This document shows, piece by piece, positions 1-61,191 of a stretch of 61,191 nt of DNA (position 1 is the stretch's first letter; every line of letters begins with the position of its first letter). The DNA lies in the NCBI GenBank assembly GCA_937936785.1, contig CALDDQ010000002.1, forward strand, positions 1 to 61,191. The letters run 5' to 3'. This DNA comes from an uncultured Endomicrobiia bacterium (GTDB taxonomy: Bacteria; Elusimicrobiota; Endomicrobiia; DTEH01). Below the pieces are notes generated by a model. That model searched no databases. It saw only the letters and a program-made list of their open reading frames with translations, and was not told the origin of the DNA. Position numbers and translations under genes: made by a program.

Positions 1-425
1 TCGCTATCGTGTCTTTTGATTGGGGCTTTGTCTTTTCCGGCAAGCGAACGCAGAACTTGATAATCTTTGACGTTCGGCTTTATCTCGTGCCTTTTATATT
101 TTTCCAGTAATTCAGCAATAATCCTTGTTTGTTCCGATTTGAGTGGACCTTCAACATTTCTTTTTACTTCAAATGAAAGTGTAGCAATGTTTATGGCTAA
201 AGTTTCAAGCATATTGCCAAGCGAACTATCAAGCGAGCGGACGAGAGCGGTGTAATATTGAATTTCTTTCCCCAATGCCTCAATAAAAACATTGTGGATT
301 TTCATATTGATAGTCCCTTCGGGATTATCAACTTCGCCTTCATGCCTTGCTTTAAATCCTTGCGCGTATGACTCAACGGCAGTATGAACCAACGTTTTGA
401 TTGTCTTTTTGTCTGTTGATTTCAT
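1..425 (-). CDS. Partial hypothetical protein of a restriction-modification island
   Basis: The reading frame starts at an ATG (425-423, - strand) preceded by a GGGAGAG ribosome-binding site and stays open to the window edge, so at least 141 codons are present and the carboxyl end is missing. The protein begins MKSTDKKTIKTLVHTAVESY and is charged and mostly helical in appearance. I see no catalytic motif in the visible part. It lies 13 bases downstream of the methyltransferase fragment and on the same strand, so it is probably co-transcribed with it. By position it could be the restriction endonuclease or another partner, but I do not recognise the family. Composition is less AT-rich than the genes after position 1871, which suggests transfer. 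Confidence 0.6.
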   Translation of the reverse strand, partial: MKSTDKKTIKTLVHTAVESYAQGFKARHEGEVDNPEGTINMKIHNVFIEALGKEIQYYTALVRSLDSSLGNMLETLAINIATLSFEVKRNVEGPLKSEQTRIIAELLEKYKRHEIKPNVKDYQVLRSLAGKDKAPIKRHDS

Positions 426-438
426 AATTTAGCTCTCC

Positions 439-918
439 CTATAAGATTTTTTCATTGGCTTTCTTGCTTTCTATCTTTGAAGCGTCAAAGTAGAATTTTA
501 AAACACCCCGTCCTTCGGACACCCCTCTTTTAGAGGGGAATTCAACCGGCAAACTTCGGAAAATCCGGTCGGTTTTGACATAATAGAGCATCTGCGTTTT
601 CCAGAAGAGAATAACATCCTTTTCATCAGTATAAACCTTTTCATAGATATTGTTGTGAAATGGCGTTGAATTGAAATAGATTGAGCCACTTTCAGTAAAA
701 TATCGGCTAAAAAAAGAATAAAGTTTATCAAAAAGTTCATCTCTGAATGAAGGATATTTTTCTAATGCTTTTTCTATATCGGCTTTCAGGAGTTTCTCAA
801 TCTTGCGGTAGTAATTTGATTTTATTTTCATCAAATTAACAAAACCGCCTGTGCCTTCAATTTTAGTTCCGATAAATACATCATCTAATGCTTTATAAAA
901 TTTTTGTTCTTTAGTCAT
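439..918 (-). CDS. Amino-terminal piece of an adenine-specific DNA methyltransferase (type III/IIG-like)
   Basis: The 159-residue product resembles the start of large restriction-modification methyltransferases. Recognisable stretches are FIGTKIEGTGGFVNLMKIKS near residues 15-34, ELFDKLYSFFSRYFTESGSI near 61-80, and FWKTQMLYYVKTDRIF near 105-120. The frame then stops soon after KKANEKIL. Full-length relatives continue for hundreds of residues with the SAM-binding and (D/N)PPY motifs, and none of these is present here or in the next downstream frame. It is therefore either a truncated remnant or a free-standing amino-terminal domain. A 43-base palindromic element sits in frame within residues 125-140. 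The start overlaps the end of the XRE gene by 8 bases, which suggests a coupled operon. Confidence 0.6.
   Translation of the reverse strand: MTKEQKFYKALDDVFIGTKIEGTGGFVNLMKIKSNYYRKIEKLLKADIEKALEKYPSFRDELFDKLYSFFSRYFTESGSIYFNSTPFHNNIYEKVYTDEKDVILFWKTQMLYYVKTDRIFRSLPVEFPSKRGVSEGRGVLKFYFDASKIESKKANEKIL
501..543. repeat. REP-like double-hairpin palindromic element inside the methyltransferase piece
   Basis: Two adjacent GC-rich hairpins are visible in an AT-rich background: GTCC-TTC-GGAC at 510-520, and a 7-bp stem CCCCTCT-TTT-AGAGGGG at 522-538. The element is read through in frame on the - strand and adds about 14-15 residues (roughly FPSKRGVSEGRGVL) between two stretches that look contiguous in methyltransferase relatives. 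This looks like a small dispersed palindromic repeat that inserted without breaking the frame. Whether it is repeated elsewhere in the genome cannot be seen here; I found no second copy in this window. Confidence 0.6.
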
Positions 919-1171
919 AGTTAAATCTTAATAAAATATCAACGGAAACATCAAGAGATTTGGTCAATCTTTTAAGTGTATCAGTTGAAGGGTTTGTGAT
1001 ACCGCCAGAATCCAGATTTATGACCGTGTTATAGAAAATATCAGCCAATTTAGAAATCTGGTCTTGCGATAAGCCTTTTTGTTTTCTTAACTTATTTAGA
1101 TTTTTTCCTATTTGCCAGCTCTTTCTTAACATTTCTTTACTAAAATAATTATTTATATACGTAGTAATCAT
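911..1171 (-). CDS. XRE-family helix-turn-helix regulator
   Basis: The 86-residue protein carries a Cro/CI-type HTH domain at about residues 20-80. The typical pattern is IGKNLNKLRKQKGLSQDQIS, then a helix ending NTVINLDSGGITNPSTDTL, then LTKSLDVSVDILL. Small XRE proteins like this usually control neighbouring restriction-modification genes by binding near their own promoter. It is the first gene of the - strand set and overlaps the next gene by 8 bases. The ATG at 1171 leaves only a few bases after the predicted -10 box. An alternative ATG at 1132, with the leader GTAAAGAA, would give 73 residues and still contain the whole HTH. The call as a regulator is secure, but the operator is not identified. 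Confidence 0.8.
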   Translation of the reverse strand: MITTYINNYFSKEMLRKSWQIGKNLNKLRKQKGLSQDQISKLADIFYNTVINLDSGGITNPSTDTLKRLTKSLDVSVDILLRFNYD

Positions 1172-1182
1172 AATTTGTAGTT

Positions 1183-1211
1183 ATGATACAAAATTATTTT
1201 GATAATGTAAA
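1183..1211 (-). promoter_or_regulatory. Sigma-70-type promoter of the restriction-modification island operon
   Basis: On the - strand, TTTACA (1211-1206) is followed after exactly 17 bases by TATCAT (1188-1183), a good match to a -35/-10 pair. It lies just upstream of the XRE gene. Transcription would begin a few bases from the ATG at 1171, so translation may be nearly leaderless or may start at the internal ATG at 1132. Confidence 0.5.
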
Positions 1212-1345
1212 GAGAATTTTAAGTAATTTAATTCCAAATTTACGATCACGGGATAGTTGTAGCAAGCAAGTGCATTTTTTTTTCTAAAAATCATTTGCTT
1301 GTTTGCAAAGTAAAATTGATGTTGGACAAAAAAAAGGTGGTATAA

Positions 1346-1447
1346 ATGTTATCTCCAACAATGAATTTTTTGCTTATCAGTTATATAGGAGTAAACACTG
1401 GAAATGATTTTTGTCCAGCAGGGAAACAATTAAAAGTCAATTTTTGA
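1346..1447 (+). CDS. Possible 33-residue peptide
   Basis: A short frame begins at ATG 1346, five bases after AAGGTGG, which is a plausible ribosome-binding site. The peptide starts MLSPTMNFLLISYIGVNTG and ends KQLKVNF. I do not recognise it. It may be a fragment of a decayed gene at the island edge or a chance frame. Only the ribosome-binding site supports it. Confidence 0.2.
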   Translation: MLSPTMNFLLISYIGVNTGNDFCPAGKQLKVNF

Positions 1448-1501
1448 ATTTTTCTTAAGAAAAGGTTCACAGATTTTGTCTAAAATGTTAAAATTGAAAA
1501 C

Positions 1502-1591
1502 TGGCGGAGAGAGAGGGATTTGAACCCCCGGTGACGTTACCGCCACACTGGTTTTCAAGACCAGCTCCATCAACCGCTCGGACATCTCTCC
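1502..1591 (-). tRNA. tRNA-Ser (anticodon UGA)
   Basis: The - strand folds as a class II tRNA. The acceptor stem is GGAGAGA paired with TCTCTCC, followed by discriminator G and an encoded CCA at 1504-1502. The anticodon stem-loop CTGGTCTTGAAAACCAG places TGA at the anticodon. A long variable arm (GTGGCGGTAACGTCAC) precedes the T arm GGGGGTTCAAATCCC. Its 3' end faces the restriction-modification island, and tRNA 3' ends are common integration sites for such islands. Confidence 0.97.
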
Positions 1592-1870
1592 GCAAAAGTT
1601 TGTTTATAAGATTAAGACTAAAAACTAATCAAAAATATTACAATTGCAGTAAAATTTGCATTAAAAATCAAGATTAATGCTTGACAAAAAGTTAGATATG
1701 TAAAAAAATTTTAGTTCAAATAACAAAATTTTATAGTTAAATATACATAATTTTTTAACATTTTGTCAAATATATTTTAGAAAAAAAGTAAGAAACTTTT
1801 TATTGAAAAATTGTATCAAAAATTTATATATATCCACAAAATTTAATTTTCATAATAATTCAAATAAAAA
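1592..1870. other. AT-rich leader region of the bat operon
   Basis: These 279 bases contain no gene. TTGACA occurs at 1681 without a well-spaced -10 box, and several poly-A/T runs are present. The promoter of the DUF58-bat operon probably lies here, but I cannot place it. The moxR gene that normally starts this operon is absent from this stretch. Confidence 0.4.
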
Positions 1871-2749
1871 ATGTTACCACAAGAAATTTTTTCTAAAATT
1901 AAAAAAATTGAGTTTAAAACAAACCGTATTGTTAACGATTTATTTGCAGGACAATATTCAAGCGTTTTTAAAGGTCGAGGAATAGAGTTTGACGAGGTAA
2001 GAGAATACTTTCCCGGAGATGATGTTCGTAGTATTGATTGGAATGTTACTGCGCGTTATGGTAAACCGTTTATAAAAAAATATGTTGAAGAACGGGAACT
2101 TACGATAATGTTATTATTAGACATGAGCGGGTCACAATATTTTGGTAGCAGACAAAAAATAAAAGCAGAAGTTGTAGCTGAAATATCTTCAATATTAGCG
2201 TTATCTGGGTTAAAAAATAATGACAAGATTGGAGCGATAGTTTTTACTGACCAGGTAGAACTTTATATCCCTGCTAAAAAATCACTATCACATGTGTTAA
2301 GGATTATAAGAGAAATTTTATATTATAAACCAAAAAGTAAAAAAACCAATATAAAAAATGTTTTGGAATATTTTTATCATGTGCAAAAAAAGAGGTGTAT
2401 TGCATTTTTATTTTCAGATTTTTTAGACAAAGGATATGAACAAGCATTAAATATAGTTTCAAAAAAGCATGATTTGATTTTAGTTCGTACTATGGATACA
2501 AAAGAAAAAGAAATTAATATTAAAGCATATTTTGAGATAGAAGATGTTGAAAGTGGACAAGTTTATGAAATAAATTTTAACAAAAAAGGTTTTGTTGAAG
2601 AATTTAGAGAAAAGGTTAAAATTCAAATGGATTATTTGAATACATTGACAAAAAAGTTTGATATAGATTTAATAGACATTGATACTGATAAATCATACAT
2701 AGAACCATTATTAAAATTTTTTCGTAAACGAGAGAAACAGTTTAGATAA
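1871..2749 (+). CDS. DUF58 domain protein of the bat operon
   Basis: This 292-residue cytoplasmic protein shows the DUF58 signature GRGIEFDEVREYFPGDDVR at residues 35-53, followed by DWNVTARYGKPFIKKY. It continues into a von Willebrand A-like fold with a metal-site motif DMSGS at 84-88. DUF58 proteins normally pair with a MoxR AAA ATPase and membrane VWA proteins, where they are thought to help assemble or activate envelope protein complexes. It is the first gene of a tight cluster, and the next gene follows after 3 bases. No moxR gene lies upstream. The length is usual for the family and the ATG start is the only sensible one. Confidence 0.9.
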   Translation: MLPQEIFSKIKKIEFKTNRIVNDLFAGQYSSVFKGRGIEFDEVREYFPGDDVRSIDWNVTARYGKPFIKKYVEERELTIMLLLDMSGSQYFGSRQKIKAEVVAEISSILALSGLKNNDKIGAIVFTDQVELYIPAKKSLSHVLRIIREILYYKPKSKKTNIKNVLEYFYHVQKKRCIAFLFSDFLDKGYEQALNIVSKKHDLILVRTMDTKEKEINIKAYFEIEDVESGQVYEINFNKKGFVEEFREKVKIQMDYLNTLTKKFDIDLIDIDTDKSYIEPLLKFFRKREKQFR

Positions 2750-2752
2750 AAA

Positions 2753-3634
2753 ATGATAAAAAAAATATTTTTTATATTATTATTTGTAGAGGAGATATTT
2801 TGTAGTATAAAAACACAAAGTTTTATAGACAAGAAAACAGTTTTTATTGGAGATTATATAAAATATACAATAAATTTTACTTATTTGCAAGAATATATGT
2901 TGATGCCGTATGAAATAAGTTCTAGTAGTGATTCGTTTATTTTGATAAAGAAAGAAGTAAAAAAGTCAAACAAATTATTTTCAAAAAGTGTAGTGGAAAA
3001 AAATGTTTTTTACCTTTTATCAGTAGAACTTGGAAGACATACCATTAATTCTACAGAGATAACTTTTTCTATAAAAAATTCTACTGAAACAAGAAGAATA
3101 ATTTTGCCTGCGCAGGAGATTAATGTTGTATCAATTAAAAAGCCAAATGGATTAAAATATGATGGTGAGATAGCAGATATTTTTGGTCCTGTTGGAGTAA
3201 GAAACATATTTTTATTTTTGGTGATAATTTTGTTGTTGATTGGTTTTATGATATGGTATAATTTGTTTTACAAAAAAACAAAAATTGTTGTTGAACAAAA
3301 ACCTCAGTTAGAAATAGATTACAAATTGGTAGCGTTGAAAAAAATGGATGAGTTATGGAGTAAAGATTATATAGAAAAAGGTTTGATTAAAGAATTTTAT
3401 CTTGAACTTAGTGAGATTGTTCGTTGGTATTTGAGTGTGATATATAAAATTAACGCTCTGGAACTTACTTCCGAAGAATTGTTTTACAAGTTAAAAAGTA
3501 TAGTAGATAAAAAATATAATTTAAAATTAAAAACTTTTTTAGACAATTCAGATTTAGCCAAATTTGCTAAGTATGTCCCAGAAAAAAAACAGTTAGAAGT
3601 TGATTTTAATTTAGCCAAAGAACTTATAGAATAG
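2753..3634 (+). CDS. Membrane protein, BatD/DUF4381-like
   Basis: The 293-residue protein has an amino-terminal hydrophobic signal or anchor (residues 3-17). A beta-rich extracytoplasmic region follows (about 20-150), with a transmembrane segment near 151-173 (FLFLVIILLLIGFMIWYNLF). The helical cytoplasmic tail contains EFYLELSEIVRWYLSVIY and LTSEELFYKL. This layout matches the short proteins found between DUF58 and the VWA genes in aerotolerance operons, whose tail resembles that of BatD and DUF4381 proteins. It probably scaffolds the membrane VWA proteins. Sequence identity to named families is low, so the name reflects architecture and position. Confidence 0.65.
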   Translation: MIKKIFFILLFVEEIFCSIKTQSFIDKKTVFIGDYIKYTINFTYLQEYMLMPYEISSSSDSFILIKKEVKKSNKLFSKSVVEKNVFYLLSVELGRHTINSTEITFSIKNSTETRRIILPAQEINVVSIKKPNGLKYDGEIADIFGPVGVRNIFLFLVIILLLIGFMIWYNLFYKKTKIVVEQKPQLEIDYKLVALKKMDELWSKDYIEKGLIKEFYLELSEIVRWYLSVIYKINALELTSEELFYKLKSIVDKKYNLKLKTFLDNSDLAKFAKYVPEKKQLEVDFNLAKELIE

Positions 3635-3669
3635 GTTTTGCACAATTTTACAAAATAGGATAATTAAAG

Positions 3670-4659
3670 ATGATAACATTTGATAGATGGTATTTATTAT
3701 TAGGGTTAATTTTTTTGCCATATGTATGGTATTTTGAAATTTATGTGAAAAGAGGATTAAAAATAAAATATTCAAATATAGAACCTGTAGTATCTTGTGC
3801 AAATAAAACTTTTAGTTTAAAAAAAATTAGTGCTACAATAAATGTAGTTATTTTAAGTTTACTAATTATTTCTGCAGCAGGACCAAAACAGGGATTGGTT
3901 TCTAAAGAAGAGACAAAAAATGTAGTAGATATAATGTTATGTTTGGACACTTCTACCAGTATGTATGCGTTAGATTTTAACCCGAAAAACAGATTTGATG
4001 TAGCGGTAGAAGCTGCAAAAGAATTTGTTAAGTTACGTAAAAATGACAGGTTTGGACTTGTAGTTTTTAGTGGATTGGCGGTGTTACAATGTCCGTTAAC
4101 AATTGATCGTGATGCAATGATAAAATCCTTAGACAACTCGAGTATCGGTATGATAAAAATAGATGGTACAGCGATAGGTTCTGCTATAATGACTGCTATT
4201 GCTAAGATGAAAGATGTTGTTAGCAAGACAAAAATTATAGTTTTGTTAACTGATGGTATAAACAATATGGGCGAGATAGATCCTATAACAGCAGCAAAAG
4301 CAGCACAATCTTTAGATATTAAAATTTATACAATAGGTTGTGGTGGAGTTGGTGGTAAATCTTTATACATATTAGATGATCCGCTGTGGGGTAAAAGACA
4401 GGTTTATTTACCACAGGATTTAGACGAACCTACTTTGATACAAATAGCAGATATTACTGCTGGGAAATATTTTAATGTTACAAGTAGAGAAAAAATGTTT
4501 GAAGTGTTCAGAGAGATTGATAAAATGGAAAAAACAGAAGTAAAAATGATAGAGTATACTCAATACAAGTATTTTTACCAATATCCATTATTTTTAGGTT
4601 TTATACTTTTTTTAATTAAATTGTTGTTAGAAAAATTATGGTTTGTTAGAATACCATAA
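3670..4659 (+). CDS. batA: BatA-like membrane VWA protein
   Basis: The protein has 329 residues with two amino-terminal transmembrane segments (about 6-22 and 54-70). A von Willebrand A domain follows with the metal-site motif DTSTS at 93-97, the conserved T in IDGTAIGSAI and the D in LLTDGINNMG. A last transmembrane segment lies near 304-321. This is the standard BatA topology. Bat proteins form membrane complexes linked to aerotolerance and envelope stress in Bacteroides and Leptospira. The start follows AGGA, and the gene overlaps only the untranslated lead of batB. The second, very similar gene follows immediately, as in other bat operons. Confidence 0.88.
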   Translation: MITFDRWYLLLGLIFLPYVWYFEIYVKRGLKIKYSNIEPVVSCANKTFSLKKISATINVVILSLLIISAAGPKQGLVSKEETKNVVDIMLCLDTSTSMYALDFNPKNRFDVAVEAAKEFVKLRKNDRFGLVVFSGLAVLQCPLTIDRDAMIKSLDNSSIGMIKIDGTAIGSAIMTAIAKMKDVVSKTKIIVLLTDGINNMGEIDPITAAKAAQSLDIKIYTIGCGGVGGKSLYILDDPLWGKRQVYLPQDLDEPTLIQIADITAGKYFNVTSREKMFEVFREIDKMEKTEVKMIEYTQYKYFYQYPLFLGFILFLIKLLLEKLWFVRIP

Positions 4660-4669
4660 AGGAATTAAA

Positions 4670-5686
4670 ATGAAATTTGCCAATATAGAATATTTGTATT
4701 TACTACCAATTTTAATTGTTATATTTACAATTTTTTTAGTTTTGAGATATAAAAAGTATAATTTTTTGTTAAAAAGATTTATTGATTCTGCAATGTTTGG
4801 GAAAGTAGTGCACAGAGATGTCATAAAAATTTATAAGATTACTGATATAATATTTTTGTTAATATTTTTATTTTTTATTGTGTCATTAAGTGGACCGCAG
4901 TGGGGTTTGGTACCAAAAGAAGTTAAAGTTGTTGGTGCAGATATAATTTTTGCTATAGATGTTTCAAAAAGTATGTTAGTAGAAGATGTTGAACCGAACA
5001 GGTTAGAGTTAGTAAAAAAAATTGTAAGTTTACTTTTGGACAGAGTTGGTGCTAATAGAGTTGGTATTATAACATTTGCAGGAATATCATTTTACCAATG
5101 TCCACTGACTTTGGACATTTCTTCAGCAAAATATTTTTTATCTTTTGTAGACACTGATAGTGTACCATTCCCAGGGACAAAAATTGGTGATTGCATAGCA
5201 GAAGCAATTAGAGTATTTAAACAATATAGTAGAACAACAAAAGTTTTAATAATATTCACTGATGGTGAAGATCATGATTCGTCCGTTAGTGAACAAATTG
5301 ATGAAGCACGTAAAAATGGTGTTATAATTTACACAGTAGGTGTTGGAACCTCACAGGGTAGACCTATTCCTATAAGAAATGATTATGGACAAGTCATTGA
5401 TTACAAAAAAGATAAAAAGGGAAATATAATTACAAGCAGATTGAATGAGAAATTGTTAATAGAAATTGCACGTGCAACTTCAGGAAAATATTTTTCTTTA
5501 TCATATGCAAATCTTTCTATAGTAGATTTTTTAACTAGAGAAATAGGGGAGATAAAAAAAGGAGAATTAAAAAGTAAAATGTATAATATATATATAAACA
5601 GGTACCATTATTTTGTTTATTTGTTAATTATATTATTTTTGACAGAAATTTTTATCCCTAAAGATTGGCTAATAAAAATATTTTAA
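4670..5686 (+). CDS. batB: BatB-like membrane VWA protein
   Basis: I place the start at ATG 4670 (MKFANIEYLYLL), which follows AAAGGA by a normal distance; an in-frame start at 4643 would overlap batA and has no site. The 338-residue product has transmembrane segments near 9-25 and 57-74. Its VWA domain has metal-site motif DVSKS at 97-101, followed by FPGTKIGDCI and FTDGEDHDS. A carboxyl-terminal transmembrane segment lies just before the end. Together with BatA it would give the paired VWA membrane proteins of the operon. The next gene starts 5 bases after the stop. Confidence 0.88.
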   Translation: MKFANIEYLYLLPILIVIFTIFLVLRYKKYNFLLKRFIDSAMFGKVVHRDVIKIYKITDIIFLLIFLFFIVSLSGPQWGLVPKEVKVVGADIIFAIDVSKSMLVEDVEPNRLELVKKIVSLLLDRVGANRVGIITFAGISFYQCPLTLDISSAKYFLSFVDTDSVPFPGTKIGDCIAEAIRVFKQYSRTTKVLIIFTDGEDHDSSVSEQIDEARKNGVIIYTVGVGTSQGRPIPIRNDYGQVIDYKKDKKGNIITSRLNEKLLIEIARATSGKYFSLSYANLSIVDFLTREIGEIKKGELKSKMYNIYINRYHYFVYLLIILFLTEIFIPKDWLIKIF

Positions 5687-5691
5687 TTTTT

Positions 5692-6339
5692 ATGAGAAAT
5701 TTTATAGTTGTTATATTATTACTTTTTTTATTATTAGGACATAATTTACTAGCAAATTTTAATAAGAATATAAATGAAGGCAATAAATATTATAAAAAAC
5801 ATAAGTATGAAGAATCGTTGGAACTATATCGTAAAGCACAGATGCAAAAGCCGGATTCTGCAATAGTAAACTTTAACATAGGGAACAGTTTGTACAAACA
5901 ACAACTTTATGAAGAATCTATCAAAGAATATGAAAAATCGTATAATTTTACAAAAGATAAAAATTTTAAGTCCAATATTTTGCATAACATTGGTAATGCT
6001 TACTATAAGATGAACAACTATGACCAAGCAAAAGATTATTACAAGCGTTCCTTGATAGAAAATCCTAATAACAATGCTGCACGATATAATTTGCAGCAAA
6101 TTTTGTTAAATCCAATTTTGCAACAAGAAAAAAAACAGGATAAAAAACACAAGGATGACAAACAACAACAAAAAAATGATGATAAAAAACAAGAAGAAAA
6201 AAAAGGTTCTCAAGAACAAAAAAAATATATGTCAGAACAAGATGTTCACAGATTAATAGAAATGTTGAATCAAAAAGATAAAAAAGATGTTATTAAAAAA
6301 CAAAAACCGAAGTTGCCTGAAGTAGAAAAAGATTGGTAA
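5692..6339 (+). CDS. batC: BatC-like TPR protein
   Basis: The chosen ATG gives MRNFIVVILLLFLLLGHNLL, a clear signal peptide or anchor; an upstream in-frame TTG overlaps batB and was not used. Two to three tetratricopeptide repeats follow at about residues 22-135 (for example NEGNKYYKKHKYEESLELYR and HNIGNAYYKMNNYDQAKDYY). The tail is extremely Lys/Gln/Asp-rich (about 140-200) and probably disordered. This is the usual BatC form, a periplasmic TPR protein that partners with the VWA proteins. The start lacks a visible Shine-Dalgarno sequence and may rely on re-initiation after batB. Confidence 0.8.
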   Translation: MRNFIVVILLLFLLLGHNLLANFNKNINEGNKYYKKHKYEESLELYRKAQMQKPDSAIVNFNIGNSLYKQQLYEESIKEYEKSYNFTKDKNFKSNILHNIGNAYYKMNNYDQAKDYYKRSLIENPNNNAARYNLQQILLNPILQQEKKQDKKHKDDKQQQKNDDKKQEEKKGSQEQKKYMSEQDVHRLIEMLNQKDKKDVIKKQKPKLPEVEKDW

Positions 6340-6459
6340 AAATATATTTGCAATATGTTAAATAATGTTATGTAAAGAAAAATTTTAGTATATTAAATTG
6401 TAGATATATTTTTTATAAAATAATTTGTTTCCAAGACTAAAAATTGTAAGAATATAAAT

Positions 6460-8247
6460 ATGCAAAAAAAGTTTTTGTTATATTTTTTTATATTACTAAC
6501 AACTGTTATAAGAATTTATGGTGAAATCTCAATTTCTGCATCGGTGGATAAAAATGAAATTTCTTTATCCGACCAACTCACACTTCAGGTGACAGTTACT
6601 GGTAAAATAAGTAATCTACCCAATCCGACAATTCCCACTATTCCAGATTTTCAAATTTATTCTTCTGGTCGTAGTCAAAATATTACAATTATAAATGGTC
6701 AAATTAACTCTTCAGTAGTTTTTAATTATATATTGTCCCCGCGCAAAGTTGGAGAATTTATTATTGAACCTTTTAGCATAAATTATCAAGGAAAAGTTTA
6801 TCAGACACAACCTATAACTATAAAAGTTGTTCAAGGAAAAGTAAAACAGTTGCCTGTAGAAAATAATGTTTACAAAGGAGAATCTAAAGGTTTGTTTGTA
6901 GAAATGTTAGTTGACAAAAAGAGTGCTTATGTCAACGAACAGATAACTATGACATTTAGATTTTACACAAAAGTTAATCTTATGTCTCAACCACAATATA
7001 CTGCACCGACTTTAACCGGATTTTTAGTTGAAGATTTACCTCCGCAGAGAAACTATTATACAACAATTGCCGGAGAGAGATATTATGTTTCAGAGATAAA
7101 AACAGCATTGTTTGCTGTAAGTGCAGGAAAGTTGCAGATAGGTTCTGCTGTTGTTCGCTGTATGGTGGAAGATTTTAATAGTGAAGATTTTTTTTCAGAC
7201 AGATTTTTTAAACAATTTTTTTCTTCTGGGAAAGAAGTTGTGCTTAAAACAGAACCGATAAATATTAATATTTTGCCACTTCCTCAAACATCTTCAGAAT
7301 CCGCAGATGCTGTTGGTGAATATTTTATTAAAAGTAGTGTGGATAAAACAAAAACAGAAGTTAATCAAACAATTATGTTAAACATAGAAATTTTAGGGAC
7401 AGGCAATATTAAGGCTGTTACATTACCAGAAAAAGTCATTAAAGAAGTTTTAAGTAAAAGTTTTGTAGTATTTGATCCGATATCTTCGTTTGATATAAAC
7501 AAAGAAAATTATATTGTAAAAGGTAAAAAAATTTTTCAAATACCAATAGCACCAACAGTTCAAGGACAGTTAGAAATTCCATCAATAAAATTTATATATT
7601 TTGATCCTATAGAAAAAAAGTATAAAAACATTTTTACAAAACCTATTTTAATTAATGTTTCACCTTCAAAAGAAACTGATAGTAGTTTGCAGGAAAGTTA
7701 TTTTACAAAAGAAGCTAGAAAAGAAGGACAGAAAATTTCTATTCAGGATATTAGATACATAAAGTTATCTCATAAAATTGTAAATCATACTTCATTTTCT
7801 ATCAGATGGTTTTTTTTGCAAACAATTCCTTTATTTGTATACATAATATTTTTAGGATATTTTAATTATAGAAAACTGTTGTCTGAAGATATTAGAAAGT
7901 TTCGTTTTAGTCGTGCATTTAAAGTATTTAAAGCACAAATTATAAAATTAAAAAAAATGAAAAATAAAAACTACTATGACAAGATAAATATTTTATATGA
8001 TATATTTACAAATTATTTTGCAGACAAGTTAAATTTGTCCAGAGAGATAATTACTGCTGAAACTATAAAAAAGAGTTATGATAAAAAACTTGATACAAAA
8101 ACTATAGAAGAAATTTTGTCTTTGTGGGAAGAATTAAATTTTTATAGATTTTCAAAAACAAAAGATAAAGTAAACGAGTTTGAACAGATTTTAGGTTTAA
8201 CAGAAAAAATTATATCTAAACTTGAATATGAACTACAAAAAATATAA
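6460..8247 (+). CDS. batD: BatD (oxygen tolerance family) protein
   Basis: The 595-residue protein starts with a signal peptide (LLYFFILLTTVIRIYG). A large beta-sandwich region follows that matches the oxygen-tolerance family, with SASVDKNEISLSDQLTLQVT near residues 26-45 and a second related module near 140-260 (KKSAYVNEQITMTFRFYTKV). A transmembrane segment lies near 452-466, and the tail is helical and cytoplasmic (KINILYDIFTNYFADKL). BatD spans the membrane and is required for Bat function in the species studied. A 120-base gap precedes it, so it may have its own promoter, though none is convincing. Its end overlaps batE by 20 bases. Confidence 0.88.
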   Translation: MQKKFLLYFFILLTTVIRIYGEISISASVDKNEISLSDQLTLQVTVTGKISNLPNPTIPTIPDFQIYSSGRSQNITIINGQINSSVVFNYILSPRKVGEFIIEPFSINYQGKVYQTQPITIKVVQGKVKQLPVENNVYKGESKGLFVEMLVDKKSAYVNEQITMTFRFYTKVNLMSQPQYTAPTLTGFLVEDLPPQRNYYTTIAGERYYVSEIKTALFAVSAGKLQIGSAVVRCMVEDFNSEDFFSDRFFKQFFSSGKEVVLKTEPININILPLPQTSSESADAVGEYFIKSSVDKTKTEVNQTIMLNIEILGTGNIKAVTLPEKVIKEVLSKSFVVFDPISSFDINKENYIVKGKKIFQIPIAPTVQGQLEIPSIKFIYFDPIEKKYKNIFTKPILINVSPSKETDSSLQESYFTKEARKEGQKISIQDIRYIKLSHKIVNHTSFSIRWFFLQTIPLFVYIIFLGYFNYRKLLSEDIRKFRFSRAFKVFKAQIIKLKKMKNKNYYDKINILYDIFTNYFADKLNLSREIITAETIKKSYDKKLDTKTIEEILSLWEELNFYRFSKTKDKVNEFEQILGLTEKIISKLEYELQKI

Positions 8248-8989
8248 AAAACTAACCTTAATAGTAAGTTTATTGTTAAGTAATGCAATATATTGTAGTT
8301 TTTTAGAACATACAAATGCAGAGATTAAATCTGCAAATGAACTATACGCTCAAGGAAAGTTTGTTCTAGCAAGTGAAATTTACAAAAAAGTTGCAAATGA
8401 TCTTTTAACCAATGGACAATACTGTGCAGAAGTTTATTATAATATTGGCAATTGTTATTATAGAGAGAACAAGTTAGGCTATGCAAGATATTATTATGAA
8501 CTTGCAAAACTTATTTCACCACGAGACAAAGATATAAATTTTAATTTGAAATTTATTTTGCAAACATTAGGGTACGAAACATCTAAGAACATTTTTTTGC
8601 AATACTATGATATGTTTAAATTTGAGGAAATAAATTATGTTTTATTTTTTGTGAATATAATATTTTTTGTTTTTTTAATAATAAAAATGTTTTATAATGA
8701 AAAAAATTTTAAAAAAATAAGTAATATATTGTCAGTTATTTTTTTTATTTTAGTAGTCATATATATTAGCAAATATAAAGAATCGTTAAAAACTTATGCT
8801 ATAGTGATAGAGCCTACGGAGATAGGTTCTTCTCCGGATGAAAATTTTTATACCAAAACTTCACCTATAACAGAAGGTAATAAAGTTTTAGTTTTGTCAG
8901 AGAAAGAAAATTTTTATGCAATATATTTGCCACAAGACAATGTTCAGGGTTGGATAAAGAAAGATAAGATAAAAATTATAAAATTATGA
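8228..8989 (+). CDS. batE: BatE-like TPR/SH3 membrane protein
   Basis: I use ATG 8228 (MNYKKYKKLTLIVSLLLSNA), giving 253 residues. A signal sequence is followed by TPR units at about residues 30-115 (NELYAQGKFVLASEIYKKVA, YYNIGNCYYRENKLGYARYY). Two transmembrane segments lie near 138-153 and 165-181, and an SH3-like end (NKVLVLSEKENFYAIYLPQD, then GWIKKDKI) closes the protein. This order is the normal BatE architecture, and it closes the bat set. The stop overlaps the start of the HIT gene in an ATGA, indicating translational coupling. Confidence 0.82.
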   Translation: MNYKKYKKLTLIVSLLLSNAIYCSFLEHTNAEIKSANELYAQGKFVLASEIYKKVANDLLTNGQYCAEVYYNIGNCYYRENKLGYARYYYELAKLISPRDKDINFNLKFILQTLGYETSKNIFLQYYDMFKFEEINYVLFFVNIIFFVFLIIKMFYNEKNFKKISNILSVIFFILVVIYISKYKESLKTYAIVIEPTEIGSSPDENFYTKTSPITEGNKVLVLSEKENFYAIYLPQDNVQGWIKKDKIKIIKL

Positions 8990-9471
8990 AAACAATTTGG
9001 GCTCCTTGGAGAGAGAAGTTTATTAAAAACAAAAAAAATAGTAAAAAATGTGTTTTATGTAGAAAAACAAGTTCAAAATGTGATATAAAATCCCTGGTTG
9101 TTTTTAAAGGAAGAACTTGTTTTGTTATATTGAACTTATATCCATATAATAATGGACATTTGATGGTTGTCCCATATGAGCATAAGAAAGATTTATCTGA
9201 ACTTACAAAAGAAGAGTTTGAAGAAATGTTTTTTTTAGTAAAAAAAATGGTTGAGGTTTTAAAGAAAACGCATAAGTCGGATGGGTTTAATATAGGAATT
9301 AACATAGGAAAATGTGCAGGAGCAGGTATTGATGATCATATTCATGTGCATATAGTACCGCGATGGTTTGGTGATACAAATTTTATTACAACCATATCTG
9401 AGACAAAAGTTATTTCTGAATCGTTAAAAAAAACTTTTAAACTAATTTCACAGGAGGTAAACAAAAAGTGA
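8986..9471 (+). CDS. HIT family nucleotide hydrolase/phosphorylase
   Basis: The 161-residue protein begins MKTIWAPWREKFI, typical of Ap4A-phosphorylase-like HIT proteins. Cys22/Cys25 (CVLC) may bind zinc. The histidine triad HIHVHIVPRW is at 118-127. It is expected to cleave nucleotidyl phosphates such as diadenosine polyphosphates in the cytoplasm. The conserved GDTNF follows the triad. It overlaps batE by four bases (ATGA) and its own stop overlaps the start of a small basic gene (GTGA), so three genes are coupled. Length and motifs are normal; the exact substrate is not predictable. Confidence 0.9.
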   Translation: MKTIWAPWREKFIKNKKNSKKCVLCRKTSSKCDIKSLVVFKGRTCFVILNLYPYNNGHLMVVPYEHKKDLSELTKEEFEEMFFLVKKMVEVLKKTHKSDGFNIGINIGKCAGAGIDDHIHVHIVPRWFGDTNFITTISETKVISESLKKTFKLISQEVNKK

Positions 9472-9578
9472 CCCATAGAAGTAAGAGTAAACAAAAGGTA
9501 AGAAAGTTTCAAATAAGACAAAAATATAAAAAAAGAATAAAAAAGAAAAAGCAATTACAAAAAAATAAGGGACAATAA
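9468..9578 (+). CDS. Small highly basic 36-residue protein
   Basis: A GTG at 9468 overlaps the HIT stop codon (GTGA) and lies 10 bases after a strong AGGAGG Shine-Dalgarno sequence inside the end of the HIT gene. The peptide begins MTHRSKSKQKVRKF, and nearly half of its residues are Lys or Arg. It has no hydrophobic segment. Its size and charge recall small ribosome- or nucleic-acid-associated proteins such as bTHX, but the sequence does not match one I recognise. The near-consensus binding site, better than that of most genes here, argues that it is translated. Confidence 0.6.
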   Translation: MTHRSKSKQKVRKFQIRQKYKKRIKKKKQLQKNKGQ

Positions 9579-9634
9579 TTTAGTCTTTAAAATAATGGAT
9601 AAAAAACATAAAGATTATCAAGGAGAAAAAATTT

Positions 9635-10417
9635 ATGGAAAAAGGAAAACAATATCATATAGCATTATGCAAAGGAGATGTAGGTCGGTATGTTTTACTT
9701 CCAGGTGATCCCGGTAGAACGGAAAAAATTGCAAGTTATTTTGATGAAGCAAAAGAAATCGCTTTTAACAGAGAATATAGGACTTTTACAGGAACAATTA
9801 AAGGATATGATGGGAAAAAAATAAAAGTTTCAACCACGTCAACAGGTATTGGTTGTCCATCAACTGCAATTTGTGTTGAAGAGTTGATAAAAATTGGAGC
9901 AGATACATTTATTAGGGTAGGGACAGCAGGTTCGTTACAAAGAGAAGTTGATATTGGTCATGTGGTGATTTCTACAGGTGCAATAAGGGAAGAAGGAACT
10001 TCAAGACAATATATCCCAATATCATTTCCTGCAGTAGCAAATTTAGAAGTTACAAACGCTTTGGTAGAAGCATCTAAAAAGCTAAAAGTAAAGTATCATA
10101 CAGGCATAGTTCATTGTAAAGATGCTTTTTATATAGAATCAGCTTCTGGCGATCCTGCTTTGCCTATCCAAGAATACAACGAAATGTTGTGGAAAGCTTG
10201 GGAACGAGGGAATACATTAGCCACATCTATGGAATCAGCAGCATTGTTCATAGTTTCTACAATAAAAAAAGTTTATGCAGGTGAAATTTTAGCAATAATA
10301 GGTGCAACATGGGCAAATGCGCCAATAGTAAAAAAAGTTGGTATTGATGAAGCAATAAAAGTTGCAATTGAAGCAATAAAAATTCTTGATACAGCAAGAA
10401 AGGTGACCAAAAAATAA
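9635..10417 (+). CDS. udp: Uridine phosphorylase (nucleoside phosphorylase family)
   Basis: The 260-residue protein follows AAGGAG. Phosphate-binding motifs are LLPGDPGRTEKIA near residues 22-34 and FIRVGTAGSLQ near 91-101. Substrate-pocket motifs include STGIGCPSTAICVEEL near 69-84 and the conserved MESAALF near 198-204. It should split uridine reversibly to uracil and ribose 1-phosphate in pyrimidine salvage. The GCPSTAI pattern and length are those of uridine phosphorylase rather than purine nucleoside phosphorylase, but closely related nucleosides may also be used. It is probably the first gene of the run that leads to the grpE-dnaK-dnaJ set. Confidence 0.88.
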   Translation: MEKGKQYHIALCKGDVGRYVLLPGDPGRTEKIASYFDEAKEIAFNREYRTFTGTIKGYDGKKIKVSTTSTGIGCPSTAICVEELIKIGADTFIRVGTAGSLQREVDIGHVVISTGAIREEGTSRQYIPISFPAVANLEVTNALVEASKKLKVKYHTGIVHCKDAFYIESASGDPALPIQEYNEMLWKAWERGNTLATSMESAALFIVSTIKKVYAGEILAIIGATWANAPIVKKVGIDEAIKVAIEAIKILDTARKVTKK

Positions 10418-10446
10418 TTTTTATACAAGTTAAAATTTAAAACTAA

Positions 10447-11277
10447 ATGAAAAATTTTTTGTTATGTGCGATTCAGCCACAAATTGTGCCATTAGATGTT
10501 GAAAAAAATGTTGACAGGTGCATTTATTTGATCAAGAATATTTTAAAAATAAAAAAACCAGATTTAATTATTTTCCCTGAAACTGTTACAACAGGTTTTT
10601 CATTAAGAAAAGTTGTAGATAAAAAAGATGCTGGGATAAAAAAAGTTTATTTTGACCTAAAAATGAAGTTGGGACAAATTAAAGGTTTAATTTGTCAACT
10701 TGCAAAAGAGAATAAGGTAAACATTATATTTCCAACTTATGTACCTTCTAATATAAAAAATAGATTTTATAACAGTGCGTTTTTTATTAGTTCAAAAGGT
10801 ATTATTGGTGAAGAATATAGAAAAATATTTTTGTTTCCAACAGAAAGTTGGAGTATTGCAGGAAAAAAAACTGTTATTTGGAAGACAGATTTTATAAAAA
10901 TAGGTTGTATGATATGTTTTGATGGAGATTATCCTGAACTTGCAAGAAAATATGCTTTATCAGGGGTTGAACTTGTTGTTCGACCATCAGCATTGATGCG
11001 AGATTATACGATATGGGAAATGACAAATAGATCTCGTGCGTACGAGAATCAGATATATTTTTGTGGTGTAAATTCTATAGGTCAAGATTATTCAGAAAAA
11101 AATTTTTATGGGCATAGTATGTTAATAAATCCGTATTCAAGAATAAAAAAACTTCTTGGAGCAAATGAAGATTATTTTATTGAAAAAGTTGAAACTAAAA
11201 GTAAAATTGATACATCTAATGAAATAGTTTTAGACCATAATAAAGAATTAAAAAAAGTTTATATGGCAAAAATATGA
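10447..11277 (+). CDS. Carbon-nitrogen hydrolase (nitrilase superfamily amidase)
   Basis: The 276-residue cytoplasmic enzyme shows the Glu-Lys-Cys catalytic set of the nitrilase superfamily: E45 in IIFPETVTTG, K126 in EEYRKIFLFPTE, and C157 in CMICFDGDYPE. The family hydrolyses amides or carbamoyl groups through a cysteine thioester. The closest functional types are omega-amidase, N-carbamoyl-amino-acid or N-carbamoylputrescine hydrolases, and I cannot choose among them. The stop overlaps the start of grpE by ATGA, so it is co-translated with the chaperone genes. Confidence 0.85.
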   Translation: MKNFLLCAIQPQIVPLDVEKNVDRCIYLIKNILKIKKPDLIIFPETVTTGFSLRKVVDKKDAGIKKVYFDLKMKLGQIKGLICQLAKENKVNIIFPTYVPSNIKNRFYNSAFFISSKGIIGEEYRKIFLFPTESWSIAGKKTVIWKTDFIKIGCMICFDGDYPELARKYALSGVELVVRPSALMRDYTIWEMTNRSRAYENQIYFCGVNSIGQDYSEKNFYGHSMLINPYSRIKKLLGANEDYFIEKVETKSKIDTSNEIVLDHNKELKKVYMAKI

Positions 11278-11942
11278 CCAACAAAGAAAAACACGAAGAA
11301 TGTCAAAAAAAGATAGAAGAAATTTTAAACTTAAGTCGAGAAGAAAAGATTAATGAAGAGATATTGTTGAAACAATCTTTAGAAGAAAAAAATAAGTTTA
11401 TAGAAGAATTAGAAACAAAAAATAAGGACTTATATAGACAATTATTAAGTTTAAAAGCTGATTTTGAAAATTTTAGGAAACGTGTTGAAAAAGAAAAACA
11501 ACAAAAATTTTTTTTAGGTAAAATTTTTGTTGTTGAAAAAGTTATATCTTTATACGAAATGTTTTCCCAAGCAATAAAAAGTTTTGATAATATCAAAACT
11601 GACCAAAAACAAGTTGTTGATGGGGTGAAGATGATATACTCAGAGTTAGAATCTTTCTTGAAGAAAGAAGGGATTACAAAAATAGATTGTGTAGGTAAGA
11701 AATTTAATCCGTTACATCATGAGATTTTAGAGTTTGAAGATAGTAATGATGTAGAAGACAATGTTATTGTATCAGTTTTAATGGAAGGATATAAAATAGA
11801 AAATGGAGGGGAGGAAATAATTTTAAAACCGGCAAAAGTAAAAGTAGCAAAAAAAGTTTCTAACATAGAGGAAACCCAAAAACAAGAATCAGCATCAAAT
11901 AATATTAAAGAAAAAATAAATCAGGATGAAAAGGATGAATAA
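11274..11942 (+). CDS. grpE: GrpE nucleotide exchange factor
   Basis: The 222-residue protein has a long charged amino-terminal coiled coil (residues about 1-60). The GrpE core follows with LLSLKADFENFRKRVEKEK near 61-79, then the beta domain containing FNPLHHEILEFED near 143-155 and VSVLMEGYKIENGG near 165-178. The acidic tail is longer than usual. GrpE releases ADP from DnaK. It precedes dnaK and dnaJ in the common order. I saw no CIRCE operator upstream, so HrcA control at this position is not supported. Confidence 0.93.
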   Translation: MTNKEKHEECQKKIEEILNLSREEKINEEILLKQSLEEKNKFIEELETKNKDLYRQLLSLKADFENFRKRVEKEKQQKFFLGKIFVVEKVISLYEMFSQAIKSFDNIKTDQKQVVDGVKMIYSELESFLKKEGITKIDCVGKKFNPLHHEILEFEDSNDVEDNVIVSVLMEGYKIENGGEEIILKPAKVKVAKKVSNIEETQKQESASNNIKEKINQDEKDE

Positions 11943-11969
11943 ATAAATTATTTTTTGGAGGTAATTTTT

Positions 11970-13898
11970 ATGAGTAAAATAATAGGTATAGATTTAGGAA
12001 CATCAAACTCTGCTTCAGCATATTTGGAAGGAGGTAAACCTGTTATAATACCTGCAGCAGAAGGTGTTACTATTGGTGGTAAAGCATTTCCGTCTTATGT
12101 TGCATTTACTAAAGATGGACAATTATTAGTTGGTGAGCCAGCCCGACGACAGGCAATTTCAAATCCTGAAGGAACAGTTTCTGCGTTTAAACGTAAAATG
12201 GGTCAAGATTTTAAGTACAAAATTTATGGTAAAGAATATACACCACAACAATTGTCAGCATTTATTTTACAAAAAATTAAACGAGATTCAGAATCTTTTT
12301 TAGGAGATAAGGTGGACAAAGCTGTAGTTACAGTTCCAGCATATTTTAATGATAACCAAAGACAAGCAACTAAAGACGCAGGTCAAATTGCAGGGTTGGA
12401 AGTTGTAAGAATTATAAATGAACCCACAGCAGCATGTTTAGCTTATGGTATTGACAAAGCAGGACATGAAGAAAAAATTATGGTTTTTGATTTAGGGGGA
12501 GGAACACTTGACGTTACAATAATGAAATTTTGGGAAGTTGGTGGTGCAAAAAGTTTTGATGTAATATCAACTTCAGGTGATACACAACTTGGTGGGACTG
12601 ATATGGACAATGTTTTGATTGATTATATTGTTGAACAGTTTAGGAAAGAAACCGGGATTGATATTAGAAACGATAAAATGGCTATGCAACGTGTTCGCGA
12701 AGCAGCTGAGAAAGCTAAAATAGAATTATCCAGTGTTATGGAAACAGACATAAACTTACCGTTTATTACTGCGGATGCTTCTGGCCCTAAACATTTAACT
12801 ATGAAAATTACAAGATCAATTTTAGAAAATTTGGTCAAGTCAATTGTAGAACGATGTGCAAAATCTATTGATCAAGCAATTAATGATGCCAAGAATAAAT
12901 CTAATAGTGGTATAAGTTCAGTTAAAGATATTTCAAGAATTATTCCTGTTGGTGGTCCTACAAGAATGCCTATAGTGTTAAAATTTTTAGAAGATTACAT
13001 TGGTAGAAAAGTAGAACGTGGTGTAGATCCAATGGAATGTGTAGCATTAGGTGCTGCTATTGAAGCAGGTATTATTGGTGGTGAGGTTAAAGACATTGTG
13101 CATTTAGATGTTACACCGTTATCTTTAGGAGTGGAGACTTTAGGAGGTGTGTTCACAAAATTAATAGAAAGAAATACTACTATTCCAACTAAAAGGTCAG
13201 AAATATTTACTACTGCCATGGACAACCAACCTTCGGTAGAAGTTCATGTATTACAAGGAGAACGACCTTTAGCTAAAGACAACACTTCACTTGGAAAATT
13301 TTTTTTAGAAGGTATTCCACCAGCACCACGTGGTGTGCCAAGAATAGAAGTAAGTTTTGATATTGATGAAAATGGGATAATTCATGTTAGTGCAAAAGAT
13401 TTAGGGACAGGGAAACAACAATCAATTCGTATAACAGCATCAACAAAACTTAAAAAAGAAGAAATTGAAAAAATGATTAAAGAAGCAGAAAAGTTTGCAG
13501 AAGAAGATAAAAAAAGAAAAGAAATTATTGATGAACGAAACCAATTAGATAGTTTAATTTACAATACTGAAAAGTCGTTGAAAGAATATGGGGATAAATT
13601 GTCTCAGGAAGAAAGATTATCTGTAGAACAAGCATTGAACGATGCAAAAGATAAATTAAAATCAGAAGAACCGGATGTTATCAGAAAAGCGAAAGATGAT
13701 TTAATGAAAGCTTCATATAAACTTGGAGAAGTGGTTTATAAGGAAGCACAGGCAAAAAGTTCTACAGCAAACAACCAACAATCTGTTTCGCAAGATAATG
13801 TTTCAACACAACAAACTTCACAAGAACAACCTAAAGAACAATCAGGAGAAAAATCTAAAGGTGAAGTTATTGATGCAGAGTATAAGGAAGAAAAATAA
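11970..13898 (+). CDS. dnaK: DnaK chaperone (Hsp70)
   Basis: The start is ATG 11970, eight bases after GGAGG, giving 642 residues. The ATPase domain begins [20 protein letters not shown] and contains [29 protein letters not shown] and [10 protein letters not shown]. The linker and substrate-binding domain ([14 protein letters not shown]) and the helical lid follow, and the end [10 protein letters not shown] is typical. The amino-terminal GTSNSA form, in place of the more common GTTNS, belongs to a recognised DnaK subgroup found in several bacterial and archaeal lineages. It works with GrpE and DnaJ encoded on either side. Confidence 0.97.
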
Positions 13899-13902
13899 TT
13901 AG

Positions 13903-15009
13903 ATGACAGTAAAACGGGATTATTACGAAATTCTCGGTGTTAGCAAAACTGCTTCGGCGAAAGAAATTGAAGAAGCTTATCGTAGGTTGGCTGTACAGCA
14001 TCATCCAGACAGGGTTCCTGCAGAAAAAAAGGATGAGGCAAGAGAAAAGTTTAAAGAAATTTCTGAAGCATATGCGGTTTTGTCTGATCCAAATAAAAAA
14101 CGAGAGTATGATACATATGGCCATGCTGGTATTGATAGCCATTATTCTCAAGAGGATCTTTTTTCAGGGACAAACTTTGGTTCAATATTTCGTGATATGG
14201 GGTTTGGTGGAAGTATATTTGAAGATTTGTTCGACATTTTTGGTACACATCGTGAACGCAGTGGTCCTCGTCGTGGAGCAGATATTGAAGTACCGGTAAA
14301 AATTTCTTTAGAAGAAGCGTATAGAGGTGTTGAGAAAGATTTTTCAATTTATCATACGGTAACATGTAGCACTTGTAGAGGCAGTGGAGCAAAACCCGGT
14401 ACTTCAAAAAAAGTTTGTAACAAATGTAAAGGTACTGGCCACATTTCTTCAACACAAGATACTTTTTTTGGCAGGTTTGTTCAATCGCAACCATGTCCTC
14501 GTTGCAAAGGTAAAGGACAAATAGTTGATATACCGTGTGAGAAATGTTTTGGCAGTGGTAAAATTAAAGAACAAACAAAAATTTCAGTAAAAGTTCCTCC
14601 AGGAGTTGATAATGGAACTACTATTAGAATAAAAGGTAAAGGAGAAGCAGGAGATGAAGGAGGTGCTTCTGGTGATTTGTATGTTGTAGTTAGAATAGCC
14701 CAACATCCAATATTTGTTCGTCAAGGAGATGATTTAGTGTGTAAGGTTGAGATACCGTATCCAATAGCGGTTTTAGGTGGTCAAGTAGAAGTTCCAACTA
14801 TTGAAGGAGCAAAACTTAAGATGTCAATTCCTCCTGGGACACAAACTAATAAGGTTTTTAGGTTAAAAGGTAAAGGCATGCCAAATTTACATTCTTCTCG
14901 CCGAGGAGATATGTATGTAGAAACAATTATTCATGTCCCGGAAAAACTCAATGACAAACAAAAAAATATTTTACGTGAGTATGGTAAAAGTTTAGGTTTA
15001 GATATTTAA
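13903..15009 (+). CDS. dnaJ: DnaJ co-chaperone (Hsp40)
   Basis: The 368-residue protein has a complete class I DnaJ layout. The J domain contains HHPDR at about 30-34, a Gly/Phe-rich linker follows, and then comes the zinc domain with four CxxCxGxG-type motifs: CSTCRGSG, CNKCKGTG, CPRCKGKG and CEKCFGSG. Two carboxyl-terminal substrate domains complete it. It stimulates DnaK ATPase and delivers clients. It starts four bases after the dnaK stop, and the AAGGAAG in the dnaK end is the likely ribosome-binding site. Confidence 0.97.
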   Translation: MTVKRDYYEILGVSKTASAKEIEEAYRRLAVQHHPDRVPAEKKDEAREKFKEISEAYAVLSDPNKKREYDTYGHAGIDSHYSQEDLFSGTNFGSIFRDMGFGGSIFEDLFDIFGTHRERSGPRRGADIEVPVKISLEEAYRGVEKDFSIYHTVTCSTCRGSGAKPGTSKKVCNKCKGTGHISSTQDTFFGRFVQSQPCPRCKGKGQIVDIPCEKCFGSGKIKEQTKISVKVPPGVDNGTTIRIKGKGEAGDEGGASGDLYVVVRIAQHPIFVRQGDDLVCKVEIPYPIAVLGGQVEVPTIEGAKLKMSIPPGTQTNKVFRLKGKGMPNLHSSRRGDMYVETIIHVPEKLNDKQKNILREYGKSLGLDI

Positions 15010-15047
15010 AGTTTTAACAACATCAAAATAAAAACTATTCTATACAT

Positions 15048-15773
15048 ATGACACAGTTTTATTATACTGGTAGTTTAGAACATAGTGAAATTAAAATTGA
15101 AAACGAAGAACAACAACATTTATCAAAATCTCATCGTGTTAAAAAAAAAGAAAAGATAAGGTTGTTTGATGGAAAAGGAAATGTATGTTATTGTGAAGTA
15201 ATTAATGTTACAAAAAATTTTGTAGAGTTAAAAGTTCTGACCCGAATTCATTATGAGAGAAAAGAAAAAAAAATTACTGTATTTCAATCAATAATTAAAC
15301 AAGACAAGTTTGAGTTAGTACTAGAAAAATTAACAGAACTTGGTGTAGACAGAATAGTTCCTTTAATAACAGAAAGAACAGAAGTTGATCAGGAGAAGTT
15401 TTTAACTAAATATATTAGATTCAATAAAATAATATTAGAATCTTGTAAACAATCTGACAGAGTATTTTTGACAGAGTTTGAATATCCAAAAGAATTAAAA
15501 AAAATTTTTTTAGAAAATTATTTGATAGATAAAAAAACTGAGAATATTATAGCATATAAAAGTAGTTTTTCAAAACCTGTGCTTGAAACTGTAAGAAAAG
15601 TTGATAGGAACAAAAGGTATAATTTATTCATAGGACCAACAGGCGATTTTTCTGAAGAAGAAATAAAATTCTTAAAATCCAATGGTATAACTAATTTTGT
15701 AGATTTAGGGAAAAATATTTTGAAAAGCGAAACAGCATCAATAATACTCGCAGGAATTTTTGTACAAATATGA
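15048..15773 (+). CDS. rsmE: 16S rRNA (uracil-1498-N3) methyltransferase RsmE
   Basis: The 241-residue SPOUT-family protein has an amino-terminal PUA-like domain with EEQQHLSKSHRVKKKEKIRL. The knotted SAM-binding domain contains KLTELGVDRIVPLITERTEV, FIGPTGDFSEEEI and LGKNILKSETASI. The usual GPEGG motif is GPTGD here, but the surrounding pattern is intact. RsmE methylates U1498 of 16S rRNA. In many genomes it follows dnaJ and prmA; prmA is absent here. The stop overlaps the next gene by ATGA. Confidence 0.9.
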   Translation: MTQFYYTGSLEHSEIKIENEEQQHLSKSHRVKKKEKIRLFDGKGNVCYCEVINVTKNFVELKVLTRIHYERKEKKITVFQSIIKQDKFELVLEKLTELGVDRIVPLITERTEVDQEKFLTKYIRFNKIILESCKQSDRVFLTEFEYPKELKKIFLENYLIDKKTENIIAYKSSFSKPVLETVRKVDRNKRYNLFIGPTGDFSEEEIKFLKSNGITNFVDLGKNILKSETASIILAGIFVQI

Positions 15774-16867
15774 AAGTATTTGTTAGAACTTATGGTTGTA
15801 AAACAAACCAGTATGAAAGTCAAGTGATGAAAGAGTTAAGTATAGATAAAGGTAATTTTATTACTGAAGATTATAAGGAAGCAGAACTGATAGTTATAAA
15901 CACTTGTGCTGTAACAAAACCTGCAGAGCGAGATATTTATAAATTTGTGAGACGAGTTTATAGAGAAAATAAAGTTGATAATAAAAAAATATTTGTAGTA
16001 GGATGTTATGCAGAATATATAAAACAAAACAGATTGGAAAAAAAGTTTTTTGAAAGATTAGATACAGAAATTGAAATTAAATTTTTGGGAGTGAAAGAAA
16101 AGTATAATTTTGTTAAACCTGATTTAGATAATAGTATAGAAAAGATTAAGAAGTTTTTTGGTTATCAGCGGGCATATGTGAAAATACAAGATGGATGTAA
16201 TAATTTTTGTTCTTATTGTATAATTCCATATGTTAGAAATAAAATGTATTCGAAGCCGGAAGATGTTATATTAGAAGAAATTAAACAGTTGCAAAATAAT
16301 GGATATAAAGAAATAGTTCTTGTAGGAACACACATTGGAAGATATTTTTACAAAGGCAAAGATTTAGTTGATGTTTGTGAAGATATTTTTAGAGACAGTA
16401 AAATAAATTTAATATTTTCCTCAATTGAACCCAATGAGATAAATGATAAGTTTATAGAATTTTATAATAAAAACAAAGATCGTATTTTTCATCACTTACA
16501 TATACCATTACAATCAGGAGATGATTATATTTTAAGTTCTATGGGTAGAAAATATAATACAAATGATTATAGAGAAATTATAAATTGTTTAAGGAAAGTT
16601 AATCCTGAATTGATAATTTCTACAGATATAATTGTAGGTTATCCAGAAGAAACAAAAGATATGTTTAATAACACAATAAATTTTGTAAGAGAAATAAAAT
16701 TAAACTGGGTGCATGTATTCCCTTATTCTCCTAGATTTGGGACACTGTCATATAAAAAATATGGTGAAACTGTCCCAAAAGATTTAAAAGATAGGGTTAG
16801 AAAACTCTGTGAATTAAGTTTTGAATTAGGAGAAAAATACTACAAAAAAGTTTGCAAAGTTAATTAA
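15770..16867 (+). CDS. mtaB: tRNA t6A37 methylthiotransferase MtaB-like (radical SAM)
   Basis: The protein has 365 residues. The amino-terminal UPF0004 domain carries the second-cluster cysteines at C10 (RTYGCKTNQYES), NTCAVT and VVGCYAEY. The radical SAM domain has C143, C147 and C150 in QDGCNNFCSYCIIPYVR, followed by LVGTHIGRY and HHLHIPLQSGDD. These are MtaB/MiaB features, and the GCKTNQYES form fits MtaB. MtaB converts t6A to ms2t6A at tRNA position 37. The protein ends after the radical SAM domain, so the RNA-binding TRAM domain of the usual ~430-residue enzyme is missing. Confidence 0.85.
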   Translation: MKVFVRTYGCKTNQYESQVMKELSIDKGNFITEDYKEAELIVINTCAVTKPAERDIYKFVRRVYRENKVDNKKIFVVGCYAEYIKQNRLEKKFFERLDTEIEIKFLGVKEKYNFVKPDLDNSIEKIKKFFGYQRAYVKIQDGCNNFCSYCIIPYVRNKMYSKPEDVILEEIKQLQNNGYKEIVLVGTHIGRYFYKGKDLVDVCEDIFRDSKINLIFSSIEPNEINDKFIEFYNKNKDRIFHHLHIPLQSGDDYILSSMGRKYNTNDYREIINCLRKVNPELIISTDIIVGYPEETKDMFNNTINFVREIKLNWVHVFPYSPRFGTLSYKKYGETVPKDLKDRVRKLCELSFELGEKYYKKVCKVN

Positions 16868-16911
16868 CAGGTATGATAGATTTTGATTAAAAGTTTTGAT
16901 ATTGACAAAAA

Positions 16912-16940
16912 AGTTTTATTTTAGTAATTTAAAATAGTAA
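16912..16940 (+). promoter_or_regulatory. Candidate promoter of the rplU-rpmA-obgE operon
   Basis: A perfect TTGACA at 16912-16917 is followed after 17 bases by TAATTT (16935-16940). A second -10-like TATAAT lies at 16964-16969 without a good -35. The gap between mtaB and rplU is 124 bases and this is the only good promoter-like pair in it. Confidence 0.4.
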
Positions 16941-16991
16941 GTTTTTATTAATTTATAATATGAAGTTATAAATAAATAGGAGAGAATAAAT

Positions 16992-17309
16992 ATGTATGCT
17001 GTGGTGGAGATAGGTGGTAAACAATATATTGCAAAAAAAGGTGATAGGATTATTGTAGAGAAACTTAATTTGTCAGAGAAAGATAACTATGAGATAGAAA
17101 AAGTTTTGTTGTTAAAAAAAGAAGATGGACAGGTAGATATTGGTTCTCCATATGTAAAAAACTCAAAAGTTCTAACAGAAGTTTTACAACATACAAAGAG
17201 TAAAAAAATAATAGTTTTTAGAAGAAGTAAGTCAAAAAAGAATTGGCGCAGGAAAATAGGACATAGACAAAATTATACAATACTTAAAATTAAGGACATT
17301 GTAAGATAG
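16992..17309 (+). CDS. rplU: 50S ribosomal protein bL21
   Basis: The 105-residue protein matches bL21 throughout, beginning MYAVVEIGGKQYIAKKGDRI and ending in a basic region FRRSKSKKNWRRKIGHRQNYT. It is a structural component of the large subunit near 23S rRNA. It follows AGGAGAG at a normal distance and is the first gene of the conserved rplU-rpmA-obgE group. Confidence 0.97.
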   Translation: MYAVVEIGGKQYIAKKGDRIIVEKLNLSEKDNYEIEKVLLLKKEDGQVDIGSPYVKNSKVLTEVLQHTKSKKIIVFRRSKSKKNWRRKIGHRQNYTILKIKDIVR

Positions 17310-17323
17310 GAAGGGAGAAAATT

Positions 17324-17560
17324 ATGGCTCATGCAACTAATGGAAGAGATAGCAACCCTAAATATTTAGGTGTTAAAACTTACCAAAGACAAAAAGTTAA
17401 AACTGGAGATATAATTTTAAAGCAACGCGGGACAAAATTTTTCCCGGGGAAAAACACTTTTCTTTCAAAAGATTTTTCTATTCATTCAAAGATTGATGGA
17501 TTTGTATATTTTAAATATTGTGGTAAGTCAAAACAACGTGTTGATGTTTTGCCGAAATAA
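17324..17560 (+). CDS. rpmA: 50S ribosomal protein bL27 with shortened amino-terminal tail
   Basis: The 78-residue protein matches bL27 (NGRDSNPKYLGVK, QRGTKFFPGKNT), but its amino end is MAHATNGRDS where most bacteria have MAHKK(A/G)GGSTRNGRDS. Six residues, including both lysines of the flexible tail that reaches towards the peptidyl transferase centre, are missing. The Shine-Dalgarno AAGGGAG just upstream supports this start, and no upstream in-frame codons extend the tail. The rest of the protein is ordinary. It follows rplU by 14 bases. Confidence 0.96.
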   Translation: MAHATNGRDSNPKYLGVKTYQRQKVKTGDIILKQRGTKFFPGKNTFLSKDFSIHSKIDGFVYFKYCGKSKQRVDVLPK

Positions 17561-17658
17561 CACTTCAAAAAAGCAAGTAATTTCTTATAGTAACCATACT
17601 ACACAAAATAGAGAAAAATGTTTTTTATTCGTATTAGAAAAATTTTTTAGGTATTAGT

Positions 17659-18954
17659 ATGTTTATAGACAAAGTTAAAATATATGTAGAATCAGGCAGT
17701 GGCGGTAACGGTTGTATGAGTTTTCGTAGAGAAAAATTTGTGCCTTTGGGTGGGCCTGATGGTGGCAATGGTGGTAAAGGTGGTGATGTATACCTTTGTG
17801 CTAATTCTCAGTTAACTACTTTGTATGATTTTTATATAAGACCACATTACAAAGCACAGAATGGATTTCATGGCAAAGGTAATAATATGTCAGGCAAACA
17901 GGGAGAAGATTTGTTAATAGAAGTTCCTTCAGGTACTGTGGTTTATGAAATTGATAATGTTACGAAAGAAAAAAAGTTTGTTGCAGACTTAAAAACAGAT
18001 AAAGAAAAAATTTTAATAGTATCTGGTGGTCGTGGAGGTCGTGGTAATGCTTCATTTAAAACTTCGGTTAACCGAGCACCAAAAATTTCTGAACTTGGCG
18101 AACCTGGGAAAAAGGTTGTTTTAGAGTTAGAGTTAAAACTTATAGCAGATGTTGGTATTATAGGATTGCCTAATGCAGGAAAATCAACCTTGTTGTCAGT
18201 AATAACTTCCGCAAAGCCAAAAATTGCTGATTATCCTTTTACTACTTTATCACCTAATTTAGGAATTTGTGTTTATAAAGATTCTAAAATAATTTTTGCA
18301 GATATTCCGGGTTTGATAGAAAATGCACATTTAGGCAAGGGGCTTGGAACAGATTTTTTGCGTCATATTGAAAGAACTAAATTTTTAGTTCATATGATAG
18401 ATATTTCAAATTTAGTAAACAATAATGTCTATGAAACATATAAAATAATTTTGAAAGAACTAAAAAATTATTCATTAGACCTTATTAAGAAACCTTTTTT
18501 AGTTGTGTTGAACAAAATAGATGTGGTTGAAAAAAGTTTTGTATTAAAAACGATTAAAGATTTAAGAAATAGAATAGGTTTTAAAGTTGTGGTGTTACCA
18601 ATTTCAACAATTACAAAAGAAAATATTGAAATTCTACTTGATAAAATTGTAATTCAATTAAATAAGATAAAGAACAAAAAGTTTTCATCTAAAGTTGGCA
18701 AAACAGATTATAAGTTATTTGAGTATATACCTGATATTATTGTAGAAAAAAAAGAAGATAAATATATAGTTTCTGGAGATAAAATTTATCGCCTTGTTAA
18801 AATGACAAATTTTGACCAAGAAGAATCTATTACAAGATTACAAAAAATTATAAAAAAGCTTGGAGTTGAAAAAAGATTAAAACAACTTGGGATAAAACAT
18901 GGAGATAAAGTTAACATTTATGATTTTGAATTTGATTACTATGAAGACAATTGA
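17659..18954 (+). CDS. obgE: Obg GTPase
   Basis: The 431-residue GTPase has the glycine-rich Obg fold first (FIDKVKIYVESGSGGNGCMS and further Gly-rich segments to about residue 155). The G domain follows with GLPNAGKSTL, FTTLSPNLG, DIPGLIE and NKID. A carboxyl-terminal OCT domain of about 70 residues (KLFEYIPDIIVEKKEDKYIV onwards) closes it. Obg binds the 50S subunit and links ribosome maturation to the stringent response. It lies 98 bases after rpmA in the conserved order. Confidence 0.96.
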   Translation: MFIDKVKIYVESGSGGNGCMSFRREKFVPLGGPDGGNGGKGGDVYLCANSQLTTLYDFYIRPHYKAQNGFHGKGNNMSGKQGEDLLIEVPSGTVVYEIDNVTKEKKFVADLKTDKEKILIVSGGRGGRGNASFKTSVNRAPKISELGEPGKKVVLELELKLIADVGIIGLPNAGKSTLLSVITSAKPKIADYPFTTLSPNLGICVYKDSKIIFADIPGLIENAHLGKGLGTDFLRHIERTKFLVHMIDISNLVNNNVYETYKIILKELKNYSLDLIKKPFLVVLNKIDVVEKSFVLKTIKDLRNRIGFKVVVLPISTITKENIEILLDKIVIQLNKIKNKKFSSKVGKTDYKLFEYIPDIIVEKKEDKYIVSGDKIYRLVKMTNFDQEESITRLQKIIKKLGVEKRLKQLGIKHGDKVNIYDFEFDYYEDN

Positions 18955-19033
18955 AAGTTTGTAAATATTAAGTTCTATGATTATATAGAAGAAATTATTT
19001 TGTTAGTAAAAATTTAAACGTAGCACTTTTTTT

Positions 19034-19105
<72 letters not shown>

Positions 19106-19221
19106 TTGAAAGTGTTAGGTGATAATAGTGTGGTAATAAAATTATTTCAAATGGATAAAATAAAATTTATGATTGATATAGTTTTTTAAAAATTTTCTTA
19201 TAAGAGCAATAAGTCATTATA

Positions 19222-20604
19222 GTGAAAGAAATTATAAGTTTCTTGTTAAAAGTTTTAATAGTTGTTTTAGGTTCTTTTATTTTTTATAATATAGTTAGAT
19301 ATCCAAATTATGCAGTAGTAATTTTTCCTACATTTTCAATTTTAATAATTTCTTCTTACCTATTAAAAGACATTTTTCTTGAGATAGTAGTTTTGTTTGT
19401 AATAGTTTTAAGTGGTGTTTTTATAAGTTTATTGTTATACAACGACAATGCACCATACAGCCCTTTTCTTGATAAAATAATTATTTTAATAGAAACAGGT
19501 TGGATGATGGGATGTTTTTATTTTTTACAAAAAATAGATGAAAAAGTTAATCAAAAAAGAACTGCATATTTAGAGAAAAAAGAGAGTTTGCAGGAAAAAT
19601 TTTCTTCATTAACATTTGCTCAACAAAGAACTAAAGAAGAAATATATAATAACAGTATACAAATAAAAAACTATGGTTTAATAGAAAAAATTGCAGATAA
19701 ACTAAGTTCTATAGTCAGTTTAAAAGATTTAAAAATGTTTGTGGAGAAAGAATTTCAAACATTTTTTTTAGGTCAGACAGATATAAAACTTTTATTAGAA
19801 CCACCTGAAGAAGGTATAGAAAAAAAAATAGTTGAAGAAGTTACAAAAAATAATAAATATTTATACATTAACAATTCTGAAACAATAAAAAATTTGTTAC
19901 AAGATGAAAATAAAAATTTAATAAGATCAATAATATGCATACCATTGATAGAAAATGTTAATAAAAATTCTCAGGCAAATTATTTGTTAATAAGTTCAAC
20001 ACAATCTTTATCTGAAGATTTTTTAAGAATAACAATGTTGTTAAGTAAATATGTATTATTGAACATTGCAAACATAAAATTAATTGAAATTACAAAAGAG
20101 TTGTCTATAACGGATTCGTTGACGGGTTTGTATGTACAAAAATATTTAAAAGAAATTCTGCAGGAAGAAATTAATAGAGCAAAATTTTATGAAAAAAAAC
20201 TTTCAATAGCTATGATAGATCTAGATAATTTTAAAAAAATAAATGATACCTATGGACATAATACTGGTGATGATGTTTTAGTTTGTATTTCTAACATTTT
20301 AAAATCACGATTGCGTGAAACAGACATAATTTCAAGATATGGTGGTGATGAATTTTGTGTGATACTGCCTGACACTAATAAAGAAAATGCGTTTAAGGTG
20401 ATGGAAGATATCAGAGAGATTGCAAACAGAGAAGAAGTTTTTGCTAGAGATATTAAAAATGGAAAAAATAAAAAAGTAAAATTTAATGTTTCATGTGGTG
20501 TAAAAGAATATGAAAAAAATTATACTGTAGAAGAGTTTCTTGATTTAGTAGATAAGAATCTTTATAAAGCAAAATCTTTAGGTAAAAATAAAACTGTAAT
20601 ATGA
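19222..20604 (+). CDS. Membrane diguanylate cyclase with inhibitory site
   Basis: The start is a GTG at 19222, giving 460 residues. About four transmembrane segments fill residues 1-105. A coiled coil follows at about 108-150 and a GAF-like sensor region at about 155-285. The GGDEF domain starts near ITDSLTGLYVQKYL, with catalytic GGDEF at 374-378. An RETD inhibitory site lies at 365-368, five residues before it, so product inhibition by cyclic di-GMP is expected. DNFKKINDTYGH carries the metal and substrate residues. The stop overlaps the next gene by ATGA, so two cyclases are made together. Confidence 0.9.
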   Translation: MKEIISFLLKVLIVVLGSFIFYNIVRYPNYAVVIFPTFSILIISSYLLKDIFLEIVVLFVIVLSGVFISLLLYNDNAPYSPFLDKIIILIETGWMMGCFYFLQKIDEKVNQKRTAYLEKKESLQEKFSSLTFAQQRTKEEIYNNSIQIKNYGLIEKIADKLSSIVSLKDLKMFVEKEFQTFFLGQTDIKLLLEPPEEGIEKKIVEEVTKNNKYLYINNSETIKNLLQDENKNLIRSIICIPLIENVNKNSQANYLLISSTQSLSEDFLRITMLLSKYVLLNIANIKLIEITKELSITDSLTGLYVQKYLKEILQEEINRAKFYEKKLSIAMIDLDNFKKINDTYGHNTGDDVLVCISNILKSRLRETDIISRYGGDEFCVILPDTNKENAFKVMEDIREIANREEVFARDIKNGKNKKVKFNVSCGVKEYEKNYTVEEFLDLVDKNLYKAKSLGKNKTVI

Positions 20605-21857
20605 AAAACATAATTTTTGTAGTGATGATAATGTTATCTCCTTTTATAATAATACAAATTTGTAACAGAACAAATTTTTTTAAAAATAGATATGTGTTAA
20701 ATGTATCAATTGTATTATTAGTTTATGGTTTAATATTATATTTTGTATCTCCAGAAAAAATTTTTATTTTACCGAGTATTATTATAATTTTTTTATGTGT
20801 TTTAGTAATGAAAAATTTTTATGACGAAATGTTAAATCTTAACTTAACATATACTCCAGAGTTACAAAAATTAGAAGCAGAAATTGATAGTATAAAGTTA
20901 AATACTGAAAAAATTGTGTTAGAAAATAAGATTTTAGAACAGAAGTTGATCCAACAAAAAGAACTTTTTAGAGTGATAGAAGAGATAAATGAAAACTTAG
21001 ATTTAAACAAATTATTTTTAGAATTTTATAAAATATTACAAAACAAATTTGGAGAAAACATAATTCATATCGCACTGCTTAAGTTAAAGAAAAAAGATGT
21101 TTTGGAAGTATTTGTTTTACCGGAAACTTTAGATAAAAAAAAATTAGATGAAATTAAACACAATTATTTATATCCTACACCAAGAAGTGAGTTTAAGAAT
21201 TATGTTTCTAACACATTATTTTCACATTACTATGAATATCGTATAGCAGTAGAATACTCTGACAAGATAAACAAAGAAAAAATTGTTCCTCAGATACAAT
21301 TGTTATTTGAAGAGACAAAGATAGGTTTTGAAAGAGCAATTTTGTTTAAAGAAGTTGAAGAGATGTCCAGAATTGATGGTTTGACCGGTTTATATTTAAG
21401 ACGATATTTTATGGATAGATTAGAAAAAGAATTTTTAAGAGCTACAAGATACAATACAAAATTTTCAATATTAATGTTTGATATAGATTTTTTTAAAAAA
21501 ATAAATGATACTTATGGACATTTAGCAGGCGATTATTTGTTAAAAAGTATTGCTGAAATATTTAAAAACACAGTTGGTCAGATAGGTTTAATTTCACGAT
21601 GGGGTGGTGAAGAGTTTTTAATATTTTTACCATATCATGACAAAAATATGGCAGTAAAATTAGCAGAAGAAATTAGAGAAACTATTGCTTTAGAAAAATT
21701 TTTATATAATGAAAAAGTATTACATATAACAATAAGTTGTGGTTTAAGTTTTTTCCCTGATGATGATAAAGAAATAAACAAATTGATAGAGATAGCAGAT
21801 AATTGGTTATATAAAGCAAAAAATACAGGTAGAAATAAGGTAATGTTTAGCCAATAG
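20601..21857 (+). CDS. Membrane diguanylate cyclase lacking the inhibitory site
   Basis: The 418-residue protein has two to three amino-terminal transmembrane segments (about 2-17, 33-48 and 54-70). A coiled coil follows at about 88-130, then a sensor-like region, and a GGDEF domain beginning IDGLTGLYLRRYF. The active-site motif GGEEF is at 335-339 and DIDFFKKINDTYGH is intact, so it should be active. The RxxD inhibitory site is replaced by QIGL, so it should not be subject to the same product inhibition as the upstream cyclase. The shared layout of the two genes suggests duplication followed by divergence. Confidence 0.9.
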   Translation: MKNIIFVVMIMLSPFIIIQICNRTNFFKNRYVLNVSIVLLVYGLILYFVSPEKIFILPSIIIIFLCVLVMKNFYDEMLNLNLTYTPELQKLEAEIDSIKLNTEKIVLENKILEQKLIQQKELFRVIEEINENLDLNKLFLEFYKILQNKFGENIIHIALLKLKKKDVLEVFVLPETLDKKKLDEIKHNYLYPTPRSEFKNYVSNTLFSHYYEYRIAVEYSDKINKEKIVPQIQLLFEETKIGFERAILFKEVEEMSRIDGLTGLYLRRYFMDRLEKEFLRATRYNTKFSILMFDIDFFKKINDTYGHLAGDYLLKSIAEIFKNTVGQIGLISRWGGEEFLIFLPYHDKNMAVKLAEEIRETIALEKFLYNEKVLHITISCGLSFFPDDDKEINKLIEIADNWLYKAKNTGRNKVMFSQ

Positions 21858-21901
21858 TATAAATTATTGAAAAAGAAATAGTTATTTTGTAATATTAAAA
21901 A

Positions 21902-23053
21902 ATGAGATTATCAGATATATTAAAGAAAAAGTTAGACGAAACAGGTGAAAATAAAGACGCACCGAAAAAAGAAGCCAAAGTATCCTTATTAAAACCTTTT
22001 CTAAAAAAAGAAGTTGTAGAAAAACTCAAGCAACAAAATTTGTTAATTTCAGTAGAAAACGATAAAAATCCAGAAATAAATAGCACAAATTCTCTCAATA
22101 TATCATTAGAACAAACTTATGGTTTATCAATAAAAAATATTAAAGAAGTTTTTACAGATTTAATTTTAGAAAAAAGTAATATTTCAATAGAAAAAATACA
22201 AGATTCTATAAGATCAATAATAAATTGTACATATCAGGACAAAGATACTATATTGTTATATTGTAATTATTCAACTCCAGATAATTATATTTTTAGTCAT
22301 AGTGTAAATGTATCTATTTTTTGTGCAGTTTTAGGAATAGAAAAAAATTTTTCTGCAGAAGAATTGTTTAATTTAGTTTTAGCTGGGATGTTACATGATT
22401 TAGGTATGGTTTCAGTAATAAAAATTGTAAACCAAAATAAAAAATTATCAGTAGAAGAATACGAGGAAGTAAAAAAACATTCATATAATATTAACACAGA
22501 ATTGTTAAAATTAAATATTGATATTAAATTAAAAGAAAGGTTAGGTTCAATAATAAAAAATGTTCATGAAAGATTTGATGGTTCCGGGTATCCAGCAAAA
22601 CTTAAAGGGAAAGAAATTGATTTGTACTCAAGAATAATTAGTATCGCAGATGTTTATGAAGCAATGACTCATACAAGACCTTATCGCGGACGGATGTTAC
22701 CACATAATGTATTAGTAGAACTGATAAGATCTGCTCAAGAACAGTTTGACTCAAATTTAATTAAAGTTTTTATAGATAGAATTTCTTTATTTCCTATTGG
22801 TAGCTATGTAAAACTTAACACAGAAGAGATTGGGATTGTTTGTGGGACGAACAAAGGTTTTCCAATAAGACCAAAAGTAAAGATAATATTAAATTCTGAT
22901 ATGTCGGAGTCAGATCAACAAATTTTAGATCTTTCTAAAGAAAGTAAAATATTTATAGTAGAACCTGTTGATGACACAAAACTTAATATACCAGACAAAA
23001 AGTTAATGTTACGTCTTAAGTCACAATATTGGTGGGTAAAAAATATTTTTTAA
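21902..23053 (+). CDS. HD-GYP cyclic-di-GMP phosphodiesterase
   Basis: The protein has 383 residues and no transmembrane segment. Residues up to about 115 form a variable amino-terminal region. The HD-GYP domain contains the HD pair at 165-166 (GMLHDLGM), a following KKHSYN histidine, VHERFDGSGYPAKLKG and SRIISIADVYEAMTHTRPYR. The first histidine of the usual HHE triplet is Val here, but the metal-binding set is otherwise complete. A short beta-rich tail (GSYVKLNTEEIGIVCG) is common in this family. It should degrade c-di-GMP made by the two upstream cyclases. Confidence 0.9.
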   Translation: MRLSDILKKKLDETGENKDAPKKEAKVSLLKPFLKKEVVEKLKQQNLLISVENDKNPEINSTNSLNISLEQTYGLSIKNIKEVFTDLILEKSNISIEKIQDSIRSIINCTYQDKDTILLYCNYSTPDNYIFSHSVNVSIFCAVLGIEKNFSAEELFNLVLAGMLHDLGMVSVIKIVNQNKKLSVEEYEEVKKHSYNINTELLKLNIDIKLKERLGSIIKNVHERFDGSGYPAKLKGKEIDLYSRIISIADVYEAMTHTRPYRGRMLPHNVLVELIRSAQEQFDSNLIKVFIDRISLFPIGSYVKLNTEEIGIVCGTNKGFPIRPKVKIILNSDMSESDQQILDLSKESKIFIVEPVDDTKLNIPDKKLMLRLKSQYWWVKNIF

Positions 23054-23075
23054 ATTTTTTTGTTTACTATCCTTA

Positions 23076-23876
23076 ATGAAAGTAAATCTTAATTTTTTAT
23101 GTATTCCAAACAATGTTTTATTAAAAATATTTTTTGTTAATATAAACAAAAATTTTTATAAAAAGATAGTTTCTAATTATAAAAATTTTTTAATAAAAGA
23201 TAATGAAATAAAATATAAAAATAAAATTTTTGTTAATGTATTAAATAAAACAGATTTCAAATGTGTCTCTAAAATTTTTTATAAAAGGAAAGATTTTGGA
23301 TTATGCATTGAAAATAATAACATTTATTGTTTTGTTGAAGAAAATATTTATTCATTTGATTCTATGATGAGAATTATTTTTAGTTATGTTTTATTTTTAA
23401 ACAAAGGTTTGTTATTACACAGTAGCGGGATAGTTTATAAAAAAAATTGTTATTTGTTTATAGGGAAATCAGGAAAAGGTAAATCTACAATAATAAAAAA
23501 TATAAGATCAAAAAAAATAAAAATTTTATCTGACGAACTTGTTTCGCTTATTTTTTTTAACAAAAAACTTTTTTCGTATAAAAGTCCTTTTTGGGGAGAA
23601 CTCGGTCGTCAAAAGAAAATGTTAAGGTTAGAAAACACTAATAGAATATTTGAAGTTAGAAAAATATTTGTGTTAAACAAACATACAAATTTTTTCAAAA
23701 TTATAAAGTGTAATTATATGGAGAGAACGAAACATCTGTTAAAAAACAATCTCTGTGTGTTGAAATCCAATTTGTTAGGTGGAAAAGTTTTATCAACAGT
23801 AGTAAATATCGTAAAAAAAGATATGTTTTATAAATTAAATTTTAACAAGAACTTTCTTGTAGAGAAAATTATTTAA
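23076..23876 (+). CDS. HPr-kinase-like P-loop protein of a peptide-maturation cassette
   Basis: This 266-residue Lys- and Asn-rich protein has a Walker A motif GKSGKGKST at 130-138, preceded by LLHSSGIVY, and SDELVSLIF at about 152-160. This is the pattern of HPrK/PEPCK-like proteins that occur beside PqqD and radical SAM genes in ribosomal-peptide modification clusters. Their exact role is not established; phosphorylation of a substrate or leader is a guess. The amino-terminal 100 residues are not recognisable. No Shine-Dalgarno sequence is visible. It is followed after 29 bases by the PqqD gene. Confidence 0.7.
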   Translation: MKVNLNFLCIPNNVLLKIFFVNINKNFYKKIVSNYKNFLIKDNEIKYKNKIFVNVLNKTDFKCVSKIFYKRKDFGLCIENNNIYCFVEENIYSFDSMMRIIFSYVLFLNKGLLLHSSGIVYKKNCYLFIGKSGKGKSTIIKNIRSKKIKILSDELVSLIFFNKKLFSYKSPFWGELGRQKKMLRLENTNRIFEVRKIFVLNKHTNFFKIIKCNYMERTKHLLKNNLCVLKSNLLGGKVLSTVVNIVKKDMFYKLNFNKNFLVEKII

Positions 23877-23905
23877 TTTATTTATTCATTTAAAAATGAA
23901 CAAGA

Positions 23906-24154
23906 ATGAAACTAAAAAAAAATCTTGCTTACAGAAAAATTGATGGAAAAATTTTTATAGTAGATATGAAAACTTCCATGTTGCATAGCGTAAATGAAAT
24001 TGGTAGTCTAATAATAGATTTATTACAAAAAAACTATAATTTTAATGAAATTGCACAAAAGATTGTTCAAGAATATGATGTTAATATTGAGGATGTTATT
24101 TTAGATATAAAAAATTTTGTGTCTATTCTTAGAGAAAAAAAGTTGATTGAATAG
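23906..24154 (+). CDS. PqqD-family peptide chaperone (RRE)
   Basis: The 82-residue protein has the PqqD fold signature. Strands such as YRKIDGKIFIVDMKTSMLHS come first, then VNEIGSLIIDLLQKNYNFNE and a helical end VILDIKNFVSILREKKLIE. Free-standing PqqD proteins bind the leader of a precursor peptide and present it to a radical SAM enzyme. The radical SAM gene begins 9 bases downstream. Length and order (kinase-like, PqqD, radical SAM) match known cassettes. Confidence 0.85.
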   Translation: MKLKKNLAYRKIDGKIFIVDMKTSMLHSVNEIGSLIIDLLQKNYNFNEIAQKIVQEYDVNIEDVILDIKNFVSILREKKLIE

Positions 24155-24163
24155 TTTGTTAAT

Positions 24164-25156
24164 ATGAAAGTTTCTGAAGAAATTTTTAATATTACATTTC
24201 AAAAAAGAATACCTCTATATACAACCATAGAAATAACTTACAAATGTAATCTTAACTGTATCCATTGTTATTTACCTGAATATTATAAAACAAAAAAAAC
24301 TATGACTACTGAAAAAATTAAAAATGTAATAAAACAAATTAAAAACTTAGGTGGTTTATACATTGTATTTACTGGTGGAGAACCGTTAATAAGAGAAGAT
24401 ATTTTTGATTTAATTAAGTATGCCAAAGGACTAAATTTTGTAGTATTACTTTTTACAAATGGAACTTTAATTGATGAAAAAGTTGCACAAAAACTAAAAT
24501 TTTCCGGTGTAGACAAGGTGGAAATAAGTTTTTATGGTAGAGAAATAGTTCACAACAGTATTACTCTTAAAAATGACAGTTATAAAAAAGTAGTTTGTGC
24601 AATAAGATATTTAAAAAAAGAAGGTATAAATACAGCAATAAAATGTCCTATAATGGAAATAAATTATGACGAGTATGTGTATTTACAAGAATTTGCAAAA
24701 AATAATTGTCTTGAAACAAAGTTTGATTTTGTTTTAGTGCCTAAAAATGATGGAGATTCCACACCACAAAAATATATGATATCACAAAAAAAAATAAAAG
24801 ATTTTCTTCAGAAGATAAAATTCAACCATAAGAAAAGTTTAGATTTAATATCAAATTTAATTTGTTCTGCAGGACGAAACATTGTTGGTATAACAGCTGA
24901 TGGAAAAGTTTATCCATGTCTACAATTTTCGTACAAAATAGGTGATTTAAATAATCAGACTTTTAAACAGATTTGGTTTTCAAAAAAGTTTGAACAATTA
25001 AACAAACAAAATATTGATAATTATGTAGAATGTAAAAGTTGTGATTTGGTGTCAGTTTGTAATCGTTGTCCTGGTGTGGCATATGTTGAAACTAAAAATT
25101 TTTATATGTGTTCTTTTACAGCAAAAAGGTTAGCTAAAGTTGTGCAAGAAATATGA
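24164..25156 (+). CDS. Radical SAM/SPASM peptide-modifying enzyme
   Basis: The 330-residue protein has the radical SAM cluster motif at C28, C32 and C35 (TYKCNLNCIHCYLPEY) and the FTGGEPLIREDIF loop. A SPASM region follows, with CSAGRNIVGITADGKVYPC near 238-256, then CKSCDLVSVCNRCPG near 293-307 and a last Cys in MCSF. Such enzymes bind extra iron-sulfur clusters and form thioether or carbon-carbon crosslinks, epimerise residues, or modify side chains in peptides. The adjacent PqqD and small Cys-containing precursor support a peptide substrate. The reaction type is not predictable from the sequence. Confidence 0.88.
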   Translation: MKVSEEIFNITFQKRIPLYTTIEITYKCNLNCIHCYLPEYYKTKKTMTTEKIKNVIKQIKNLGGLYIVFTGGEPLIREDIFDLIKYAKGLNFVVLLFTNGTLIDEKVAQKLKFSGVDKVEISFYGREIVHNSITLKNDSYKKVVCAIRYLKKEGINTAIKCPIMEINYDEYVYLQEFAKNNCLETKFDFVLVPKNDGDSTPQKYMISQKKIKDFLQKIKFNHKKSLDLISNLICSAGRNIVGITADGKVYPCLQFSYKIGDLNNQTFKQIWFSKKFEQLNKQNIDNYVECKSCDLVSVCNRCPGVAYVETKNFYMCSFTAKRLAKVVQEI

Positions 25157-25222
25157 TTTGTGTGACAAATATCACAAGGATAATTTGTTGACTTGAAAGG
25201 ATATATTTTATATAAAACAAAA

Positions 25223-25378
25223 ATGAAAAAAGAAAATTTAAAAAACAAAAAAATATATCAAAAACCTTCAATCAAATCTGAAAAAATTTTTGAAACAGCA
25301 GCTCTTGCATGTGGAAAATGTATTTCAGGAAATCCAATTTTTCGTGGACAGTGTAAACAAGTTCCCCGATTGTCATAA
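25223..25378 (+). CDS. Candidate RiPP precursor peptide with Cys-rich core
   Basis: From ATG 25223 the frame gives 51 residues; an upstream in-frame TTG is less likely. A Lys/Asn-rich leader ends with YQKPSIKSEKIFETAALACG, a pattern I associate with precursors next to PqqD and radical SAM genes. The core-like tail CGKCISGNPIFRGQCKQVP has three cysteines and no other obvious motif. It lies 66 bases downstream of the radical SAM gene and 57 bases upstream of an S26-type peptidase. Leader binding by PqqD, modification by the SAM enzyme, then cleavage is the likely sequence. Size, composition and position support this, but homology is only by eye. Confidence 0.7.
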   Translation: MKKENLKNKKIYQKPSIKSEKIFETAALACGKCISGNPIFRGQCKQVPRLS

Positions 25379-25435
25379 GAAAAAAATTTTAAATAGGTTC
25401 TACAAGATAAAAAATCAGTTAATGATTATAAAACT

Positions 25436-25768
25436 ATGTATATAAAAACTTCTGGTGGTTGTATGCGTCCGCTGATAAAAAGTGGACAGGTAGTTTACAT
25501 TAAAAAAACTAAAAAAATTAAGTTAGGAGATATAGTATTATATAGGTTAGGGGATAAAAATTATTTACATAGAGTTATTAATATTGACAAAGATGAATAT
25601 ACAGTTTATGATGATACAAATATTACATCTCCAGTTAAAATATATTTAGAAAATATAATTGGTTCATATCCAACAGTTTTTAGTGGTTACATAGGTTTTT
25701 TATACCATAAAATTATTTTAAAAATTTTTTTTGTCTGTAGAAAGATAATAAAATTTCATATAAATTAG
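25436..25768 (+). CDS. S26-type signal peptidase-like protein with Cys in place of catalytic Ser
   Basis: The 110-residue protein aligns with the S24/S26 peptidase core. The box normally read as (G)xSMxP is TSGGCMRPLI at residues 5-14, followed by KLGDIVLYRLGDKNYLHRVI, where the His of LHRV occupies the general-base position of Ser-His type signal peptidases. The expected nucleophile Ser is Cys9, encoded by TGT at 25460-25462. A hydrophobic segment near the end (YIGFLYHKIILKIFFVC) could anchor it. It may mature the precursor peptide or the secreted neighbour. A Cys-His protease, or a peptidase inactive as a serine protease, are the two readings. Confidence 0.72.
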   Translation: MYIKTSGGCMRPLIKSGQVVYIKKTKKIKLGDIVLYRLGDKNYLHRVINIDKDEYTVYDDTNITSPVKIYLENIIGSYPTVFSGYIGFLYHKIILKIFFVCRKIIKFHIN

Positions 25769-25811
25769 TTGTATTATATAAATTGATTAATAATAAAAAA
25801 CATTTTGTTAA

Positions 25812-28800
25812 ATGAAAAAAAATAGAAACAATATTTTTTATATTTTTGGTGCAATAATTTTTTTATTTCAAGGGCATACTTTTTGTGCAACAAGAATAAA
25901 AACAGTAGAATGGAATTTTGGTGGCAGGTATTTAAATACTAATTTAGCCAGCGGGACAGCATTTGTATTCCCTACCCGGACAATAACACTTCCTGAAAAT
26001 GGAAAGAATATTCGTTCTGCATGGTTAGAATTTGAAGGAATGGCATGTTCAGCAGCAAACATTACATCTTTGACAATAAGATTTGATCCCGGGCCAACAG
26101 CTTCAACTATAAGATTAAATACAGGACAAATTACAACACAAACAGGTGAATCAGTAAAACTTTATGCCAGAGCAGATGTTACATCTATAGTTTCGTCAAC
26201 ATTTTCAACTTTAGGTACATCACGCAATTTTACTGCTTCAGTAACTATAACAGGACCTACTTCAAATTCGCATACTTTAAAGTTATATGTTACATACGAA
26301 TACGATGACACATCCCCAGTACAGGTAAAAACAGTTAGAATACCGCTATATTCTGGCACAAACATAGCATCAACACTTACAGGACAACCTGTCCCCGGGA
26401 CATATTTATTAAATTATTATCCTTATTTACCCGAGTCAGGGATAAACATTAATCATCAATGGTTTGAAATTCGTGGGTTTAGACAATCAAATGCTACTAC
26501 AGGCAATGATACACTTATAAGAGTAGGCTTACCTGGTCAATTACCTGGTGCAGAGATGACTTTTGATAATTCGTTAATATGTTCATATGACTTTTTATAC
26601 ATTTCTTCTTCCAATATAGTTCCTGGATTTTCTTATACAACTTTACCATCGGAAGTACGTATTGCAACAGTTACAGCAAGTTTAGCTGCTGGTGGAGCAC
26701 AAAATCCGCACATAAACATTCTTGGAGGAGAGTGTGTTATAACTTATACATATACAACTTCTACTACAAAATTGAAAACTTTGCAATACATTTTAGGTCA
26801 GTCAACAGGGACTTCAGGATATTTTGAACAACCAGTGTATTTTGAAGAAGGAAATGTTACAATTCATAGAATTTATGCACAAATTCGTGGTTCATACAAT
26901 TCTACTACTGCAGGGACAAAACAAATTTCATATAAAATTGGTAATTCTCCCACAACAACAAGAAATTATACTTTTCAGGTTACCAACGCACAAATTTCCG
27001 GGTTTGTATATTATTTAGATTTAACAGAATATTCATCATTTTTGTTAAGTGGTTCTACGGTGACAATTTCTTGGCCACATCTTACAAGTTTAGGTGGTTG
27101 TGGTGTGAATTTGATTATTACCTATTCATATACAGATGAAAATAAATGGACAGATTTTTATCAGATTTATGCTGGTCAGGATACTTCTATGACTGTAGAA
27201 AACAATTTTACTCCAGAACACAATTTTAAACTTTGGTTTCCAGATTCAGAATATCCTTTAGGAAGAAAAAATTTGTTATCTGCAGGATTGTTAATGAACT
27301 GTATTGTAACAGGAGGAGCTTCAGGAACAATTAACGCAAATTCGTTAACTACGCAAAGAATAAATTTTCAAAATGAACAGATAGTTCAACATATGCATAC
27401 TACAGAAGGTTATTCTGGTAGTGTTTTATATAAAGATATAGGACAACTCACAACGCTTACCTCAAATGCTACTTCACAATATAGTCAAACTGCTGCCGGA
27501 AATAGAACAGAACAGTTAGTTACAACTGACATTGTTTTTTTTACTTATTCATATTTTCCCGCACCGAGTACTCCAACAGTTTTAGGACAATACAAACTTG
27601 ATGATATAACATTTATCAGTACTGGTAGTTGGATAAACCAAAATTCTATAGTGTTAAAATTTAATATGTTTTCAAAAATAGCAGATAATCTAACACCGGT
27701 AGTAGAAGTTAAACCTATTGGACAAAGTTTTAATGAAACGAACCTTTCTACAGGGACAACATTAAATTATCCAGGTAGTGGCATAGTTTTAGGTTCAGTG
27801 ACAGTTTCAGGTCTTGCTAACGGTACTACTTATCACTGGCGAGCAAAAGTTTTTTCGCCGAACGGAAGTTCATTATGGCAAAGTTTTGGTGCTAATCTTG
27901 AGTCAGAAGCAGATTTCGGGATTGATTTATCTTCTCCAATAGTTAATTTAGTTTCTCCAATAAACAATTTTGCAACAAACCAGTTTGATTTAACTTTTAC
28001 TTGGGCAGGGACAGATTTTCCTTCAAGTGCAAATTCTGGGATAAAAAATTACAATATACAAATTTCTTCTGACACAAGTTTTAATATAATTAATATTTCT
28101 TCAATTACAAATTTACAAATGATATCTTTTAGTTTACCATTTCAAGCAACATATTTTTGGCGAGTTAGAGCAGAAGATAATGTAGGCAATATTGGTAATT
28201 GGTCAGATATATGGTCCGTAACAGTAGATACCACAGGACCTTCGATGGTAGATGAGTTAACAAGTCCGATAAACAATTATACTACAAACCAAGTATGGAT
28301 AACATTTAGTTGGGTAGAGGTAGAAGATAACATCTCAGGAGTAGAGAAATATATATTAGAGATAAGTACAGATACTAGTTTTGGAGTGGTGAAATATAGT
28401 AGTGATACGAAGAACACGAGTGTAGAGATACCAATTTTTCAAGGGATATACTTTTGGCGAGTAAATGTTGTAGACAAGGCTTCTAACTATACAATATCAG
28501 ATATTAAATATAACCTGTTAGTAGACATTTCTGGACCAAAAATTGTTGACTTGCAACCTGGTGATGATCAATGGCAAAATTTTGGTGGGAAATACTATAA
28601 TGTAGAATTTTATGAAACAGATTTTGGTGATATAGGATTAAATTCAATAGAATATGCGGTTTCTACTACGACAAGTTTGGGTTATCCATTAATAATTAGT
28701 TGGACAAACATAATTTCTCCACCTATAAACCAAAATTCTTATACAATCCCGTGGCAGATAAATTTTTCTCCATTATTAGAAGAAGTTACAAACTATGTTT

Positions 28801-31800
28801 CAGTCCGTGCAAAAGATTTGTTGGGGAATACTTCTACATGGTTAGATATTTTTTATATAAAAAAAGACATTACCAATCCTCAAATTATAAATAACCAATC
28901 AGGCGATACAGTTTGGCGAAAAGAACAAAAACAAGATGGTTACAACGTAGATTTTGAAGATTCTGGTGGGTCATTGTTGAACAAAGCACAGTATCGTGTA
29001 GTAAAATATTTATTAGATGGTACAACACAATATTTAACTAATTGGATAGACATTTTCAATTCTTTAAATAGTAATAGTTATACATTAAATTGGGATGTAG
29101 ACTTTTATTCTCTAACTGAAGGGACTAATTATATCTGGACACAAGTTATTGACAATGCTACAAACATAAAAATTTATAAAGATACTTTTTTTATTAACAA
29201 AGACACCACAGCACCTGTTTGTGTAAACAATCAGACAGAAGATAACGAATGGAAAAATAGTAATGACACATTTTATAACATAAATTTTTACGATTCTAAA
29301 AGTGGCAGTGGAATTAAAGAATTTCAAGTTTTAGTTTCTACTAATTTAGGTGGTGAGATAAACTCTGACTATTTAATTGGTTGGACAACAGTAGTCGATA
29401 CTAATACACATAGTTTTACAGAGTTATGGTCGTTACCACAACAAGTTTGGGATTTGATACCTTCAAGTAGTAAAAAAAATTATGTTTCAGTTAGAGCGAT
29501 AGATTTTGCATATAACACTTCTACAGTTTTAACTGATGCATTTTATGTTTTAAAAGACACAGTTTCTCCAAGAATAGTTGATTTGCAAGAGGGAGACGAT
29601 ATCTGGCGCAGGTTTGGCGGGACAAGTTATAATGTTAACTTTTACGATTATGAATCACAACTTCGTGGTGCACAATATATTGTTAGGACAGGTCCTAATA
29701 AAACATCTCCATCTTGGTCTCAAGGTTGGGTAACAATTTTTGCTTCTTCTGGGACAGAAAGTTATACTAACTCATGGACAATAGATTTTATAAATTTATC
29801 CGAGGGTACAAATTACATTTTTGTTCGTTCATCGGATACTGTTGGTTTGTGGAACGAACCTGAAAACTATGTTTTTTATGTTAAAAAAGATGTTACAGCT
29901 CCAACAATTATAAACAACCAACAGGGTGATTTTCAATGGCAAAATTCTTCAGGTGAAGTCTATGGTGTATTTTTCCAAGACACAATTTCCGGTGTAACTA
30001 CTGCACAGTATCAAATAAAAGATGGTCAAGGAAATGTTTTAATTGATTGGACAAACATTTTTGGTGGGACAACTTCGTATACAAATTATAACTCTTCCTG
30101 GAGTATTACAGAAGCAACATTTGTTTTGTTGTTAGAAGGTACAACAAACTATGTTTTTGTTAGATGCAATGATGCAGCAGGAAATTTTAATTCGTTACCA
30201 CAACCGGCATTTTTTATATTAAAAGATTTAACTAAACCAAATATAGTAGTTAATCAAAATTATTATAAATATTCACATCCAAACTGGTTTGTAGATGTAT
30301 CCTTTTTTGACCCGACTATACCAGGTCATCAGCCTGGCTCGTCCGGGATAGATTATGCCCAGTATACAGTTTATGATTTACCACAATTAAATGGGAATAT
30401 GATAATTGATTGGACAAATATCTCAGGGTTAAATTCTGGGTCTACGTATTACACTGACGGATGGAAAATAAATTTTAATTCTTTGCCAACATATACAACT
30501 ACATATGTTTCGGTAAGATTATTTGATTTTGCAAGAAATGTAACTTCTTATATTGATGCATTTAGTGTTTATAGAACAACATCTAATACTCCTATAATTA
30601 TTTCAAATGAAAATGAAAGTTATGTATGGTATAACTCAAGCACAACTTTTTTACAAAAATATTTTGATGTAGATTTTGTAGTAGAATACGAATCATTTTT
30701 ATCTACTATTACAGCAGTGGTTCATTCTGACACGCTTGGTTTTGGAGAAAAGATTTTAGATGAAACAATAATAATTTCAACTTCAAATGTGATAAATTAT
30801 ACAGACAACTGGCGTTTAGCTGCATCTACGATTTCACCTGATTATTATATTTGGGAAAAACTTAAGAACGGGATAAATTATGTTACTTTAAAAGCATATG
30901 ATGTTTCTGGAACAAGCACAACTTTATATGACGCATTTTTTATTTTAAAAGATACAGAAACACCTTCAATACCAATTTTATTATACCCAATTAACAACTT
31001 TACAACAAATGTTTTTAACTTAACATTTAGTTGGCAACAATCTTTAGATCTTATTTCAGGGACAACAATTTATACTTTTGAAATTTCAAAAGAACCAACT
31101 TTTTCAAACATAGAATTTTCTTCAGTTACAACTTCATCAAACATTTTGTTATCATTATCATCACAAAACACATATTATTGGCGAGTCCAAGCACAAGATT
31201 TGGCTGGGAACAAATCTGCTTATTCTTCTACATTCAAACTTTGGGTTGATACAACTACACCTACTTCTGCAATATTATTATTGCCATCAAGTGGGACTGT
31301 TTCTAACACACTTTTACAAACTTTTAGTTGGACATCTTCAGTAGACGATTTTTCTGGAGTAAGAAACTACACAGTACAACTTTCTACAGATAAAAATTTT
31401 TCTTTAATAACATTTTCATCTACAACGACAAACCTTTCAGCCACTATTTTTACAAGACAAAATTTATATTATTGGCGGACAAGAACAATTGATCGTGCAG
31501 GAAATATTATTTATTCTACACAGTCATTTACAATTTTGATTGACACAACTTCGCCTTCAATACCAAACATTACCTTTCCATTAAACAACTATACAACAAA
31601 TCAAATGGTAATAACTTTTATTTGGGAAGAATCTGATGACAGCAATTTTCGTGGAGGTTCTGGAATAAATGGTTATGAGATATATATTTCCACGAGTGCA
31701 GAATTTAACATTTTTGTGTCATCAAAATTTGTTACTACACCGTATGCAGAATTTAGTTTAAATTCTGGTATTTATTATTGGCAAGTTCGTGCAAAAGATA

Positions 31801-34800
31801 ATGCTAAAAATTATTCGTTGTTTACTGAAAACTATACTTTAATCATTGACACTTTTTCGCCAACAATTTACAATAACCAGACAGGTGACAACCAATGGCG
31901 TGCTGGTCCGGGGACAAAGTATAATATAGATTTTGAAGATAAAATTTCAAAGTTAAATACAATACAATACTGTGTTTATACTTTACCAAACCAAACAGGA
32001 CAACTGGTTAAAGATTGGACCGTTATTGCAGAAAATATTAACGAAACTTTTTATGGGACAGATTTTGAGTTAGATTTTAATTCTTTGTTGGAAGAAGTTA
32101 CAAACTATGTTTCAGTTCGTGTATGGGACAATTTGATACAATTTACAACGTATTATGACATATTTTATGTTTTAAAAGATGTTACAAAACCGTCAATTTT
32201 AAATATTCAATCAGGGGACAATGTATGGCGTAAAATTAACAATGGCGAATATTCAATTTTTTTTGAAGATTCAGGTGGGTCAAAGTTACAAAAGTTTGAT
32301 ACAAAGATTATGTCCGGTATACTAAATTCTGGTACTACTATCCAAGATTGGACGACTAACAATACTACAATATTAGGCACAACTTTTTATTATAATTCCT
32401 GGCAACTAAATTCTGACACATGGAACTTGTTACCAGAAGGAAAATCTTATGTTTCAGTAAGTGTATTTGATAATTCAATTTCAGGTTTAGGATATAACAG
32501 AGATACTTTAACAGATGCATTTTATGTATTAAAAGATACTACTGTTGCAATAATTATTAATAATCAACAAGGCGATGTCGTATGGCGAAATTTTAATTAT
32601 ATGAAATATGATGTTGATTTTATGGATACAAGTTCAGGGTCTGGAATAGAAAAGTTTGAGATAGCAGTTAGTAGCAATCAGTTAGGTACAAATTATATTG
32701 ACTGGACAATAATTGAAACTACAAATACACACAATTATTCTAACGATTGGTCTTTACCTGAGAACGTATGGAACCAGTTGTTAAACGAAGTTACAAATTA
32801 TGTTTCAATTAGAAGTTTTGATTTTGCGGGCAATGTTTCAACTTTTACAAACGCATTTTTTGTGTTAAAAGATACTATATCTCCAGTAATAATAAACAAT
32901 CAATCAGGCGATAATGTGTGGCGTAGAACTAATAATGGAACGTATAATGTATCATTTTTTGATACTGGTGGATCTAAGTTGAACAAATTTCAGATACTCG
33001 TTTCTACAATAGGTTATGGTGTTGCACCATACATTTTTAATTGGAAAGATTCAGGGACACAAATTTCAGGGACAACATTTTATGTCCAACCGTTTCAAAT
33101 TACAAATAACGATTTTACACTTTTATATTCAGGGACAAACTATGTTTCTATCAGAGTAACAGATGTTGCAGGGTCAACTACAACATTGTTAAACGCGTTT
33201 TATATTTTAAAAGACACTCAAGGACCAATAGGTGTAGCAACATCACCCGCATATTCAGCCGTAGAAAATTTTAATGTTTCATATACTGCTTATGACAACG
33301 GTTTTTCAGGAATAAAAGAAGTAAAATTATATTATACTACACAAACCGATCCACCGTATACTTACACACACTATATTACCACAACTTCAGTTCAGATACA
33401 ATTTGTAGCAATCTCTGATGGAAAGTATGGGTTTAGAATAGTTGTATATGACAATGCAAACAATACTGACGAACTTGATCCACCGTTATCAACTATAGCA
33501 CCGGAAACAGTTACACAAGTTGACACTTATGCACCTATTGTTAACAACCAGCAAGATGGAGACAATATCTGGCGAAAAGAAGCTAAAGATACTGGTTATG
33601 CGGTGTATTTTAACGATTTAGGTTCAGGATTAGATTCTGCACAGTATATAATCAAAGAATCAGATGATGTTAATAGTTTAGTAATAAAAGATTGGACTTA
33701 TATTTTTCAATCTACAAAAGTTTCTGCCTATAATCAGAACTGGCATATAGATTTTAACAGTTGTAAATCGTCATTTAATTATATTTCAGTTCGTGTATGG
33801 GATTTAGCAGGTAAAACTACTACTGTTAACAACATATTTTATGTAAAAAAAGATACTCAATCACCTACTATAAGTTATAACGAATTTTTTAATGGCGGGG
33901 ACAACATTTGGCGAGCTGGAAGTCGTAGTGGTGGGTATGACGTAGATTTTTATGATGAGTTATCATATCTTTCAAAAGCAGAATATAAAGTTGTAACAAG
34001 TTCTTTTGATATAGATTCTGGCACAATAATTGATTGGACAAACATTGCAACAGCAATTTCTTCACCAAGTTATGTCCAAAACTGGCAAATAAATTTTTTG
34101 CCTTTGGTAGAATATACAACTAACTATGTTTGGGTAAGATTAACAGATATAGCAGGTAATGTTTCAACTTATTATGCGTTTTATATTTTAAAAGATACAA
34201 CTCCTGTAACAATTGTTAATAACGAGTTTGGAGAAGACAATGTTTGGCGAAAGATTTCAAGAAGTTATAACATAAATTTTTATGATTATAAATCTAAAAT
34301 TGACACAATTGCTTATAGACCGTATGCATCTGTTAATGGTTTAAACCCGTTGACAACGTTCTGGCACACGATAGCAGTTTCACCGTTAAACTTAGAAAAG
34401 TACGAATTACCGTTTGAACTAAATTTTGATTTATTACAAAATGGGACAAATTATATTGCAATTCGTGCAACAGATTTTGCAGGTAATACTACAACACAGT
34501 TTGACTTGTTCAAAGTATTAAAAGATCAATTAAATCCGGAAATTATAAATAATCAGATAGGGGATAATGTTTGGAGAAAAGAGAATAATGCATTTTATGA
34601 TATAGATTTTAAAGACTTAGAATCCGGTGTAACTTATTTTCAAACTGTAATATATTCAGGTCCTAACTATTCAGGAGAAGAACTTGATATTTGGCGAACA
34701 ATAGATTCTACAAATACAAAATTTTATGTCCAGAACTGGAAACTTAACAATGACACTTTTGACAAATTGAACCCGGGAATAAATTATGTTTCAGTTAAAG

Positions 34801-37800
34801 TTTTTGATAATGTTGGCAATAATACAATTTTAACTGATGCATTTTATGTAAAAAAAGATACTTCTCAACCTATAATTGTTAACAACGAAGTAGAAGATGA
34901 AGTTTGGTATAATTATGGTAGAGAGTACGATGTAGATTTTTATGACAATCTTTCAGGTATATCAAAAGTTGAATATTCGGTATACTCTGACAATTATCAA
35001 TCAGGAACACAAATTGTCGGGTGGAAAGAAATTTTTTCTGACCAACAAGGAGTTTCATCATATGTAACTAATTGGCAAACAGATTTTGCTTCATTACAAC
35101 AGGGATACAATTTTGTAACAGTTAGGAGTTATGATGTTGCTGGTAATAGTAGTATAGAAGATGTTTTTTATATAAAAAAGGATACCGTTACACCAACACA
35201 AATCACTAATTTGGTAGGGGTAACAGGAACGAACGAAGGAGAAGTTGTTCTACAATGGACAACTCCGTCGGATAATAATGGTAGCGGGGTGAAAGATTAT
35301 ATTTTAAAATTTGCAACTTTTGTTATTACAGAAACAAACTTTGATACAAATGAAAATGTTCGTACATTTACGCAATTTTGGGTACCACAAACAGCAGGAA
35401 GTTTGGATATGCAAACAGTTACAGGATTGACACAGGGAAAATGGTATTATTTTGCCTTAAAATCAATAGATGCAGCAGGAAATGTTTCGTTATTAAAACT
35501 TTCCAACAATGTGCAAGCAAAAGTGGATACAGTTTCACCAAGACAAGTAACAGATTTTACTGCGGTTCGTGGAGGTTTTACCGGATTTATAGATTTATTT
35601 TGGACTGCACCTGGTGATAATGGCAGTTTAGGAGATTTAGTAGGGACAAACATTGAAGGTGAGAATTATTATGGTTTTTATAGAATAAGATATTGGGAAA
35701 ACATAAATCCGGGGACAAATTTTGATACACCAGGATATGCTCAAATTGATAATCCATTTATTCCTTCTGCGGTAAATTCTTTAGAATATTATACTTTAGC
35801 TGGATTAAACTATCAGTCAACATATTATTTTATGTTACGAACATTTGACAAAGCAAACAATTTTTCTACTTCAAACTCTACATTTTCAGTCCCAGCAGAA
35901 CCAGGGGCCGCATCAGGTCATTTAGTTTGGGGAAGACAATCGTTGACAACACCGTATGTTAGACAATGGTCTCCACCAGCTTGGATGGCAATTAGCACTT
36001 TACCAGTGGCAAGTTCTACAATTAGATGGTCAAGGATGGTTTCAGCACCAAAGTTAAGAAATGAAAAAATTGCTGGATATTTATCTGGCAATGCTGCTGC
36101 TGGTAGTGGACGGTTGTATTTACAACGGTATGATGGTACTTCTTGGACAAATATGTTAGGACAGATAAATTCTACAAACATAGATGACAGATACCGTGCA
36201 TTTGATATTGCTTATGAACAGAATTCAGCTCGGTGTTTGGTTGTTTATTATAATGGAGCAACGGATCGAGTTCAATATCGTGTTTGGTCTTCAACAGCAC
36301 AGATGTGGGTTGTCGGAGCAACAGATTTTATACTTCCATCGTCAGCCAGTGCAGTGAACTGGGTACGACTTGAGCCAAAACCGGATTCAAACCAAATAAT
36401 GCTTGGCGTTTTGCAAGCAAATAACAATATTATTTGTACTTTGTGGGACGGAGATACAAACCAGTTTTTATCCGTAAGCACTTACGTGGTTACAACTGCA
36501 GCATCAGTAGTTACCACACAATGTTTTGATATTGCTTGGGAACACCAATCAGGCAGGTGTATGATAGTTGCAGGACTTACAAATGCAAATTATGCAATAT
36601 ATTCTTCCACAGCGAACCAATGGGTAGTGCCAACAACATTGTTAGTTCCTTCTAATTCTGCAAACTTAAATGATGGTCAGGGTAATAGATGGATAAAACT
36701 TGCTTCTGACCAAAAGTCTAACAAAATTGCTTTAACAGTTATAGATGGAGGTGCTGATTGGAACGTATGTATTTGGGATGGTAATACTTGGGGAATAAGA
36801 CCTGCGGAAGATTCTGCCATGGAAACAAGTTTAAGAAGATGTACAGATGTTGCCTGGGAAAAAGATTCAGGTAGATGTATAATTGTTGGTGGAGATCTTA
36901 ATGCAAGAGAAATTTCTTTTATTGCATGGTCAGAAACATATGGTTGGCATAATCCTATAACGGGTACTGCGACAACACCGTTGGTTGCACCGAAAACACC
37001 ATCAGGAACTTTAGCATTGTTAGGAGATATTAACTGGTTAGGACTTGTTTCTGACCCGAACAAAAATCAAATGGTTTGTTATATAATAGACCAATCAGCA
37101 CGGTTAACTTCTATAAACTGGACTGGAACAGTTTGGGGTGGGGTAGAAGTTCATGAAACATCTGTTTCTGATGCGACAAGAGAATGTGCGATGCTTGCTT
37201 TAGACAAACACGATATTATTCCACCACTTTATGTTGATAACCAACCAGGAGATGATGTATGGCGAAATATTAACGACGGTAGTTATAACATAACATTCAA
37301 TGATGTAGGAGGGTCATATTTAAAAAAATTACAGTTAAAAATTACCACTGGCACTTCGGAAAATTCACAGACAGTTGTTGACTGGACTGACAACTTATAT
37401 TTCCCTGATCAAACAAATTCGTACTCAAGTTTGTGGACAATAAACTCTACTATTTGGCAAACAATGACAGAAGGGTTAAATTATGTGCATATAAAAATAT
37501 TTGATGGTGTAGGAAACACTACCGTTGGCGAAAATGTTTTTTATATCAGGAAAGACACAACTGCACCGACTGTTGTACAACAACTTATACCAGAAGATAA
37601 TTTTGCTACAAACAATCTGACACCTACTTTTGTATGGGCGGGATCTTTTGATGGTGTTTCTGGAATATTAAATTACGAGATTCAAGTTTCTACTGATGTA
37701 AACTTTAATGTTTTAACCACTTTTGCAGATACAGTTACAACTTATTATGTTCAACCCAACCCGCTTGAATCACAAAGATATTTTTGGCGAGTTAGAACAA

Positions 37801-40800
37801 AAGATGTTGCAGGAAATGTTTCTCAATATTCTGATACAAGGACAGTAATAATTGACACAATTCGGCCAACTATTGTTAATAGTGTGGTAGGAGATTATGT
37901 ATGGCGCAATTCTTCCGGGACATTTTATGATATAAAATTTTATGATACAATATCTAATCTTGCAACTGTATATTATCAAATATGGAGTTCTACCAACCAG
38001 TCAGGGACAAGAGTTGTTAATTGGACAAATATAAATTCTTTGTTAATAAACACAACATATTATGAACCTTTGTGGACAATTTCGTCATCTACATGGTCAT
38101 TGTTACCTAATGGGACAAGTTATGTAACAGTTCGTGCAGACGATTTAGCTGGGAACACTACTATTTGGACTGACGCGTTTTTTATCAAGAAAGATGTTAT
38201 TGCACCTAATGTTCCAAACCTAACTACTCCATTGAACAATTTAGTCACAAACCAGATAAATTTATTATTTAGTTGGTCTGAAGTGCAAGATATTCACTCT
38301 GGTGTTAGTGGGTATGACCTTTTTATTTCTACATCGGTAGATTTTTCTGTATTTGTTTCTTCACAATTTGTTTTGATATCTAGTTCACAAATTAGTTTAT
38401 ACGAAGGAAAATTTTATTGGCGTGTTAGAGCAAAAGATATTGCACAGAATTATTCTTTTTGGACTACAACTTGGTCTGTAACAATTTCTACAACAAAACC
38501 TACAACTCCTGAATTATTATTTCCTTTGGACAATTATAAAACAAATAGTTTGCAACCAGTTTTTTCTTGGGCAGAATCATATGATATTACAGGTATAATG
38601 GAGTATAATATACAAATTTCTACTGATATAAACTTTGGCGTGTTAACAGATTTTGTTTCTTTGACAACTACATATTTTTTCCCGCATATTGGTTATAATA
38701 CAAACAGATATTATTGGCGAGTTAATGCAAAAAACTTTGCTGGTACATATTCCAATTGGTCAACTACAAGAACTTTTATAGTAGATTTATTTTTACCAAC
38801 AATTGTGAACAATATGTTAGGTGGTGATAATGTGTGGAGAAACATTTCAGGGACAGTTTATGATATAGATTTTTATGACGAAGGTAGTAGTAATATTGAT
38901 ATAATAGAATACAAAGTTCACAGTTTAACAAACGAGAATGGCGTTATGTTAATTCCATGGACAACCATTGCAGGACCAGGATTAAACACAACTTATTACA
39001 TAGACAACTGGATGATAAACTTTGATTTGTTACAGAATGGTACAAACTATATTTCAGTTCGTGTAAAAGATTTATCTGGAAACACTTCTACGTATCTTGA
39101 CGCATTTAAAGTTTTAAAAGATATAATAAAACCAACCATAAACAATTTACAATTAGGCGATTTTACTTGGCGTAACAGCAGTGGTACTTTATACAATGTA
39201 AAATTTAACGATACTGGTGGGTCAAATTTGTCCAAGCTACAAATTTCTATAAGTAGTGCACCCTTAAGGGTGCACTACTTGTTTGATTGGGCAGATTTGT
39301 TAACAGAGATAAATTCAGATTCATATCTCACTGGCTGGAGTATTGGAACAAACAATTTTGATTTGTTATATGAAGGAACAACAAATTATGTTTCAATAAA
39401 AATTTTTGATTTAGCTGGTAACACTTCAACTTGGATTGACGCATTTTTTATTTTAAAAGATACTTCACCGCCTTATTGTATAAATAATGAAACTATAGAT
39501 CGTGGTTGGTTTGCTGAAAATCCTGGTTCTATTTGGGACATAGATATTTATGATAAAATTACTGATAATAGGATTCCCGGTAGTTCAAAACTTAATAACA
39601 TATTTTATAGAGCAAAAAGTTCTACGGGTGGGATAATAATTGACTGGAAACCTATTGCAACATATTTAAACACAACATATTATATAACAAACTTTGAATT
39701 AGATTTTGATAACATAACCGGTGGGATAAATTATATTGATATTTTGGCAACAGATTTTGCTGGTAATACTACAACATACTTAAACGCATTTGTAGTAAAA
39801 AAGGATACTACAGTTCCAATAGTAGAGGTAGGTTTTGATACTACAACTGTTACTTGGATTAATTTTTCACAGTTTTATGATATAAATTTTCATTCAAGCC
39901 AGAATGTTTTAGATACAATACAATATACAGTTTATTCTGGTCCAAATTTTTCCGGCTCAACACTAATCCCCTGGACAAATATAGGTATTCCACCATTGAA
40001 TGTATATTCTTATACCACAGATTTTGCACTAAACTTTGCTGCATTACAAAATGGTGGGACAAACTATGTCAGTGTTCGTTATTGGACTGTAGCAGGTAGA
40101 ACAACTACTGTTACTGATTTGTTTAGAGTTTTTAAAGATGTATCTGTTCCATCAATAGTAGACAATGTTGTTGGAGATGACATAGTTTGGCGAAGTTCTA
40201 ATGTTGTAATTTATAATGTTGATTTTTTTGATTTACCAACTGATGGAGCAAAAATAAATAAAATAGAACTAAAAATAACTTCAGGACCTTATTATACTGG
40301 CTTGTTGTACCAAGATTGGAGTGAAGAAATGTTAAATTTGGGCACGACTTTCTATACTGTAGATTGGCCTATAAAATGGGAAACATTTAATAATATGCAA
40401 CAAGGTTATAATTATGTTTCAGCAAGAGTTTACGATTATGCAGGAAATTATACTGAATTACCTGACATATTTTTTGTATTAAAAGATACAACTTCTCCTA
40501 CTATAGATAATCAACAGATTATAGATAATTTCTGGAGGAAAGAAAACAATGGTATTTATAATGTAAACTTTGCAGATTCAGGTGGGTCAAAATTATCACG
40601 GTTTGAAGTAAGTTTTGCAACTGTAAATATTCAAGGTTTAACTTCGGAGACATTGTTTTGGACAACAGTTTATTATGGAATAAATTCTGACATTTTTGAC
40701 ACTGATTGGCAGATACCAAATTCTGTCTGGGAAAAAATGTTTTCTCATACAACAAATTATATTTTTGTACATGTTTTTGACAACGCAGTTCCATCAAATT

Positions 40801-43800
40801 CTTCTCAAACACTTAGTTCAGTATTTTATATTTTAAAAGATACCGTTGCACCAAATATTATAAATAACGAAATAACTGATCGTGGCTGGATAAAAACAAA
40901 TCCTGGTCCTGTCTGGGATATAGATTTTGTTGATCCATTTTTGCACAATTCAAGGTTAGATACTGCGCAATGGAGTGCCTTTACTGGACAAAACCAAACC
41001 GGTCTTAATGTAGTTGATTGGACAGAAATTTTTGTAGATACTAAAGTTGTGTCATACAACCAAGATTGGGATTTAGAAAATTACAATTTTTCATTACTTG
41101 CAAGTGGAACAAATTATGTGTCAGTTAGAGTATGGGATATATCTGGAAATACTGCGTCAGTAAAGGATGTTTTTATAGTAAAGAAAGATACTTTTGGACC
41201 AATGATAACTAACAATGTTGCAGGCTACGATGTATGGTTGAATAGTGATCCTGGTTCTATATGGAATGTTAGTTTTAAAGATGAATTATCCAAACTCGCC
41301 AGTGGATATTATATAATTTATCCTACTACAAATCTTAACGGGACCCCATTGACAAACTGGACAACAATATTTACTTTTGTTCAAGATAGAAGTTTATACA
41401 ACACAAACTTTTCGTTATTAACAACACATTTTGATTTATTGCCAGAAGGAACAAGTTATCTAACAATTACTGCTTATGATAACTTAAACAATCAGACAAC
41501 TTATTATGACATTTTTTATATTCGTAAAGACACAACTGTTCCATATTGTGTAAATAACCAATCAAACATTTATGCAACAGCACAACAAGATTTGTTTGAT
41601 ATAGACATAGACTTTTATGATTTAGGTGGTTCTAAAATTGATTATTTAAGATATACAATACGTCCGACACCACAATTGCCTGCAGAATATATTATTAACT
41701 GGACAGGTATCCCAAACATTTTAGATGGGTTAAACACTACCTATTATACAACAAACTGGTCTTTAACATCAGTTTATAGTTTGTTACCAAACAATACCAC
41801 TTCTTATGTTTCAGTTTTATGTACTGATTTTGCCGGTAATACAACAGTTTTTATAGATGCAATTTTAATATACAAACAAGCGTTAGGCCCGTCAATAATT
41901 GTAAACTTTAATTCAGAAGAATTACCTTGGTATAACACTTTATTAGGTCAGAGTTTTGATGTTGATTTTTATTCTAATTCAGGGCAAGCATTAAACTATT
42001 TTGAAATAAAAATTACTACTGGAATGTATGAAACAGGAAAATTAGTTTCCGACTGGGAAAAGGTAGAAGATATATTAGCTGCTACATATACTGACAATTG
42101 GACTATTACTGAGGAAAAATTTAATTTGATGGAAGAAGGAATAAATTATGTCCATATAAGAGTATTTGATTTAGTTCCAACATCTGCCACTTTACTTAAT
42201 GCGTTTTATGTTAAGAAAGACACAGTTGCACCAGTAATTGAAGATTTGCAAGAAGAGGCCACATTTTATTTGAATATTTCAGGGATTGGTTACAATGTAA
42301 ACTTTTATGATGAAGGTTGTGGAATAGAAAGAGCAGAATATTTAGTTTCATATTCATCTACAAATCCATTAGGAACAATAATTATTCCCTGGACAACGAT
42401 ATTTAGTGGTTTAGCAGAAAAATCTTTCACTACTAACTGGCAAGTAGATTTTGATAATTTACAAGAGTGGGCAACAAATTATGTTTCAGTAAGATGTTAT
42501 GATGTTTTAGGACATTTAACTACAAGTTATTCAGTTTTTAGTATATTAAAAGACACCACTCCACCTTCAATAGTTTATAACTTTATGCCACAAAACAGTT
42601 CTATGACGAAACAACAGGTTATAACTTTTGAATGGACAGAATCAGAAGATAAAACTTCTGGGGTAGACTTTTACCAACTAAAGATTTCTACAAACCAAAA
42701 TTTTGTCCCAATATATTGGAGTACACAAGTTTTTACAAACCAAATAATATCACAAATTTTACCTTCAAACACTTATTATTGGCAAGTTAGAGTTAAAGAT
42801 AAAGCAGGAAATTATTCTCAGTATTCTGATTATTATACAATTTTAATTGATACTATTTCACCTTTGACTGCGACACTAATTTCTCCGTTAAACCAAACAA
42901 CTACAACACAGTTTAATATAACATTTAATTGGTCTACTGTTTTAGACATAGGACCGTCTGGTATTAAGGGTTATGAAATTTATATTTCAACAACAACTGA
43001 TTTTTCTGTTTTTACTTCTTCACAATTTACTAACTTAACTAACCAACAATTTAACTTGTTAGAAGCAGAATATTATTGGCGAGTTCGTTCTGTGGACAAT
43101 GTCGGTAACTATTCACAATTTTCTACTACCAGGTCTATAATTATTGACATTTCTGCACCGACAATTTCAGGGACAGATTCCAGTGGTACTACAGATGTTG
43201 TTTGGAGAAATGTTTTAAAATCCGGTGGGTATAACGTTACATTTCACGATTTAGGTTCAAAACTAAAATCTGCCGAATACATAGTTTACGCTGAACCAAA
43301 CTTATCTGGTGATTTGCGTAAATCTTGGACTGCTATATTTACTAATTTAAACCAAAAAGATTTTGTTTCTAACTGGAACATAGATTTTTCTGCACTAAAA
43401 GATGGTGGGACAAACTATGTTTCGGTGAGAGTATCCGATAACTTGTTACAAATGGCAACTTATTATGATATTTTCTTTGTAAAGAAAGATGTTACAAAAC
43501 CTGAAATGATTAACAATATGCCAGTAGGCAGCGACATTGTATGGCGAAATATTGACCCGGGCAATATCTACGATATAGATTTTTATGATTTACCCAAAGA
43601 TGGTTCTAAACTTGGAAAAGTATTTGTAAAAGCTATGAGAGAAACATTATTAAATGGTGCAACGGTTTATGATTGGACGGAAATTTTAGATTTAACGACT
43701 TTAAATACAACTTTTTATAAAACCAACTTTGGGATAGATTTTAACAATTTAGTAGAAGGTAGAAATTATATTTCATTAAAAGTTTTTGACCAAGCGAATA

Positions 43801-46800
43801 ATTTTGATCAATTAATAGACGCATTTTTTGTTCAAAAAGATACAACTGCACCGTTGATAACAAAAAATTTTACTTGGGATGAACAACGATGGTATGCAAC
43901 TTCACCGTTTATAGATATTGATTTTATTGATACAAATCCTGGTAGTGGAATTAAAGGGTTTGATATTTTAATTTCTACAGTTGAAACTGCAGAACCTATA
44001 TTAGTTCCATGGACAAATGTTATAACAACAAACACGTTAATTTTTAACACCGATTGGCAAGTTAATAAAAACATTTTTGACCAGATGGTATCAGGTACAA
44101 CAAATTATTGTTGGTTAAGAGCATATGATTTTGCAACTAATACAACTACAATAATGTACCCTTCAAGTTATGTTTTTGTGATAAAAAAAGACACGGCAGG
44201 AGTTATGATACAAAATAATGAACCCGAGGGAGAAGATAAAATTTGGCGTTCAACAAACACTGTAAGATCTTATGATGTAAACTTTTATTCTTTGGGTAAG
44301 TCAAATTTATCTAATGCACAATATGTTGCGTATTCAGAAAAAAATTATTCTGGAATACAAATTTTTGGTTGGACAGATATTCCAGGATTTATTCCCGGAA
44401 CTACATATTATGAAACTAACTGGTACATATCAGATCCAGAGTTTAACCAACTTTTTGATGGTGCAACAAATTATATTTCAGTTAGATGTTGGAATCTTGC
44501 AGGAACAACAGTATCACTATCAGACGTATTTTTTATAAAAAAAGATACCACAGCACCTTCAGTACCAGTTTTAACATTTCCGACAAACAATTTTGCTACA
44601 AACTATATGACGATAAATTTCTTGTGGCAAATATCTTCAGATCTTGCTTCTGGAACTTCATCATATTTGTTACGAATTTCTACTGACACAAATTTTACAG
44701 TTATCCAGATATCTTCTCAAACCTCAAATACAAGTTTAACAATTAATTTATTTTCTGAAGGGACTTATTACTGGAAAGTTAATGCTAAAGATTATGCAGG
44801 TAATAATTCAGAATATTCCACAAATTTTGTAGTGATAATTGATACCACTTCACCACAGCAGACAACTTTAATAAATCCTCTAAACACAACAACTACAAAT
44901 TATACTAACATAATATTCTCTTGGTCAGAAGTGGAAGATTTTGGTCCTGCAGGTTTGTCTCATTATAAAATAGAAATTTCTACAAAAGAAACTTTTGTGT
45001 CTCTATTTTATTCCAGTGTAACAAAATTAAACAGTATAACTTGTGACTTACAATTTTCTTCCACATATTATTGGCGAGTATTAACATTTGATTATGCATC
45101 AAACTATTCATCAAGCAACATTTATTATTTAATAATTGACACAATTGCACCTTCAGTACCGATTATTGTTTCACCAATAAACAATTTTGCAACAAACTAT
45201 TTAGAGATTACACTTACATATTCTGCAGAAGACATTGGTCCTTCGGGGATAAAAAATTATTTTGTAGAAATCTCTACAAATGATAACTTTACAATTTTGT
45301 GGTTCTCAACAAATACCATTTTAACTACTTATACAACAACTTTTGTAGAAAACATTTATTATTGGCGAGTAAAAACTTTAGATAACGCTGGAAATTTTTC
45401 AATTTATTCTTCAACAAGATTGTTTATAGTAGATACATCATCGCCACAACAGATAGGTTTAATTTTACCATTAAATGATACAAGAACAAACCAAACTTTA
45501 ATAAATTTTACGTGGCAGGAAGGAACAGATATAGGTTATTCTGGGATAAAAAGTTATGCACTACAAATTTCTACAATAAGCAGTTTTGATATAATATTTT
45601 ATTCTTCATCTACCACAGAACAATCATTGAACTACAATTTTTCTTTTGATGGAATTTATTTTTGGAGGATAAAAGTTTTAGACAATGCAGGAAATTATTC
45701 TATTTCTGTATCATCTGAAATTACTATTGACACAACTGTTCCGTACATATTTAATTTTCAAACCGGAGATGATAACTGGAGAAGTTCTCCCGGGACAAGT
45801 TATAATATATATTTTTATGATGCTCCTTCACCATATGGTTCAGGATTGTTAAAAGGAGAATATATAGTTTATAACTCAACTAATTCAGATGGTACTTTTT
45901 CTGGCTCACCACTAACTTCTTGGCAAACAATATTCCAATATTCTTTACCTACAAGGACAACATATTATGAAACTTTGTGGAACATAGATGATGTTTTTGG
46001 ACAGTTATTGCAAGGTGTAAACTTTGTTTTTGTTCGCAGTTCTGACATTGCAGGAAATTTGTTTGTACAACCAACCTATGTTTTTTATGTGAAAAAAGAT
46101 ACTTCTTCACCAAAGATAATTAGTTACGAACCTGAAATTCCTCAATGGGACAATTCTGCAAGATTTTACAATATAGATTTTACAGATGATGGTATAGGAG
46201 TAAAAATTGCTTCTTACACAGTATATTCAGGCCTGAACTTTAGCGGTGTGGAACTTATCCCGTGGACAACAGTTTTTGTTCTTGAAACAGAAAAACAATT
46301 GTATGATACAGATTGGAGTTTAAACTTTGATTTATTAGTTCCAGGGACAAATTATATTTCTTTATGGTGTGAGGATGGGTTGTCAAATATAACTTCATTA
46401 ACAGATGTTTTTATAGTGCTTAAAGATACAATTCCACCAAATAACATCACATATTTAACAAGTTCACCGGGTAATTTGGCAAAAACAATATCTTTGTCCT
46501 GGACAACACCTTCTGATGATACAATTGCAGATGCAATAAATGTTAGATTAAAATCGTATCTTGTAAAATATAAAACTTCACAGTTTAGTGACATTACTGA
46601 CTTCTTTATTACAGGGACAACATTTTATTTTTCATCATCATCAGAACCTTTTACCACAGAACAAATAACAATTACTGGTCTTATAGAAGGGACTACATAC
46701 TGGGTTGGAGTTTTACCACAGGATAAAGCCGGTAATTATTCGTTAACAGTTGCCACAACATCTTCTTGGTCCCGTCGTTTTGCTCCGGCAAAAATTACAA

Positions 46801-49800
46801 CATTGGTTGGTAGTTCAGAAGAAGAATTAAATCCGGGAGAGATAAAACTATCCTGGATTGCAGTAGGTGATGACGAATTTGATGGTATAGCAACGGGATA
46901 TGAAATAAGATATGCAACATTTAATTTTGGAGATGCTAACTGGACGCAAGCAACTGTTTATCCGCAATCGTGGATACCATTACCTGCTGGAGAGCAAGAA
47001 AACAAAGTTTTGTTTGGTTTAACTCCTGGGACAACATATTTTATAGGAATAAAAGCTTACGATTCTGCTTTTCCAGCAGAAAATTATTCTTTAGTTTCAA
47101 ACACGATAACAGTTCAAGCACGACCTACAGGTCCAGCTGATGGTATGTTAGTTTTTGCATTTCAAACAAATTCTCAACCTAAGTATAGAAAAATAATTTC
47201 AGCAGGTGCATCTTTTGGAACAATTTTTGATGCACAGTCTGCTATAGGAACTATCAGATGGACAGTGTTACGTACTTGTCCAGTTTTACGTGATGAAAAA
47301 CTTTTAGGGACAATAAGTTCTGGTGGAGAAATTTATATTCAACGTTGGTCAGGACAGGATAATTTGTGGTACAATTCAGAACTTTTAGATACAATATCAT
47401 CTGCAGATTCAGTTTATCGTCCGCTGGATATTGCATATGAACAAACTTCTGGTAGAGCAATAGTTGTTTGGCGATCAGTTAATGCAGGACAGGTTAATTA
47501 TCGGGTTTGGTCTTCTACGGCATCTATATGGTTAACTAATACAACAACTTTAACAATGGGTGGTACAGAATTAGTTCGTTGGGTAAGATTAGAACCTAGA
47601 CAAGGTAGCAACGATATAATGTTAGCAACTTTGGATGCAAACAATCTAGTTGCAGTATATAGATGGGATGGGACGAATTGGATTGACAACCAACAAATGT
47701 CTCCTGCAGCAGCAACATCGTTATATGAAGATTTTGATATAGCATGGGAAAATACTAGTGGCAAATGTATACTTCTTTGGGCTACAGGGACTACAACAAG
47801 ATATTCTACGTTTACTTTTACTAACGGTTGGGGAACTGCAGTTGCAGGACCTAATCCTGGTGTAGCGGTAAGATTTGTCAAGTTGGCTGCAGATAGAAGT
47901 TCTGGTTCTAACAACATTGCAGCTTGTATGATGACAACAGGACCAAGGTGGTGGGGTGCTATATGGACAGGTTCTGGATGGATAAATTCACAACAACTTA
48001 TTGCAACAAACTTAGATGCGTCTACTTCACGGTTGGTAGACATTGCTTGGGAAAAAGGTACTGGCAGATGTTTAACAGTAGGAGTGTTAACTGCAGCTCC
48101 TGCTCAATCATTAAGTTATGCTACTTGGACATCCGGTAGTGGATGGTCTGGTGTTACAACTCTTTCAGGTGCAGAGAATAATCTTGGTAACGGAGTTGAT
48201 TTGAGATGGTTAAGATTAGTCCCAGACCCAAATTCAAACAAAATTATGGTTTTAGGTATAAATGCAAACATTGCAAATAATGCTTCTGTTAGAACACAAA
48301 ATTGGACTGGTTCTGATTGGACTGCTGTAACAGCACATACAGCATTAGCACCAACTGGTGCATACGAGTGTGCAAGTATAGTTTTTGATCAGCATGATAA
48401 TATCGCTCCTTTATTAGTTAATAATCAGGTTGGAGATGATGTATGGCGTAATACAAACAATGCTCAGTATGATGTAAAGATGTATGATACCGGTGGTTCA
48501 AAATTGGCAAAGTTACAGTTAAGGTTTGCATCGCAATCTGGCGGAGTTGATATATATCAAAACTGGAAGGATGAAATTTTAGGTATAAATGCTGATTCTT
48601 ATGAAATTCCGTGGTCGTTAAAACAAGATACATTTGACAGTTTAATCCAAGGAAAAACATTTGTTTCGTTAAGGTTATATGACGGAGTAGGAAATTTTGT
48701 TTCTTTACCGGATGCATTTTATATTCAAAAAGACACTCAGGCGCCATTTATAGTTAACAATATTTCTGGTGGTTTAACTACATGGTTTAATATTTCACCA
48801 CAAACATTAGGAATAAGTTATGATATAGATTTTTATGATCAAGTAGGATTGTCATTATTAACAACAGCACAATATTTAATAAATACATTACCATCTCAAT
48901 CAGGTACAAACCTGATTTCTGGAGAAATATTTACCTATACGCCATCAAGATTATCGTATATAACTAACTGGAATTTAAATCCGGGACATTGGGATTTATT
49001 ACAACAAGGAACAAATTATGTTACGATTCGTGTTTATGATGTTGCAACAAATAGTTCTACACTGGTTGATGCATTTATGGTTTTAAAAGATACGATTCCA
49101 CCATTAGCAATTACTGATTTAACTGCTGTTGAAGGACCATTTAGAGGAACGATAGATTTAGTATGGACAGCAGTGGGCGATGATGGTAATGAAGGTAATA
49201 ATATAGGTGGTAGATATGATATTCGTTTTGCGACATATGTAATAGATAACATTTCAAAATTTAACTCAGCATCAGTTTGGGTAAACAATTTAGTCCCGAA
49301 AAATGTTGGTCAAAAAGAAAGTTTAACAATTACAGGTTTAAGTTTAGAAACTACTTATTATTTTTCTGTAAGAACTCGGGATAAAATAAAATCGCCGCCG
49401 AACTTAACTTTTAACTGGTCAGAAATTTCAAATTATTCTTTTTCACTACCAAGAAGAGAAAATGTTTACATAAACGAAATTTTTGCTCAAGGCAATGGTT
49501 CTTGGGTAGAGTTGTACAATAACTTGCCGGTAGGAATAAATTTAGAAAATTGGAAGATAGTGTATAACCAAGGTTCTATTGACAATCCAGGCAATGAGAG
49601 TATTTTATGGACAGGGACAGTTAGCAGTAGTGTTACTTCAAACGGATTTTTTGTGATTGATAATTTGAATTTAAATGGAGGACAGAGTTATCACATTAAA
49701 CTTTTAAACCAGAACAATGTTATAGTAGACATTGTTCAATGGCCAGTTTTAAGTTCAGGGAATTCTTTTTCACGAATTTATGATGGAAACGAATATTTTG

Positions 49801-52310
49801 AATTAGACCCAACACCTACTAAAGGATTTGCAAATGGAGTTTCTACTGGGATAAAAATTAACGAGATAGATTATGCTTCTACAGAAGAATTTATAGAGTT
49901 GTACAACAACTTAAGTTCTACAATAACAATGACAAACTGGTATCTAAGAAATTCAAATGGAGAAACATTTAAGTTTACAAGAAAAATTTATCCTCAAACT
50001 ATAACTGTTATAGATATAACATCTTTTGATAATGAAAACAATAGTTGGTTATCAAAATTTGGTGTTGGTGGATTAAAATCTGATTCAGATTTTGTGGTGT
50101 TAGAAAATTCTTTAGGTCAAGTGGTGGATAGAGTTACGTGGCAGTATGGTTTAGTATATAGATACAGAAATTATAAATCTCAATTAGTGTCATACAACAC
50201 ACATATTTCAGGAAATATTACTTCAGGTAACACTGTCGGAAGAAAAAATGATGGTCAGGATAGTGACATTGATAATAATGATTTTATAATTTATACCACA
50301 AATTCTTATGGTAGAAAAAATTTTGTTTTATCTTATTTACCACAAAATCAGGTAGTATATCCTGTGGACAACTATATATTGCCTCGTAAGTTTAAGTTTG
50401 AAATAATTTTAGGGACAGAAGTTTTTAGTGGGAAAAATAATACTCTATGTTTTATAAGAACTTCAGGGACACAAGATACTAAATCACCACATATTTATAT
50501 GTTGGAAGATTTTGGTATATCTTTATCAACATCGTTAGTTAAACAAACCACAGTGCAAGTAGGGTTAGATATTAAAGATATTGATGGCAACAGTTTGGTT
50601 GATGGAGCAATATATAAGATTTTACTAAATACAGAGAACGAATTTGGTATTTCAAACACCGTTGTGAAAGAAAATGTAAAGTACGATGCAACACAACATT
50701 CTGTGTTTGTTGAGAATATTATGCCAGAATATGCAAATGAAAATAAGTTTTTACCTGTATTTAAAATTATTGTTAGTAATAATTATTCTACAGTAGCAAA
50801 TATAAACTTAGATTCTTTAAATGTAAAATTTTATGATAATAATGAAACACCGTTAACTACACAACAGATAAAAGATTTGTTAAAAAGTATGTATATTTTT
50901 GAAGATAAAAATAATGATGGCAAATATTTTTCTGGTGTTGAAGATATTGTTATATCCGATATTACAGAAAACGAAATAAATCTTGTTTCTGGGGTACAGA
51001 TGATGAATGTTACAGAACTAAAACTTGTTCCGGCACAGACTTCTACAACATACTTTTTTGTAGTTCAAATTAGCAGTTATGCTTCAGAAGTAGGGACATT
51101 TAAGGCAAGGGTTGTGGTAAAAGATGATATAAAAATTGTAGAATCCACATCTGTTATAACTCAGCCAATTATAAGTTTACAGGACATAAATACATCTTCA
51201 GTAACAATTGTTCGCCCATTGAGTCCACCACAAGGAACTTTATGGCCTGTAAACATTTTACCAGCAGGGACAACTGTGCAGATAAATTCGTTACAGGTAT
51301 CTTTTAATGATGGAAGTGTATTTGTTTCAAGAGAAGATGGTTTATTGTCTGTATTAGATTCTAGTGGAAACTTAAAATCTTCTTTTCAAGCAAATGGTGC
51401 AATAATTTCGTCAGTGTTTGGTGATTGGGTTGGTGAACCAGGATATTTTTATTTTGGTACAAAAACAGGTTATGTTTACAAAAATTTTGTTAATGATATT
51501 TCACAAAACAGTTGGTATAGAAATTTAGGTAGTCAGATAACTTCCAAGGTAGAAGCATATTATTATGAACTTCCGGGAAAAATTTATGCCGGAACAGAAG
51601 ATGGTAAAATATATAAAATCAATACCGCGGGAACAGATTTGTGGGTTCCGGTACAACTTTATGGAAGCATAGTTCAAACACCGAGTATTGACGAAGGGTT
51701 TGGTAGCGGTGAATTTCCAACTGGGGTAAATTCTTTATGGTGGGGGACAAAGAATGGTTATGTTTACCGGTTAAACTTGCAAGATGGTAGTATTATTTCT
51801 TCTACAAACACGGTGTATCCAATTACTACAGGGATAGAATTTGATGCAGGATTTTATGATTCATCATTAAATACTTTAAATGTATATTTTGGCACACAAG
51901 ATGGTAAAGTTTATTGTCGGTACGGACTTACACTTAGTAGTGTTCCTGCTGGATGGAATGATGTTAATATCGGTAGTAGAATAAATAATATTTCAATAAG
52001 TGAAGAAACGGAAAAATTTTTGTATTTAAGTTGTGACAATGGTGTGTATAAAATAAATGCTAATAATGGCAATATTGTTTGGCAGTATCAGACACGTGCA
52101 GAAGTTAAGGATTATGTTATAGTTTTAGGTAATTATTTATATTTCATAACAGAGGACGGATTTTTGTATAGTGTGCATAAAGATACAAGAGTTTTAAAAA
52201 CAGGATTTCCTATAATTTTGAATGGGTCAGTTAGTAGTAATATAGGCATTTTAGATGGCAAAATTTATGTTGGCAGTAATGATGGTACAATCAGTGTGTT
52301 TGAAGAATAA
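25812..52310 (+). CDS. Giant secreted modular repeat protein (8,832 residues)
   Basis: A single uninterrupted frame of 26.5 kb begins with a signal peptide (NIFYIFGAIIFLFQGHTFC). Module order: four tandem ~140-residue amino-terminal units (to about residue 583); one Ig-like domain; then mixed runs of a ~110-residue unit with the core NNQxGDxxWR (about 37 copies) and ~95-residue Ig/FN3-like units with YYWRVRAxDxAGN (about 14 copies). Two copies of an FN3-FN3-propeller block come within this array. Two lamin-tail domains lie near 7,884-8,150, then a linker of unknown fold, and a PQQ-like beta-propeller at the end (EDGLLSVLDSSG, KIYVGSNDGTISVF). No transmembrane anchor or sortase site is seen. 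It is most likely a surface adhesin or matrix fibre. Upstream there is no Shine-Dalgarno sequence. Downstream are PorV and FlgD-domain proteins. Confidence 0.93.
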   Translation: MKKNRNNIFYIFGAIIFLFQGHTFCATRIKTVEWNFGGRYLNTNLASGTAFVFPTRTITLPENGKNIRSAWLEFEGMACSAANITSLTIRFDPGPTASTIRLNTGQITTQTGESVKLYARADVTSIVSSTFSTLGTSRNFTASVTITGPTSNSHTLKLYVTYEYDDTSPVQVKTVRIPLYSGTNIASTLTGQPVPGTYLLNYYPYLPESGININHQWFEIRGFRQSNATTGNDTLIRVGLPGQLPGAEMTFDNSLICSYDFLYISSSNIVPGFSYTTLPSEVRIATVTASLAAGGAQNPHINILGGECVITYTYTTSTTKLKTLQYILGQSTGTSGYFEQPVYFEEGNVTIHRIYAQIRGSYNSTTAGTKQISYKIGNSPTTTRNYTFQVTNAQISGFVYYLDLTEYSSFLLSGSTVTISWPHLTSLGGCGVNLIITYSYTDENKWTDFYQIYAGQDTSMTVENNFTPEHNFKLWFPDSEYPLGRKNLLSAGLLMNCIVTGGASGTINANSLTTQRINFQNEQIVQHMHTTEGYSGSVLYKDIGQLTTLTSNATSQYSQTAAGNRTEQLVTTDIVFFTYSYFPAPSTPTVLGQYKLDDITFISTGSWINQNSIVLKFNMFSKIADNLTPVVEVKPIGQSFNETNLSTGTTLNYPGSGIVLGSVTVSGLANGTTYHWRAKVFSPNGSSLWQSFGANLESEADFGIDLSSPIVNLVSPINNFATNQFDLTFTWAGTDFPSSANSGIKNYNIQISSDTSFNIINISSITNLQMISFSLPFQATYFWRVRAEDNVGNIGNWSDIWSVTVDTTGPSMVDELTSPINNYTTNQVWITFSWVEVEDNISGVEKYILEISTDTSFGVVKYSSDTKNTSVEIPIFQGIYFWRVNVVDKASNYTISDIKYNLLVDISGPKIVDLQPGDDQWQNFGGKYYNVEFYETDFGDIGLNSIEYAVSTTTSLGYPLIISWTNIISPPINQNSYTIPWQINFSPLLEEVTNYVSVRAKDLLGNTSTWLDIFYIKKDITNPQIINNQSGDTVWRKEQKQDGYNVDFEDSGGSLLNKAQYRVVKYLLDGTTQYLTNWIDIFNSLNSNSYTLNWDVDFYSLTEGTNYIWTQVIDNATNIKIYKDTFFINKDTTAPVCVNNQTEDNEWKNSNDTFYNINFYDSKSGSGIKEFQVLVSTNLGGEINSDYLIGWTTVVDTNTHSFTELWSLPQQVWDLIPSSSKKNYVSVRAIDFAYNTSTVLTDAFYVLKDTVSPRIVDLQEGDDIWRRFGGTSYNVNFYDYESQLRGAQYIVRTGPNKTSPSWSQGWVTIFASSGTESYTNSWTIDFINLSEGTNYIFVRSSDTVGLWNEPENYVFYVKKDVTAPTIINNQQGDFQWQNSSGEVYGVFFQDTISGVTTAQYQIKDGQGNVLIDWTNIFGGTTSYTNYNSSWSITEATFVLLLEGTTNYVFVRCNDAAGNFNSLPQPAFFILKDLTKPNIVVNQNYYKYSHPNWFVDVSFFDPTIPGHQPGSSGIDYAQYTVYDLPQLNGNMIIDWTNISGLNSGSTYYTDGWKINFNSLPTYTTTYVSVRLFDFARNVTSYIDAFSVYRTTSNTPIIISNENESYVWYNSSTTFLQKYFDVDFVVEYESFLSTITAVVHSDTLGFGEKILDETIIISTSNVINYTDNWRLAASTISPDYYIWEKLKNGINYVTLKAYDVSGTSTTLYDAFFILKDTETPSIPILLYPINNFTTNVFNLTFSWQQSLDLISGTTIYTFEISKEPTFSNIEFSSVTTSSNILLSLSSQNTYYWRVQAQDLAGNKSAYSSTFKLWVDTTTPTSAILLLPSSGTVSNTLLQTFSWTSSVDDFSGVRNYTVQLSTDKNFSLITFSSTTTNLSATIFTRQNLYYWRTRTIDRAGNIIYSTQSFTILIDTTSPSIPNITFPLNNYTTNQMVITFIWEESDDSNFRGGSGINGYEIYISTSAEFNIFVSSKFVTTPYAEFSLNSGIYYWQVRAKDNAKNYSLFTENYTLIIDTFSPTIYNNQTGDNQWRAGPGTKYNIDFEDKISKLNTIQYCVYTLPNQTGQLVKDWTVIAENINETFYGTDFELDFNSLLEEVTNYVSVRVWDNLIQFTTYYDIFYVLKDVTKPSILNIQSGDNVWRKINNGEYSIFFEDSGGSKLQKFDTKIMSGILNSGTTIQDWTTNNTTILGTTFYYNSWQLNSDTWNLLPEGKSYVSVSVFDNSISGLGYNRDTLTDAFYVLKDTTVAIIINNQQGDVVWRNFNYMKYDVDFMDTSSGSGIEKFEIAVSSNQLGTNYIDWTIIETTNTHNYSNDWSLPENVWNQLLNEVTNYVSIRSFDFAGNVSTFTNAFFVLKDTISPVIINNQSGDNVWRRTNNGTYNVSFFDTGGSKLNKFQILVSTIGYGVAPYIFNWKDSGTQISGTTFYVQPFQITNNDFTLLYSGTNYVSIRVTDVAGSTTTLLNAFYILKDTQGPIGVATSPAYSAVENFNVSYTAYDNGFSGIKEVKLYYTTQTDPPYTYTHYITTTSVQIQFVAISDGKYGFRIVVYDNANNTDELDPPLSTIAPETVTQVDTYAPIVNNQQDGDNIWRKEAKDTGYAVYFNDLGSGLDSAQYIIKESDDVNSLVIKDWTYIFQSTKVSAYNQNWHIDFNSCKSSFNYISVRVWDLAGKTTTVNNIFYVKKDTQSPTISYNEFFNGGDNIWRAGSRSGGYDVDFYDELSYLSKAEYKVVTSSFDIDSGTIIDWTNIATAISSPSYVQNWQINFLPLVEYTTNYVWVRLTDIAGNVSTYYAFYILKDTTPVTIVNNEFGEDNVWRKISRSYNINFYDYKSKIDTIAYRPYASVNGLNPLTTFWHTIAVSPLNLEKYELPFELNFDLLQNGTNYIAIRATDFAGNTTTQFDLFKVLKDQLNPEIINNQIGDNVWRKENNAFYDIDFKDLESGVTYFQTVIYSGPNYSGEELDIWRTIDSTNTKFYVQNWKLNNDTFDKLNPGINYVSVKVFDNVGNNTILTDAFYVKKDTSQPIIVNNEVEDEVWYNYGREYDVDFYDNLSGISKVEYSVYSDNYQSGTQIVGWKEIFSDQQGVSSYVTNWQTDFASLQQGYNFVTVRSYDVAGNSSIEDVFYIKKDTVTPTQITNLVGVTGTNEGEVVLQWTTPSDNNGSGVKDYILKFATFVITETNFDTNENVRTFTQFWVPQTAGSLDMQTVTGLTQGKWYYFALKSIDAAGNVSLLKLSNNVQAKVDTVSPRQVTDFTAVRGGFTGFIDLFWTAPGDNGSLGDLVGTNIEGENYYGFYRIRYWENINPGTNFDTPGYAQIDNPFIPSAVNSLEYYTLAGLNYQSTYYFMLRTFDKANNFSTSNSTFSVPAEPGAASGHLVWGRQSLTTPYVRQWSPPAWMAISTLPVASSTIRWSRMVSAPKLRNEKIAGYLSGNAAAGSGRLYLQRYDGTSWTNMLGQINSTNIDDRYRAFDIAYEQNSARCLVVYYNGATDRVQYRVWSSTAQMWVVGATDFILPSSASAVNWVRLEPKPDSNQIMLGVLQANNNIICTLWDGDTNQFLSVSTYVVTTAASVVTTQCFDIAWEHQSGRCMIVAGLTNANYAIYSSTANQWVVPTTLLVPSNSANLNDGQGNRWIKLASDQKSNKIALTVIDGGADWNVCIWDGNTWGIRPAEDSAMETSLRRCTDVAWEKDSGRCIIVGGDLNAREISFIAWSETYGWHNPITGTATTPLVAPKTPSGTLALLGDINWLGLVSDPNKNQMVCYIIDQSARLTSINWTGTVWGGVEVHETSVSDATRECAMLALDKHDIIPPLYVDNQPGDDVWRNINDGSYNITFNDVGGSYLKKLQLKITTGTSENSQTVVDWTDNLYFPDQTNSYSSLWTINSTIWQTMTEGLNYVHIKIFDGVGNTTVGENVFYIRKDTTAPTVVQQLIPEDNFATNNLTPTFVWAGSFDGVSGILNYEIQVSTDVNFNVLTTFADTVTTYYVQPNPLESQRYFWRVRTKDVAGNVSQYSDTRTVIIDTIRPTIVNSVVGDYVWRNSSGTFYDIKFYDTISNLATVYYQIWSSTNQSGTRVVNWTNINSLLINTTYYEPLWTISSSTWSLLPNGTSYVTVRADDLAGNTTIWTDAFFIKKDVIAPNVPNLTTPLNNLVTNQINLLFSWSEVQDIHSGVSGYDLFISTSVDFSVFVSSQFVLISSSQISLYEGKFYWRVRAKDIAQNYSFWTTTWSVTISTTKPTTPELLFPLDNYKTNSLQPVFSWAESYDITGIMEYNIQISTDINFGVLTDFVSLTTTYFFPHIGYNTNRYYWRVNAKNFAGTYSNWSTTRTFIVDLFLPTIVNNMLGGDNVWRNISGTVYDIDFYDEGSSNIDIIEYKVHSLTNENGVMLIPWTTIAGPGLNTTYYIDNWMINFDLLQNGTNYISVRVKDLSGNTSTYLDAFKVLKDIIKPTINNLQLGDFTWRNSSGTLYNVKFNDTGGSNLSKLQISISSAPLRVHYLFDWADLLTEINSDSYLTGWSIGTNNFDLLYEGTTNYVSIKIFDLAGNTSTWIDAFFILKDTSPPYCINNETIDRGWFAENPGSIWDIDIYDKITDNRIPGSSKLNNIFYRAKSSTGGIIIDWKPIATYLNTTYYITNFELDFDNITGGINYIDILATDFAGNTTTYLNAFVVKKDTTVPIVEVGFDTTTVTWINFSQFYDINFHSSQNVLDTIQYTVYSGPNFSGSTLIPWTNIGIPPLNVYSYTTDFALNFAALQNGGTNYVSVRYWTVAGRTTTVTDLFRVFKDVSVPSIVDNVVGDDIVWRSSNVVIYNVDFFDLPTDGAKINKIELKITSGPYYTGLLYQDWSEEMLNLGTTFYTVDWPIKWETFNNMQQGYNYVSARVYDYAGNYTELPDIFFVLKDTTSPTIDNQQIIDNFWRKENNGIYNVNFADSGGSKLSRFEVSFATVNIQGLTSETLFWTTVYYGINSDIFDTDWQIPNSVWEKMFSHTTNYIFVHVFDNAVPSNSSQTLSSVFYILKDTVAPNIINNEITDRGWIKTNPGPVWDIDFVDPFLHNSRLDTAQWSAFTGQNQTGLNVVDWTEIFVDTKVVSYNQDWDLENYNFSLLASGTNYVSVRVWDISGNTASVKDVFIVKKDTFGPMITNNVAGYDVWLNSDPGSIWNVSFKDELSKLASGYYIIYPTTNLNGTPLTNWTTIFTFVQDRSLYNTNFSLLTTHFDLLPEGTSYLTITAYDNLNNQTTYYDIFYIRKDTTVPYCVNNQSNIYATAQQDLFDIDIDFYDLGGSKIDYLRYTIRPTPQLPAEYIINWTGIPNILDGLNTTYYTTNWSLTSVYSLLPNNTTSYVSVLCTDFAGNTTVFIDAILIYKQALGPSIIVNFNSEELPWYNTLLGQSFDVDFYSNSGQALNYFEIKITTGMYETGKLVSDWEKVEDILAATYTDNWTITEEKFNLMEEGINYVHIRVFDLVPTSATLLNAFYVKKDTVAPVIEDLQEEATFYLNISGIGYNVNFYDEGCGIERAEYLVSYSSTNPLGTIIIPWTTIFSGLAEKSFTTNWQVDFDNLQEWATNYVSVRCYDVLGHLTTSYSVFSILKDTTPPSIVYNFMPQNSSMTKQQVITFEWTESEDKTSGVDFYQLKISTNQNFVPIYWSTQVFTNQIISQILPSNTYYWQVRVKDKAGNYSQYSDYYTILIDTISPLTATLISPLNQTTTTQFNITFNWSTVLDIGPSGIKGYEIYISTTTDFSVFTSSQFTNLTNQQFNLLEAEYYWRVRSVDNVGNYSQFSTTRSIIIDISAPTISGTDSSGTTDVVWRNVLKSGGYNVTFHDLGSKLKSAEYIVYAEPNLSGDLRKSWTAIFTNLNQKDFVSNWNIDFSALKDGGTNYVSVRVSDNLLQMATYYDIFFVKKDVTKPEMINNMPVGSDIVWRNIDPGNIYDIDFYDLPKDGSKLGKVFVKAMRETLLNGATVYDWTEILDLTTLNTTFYKTNFGIDFNNLVEGRNYISLKVFDQANNFDQLIDAFFVQKDTTAPLITKNFTWDEQRWYATSPFIDIDFIDTNPGSGIKGFDILISTVETAEPILVPWTNVITTNTLIFNTDWQVNKNIFDQMVSGTTNYCWLRAYDFATNTTTIMYPSSYVFVIKKDTAGVMIQNNEPEGEDKIWRSTNTVRSYDVNFYSLGKSNLSNAQYVAYSEKNYSGIQIFGWTDIPGFIPGTTYYETNWYISDPEFNQLFDGATNYISVRCWNLAGTTVSLSDVFFIKKDTTAPSVPVLTFPTNNFATNYMTINFLWQISSDLASGTSSYLLRISTDTNFTVIQISSQTSNTSLTINLFSEGTYYWKVNAKDYAGNNSEYSTNFVVIIDTTSPQQTTLINPLNTTTTNYTNIIFSWSEVEDFGPAGLSHYKIEISTKETFVSLFYSSVTKLNSITCDLQFSSTYYWRVLTFDYASNYSSSNIYYLIIDTIAPSVPIIVSPINNFATNYLEITLTYSAEDIGPSGIKNYFVEISTNDNFTILWFSTNTILTTYTTTFVENIYYWRVKTLDNAGNFSIYSSTRLFIVDTSSPQQIGLILPLNDTRTNQTLINFTWQEGTDIGYSGIKSYALQISTISSFDIIFYSSSTTEQSLNYNFSFDGIYFWRIKVLDNAGNYSISVSSEITIDTTVPYIFNFQTGDDNWRSSPGTSYNIYFYDAPSPYGSGLLKGEYIVYNSTNSDGTFSGSPLTSWQTIFQYSLPTRTTYYETLWNIDDVFGQLLQGVNFVFVRSSDIAGNLFVQPTYVFYVKKDTSSPKIISYEPEIPQWDNSARFYNIDFTDDGIGVKIASYTVYSGLNFSGVELIPWTTVFVLETEKQLYDTDWSLNFDLLVPGTNYISLWCEDGLSNITSLTDVFIVLKDTIPPNNITYLTSSPGNLAKTISLSWTTPSDDTIADAINVRLKSYLVKYKTSQFSDITDFFITGTTFYFSSSSEPFTTEQITITGLIEGTTYWVGVLPQDKAGNYSLTVATTSSWSRRFAPAKITTLVGSSEEELNPGEIKLSWIAVGDDEFDGIATGYEIRYATFNFGDANWTQATVYPQSWIPLPAGEQENKVLFGLTPGTTYFIGIKAYDSAFPAENYSLVSNTITVQARPTGPADGMLVFAFQTNSQPKYRKIISAGASFGTIFDAQSAIGTIRWTVLRTCPVLRDEKLLGTISSGGEIYIQRWSGQDNLWYNSELLDTISSADSVYRPLDIAYEQTSGRAIVVWRSVNAGQVNYRVWSSTASIWLTNTTTLTMGGTELVRWVRLEPRQGSNDIMLATLDANNLVAVYRWDGTNWIDNQQMSPAAATSLYEDFDIAWENTSGKCILLWATGTTTRYSTFTFTNGWGTAVAGPNPGVAVRFVKLAADRSSGSNNIAACMMTTGPRWWGAIWTGSGWINSQQLIATNLDASTSRLVDIAWEKGTGRCLTVGVLTAAPAQSLSYATWTSGSGWSGVTTLSGAENNLGNGVDLRWLRLVPDPNSNKIMVLGINANIANNASVRTQNWTGSDWTAVTAHTALAPTGAYECASIVFDQHDNIAPLLVNNQVGDDVWRNTNNAQYDVKMYDTGGSKLAKLQLRFASQSGGVDIYQNWKDEILGINADSYEIPWSLKQDTFDSLIQGKTFVSLRLYDGVGNFVSLPDAFYIQKDTQAPFIVNNISGGLTTWFNISPQTLGISYDIDFYDQVGLSLLTTAQYLINTLPSQSGTNLISGEIFTYTPSRLSYITNWNLNPGHWDLLQQGTNYVTIRVYDVATNSSTLVDAFMVLKDTIPPLAITDLTAVEGPFRGTIDLVWTAVGDDGNEGNNIGGRYDIRFATYVIDNISKFNSASVWVNNLVPKNVGQKESLTITGLSLETTYYFSVRTRDKIKSPPNLTFNWSEISNYSFSLPRRENVYINEIFAQGNGSWVELYNNLPVGINLENWKIVYNQGSIDNPGNESILWTGTVSSSVTSNGFFVIDNLNLNGGQSYHIKLLNQNNVIVDIVQWPVLSSGNSFSRIYDGNEYFELDPTPTKGFANGVSTGIKINEIDYASTEEFIELYNNLSSTITMTNWYLRNSNGETFKFTRKIYPQTITVIDITSFDNENNSWLSKFGVGGLKSDSDFVVLENSLGQVVDRVTWQYGLVYRYRNYKSQLVSYNTHISGNITSGNTVGRKNDGQDSDIDNNDFIIYTTNSYGRKNFVLSYLPQNQVVYPVDNYILPRKFKFEIILGTEVFSGKNNTLCFIRTSGTQDTKSPHIYMLEDFGISLSTSLVKQTTVQVGLDIKDIDGNSLVDGAIYKILLNTENEFGISNTVVKENVKYDATQHSVFVENIMPEYANENKFLPVFKIIVSNNYSTVANINLDSLNVKFYDNNETPLTTQQIKDLLKSMYIFEDKNNDGKYFSGVEDIVISDITENEINLVSGVQMMNVTELKLVPAQTSTTYFFVVQISSYASEVGTFKARVVVKDDIKIVESTSVITQPIISLQDINTSSVTIVRPLSPPQGTLWPVNILPAGTTVQINSLQVSFNDGSVFVSREDGLLSVLDSSGNLKSSFQANGAIISSVFGDWVGEPGYFYFGTKTGYVYKNFVNDISQNSWYRNLGSQITSKVEAYYYELPGKIYAGTEDGKIYKINTAGTDLWVPVQLYGSIVQTPSIDEGFGSGEFPTGVNSLWWGTKNGYVYRLNLQDGSIISSTNTVYPITTGIEFDAGFYDSSLNTLNVYFGTQDGKVYCRYGLTLSSVPAGWNDVNIGSRINNISISEETEKFLYLSCDNGVYKINANNGNIVWQYQTRAEVKDYVIVLGNYLYFITEDGFLYSVHKDTRVLKTGFPIILNGSVSSNIGILDGKIYVGSNDGTISVFEE
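25893..27560 (+). repeat. Four tandem ~140-residue amino-terminal units of the giant protein
   Basis: Units start near 25893, 26318, 26766 and 27145. Each opens with a short stretch such as IKTVEWNFGG, VKTVRIPLYSG, LKTLQYILGQ or WTDFYQIYAGQ, continues through a pattern like the first unit's NIRSAWLEFEG, and closes with YVTYEYDD, CVITYTYT, LIITYSYT or VFFTYSYF. They differ clearly from the later repeats and may form the exposed tip or the amino-terminal cap. The fold looks all-beta; I do not recognise a family. Confidence 0.6.
28291..28435 (+). other. Patch of unusual codon use inside the giant gene
   Basis: In this part of an Ig-like unit Ser is written almost only as AGT, Val as GTA/GTG and Glu as GAG, with ACG and AAG also used. 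Flanking units use mostly TCT/TCA for Ser and GAA for Glu. The amino-acid pattern is a normal unit (ISTDTSFGVVKYSSDT), so the difference is at DNA level only. Confidence 0.5.
28530..30953 (+). repeat. WR-motif repeat run 1 of the giant protein (7 units)
   Basis: Units recur every ~320-360 bases. A typical one reads P-x-I-x-NNQxGDxxWR, then YNVDFYD, then AQYxV, DWTxI, a W in the middle, GTNYVSVR and DAFYVLKDT, where the closing stretch leads into the next unit. Later units in this run (near 30235 and 30580) have lost the WR core but keep the frame of the repeat. All are predicted beta-rich. Confidence 0.75.
30954..31852 (+). repeat. Run of three Ig/FN3-like units in the giant protein
   Basis: Three ~95-residue units share PINNFTTNVFNLTFSWQQS-like openings, a central QLSTDKNFS or similar, and YYWRVQAQDLAGN-like ends. 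They resemble Ig-like or fibronectin type III modules of bacterial surface proteins. Similar units occur near 27930 and 28230 (two), 37560, 38195 (two), 42555 (two) and 44550-45735 (four). Confidence 0.7.
31853..35182 (+). repeat. WR-motif repeat run 2 of the giant protein (about 9 units)
   Basis: Nine WR-core units lie in tandem, interrupted once by an unrelated ~100-residue insert (33220-33530) containing YTAYDNGFSGIKEVKLYYTT. Cores are well kept here: GDNQWR, GDNVWR, GDVVWR, GDNVWR, GDNIWR, GDNIWR and EDNVWR among others. Confidence 0.75.
35183..37560 (+). repeat. Duplicated block A: two FN3 units, propeller-like domain, WR unit
   Basis: Two fibronectin-like units (IDLFWTAPGDNGS and similar) precede a ~430-residue domain with at least four repeated elements such as FDIAYEQNSARC, FDIAWEHQSGRC and DVAWEKDSGRC paired with VRLEPKPDSNQIML-like strands, suggesting beta-propeller blades. 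A WR unit (GDDVWRN) follows. The same order recurs at 46430-48740. Confidence 0.7.
37561..42550 (+). repeat. Mixed WR and Ig-like units of the giant protein
   Basis: About twelve WR units are interspersed with three Ig-like units (near 37561 and 38195-38780). Several WR units here have drifted: the core reads DRGWFAENPGSIWDID, YDVWLNSDPGSIWNV or is lost. A 30-bp perfect palindrome lies in one unit at 39251-39280. Confidence 0.7.
39251..39280. repeat. Perfect 30-bp palindrome inside the giant gene
   Basis: The arm AAGTAGTGCACCCTT is followed immediately by its exact reverse complement with no spacer. It is read in frame as SSAPLRVHYL in a loop of a WR unit that in other copies is Ser/Thr/Gly-rich. 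The rest of the gene shows no comparable palindrome that I noticed. Confidence 0.9.
42551..46430 (+). repeat. Ig-like and WR runs before block B
   Basis: In order: two Ig-like units (42555-43155), four WR units (43155-44550), four Ig-like units (44550-45735) and two WR units (45736-46430). The four-unit Ig run is the longest in the protein and includes near-identical openings such as PTNNFATNYMTINFLW and PINNFATNYLEITLTY. Confidence 0.7.
46431..48740 (+). repeat. Duplicated block B: two FN3 units, propeller-like domain, WR unit
   Basis: This block matches block A in order and sequence. Two FN3 units (ISLSWTTPSDD, IKLSWIAVGDDEFDG) come first, then a propeller-like domain with DIAYEQTSGRAIVVW, YRVWSSTASIW, WVRLEPRQGSNDIML, DIAWENTSGKC and DIAWEKGTGRC, and the WR unit VNNQVGDDVWRN. 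Block A has the same landmarks in the same order, so this is a large internal duplication of about 2.3 kb. Confidence 0.75.
49095..50260 (+). other. FN3 unit and two lamin-tail domains of the giant protein
   Basis: An FN3 unit (IDLVWTAVGDDGNEG) is followed by two lamin-tail-like domains. The first is near 49460 (VYINEIFAQGNGSWVELYNN, LENWKI) and the second near 49850 (IKINEIDYASTEEFIELYNN, MTNWYLRNSNG). The INEI...ELYN...W signature is characteristic of bacterial LTD domains in secreted proteins. Confidence 0.75.
51215..52307 (+). other. Carboxyl-terminal PQQ-like propeller of the giant protein
   Basis: The last ~360 residues contain repeated blades such as FVSREDGLLSVLDSSG, YFGTKTGYVYKNF, YAGTEDGKIYKINTAG, WGTKNGYVYRLNLQDGS, YFGTQDGKVYCRYG and YVGSNDGTISVFEE, about seven in all. 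The frame ends right after the last blade, with no sorting domain. The next gene begins with a related propeller. Confidence 0.8.
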
Positions 52311-52370
52311 AATTTTATTTTTGTAGCAGCCAAATTTTTTTATTTAATAATGAGTGTTGGTATTAAGATA

Positions 52371-54959
52371 ATGAATAAAAATAAACACAAAATTTTTTTT
52401 ACTTTTAGTTTTTTATTTTTTATTTTTTGTTATGTTAACGCTTCTTCATGGCAGATGTTTAGAGGAGATATAACACGTAGCGGGAGCAAATATGAGGTTT
52501 TGGTGCCAAGTATGACACCTTATGGTTGGGAATTTAATGTTCATGGAGAAATAGTAGGTTCTGCTGTGATAAAAAATGATGTGGTATATTTTGGTTGTCG
52601 GGATAGTTCTGTTTGGGCGGTGGATGCGTTCACGGGAGAAGCTGTGTGGCAGTATTCTACGGATGATTTTGTAGATTCTACACCGGTTTTGTATGAAGGA
52701 TATTTGTATGTTTTATCTCGTGATGGGAAAATGTATTGTTTTAAAAGGTTGTATAAAGATGGGGAAGATGTGTTACCAGTTTGGAGTTATGATACTAAAA
52801 GTAAGTCATATTCATCACCTATAGTTGTAAAAGATAAAGTATTTTTTGTTTCAGGACCAAAAAATAATGGGTTAACCGATGGATATTTGTATGTTTTAAA
52901 TGCTTTTGATGGTACTTTGATAAAAAATGTTAGTTTAGGAATATTTAGTTATGCTTCAGTATCATATGAAAAGGAAAAAATATTTTTTGCAACAAATAGT
53001 GGTCAGGTAGGATGTTATGATATTTTAGCAGACAATATTGTATGGATAAGAAATAATCTTGGTAGTTTCAATTATTCTGCAATTACAATAAAGGATAATG
53101 TTGTCTACTACTATTGTGCAGATATGGACAGAAAAGTTTATGCATTAGATAGTACAAATGGTGATATTATATGGCAATCTGTACATTTGAGTAGTTCTGC
53201 TACTGATAATACATCAGTTTCTATATATGAGAATAAAATTTTTGTAAATGTTTTTCCAACATCTGTTTGGGAAACTGTTGGTGGATTAGTAAGATCAAGC
53301 CAGACGATATATTGTATTAACAGATCTAACGGAAATATTTTGTGGAAAAAAGATTTTTTTGTATCTTGTTCACCAAAAGATTCTTATGGAGTTATTAGTG
53401 CACCAATTGTTGTAAACGATATGATATACTTTGGTACTTTAGATGGAAACTTTTATTGTTTAGACATAAATACTCAAGAAGAAATTGTAAAATATAATTT
53501 AGGTTCAGGTATTGTATGTTCACCTACAATATCTAATGGTTGGATATATTTTGGAACTTTAGGCGGAAAATTTTTCGGTATAAAAGGAGATAAAATTTTA
53601 GCAATAAAGGTTCCTGACAGTTTAGATGCAGTAATAAATAATTCTAAAATAGAAGTTGTTTCATCAAAGTTTGACAATGAAAATTATTTGCTTGAATATA
53701 GTATTGATGGTAATAGTTGGACAAAAATTTCCACTGGGACATTAGTTTCAGGGACAACAACAATATTTTTCTGGGATACAACTTTGTTATCTGATGGAGA
53801 TTATATGGTAAAAAAAACAATTTATAATAGCACACATAATTTTACAGTTAATAACATTATAATTGACAACTCTCCATTTCCACCAACAAATATTACAGCG
53901 ATAATTTATGATTCAAACAAAATTCAACTTTCATGGACAAAATCTGTTGACGATTCAGCAGGGAATAACGATGTTATGTCCTATGAAATTTATCGTTCTA
54001 CTTTACCAGATACACAATTTGTTCTAATAGGTAATGTAAATAGTGGGGTAGAAAAATATGTTGATACTTTAGTCCAGAAAAATACTTATTATTATAAAAT
54101 TATGTCTGTAGATAGAAGAAGTAAATCAGTTCCAACACAAACTTTAGGTGTTTATGTGTCAAAAAGTTTATCTATGCAAAATCAAGTTGTTGGTAATATA
54201 ACCTCTTCAGGTGGAAGTGTAGTATTAAATCAAGGTGGTGGTAAAAGTGTTGAACTAATATTTCCTCAAGATAGTGTTGAAGATCCTGTTGTTGTTAAAA
54301 TATCGGTTTTAAATCAATACGATGATACTTCTATATCTGCTGGAACAAAAGGGACAGGTTTGGTTTATGAAATAGATATTTTAAACCAAGATTTGACAAA
54401 AAAAGTTGAACTTAAAAAATTTGCACAGATATCAATAAAATATGACGAAACAGATGTCGTAGGTCTTGATAAGACAAGATTAAGAATTTTCTGGTATGAT
54501 GAAGAATTTAAAAAATGGCGTTTGTTAGATACCTCAACTTCGTTGTATAATTTAGGTGTTTCTATGTCAGGGTCAGTTTCTGCTGGTACACAAAATGTTG
54601 TTATAGCGAATATATCAAAAAATGGAATATTTAGGGTTATGGAATATAGTCCGTTAACTGATGAAATTTTGTTAGAAGAACATGTATACACATACCCATC
54701 TCCAGCAAAAGGAAATGAAGTTAATTTTAAGTTTATAATTTACCAACCGGCAACAGTAAAGGTTTATGTATACAACGTTGCGGGAGATGTTGTGTGGCAA
54801 AGTGAAATTTATGAATATTCGTTGTCGGATATAGGAAGGACACAAGTTATAAAATGGGACATAAAAAAAATTGCTTCTGGTATGTATATTTTTAGATTGG
54901 AAGCAAAAAATAATTCAAAAACTAAAAATGTTATAAAAAAAATGGCGATAATACATTAA
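52371..54959 (+). CDS. Secreted PQQ-propeller/FN3 protein with FlgD/type IX-like C-terminal domain
   Basis: From ATG 52371 (MNKNKHKIFFTFSFLFFIFC) the 862-residue product has a clear signal peptide; a slightly upstream ATG at 52350 would lengthen it by 7. After SSWQMFRGDITRSG, PQQ-like blades fill about residues 30-410 (AVDAFTGEAVWQYS, YFGTLDGNFYCLDINTQ). A fibronectin type III domain follows near 503-598 (NKIQLSWTKSVDDSAGNNDV). The end resembles FlgD-like or type IX sorting domains: YPSPAKGNEVNFKFIIYQPA, VYVYNVAGDVVW and ASGMYIFRLEAKN, closing with KKMAIIH. It is probably exported with PorV help and may act with the giant protein. Confidence 0.8.
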   Translation: MNKNKHKIFFTFSFLFFIFCYVNASSWQMFRGDITRSGSKYEVLVPSMTPYGWEFNVHGEIVGSAVIKNDVVYFGCRDSSVWAVDAFTGEAVWQYSTDDFVDSTPVLYEGYLYVLSRDGKMYCFKRLYKDGEDVLPVWSYDTKSKSYSSPIVVKDKVFFVSGPKNNGLTDGYLYVLNAFDGTLIKNVSLGIFSYASVSYEKEKIFFATNSGQVGCYDILADNIVWIRNNLGSFNYSAITIKDNVVYYYCADMDRKVYALDSTNGDIIWQSVHLSSSATDNTSVSIYENKIFVNVFPTSVWETVGGLVRSSQTIYCINRSNGNILWKKDFFVSCSPKDSYGVISAPIVVNDMIYFGTLDGNFYCLDINTQEEIVKYNLGSGIVCSPTISNGWIYFGTLGGKFFGIKGDKILAIKVPDSLDAVINNSKIEVVSSKFDNENYLLEYSIDGNSWTKISTGTLVSGTTTIFFWDTTLLSDGDYMVKKTIYNSTHNFTVNNIIIDNSPFPPTNITAIIYDSNKIQLSWTKSVDDSAGNNDVMSYEIYRSTLPDTQFVLIGNVNSGVEKYVDTLVQKNTYYYKIMSVDRRSKSVPTQTLGVYVSKSLSMQNQVVGNITSSGGSVVLNQGGGKSVELIFPQDSVEDPVVVKISVLNQYDDTSISAGTKGTGLVYEIDILNQDLTKKVELKKFAQISIKYDETDVVGLDKTRLRIFWYDEEFKKWRLLDTSTSLYNLGVSMSGSVSAGTQNVVIANISKNGIFRVMEYSPLTDEILLEEHVYTYPSPAKGNEVNFKFIIYQPATVKVYVYNVAGDVVWQSEIYEYSLSDIGRTQVIKWDIKKIASGMYIFRLEAKNNSKTKNVIKKMAIIH

Positions 54960-55061
54960 CAAAAAATTTTAGGTTAAAGATAATTAAAAAAGAGAAATTA
55001 TATTATGATAACAATAAAAATACAAGAATTGAAGTATAATTTTGAATATAGAAATTTAGAA

Positions 55062-56639
55062 ATGAAAAGTTTTATATTAAAGATTGTATTAGTTTTATGT
55101 TTTAATTTTTTGTTCACAACTTTTATTTTTGCTATACCAGCACATCCTTCCGCAGGTACAACTTCAGCTGGATTTTTAAAAATACCTGTTGGTGCTCGTG
55201 GAACATCTTTAGCAGGGTATTATGCAGGTGTAGATGATGAAATATCGTTATTATACTGGAACCCAGCAGGCTTGGCAAATATAGTTTCTTCACAGATAGG
55301 TTTATCACACAGAGAACATTTTCAAGGTATAAAACAAGATTTTTTTGGTTATGTTTTTAGAAATAAAGATAATGTTTTTGGATTAAGTTTAATTTCATTT
55401 TATGCTGGTGGTATTGAAGGAAGAAGTGGGATAAACGATATGAATGAACAATGGGTAAATTTGTACCAAGTTACACTGCCGGATTATTATTTTAGTGTAT
55501 TAGATTTAGCAGTATGTGGTTCTTATATAAGAAATATTGGCAAGAATATTTTTTTAGGAACAAACTTAAAATTTATCTTGCAAACAATTGATAATTATAG
55601 TGGTTATAGTGTAGGGTTAGATTTTGGGTTAAATTATTTGTTAATTAAAAATTTAAGATTAGGCTTTGTGATAAAAAATTTTGGTCTACCAATAAAGTTA
55701 GACAAGGAAAGTTATCCATTGCCTTTAGAATTAGGTTTTGGTGGAATATATAGGTACAAAAAAACTAGTTTTATGCTAAACTTTAACCAGCCGGTAGATA
55801 ATTATTTAACAATTTCTACCGGAGTGGAGAATGAAATATTAAAATATTTAAAACTTCGTGCTGGGTATAGATATAAAATCTTTGGTTGGTTGGTAGGGGT
55901 TGATGCTGGATTGTCAGGTGGGTTGGGAATAAATTTTTTTGGGACAAGATTGGATTATGCAATATCATCATATTCAGACCTTGGGGTTGTGCATACAATA
56001 TCTTTAAGTTTAGATCTTGATAGAGTTAACAATTTTTATAAAAAGTTTAGAGAAAAATTTGCCATATATAGTGTAATAGAAAAAACAGAAGAAGTAAAAC
56101 CAGAAAAAACTGAAGTTTTAAAACCGATTGCGTTAAATCCTGTAAACGAGAATATGTTTAAACAGTTGGAAACAAACAGATATAATATAAAAACACAAAT
56201 AAACAAAATTTTTTATGACATTAAAAATAAAATTTATACGTATGAATTTACAACTATGGAATCTTTAGAACTATATTCTCAAGAAAACAAAAAACTTGTT
56301 TTAAAAAAATTAGTTGGAAAATTTTCTTCAAGAAATAAATATGAAAAAAATTTAGAAAATAATTATGAAATTATAACTTCAAAAGTTTTTGATGTGGAAG
56401 AAAAATTGTTTTTAGATAAACAAAAAGTTATACAAACAATAAATCTATCAAACTATTTTAACAACAACGTTTATGGAATAACTTTGTATTTTTTACAACA
56501 GAATTATAGTAATTTAAATTTTTATGTAATTGACAAAAACTTACAAAAATTAAATTATGTCTTAGTTCAAGATTCCGATGATAAAGTTAGTGAAATTTTT
56601 ATTCCAAAAAATTTAAAAATATTTGTAGTAGAAGAGTGA
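55062..56639 (+). CDS. PorV/PorQ-family outer-membrane protein
   Basis: I start at ATG 55062 (MKSFILKIVLVLCFNFLFTT), which leads directly into a signal peptide and PAHPSAGTTSAGFLKIPVGA; an upstream ATG (55005) would put 19 extra residues before it. The family signature is ARGTSLAGYYAGVDDEISLLYWNPAGLA, here seen as YYAGVDDEIS and WNPAGLANI, followed by ~270 residues of alternating beta strands expected to form a barrel. The last ~200 residues (from about 325) are helical and unlike PorV, so the protein is longer than the ~350-400 usual residues. PorV proteins shuttle substrates of type IX secretion. Confidence 0.82.
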   Translation: MKSFILKIVLVLCFNFLFTTFIFAIPAHPSAGTTSAGFLKIPVGARGTSLAGYYAGVDDEISLLYWNPAGLANIVSSQIGLSHREHFQGIKQDFFGYVFRNKDNVFGLSLISFYAGGIEGRSGINDMNEQWVNLYQVTLPDYYFSVLDLAVCGSYIRNIGKNIFLGTNLKFILQTIDNYSGYSVGLDFGLNYLLIKNLRLGFVIKNFGLPIKLDKESYPLPLELGFGGIYRYKKTSFMLNFNQPVDNYLTISTGVENEILKYLKLRAGYRYKIFGWLVGVDAGLSGGLGINFFGTRLDYAISSYSDLGVVHTISLSLDLDRVNNFYKKFREKFAIYSVIEKTEEVKPEKTEVLKPIALNPVNENMFKQLETNRYNIKTQINKIFYDIKNKIYTYEFTTMESLELYSQENKKLVLKKLVGKFSSRNKYEKNLENNYEIITSKVFDVEEKLFLDKQKVIQTINLSNYFNNNVYGITLYFLQQNYSNLNFYVIDKNLQKLNYVLVQDSDDKVSEIFIPKNLKIFVVEE

Positions 56640-56648
56640 TTTTATAAA

Positions 56649-57515
56649 ATGGAAAAAATATTTTCTAATCAAAAAATTAATTGTGACAAAGATGTGTTCT
56701 CAAGGAATATTTTGTTTCACAACGAGATTGTAAAAATTTCTACTTTATGTGCTAAAAATGATATAAAATTAGTTTTGTTAAAAGGTGCAGCTTTAATTGA
56801 ACTTATTCCAGAATACAGTTATGAACGTGAGATGGAAGATATCGATGTTTTAATAGTAAAGAAAGATTATAAAAAATTTAAACAAGTATTAAAAACAATA
56901 GGTTATGAAGAAGTGAGATTTGATCCGAATGTTATGTATAATTCTAAGTTAGATATTCAACTTGATATTGAGACAAAAGTGTGGTATCTTGATTACAAAA
57001 AAAATTATGAAATTATGAAAACAGTGGCACATCTATCAAATTATAACAGTGAAACAGATGCTTACATATTAAAATTACCGGATATGTTAGATTATATTTG
57101 TATTCATTCCTATGTGCATCATGCAAAACTTGAGCATAAATGGGAACAAGATATTGAAATTTTATGTAAGAAGTTCGGATTAAAAAATTGTGCTGATGAA
57201 TTTAAAAATAAATTTTTTTGGATAATAAATAATGATTTAGATTACAAGGGGCATATATTAAGATTTTTATTTTTGTCAATGAAACAAAAAATTATATATT
57301 TTTTTCAAACAATATTTCCTGATTTTAATTTTGTAAGATTAAGGTATGGAATTATAAAAAAATCTCAAAAAAATATATTTTATGAAATTTATGTTTTTTT
57401 TATAACAATATTTTTGTATTTTATAAGATGGATAAGTTTAACTTTTAAATTACTAAAATTTTTTAATAAACTCCTAAAGAACCTTTTTTTAACAAAACTT
57501 TTAGCACGTGTTTAA
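56649..57515 (+). CDS. Nucleotidyltransferase-like protein (NTP_transf_5 type)
   Basis: The 288-residue protein has VLLKGAALIELIPEYSYERE near residues 42-61 and MEDIDVLIVKKDYKKF near 62-77, matching the K-G and D-x-D features of the uncharacterised nucleotidyltransferase family often found with HPrK-like and PqqD genes. YICIHSYVHHAKLEHKWEQD near 149-168 is also typical. A hydrophobic tail begins near 230 (YEIYVFFITIFLYFIRWI), which could anchor it to the membrane. Its last 53 bases overlap the end of the convergent ABC permease gene. Substrate unknown. Confidence 0.7.
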   Translation: MEKIFSNQKINCDKDVFSRNILFHNEIVKISTLCAKNDIKLVLLKGAALIELIPEYSYEREMEDIDVLIVKKDYKKFKQVLKTIGYEEVRFDPNVMYNSKLDIQLDIETKVWYLDYKKNYEIMKTVAHLSNYNSETDAYILKLPDMLDYICIHSYVHHAKLEHKWEQDIEILCKKFGLKNCADEFKNKFFWIINNDLDYKGHILRFLFLSMKQKIIYFFQTIFPDFNFVRLRYGIIKKSQKNIFYEIYVFFITIFLYFIRWISLTFKLLKFFNKLLKNLFLTKLLARV

Positions 57516-58239
57516 AAAATAATATTGATATAGGAAAAAATATAATAGAATAAATCAATACAACTGTTAAACTATGAAAATCTATTTTGGTGTTACTGTC
57601 TAAAGACGACCTTAAAAAGTTTAATGCATATGTTGTTGGCAAAAGTAAAGAAATATTTTGTAAATATTTTGGTAGTTCAGTAATTGAAAAATATATACCG
57701 CTTAATAGATCTATTAAACTTATAATCAACCAACTAAGATTTTCTCCTTTTCGTACATATATTGTAATCGATGCAAAAAATATTCCAAAAGGTATAAATA
57801 ATATGTTAAATATGGTTAATATAATAACAATTATGATTATTTGTAACCAGGTAAAATATAGCCCGAGAAAATTAGCAAATATTAAATAAAAAATAGTTTC
57901 TATAAATAAAAATAAATATTTTGGTATTATAGATATGATAAAAATAATAAATTCATTGTAAGGTAACAATATTAGATTTTCAATTGTTTCCCAATACTGT
58001 TCTTGTCGAATAATTTCATTAAATGAAGTAAAAGAATAAAACACACTTCTTGAAAACAATATTCCAATAAATAAAAATTCAAAATATTGTGGTGAAATAA
58101 GTTTGCACAAAAAATAAAATATTAATAGTTGAAAAATAACAGACACTGTTCGTGACAAAAAACCTAATTTATAAGATTTTTCTATGTAAAACTCTTTTAA
58201 TAAAAAACCTAAAATTAAATTTTTAATAGATTTTAACAT
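57463..58239 (-). CDS. ABC-2-type transporter permease
   Basis: The 258-residue protein has about six transmembrane segments, including VSVIFQLLIFYFLCKL, FLFIGILFSRSVFYSF, IISIIPKYLFLFIETIFYLI and IIIVIILTIFNILFIPFG. The ABC-2 feature LPTTYALNFLRSSL lies near 201-214. It forms an exporter with the ATPase gene directly upstream, whose end it overlaps by 17 bases. Its own end overlaps the nucleotidyltransferase gene on the other strand by 53 bases. Substrate could be the modified peptide or a surface polysaccharide component. Confidence 0.8.
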   Translation of the reverse strand: MLKSIKNLILGFLLKEFYIEKSYKLGFLSRTVSVIFQLLIFYFLCKLISPQYFEFLFIGILFSRSVFYSFTSFNEIIRQEQYWETIENLILLPYNEFIIFIISIIPKYLFLFIETIFYLIFANFLGLYFTWLQIIIIVIILTIFNILFIPFGIFFASITIYVRKGENLSWLIISLIDLLSGIYFSITELPKYLQNISLLLPTTYALNFLRSSLDSNTKIDFHSLTVVLIYSIIFFPISILFFKHVLKVLLKKGSLGVY

Positions 58240-58885
58240 AAGATTTTTTTTCTAAAATATAGTTATTTATGTGATAATGTTGTGCATTTAAAATTTTTAT
58301 TTCATTAAAATTATGTGTGACAAAAATTATTGTAGTTCCGATAGAGTTTAAATAATTTATGAAATCATAAATTGAACAAAGGGTTTCTGTATCAACAGAT
58401 TTTGTAAGTTCGTCAATTAAAACAAGTTTTGGTTTGTTAATTAAAGTTGTTAACAAAGTAAACTTTTGTTTAATACCGTTGGAACAATTGATAAATTTTG
58501 TATTAAAAAAATTTTGGATAGAAAAATTTTTTATCCAAGTATCAATTTGATAGGCATTTTTTGAATAAAATCTGTAAAAGATATTTAAATTTTCTTGCAA
58601 AGTTAAGTTTGGATAAAATCCTTTTTCTGGATTAATTACTACTCTTACAAAATTTTTTATTTTAGTTCTATGTTTTGCAAAATTAAGATTGTCAATAATA
58701 ATATTTCCATCATCAGGTAAAGTTAATCCACACAACATTTTTAACAAAGTAGTTTTCCCTGAACCATTTTTGCCCGTAATAGCAACAACAGAATTTTCTA
58801 AAATTTCTAAGTTGATATTTTTGAACAAAACAATAGATTTAAACGATTTTGAAAGATTTTCTAATTTTAAGATTATTTTTTTCAT
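58223..58885 (-). CDS. ABC transporter ATP-binding protein
   Basis: The 220-residue ATPase has Walker A GKNGSGKTTLL at about 38-48, a signature segment NCSNGIKQKF in place of the usual YSxGMKQR, Walker B KLVLIDELT (Pro of DEPT replaced by Leu), SVD as D-loop and FVTHNF as H-loop. The motifs are slightly degenerate but all catalytic residues are present. It pairs with the permease that overlaps its end. It begins the - strand operon, divergent from the polysaccharide export gene. Confidence 0.88.
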   Translation of the reverse strand: MKKIILKLENLSKSFKSIVLFKNINLEILENSVVAITGKNGSGKTTLLKMLCGLTLPDDGNIIIDNLNFAKHRTKIKNFVRVVINPEKGFYPNLTLQENLNIFYRFYSKNAYQIDTWIKNFSIQNFFNTKFINCSNGIKQKFTLLTTLINKPKLVLIDELTKSVDTETLCSIYDFINYLNSIGTTIIFVTHNFNEIKILNAQHYHINNYILEKKSYVKIY

Positions 58886-58896
58886 AAAACTTATTT

Positions 58897-58926
58897 TACA
58901 TACAATATTAATTAACCTAAATTCAA
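58897..58926 (-). promoter_or_regulatory. Candidate promoter of the ABC transporter operon
   Basis: On the - strand TTGAAT (58926-58921) is separated by 18 bases from TATGTA (58902-58897), 11 bases before the ATG at 58885. It lies in a 126-base AT-rich region shared with the divergent polysaccharide export gene. Confidence 0.3.
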
Positions 58927-58975
58927 ATAATTCATCAATAGATATTTAATTTATTTAATAAAAATCAACTAAAAG

Positions 58976-59002
58976 TTGAAAAATCAAATATTTTTTTATA
59001 AA
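58976..59002 (+). promoter_or_regulatory. Candidate promoter of the polysaccharide export operon
   Basis: TTGAAA (58976-58981) is followed after 15 bases by TATAAA (58997-59002), ten bases before the ATG at 59012. The spacing is shorter than ideal and the whole region is AT-rich, so support is modest. Confidence 0.25.
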
Positions 59003-59011
59003 CAAAAAAAA

Positions 59012-60196
59012 ATGAGACTTAAAAATTTATTAGTTAAAATTTTAGTAATATTATTGTTAAGACCAGAATTTTTTGCCCAGACAGTTTTGTCTCAGGAAAC
59101 TTTAGAGTCAGATTTGCGTTATTATTATAAACTTTCTGCAGATAAAAATTTAACCAAAAACGATAAATTGTACATACTAAACAGATTTTTTGATAAATAT
59201 AGAAATACAGATTTAGACATTTCTGCTATTGTAAAAGAAATTGACAACCTTAACAAAGAAACTAAAAAGTCTATAGTTCAACCTTCTTCTAAAACTAAAT
59301 CACAATCAGTTTCTCAACCAACTGTACCACAAAAATTAACTATTTTAAAATCTTCAGAAGAACAGAAGTATGTAATTTCTGCTGGTGATGTAATATTTAT
59401 AAACGTATCTCCTTCCGAAGAATTATCAAGAGAAAGTGTTATTAGTGCAGATGGTATGTTAAATTTTCCGTTGATAGGTGCAGTAAAAGCCAGTGGGCTT
59501 ACAATAAAAGAACTTACATCTGTGATAGAAAAAGCGTTGTCTGTGTATATATCAAACCCAAAAGTAACAATTACAATGAGATCATTTAGCAAACAACAAA
59601 TATTTATAATGGGCGAAGTCCGTCAACCTGGTGGTTATCAATATAAAGAAGGGATGAAATTGTTAAACTTAGTTACATCTGCAGGTGGATTTACTAACCT
59701 TGCTGGAACAAAAAATATAAAAATTTATCGTGGAGAAAAAGATAAAAGAGAAGTTTTAGTAGTTAATATGGAAGAAATAATGAAGATGGGAGATACAACT
59801 AAAGATTTTGTCTTACAACCAGCAGATATTGTAGAAGTACCTCGTCAACCAAAAACCATTTCAGTAATTGGTGCGGTTAACAATCCGGGAAATTTTGATT
59901 GGTATGAAGGGATAAATTTGTTAGAAGCATTAAGTTTGGCCAAGGGACAAACAGATGTTGCATCTTTAGGTGCAGTAAAAATTTTTAGAGGTCCTGCACA
60001 ACAACAAAAAATGATCAAAACAAATATGAATTTATTGTTAAAAGGTGATTTTAAAAATAATATAATTTTAGAACCTGGTGATATAGTTGTTATACCAAGA
60101 AAACCGTTAGTAGCAAGTCAGTGGTTTGTTAACACAATTTTGCCTTGGTTAACATTGATTACAATGACTTTTGTCATAGTAAACAATTCCAAATAG
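59012..60196 (+). CDS. Polysaccharide export protein (Wza-like, SLBB domains)
   Basis: From ATG 59012 the 394-residue product has a signal peptide (LLVKILVILLLRPEFFAQ); an upstream in-frame TTG was rejected. After a low-complexity Ser/Gln-rich linker (about 90-110), a poly-export domain follows with VISAGDVIFINVSPSEELSR and GMLNFPLIGAVKASGLTIKE. Two SLBB domains come next (FIMGEVRQPGGYQYKEGMKL and SVIGAVNNPGNFDWYEGINL), and a final hydrophobic segment is WFVNTILPWLTLITMTFVIV. No lipobox Cys is evident at the signal end. It would form the outer-membrane exit for a capsule or exopolysaccharide with the Wzz-like protein encoded next. Confidence 0.9.
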   Translation: MRLKNLLVKILVILLLRPEFFAQTVLSQETLESDLRYYYKLSADKNLTKNDKLYILNRFFDKYRNTDLDISAIVKEIDNLNKETKKSIVQPSSKTKSQSVSQPTVPQKLTILKSSEEQKYVISAGDVIFINVSPSEELSRESVISADGMLNFPLIGAVKASGLTIKELTSVIEKALSVYISNPKVTITMRSFSKQQIFIMGEVRQPGGYQYKEGMKLLNLVTSAGGFTNLAGTKNIKIYRGEKDKREVLVVNMEEIMKMGDTTKDFVLQPADIVEVPRQPKTISVIGAVNNPGNFDWYEGINLLEALSLAKGQTDVASLGAVKIFRGPAQQQKMIKTNMNLLLKGDFKNNIILEPGDIVVIPRKPLVASQWFVNTILPWLTLITMTFVIVNNSK

Positions 60197-60219
60197 TTTT
60201 AGCCTACAAAATAAAATTT

Positions 60220-61191
60220 ATGACAGTTACAAAATATGAATTAAACCTTTTTGATTATTGGCGAATAATAAAACGGCGCAAGATAGTAATCATTTCTACA
60301 TTGATATTAACTTTAATATTTACTTGGTTTTTTACTCTGTTACAACAAAATGTTTATCAATCTATAGTTGTAATAAAAATAGAACCGACATTGACAGTAC
60401 CAGGAATTTCTACAGATATGCTTGGATGGGATGCATATCAGGCAATAAATACTGAAGTAAAAATTATTAACAGTCCTGTAATTACGGAACGTGTAGCAAG
60501 ACAACTTGGTCTTGTGGAAAAAAATTCTACACAAAAAATGTTACAAGAAGTTTCTATGGATCTACAGAGCAAAATAAGAGCTGAGCGTATAGCAGATTCA
60601 AATTTGATAAAGATAATTGTAAATTCTACTGATAGAGAAGAAACAGCCAAATTAGCCAATGCAGTTGCAGAGATTTATATTCAAAAAGGAGTTGAAGATA
60701 GAACACGTCGTGCCAGAGAGTTAAGAGAATTTGTTGAAAACCAGTTAGAAGATGCACAAAAAAAATTAAAAGATAGCGAAGAAAAGTTACGCATGTTTAC
60801 TGAGAGAACAAAAATTACTGGTACTGGTGGTCAGATGGCAATTGAGTTAGTAACATTACAAGGAAAAAAGAACGAATTGTTAAAATCATATACTGAGAAT
60901 CATCCACAAGTATTAGAAATTAGTCGCAAGATTAAATTTATTGAAGAGATGTTGACACAGTTGCCTAAAGAAGAGTTAGAATATGCAAGATTGGTTCGTG
61001 AAGTAAAACTTAACGAGGACTTATATTTATTACTTTCAAAACGTGCAAAAGAAGCACAAATCTCTGAAGCGGACAGAGTGCAAAGTGCGTTTATAGTTTC
61101 ACCTGCCATAGAACCAAGTAGTCCTGTACAACCAAATAAAAGATTAAATTTACTTATGGGGTTTATAATAGGATTAATTCTTGGTCTGATA
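60220..61191 (+). CDS. Wzz/GumC-like polysaccharide chain-length protein (partial)
   Basis: The frame begins at ATG 60220 (MTVTKYELNLFDYWRIIKRR) and is open to the window edge, giving 324 residues without a stop. A transmembrane segment lies near 22-40 (VIISTLILTLIFTWFFTL). The Wzz domain (YQSIVVIKIEPT, INSPVITERVARQLGL) and a long coiled coil with the GNVR-type region (ELVTLQGKKNELLKSY, ENHPQVLEISRKI) follow. A second transmembrane segment begins just before the cut (RLNLLMGFIIGLILGL). A cytoplasmic tyrosine-kinase domain could follow beyond the window. It acts with the export protein to set polymer length. Confidence 0.9.
   Translation, partial: MTVTKYELNLFDYWRIIKRRKIVIISTLILTLIFTWFFTLLQQNVYQSIVVIKIEPTLTVPGISTDMLGWDAYQAINTEVKIINSPVITERVARQLGLVEKNSTQKMLQEVSMDLQSKIRAERIADSNLIKIIVNSTDREETAKLANAVAEIYIQKGVEDRTRRARELREFVENQLEDAQKKLKDSEEKLRMFTERTKITGTGGQMAIELVTLQGKKNELLKSYTENHPQVLEISRKIKFIEEMLTQLPKEELEYARLVREVKLNEDLYLLLSKRAKEAQISEADRVQSAFIVSPAIEPSSPVQPNKRLNLLMGFIIGLILGLI

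Follow-up and report, generated by a model that had tools for sequence, protein, structure and literature searches.

Some lasso peptide precursors carry a C-terminal serine that HPrK homologues phosphorylate, with a sugar added to the phosphate by a nucleotidyltransferase (PMC8498205). Lasso peptides of these phosphorylated and phosphoglycosylated kinds, such as paeninodin and pseudomycoidin, combine a PqqD-type RiPP recognition element, a YxxP leader motif and an HPrK-like kinase with a C-terminal Ser, and their loci also encode a nucleotidyltransferase and an ABC exporter. Recognition elements that read W/Y/LxxP motifs include FusE, McjB, PqqD and StsC (PMC12710340). HPrK-like, PqqD-like and radical SAM proteins are found together in SynChlorMet cassettes, and sactipeptides and ranthipeptides share a SPASM radical SAM enzyme and a Cys-containing core. 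Signal peptidase I and Sec11 (S26) and LexA (S24) have a common fold and a Ser-or-Cys/His active site. Each of these systems shares features with the locus described here, which comes from the Elusimicrobiota, a phylum reported to be rich in huge proteins (PMC11573180).

The DNA analysed, hereafter the window, is a stretch of 61,191 nucleotides from an uncultured Endomicrobiia bacterium. The original prediction was that an HPrK-like kinase, a PqqD protein, a radical SAM/SPASM enzyme, a small precursor and an S26-type peptidase lie in one direction at 23076–25768 and run into a 26.5-kb gene; from this a modified, secreted peptide was deduced, and a role in surface life or cell contact was suggested. 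All five genes were present, on the + strand, followed by the large gene. The genes considered here are:

21902..23053, + strand: HD-GYP-domain gene (predicted c-di-GMP phosphodiesterase), the upstream partner; NosR-family model 3e-20, below cut-off
23076..23876, + strand: HPrK-like kinase; ScmC 6e-4 and HprK_rel_A 0.003 for the window protein
23906..24154, + strand: PqqD-type RiPP recognition element; Pfam PqqD 1.5e-11, above cut-off
24164..25156, + strand: radical SAM/SPASM peptide maturase; Pfam Radical_SAM 2.4e-25, SPASM 1.1e-13
25223..25378, + strand: precursor peptide, 51 aa; 54 distinct homologues
25436..25768, + strand: S26/S24-like peptidase; signal peptidase I, archaeal type, 2e-11, below the curated cut-off
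25812..52310, + strand: giant exported protein, 8832 aa, 26,499 bp; signal peptide, N-terminal domain conserved in 25 genomes
52350..54959, + strand: beta-propeller protein with a T9SS type A sorting domain; TIGR04183 33.4 bits, cut-off 23
55005..56639, + strand: PorV/PorQ-family outer-membrane protein; NF033709 125.5 bits, cut-off 90
56649..57515, + strand: NTP_transf_5 nucleotidyltransferase; Pfam 2.5e-21
57463..58239, - strand: ABC-2 permease, candidate peptide exporter; Pfam ABC2_membrane 1.1e-12
58223..58885, - strand: ABC ATPase, partner of the permease; ABC_tran 2.6e-25

Intergenic gaps within the cassette were 9–66 bp, and 43 bp separated the protease gene from the giant gene. Promoter and terminator scans gave nothing better than shuffled sequences. 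Two more genes with GGDEF-like C-terminal signatures (domains read by eye) occupied positions 19222–21857, immediately 5′ of the HD-GYP gene.

The 51-residue frame is not a chance reading frame: relatives carry it too, next to their radical SAM genes. The precursor profile matched 54 of 341 genomes of the phylum, spanning 13 families, and 13 of the 96 genomes of the window's class; the prediction, which had been staked on this conservation, thus withstood its own test. Family f3, although represented by many genomes, gave no match, and searches of viral contigs and plasmids did not turn up the precursor. A YxxP leader motif, exactly three core Cys, a CxxC (shared as CxKC) and a C-terminal Ser were present in all 54 distinct precursor sequences. 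The second and third Cys were 9–11 residues apart, the core was 21–23 residues long, and seven residues followed the third Cys in all but one sequence (53/54). Among the 52 parsed precursors, the residue at position −1 to the first Cys was Ala in 51 and Gly in one, and that at −3 was Ala in 50, Ser in one and Thr in one. Signal peptidases follow a rule of small residues at −3 and −1 of the cleavage site. Since the residues before the first Cys fit this rule, and the adjacent protease belongs to that family, we placed the boundary at A29|C30; the window precursor would then consist of a predicted leader M1–A29 with a YxKPxI motif and a predicted core C30–S51, CGKCISGNPIFRGQCKQVPRLS. A lipobox reading of ALAC was rejected on account of the Leu at −2 and the lack of a hydrophobic signal region.

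The locus has both a short precursor conserved beside a maturase and a PqqD-family recognition domain, as expected of a RiPP with a recognition element and a radical SAM/SPASM maturase. In 17 homologues of the radical SAM enzyme, the CxxxCxxC motif and the auxiliary-cluster Cys 234, 252, 290, 293 and 302 were invariant, and C299 was nearly so. Close relatives of the gene occurred in each of the four remaining genomes of the window's family and in further genomes of the class. A wider contig scan with the protein returned only a 26% match, in Cyclobacteriaceae. The CxxC-x(9–11)-C pattern of all precursor copies would also suit a metal- or iron-sulphur-binding regulator that undergoes no peptide modification. 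We consider this very unlikely, given that PqqD and SPASM radical SAM genes adjoin the gene of the small protein, and that a YxxP leader motif and an ALA site would be of no obvious use to such a regulator.

It is extremely improbable that the cassette belongs to a named type, such as SynChlorMet or the phosphorylated lasso peptide clusters, and membership of either is not supported. The resemblance consists of weak matches to the ScmC, ScmD, ScmE and lasso PqqD models and of a kinase accompanied by a nucleotidyltransferase, as in pseudomycoidin. However, all model matches lay far below the curated cut-offs (ScmC 19.2 vs 125 bits, ScmD 15.3 vs 100, ScmE 85.8 vs 400). The nearest NCBIfam models of the PqqD protein, WgkC (1e-8) and lasso PqqD (1.2e-7), were also below theirs, and no NCBIfam model matched the precursor. 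The cassette has a single radical SAM gene, inspection of its genes showed neither a lasso B2 nor a lasso C gene, and a search of the 54 cores for the conserved acidic residue (Asp/Glu) of a lasso ring found none. In place of the lasso protease and cyclase it encodes the radical SAM enzyme and the S26-like protease, and it adds a three-Cys core and an adjacent giant exported protein. Compared with sactipeptides and ranthipeptides, it has in addition a fixed three-Cys pattern, a kinase and a signal-peptidase-like protease. No described family with the same gene combination was found in the libraries and papers searched.

Support for the HPrK assignment was firmer in the family than in the window protein alone: HprK_rel_A matched 7 of 15 homologues (best 2e-8), and the top ScmC match among family members was 8.7e-8. 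Kinase residues H115, G130, G135, K136, D153 and E154 were conserved, with the spacing seen in the lasso kinase BsfK (PMC10368454). The Ser-kinase catalytic set (His, Walker A, two Asp) is complete in the window kinase except that the second Asp is replaced by Glu. The substrate of characterised relatives is the C-terminal Ser of a lasso precursor; the kinase is therefore predicted by analogy to phosphorylate the invariant terminal Ser of the precursor. In three genomes (G007, G010, G202), no kinase gene lay beside the cassette or radical SAM gene, and a homologue was encoded elsewhere in the genome. No kinase was found in G206 and G209, whose contigs begin just upstream of the PqqD gene, nor in the two genomes without the precursor and radical SAM set that were tested. 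A single ORF in one locus (L083:9092-11116) joins an HPrK-like domain to pilin-like sequence.

Across 16 protease homologues the motifs G[GSAT][CS]MxP, GD and HR were conserved; the nucleophile swapped between Ser and Cys, and the His of HR was invariant. The nearest solved relatives by sequence were SEC11A/SEC11C (3.6e-8), and the structural model (pLDDT 93.5) had the LexA/signal peptidase fold (TM about 0.6). Nucleophile, His and fold are thus those of S26 peptidases. In contrast to signal peptidase I/Sec11 and LexA, the protein has no N-terminal membrane segment and no hydrophobic stretch ahead of the active site, some members have a Cys nucleophile, and in four genomes it is fused to an exported protein. 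Its C-terminal helix was amphipathic in most members. L037, L040 and L041 each encode a protease–giant fusion with the protease placed before the giant's signal peptide, and in L095 the protease precedes the signal peptide of a different exported protein. The protease–giant junction of L041 has no candidate start codon; those of L037 and L040 have candidate start codons nearby. As the fusion order puts the protease before the signal peptide of the exported protein, it is probably cytosolic, and is predicted to differ in this from S26 enzymes that are membrane-anchored with the active site outside.

The fusions, and the position of the protease gene next to the giant gene in the window, might instead mean that the protease serves the giant specifically, as its signal peptidase or processing factor, and that something else processes the precursor. 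We regard this as unlikely, since a fused protease that precedes the signal peptide would be expected to remain cytosolic, at a distance from the site of signal cleavage, and since the N-terminal membrane segment of signal peptidases is missing. Moreover, the protease gene of family f16 is placed between the precursor and radical SAM genes, and the conserved ALA before CxKC suits the specificity of the protease family. Our prediction is that the protease is the leader peptidase of the precursor; proteases of this type are absent from a review of RiPP leader proteases (PMC10885120).

Most loci of the class, and those of families f18, f19 and f27, had the gene order HD-GYP, HPrK, PqqD, radical SAM, precursor, S26, large exported protein. 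The order in f16 was HPrK, PqqD, precursor, S26, radical SAM, usually followed by a large exported protein; HD-GYP was absent and pilin-like genes lay upstream. The set of G005 was split, with HD-GYP, kinase, PqqD and radical SAM genes on one contig and precursor, S26 and giant genes on another. An HD-GYP homologue lay directly 5′ of the cassette in L031-L035, L037, L038, L040, L041 and L044, all of them loci of the class, and also in L091, L092 and L094. The link to an HD-GYP gene thus holds for most class loci and for f18, f19 and f27, but not for f16. Within the window's family, an ExeA-resembling AAA ATPase gene lay between the S26 gene and the giant gene (L031:8358-9194, L034:7074-7778) or just after S26 (L033:8986-9822), unlike in the window, which has none at this position. 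A gene for an Rrf2-type regulator was found directly 5′ of the giant gene in L096:10488-11033 (the only one for which the Pfam match was checked), L092:6004-6399 and L091:7454-7861.

The giant protein has a signal peptide, Ig/Fn3-like repeats, a lamin-tail domain and a C-terminal beta-propeller. Its N-terminal domain, for which a fold search gave no usable relative (TM-scores < 0.3), was present in 25 genomes; 23 of these also had the precursor, in 19 cases within about 11 kb (Fisher p 8e-19 for co-occurrence, with genomes counted as independent and relatedness uncorrected). Large ORFs were found downstream of the cassette in 29/35 loci and upstream in 18/38 (p 0.003), the upstream control being confounded by the large pilin-like genes of f16. 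By our count, 8 of 38 loci with room for one had no large neighbouring ORF.

In much of f16 the large neighbouring ORF was unrelated or barely related to the window giant, as might be expected if the peptide were an ordinary bacteriocin-type RiPP with the giant gene merely adjacent. The top NCBIfam model of the ABC ATPase (58223..58885), a lantibiotic-protection ABC ATPase (5.7e-34, below cut-off), points the same way. Bacteriocins, however, are fast-evolving, whereas the core was near-invariant across 13 families; constraint of this strength favours a fixed partner or receptor over an arms-race antibiotic. Given also the co-occurrence of precursor and giant N-terminal domain, a bacteriocin is unlikely. 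Conservation and co-occurrence support one part of the original prediction, a RiPP-type maturation locus whose precursor is genuine and which is linked to a giant exported protein; secretion of the peptide and a role in surface life or cell contact are more conjectural.

A homologue of the T9SS-sorted propeller was encoded in all eight downstream regions read, and a PorV-family homologue in seven of them. The window carries a sorting domain and a PorV-type protein in one locus, as expected of type IX cargo. PorV-family proteins are abundant in these genomes, so a PorV neighbour alone says little. Matches to the translocon protein SprA in the phylum were all below the curated cut-off. The genomes of G000 and its relatives each contain numerous PorV-family genes, and they encode distant SprA-like ORFs (about 1700-1840 aa), which together suggest a divergent type IX secretion system. 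An NTP_transf_5 gene occupied the same place in L144, L145, L146 and L147, and was missing from G001 and G007. Homologues of the ABC-2 permease were present in L144, L145, L147, L148 and L150; the ABC pair was missing from L146 and L149.

On balance, we think it likely that the product of the cassette is a short RiPP, under strong constraint, that works with the large exported protein. PqqD would bind the leader via the Y-x-K-P-x-[I/V] motif, and the radical SAM/SPASM enzyme would modify the CxKC...C core, most likely by forming thioether bonds from Cys. The S26-like protease would lie in the cytosol, tethered to the membrane by its C-terminal helix, and would then cut after A-L-A and release a core of 21-23 residues with an N-terminal Cys. 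The HPrK-like kinase would phosphorylate the invariant terminal Ser, to whose phosphate the NTP_transf_5 enzyme may attach a sugar, as in pseudomycoidin. The product would be exported, perhaps via the ABC-2 transporter whose genes close the locus; co-occurrence and fusions suggest that it acts together with the giant. A bolder reading, which we put forward only tentatively, is that of a new RiPP class: a thioether peptide that bears a phosphate or sugar phosphate on its C-terminal Ser, is released by a signal-peptidase-like enzyme of the cytosol and acts as a dedicated partner to a giant surface protein of type-IX type. The analysis offers residue-level predictions for the cut site, the phosphorylation site and the protease type. 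For the Elusimicrobiota, it points to a conserved peptide-modifying pathway tied to giant surface proteins, which recur in the phylum.
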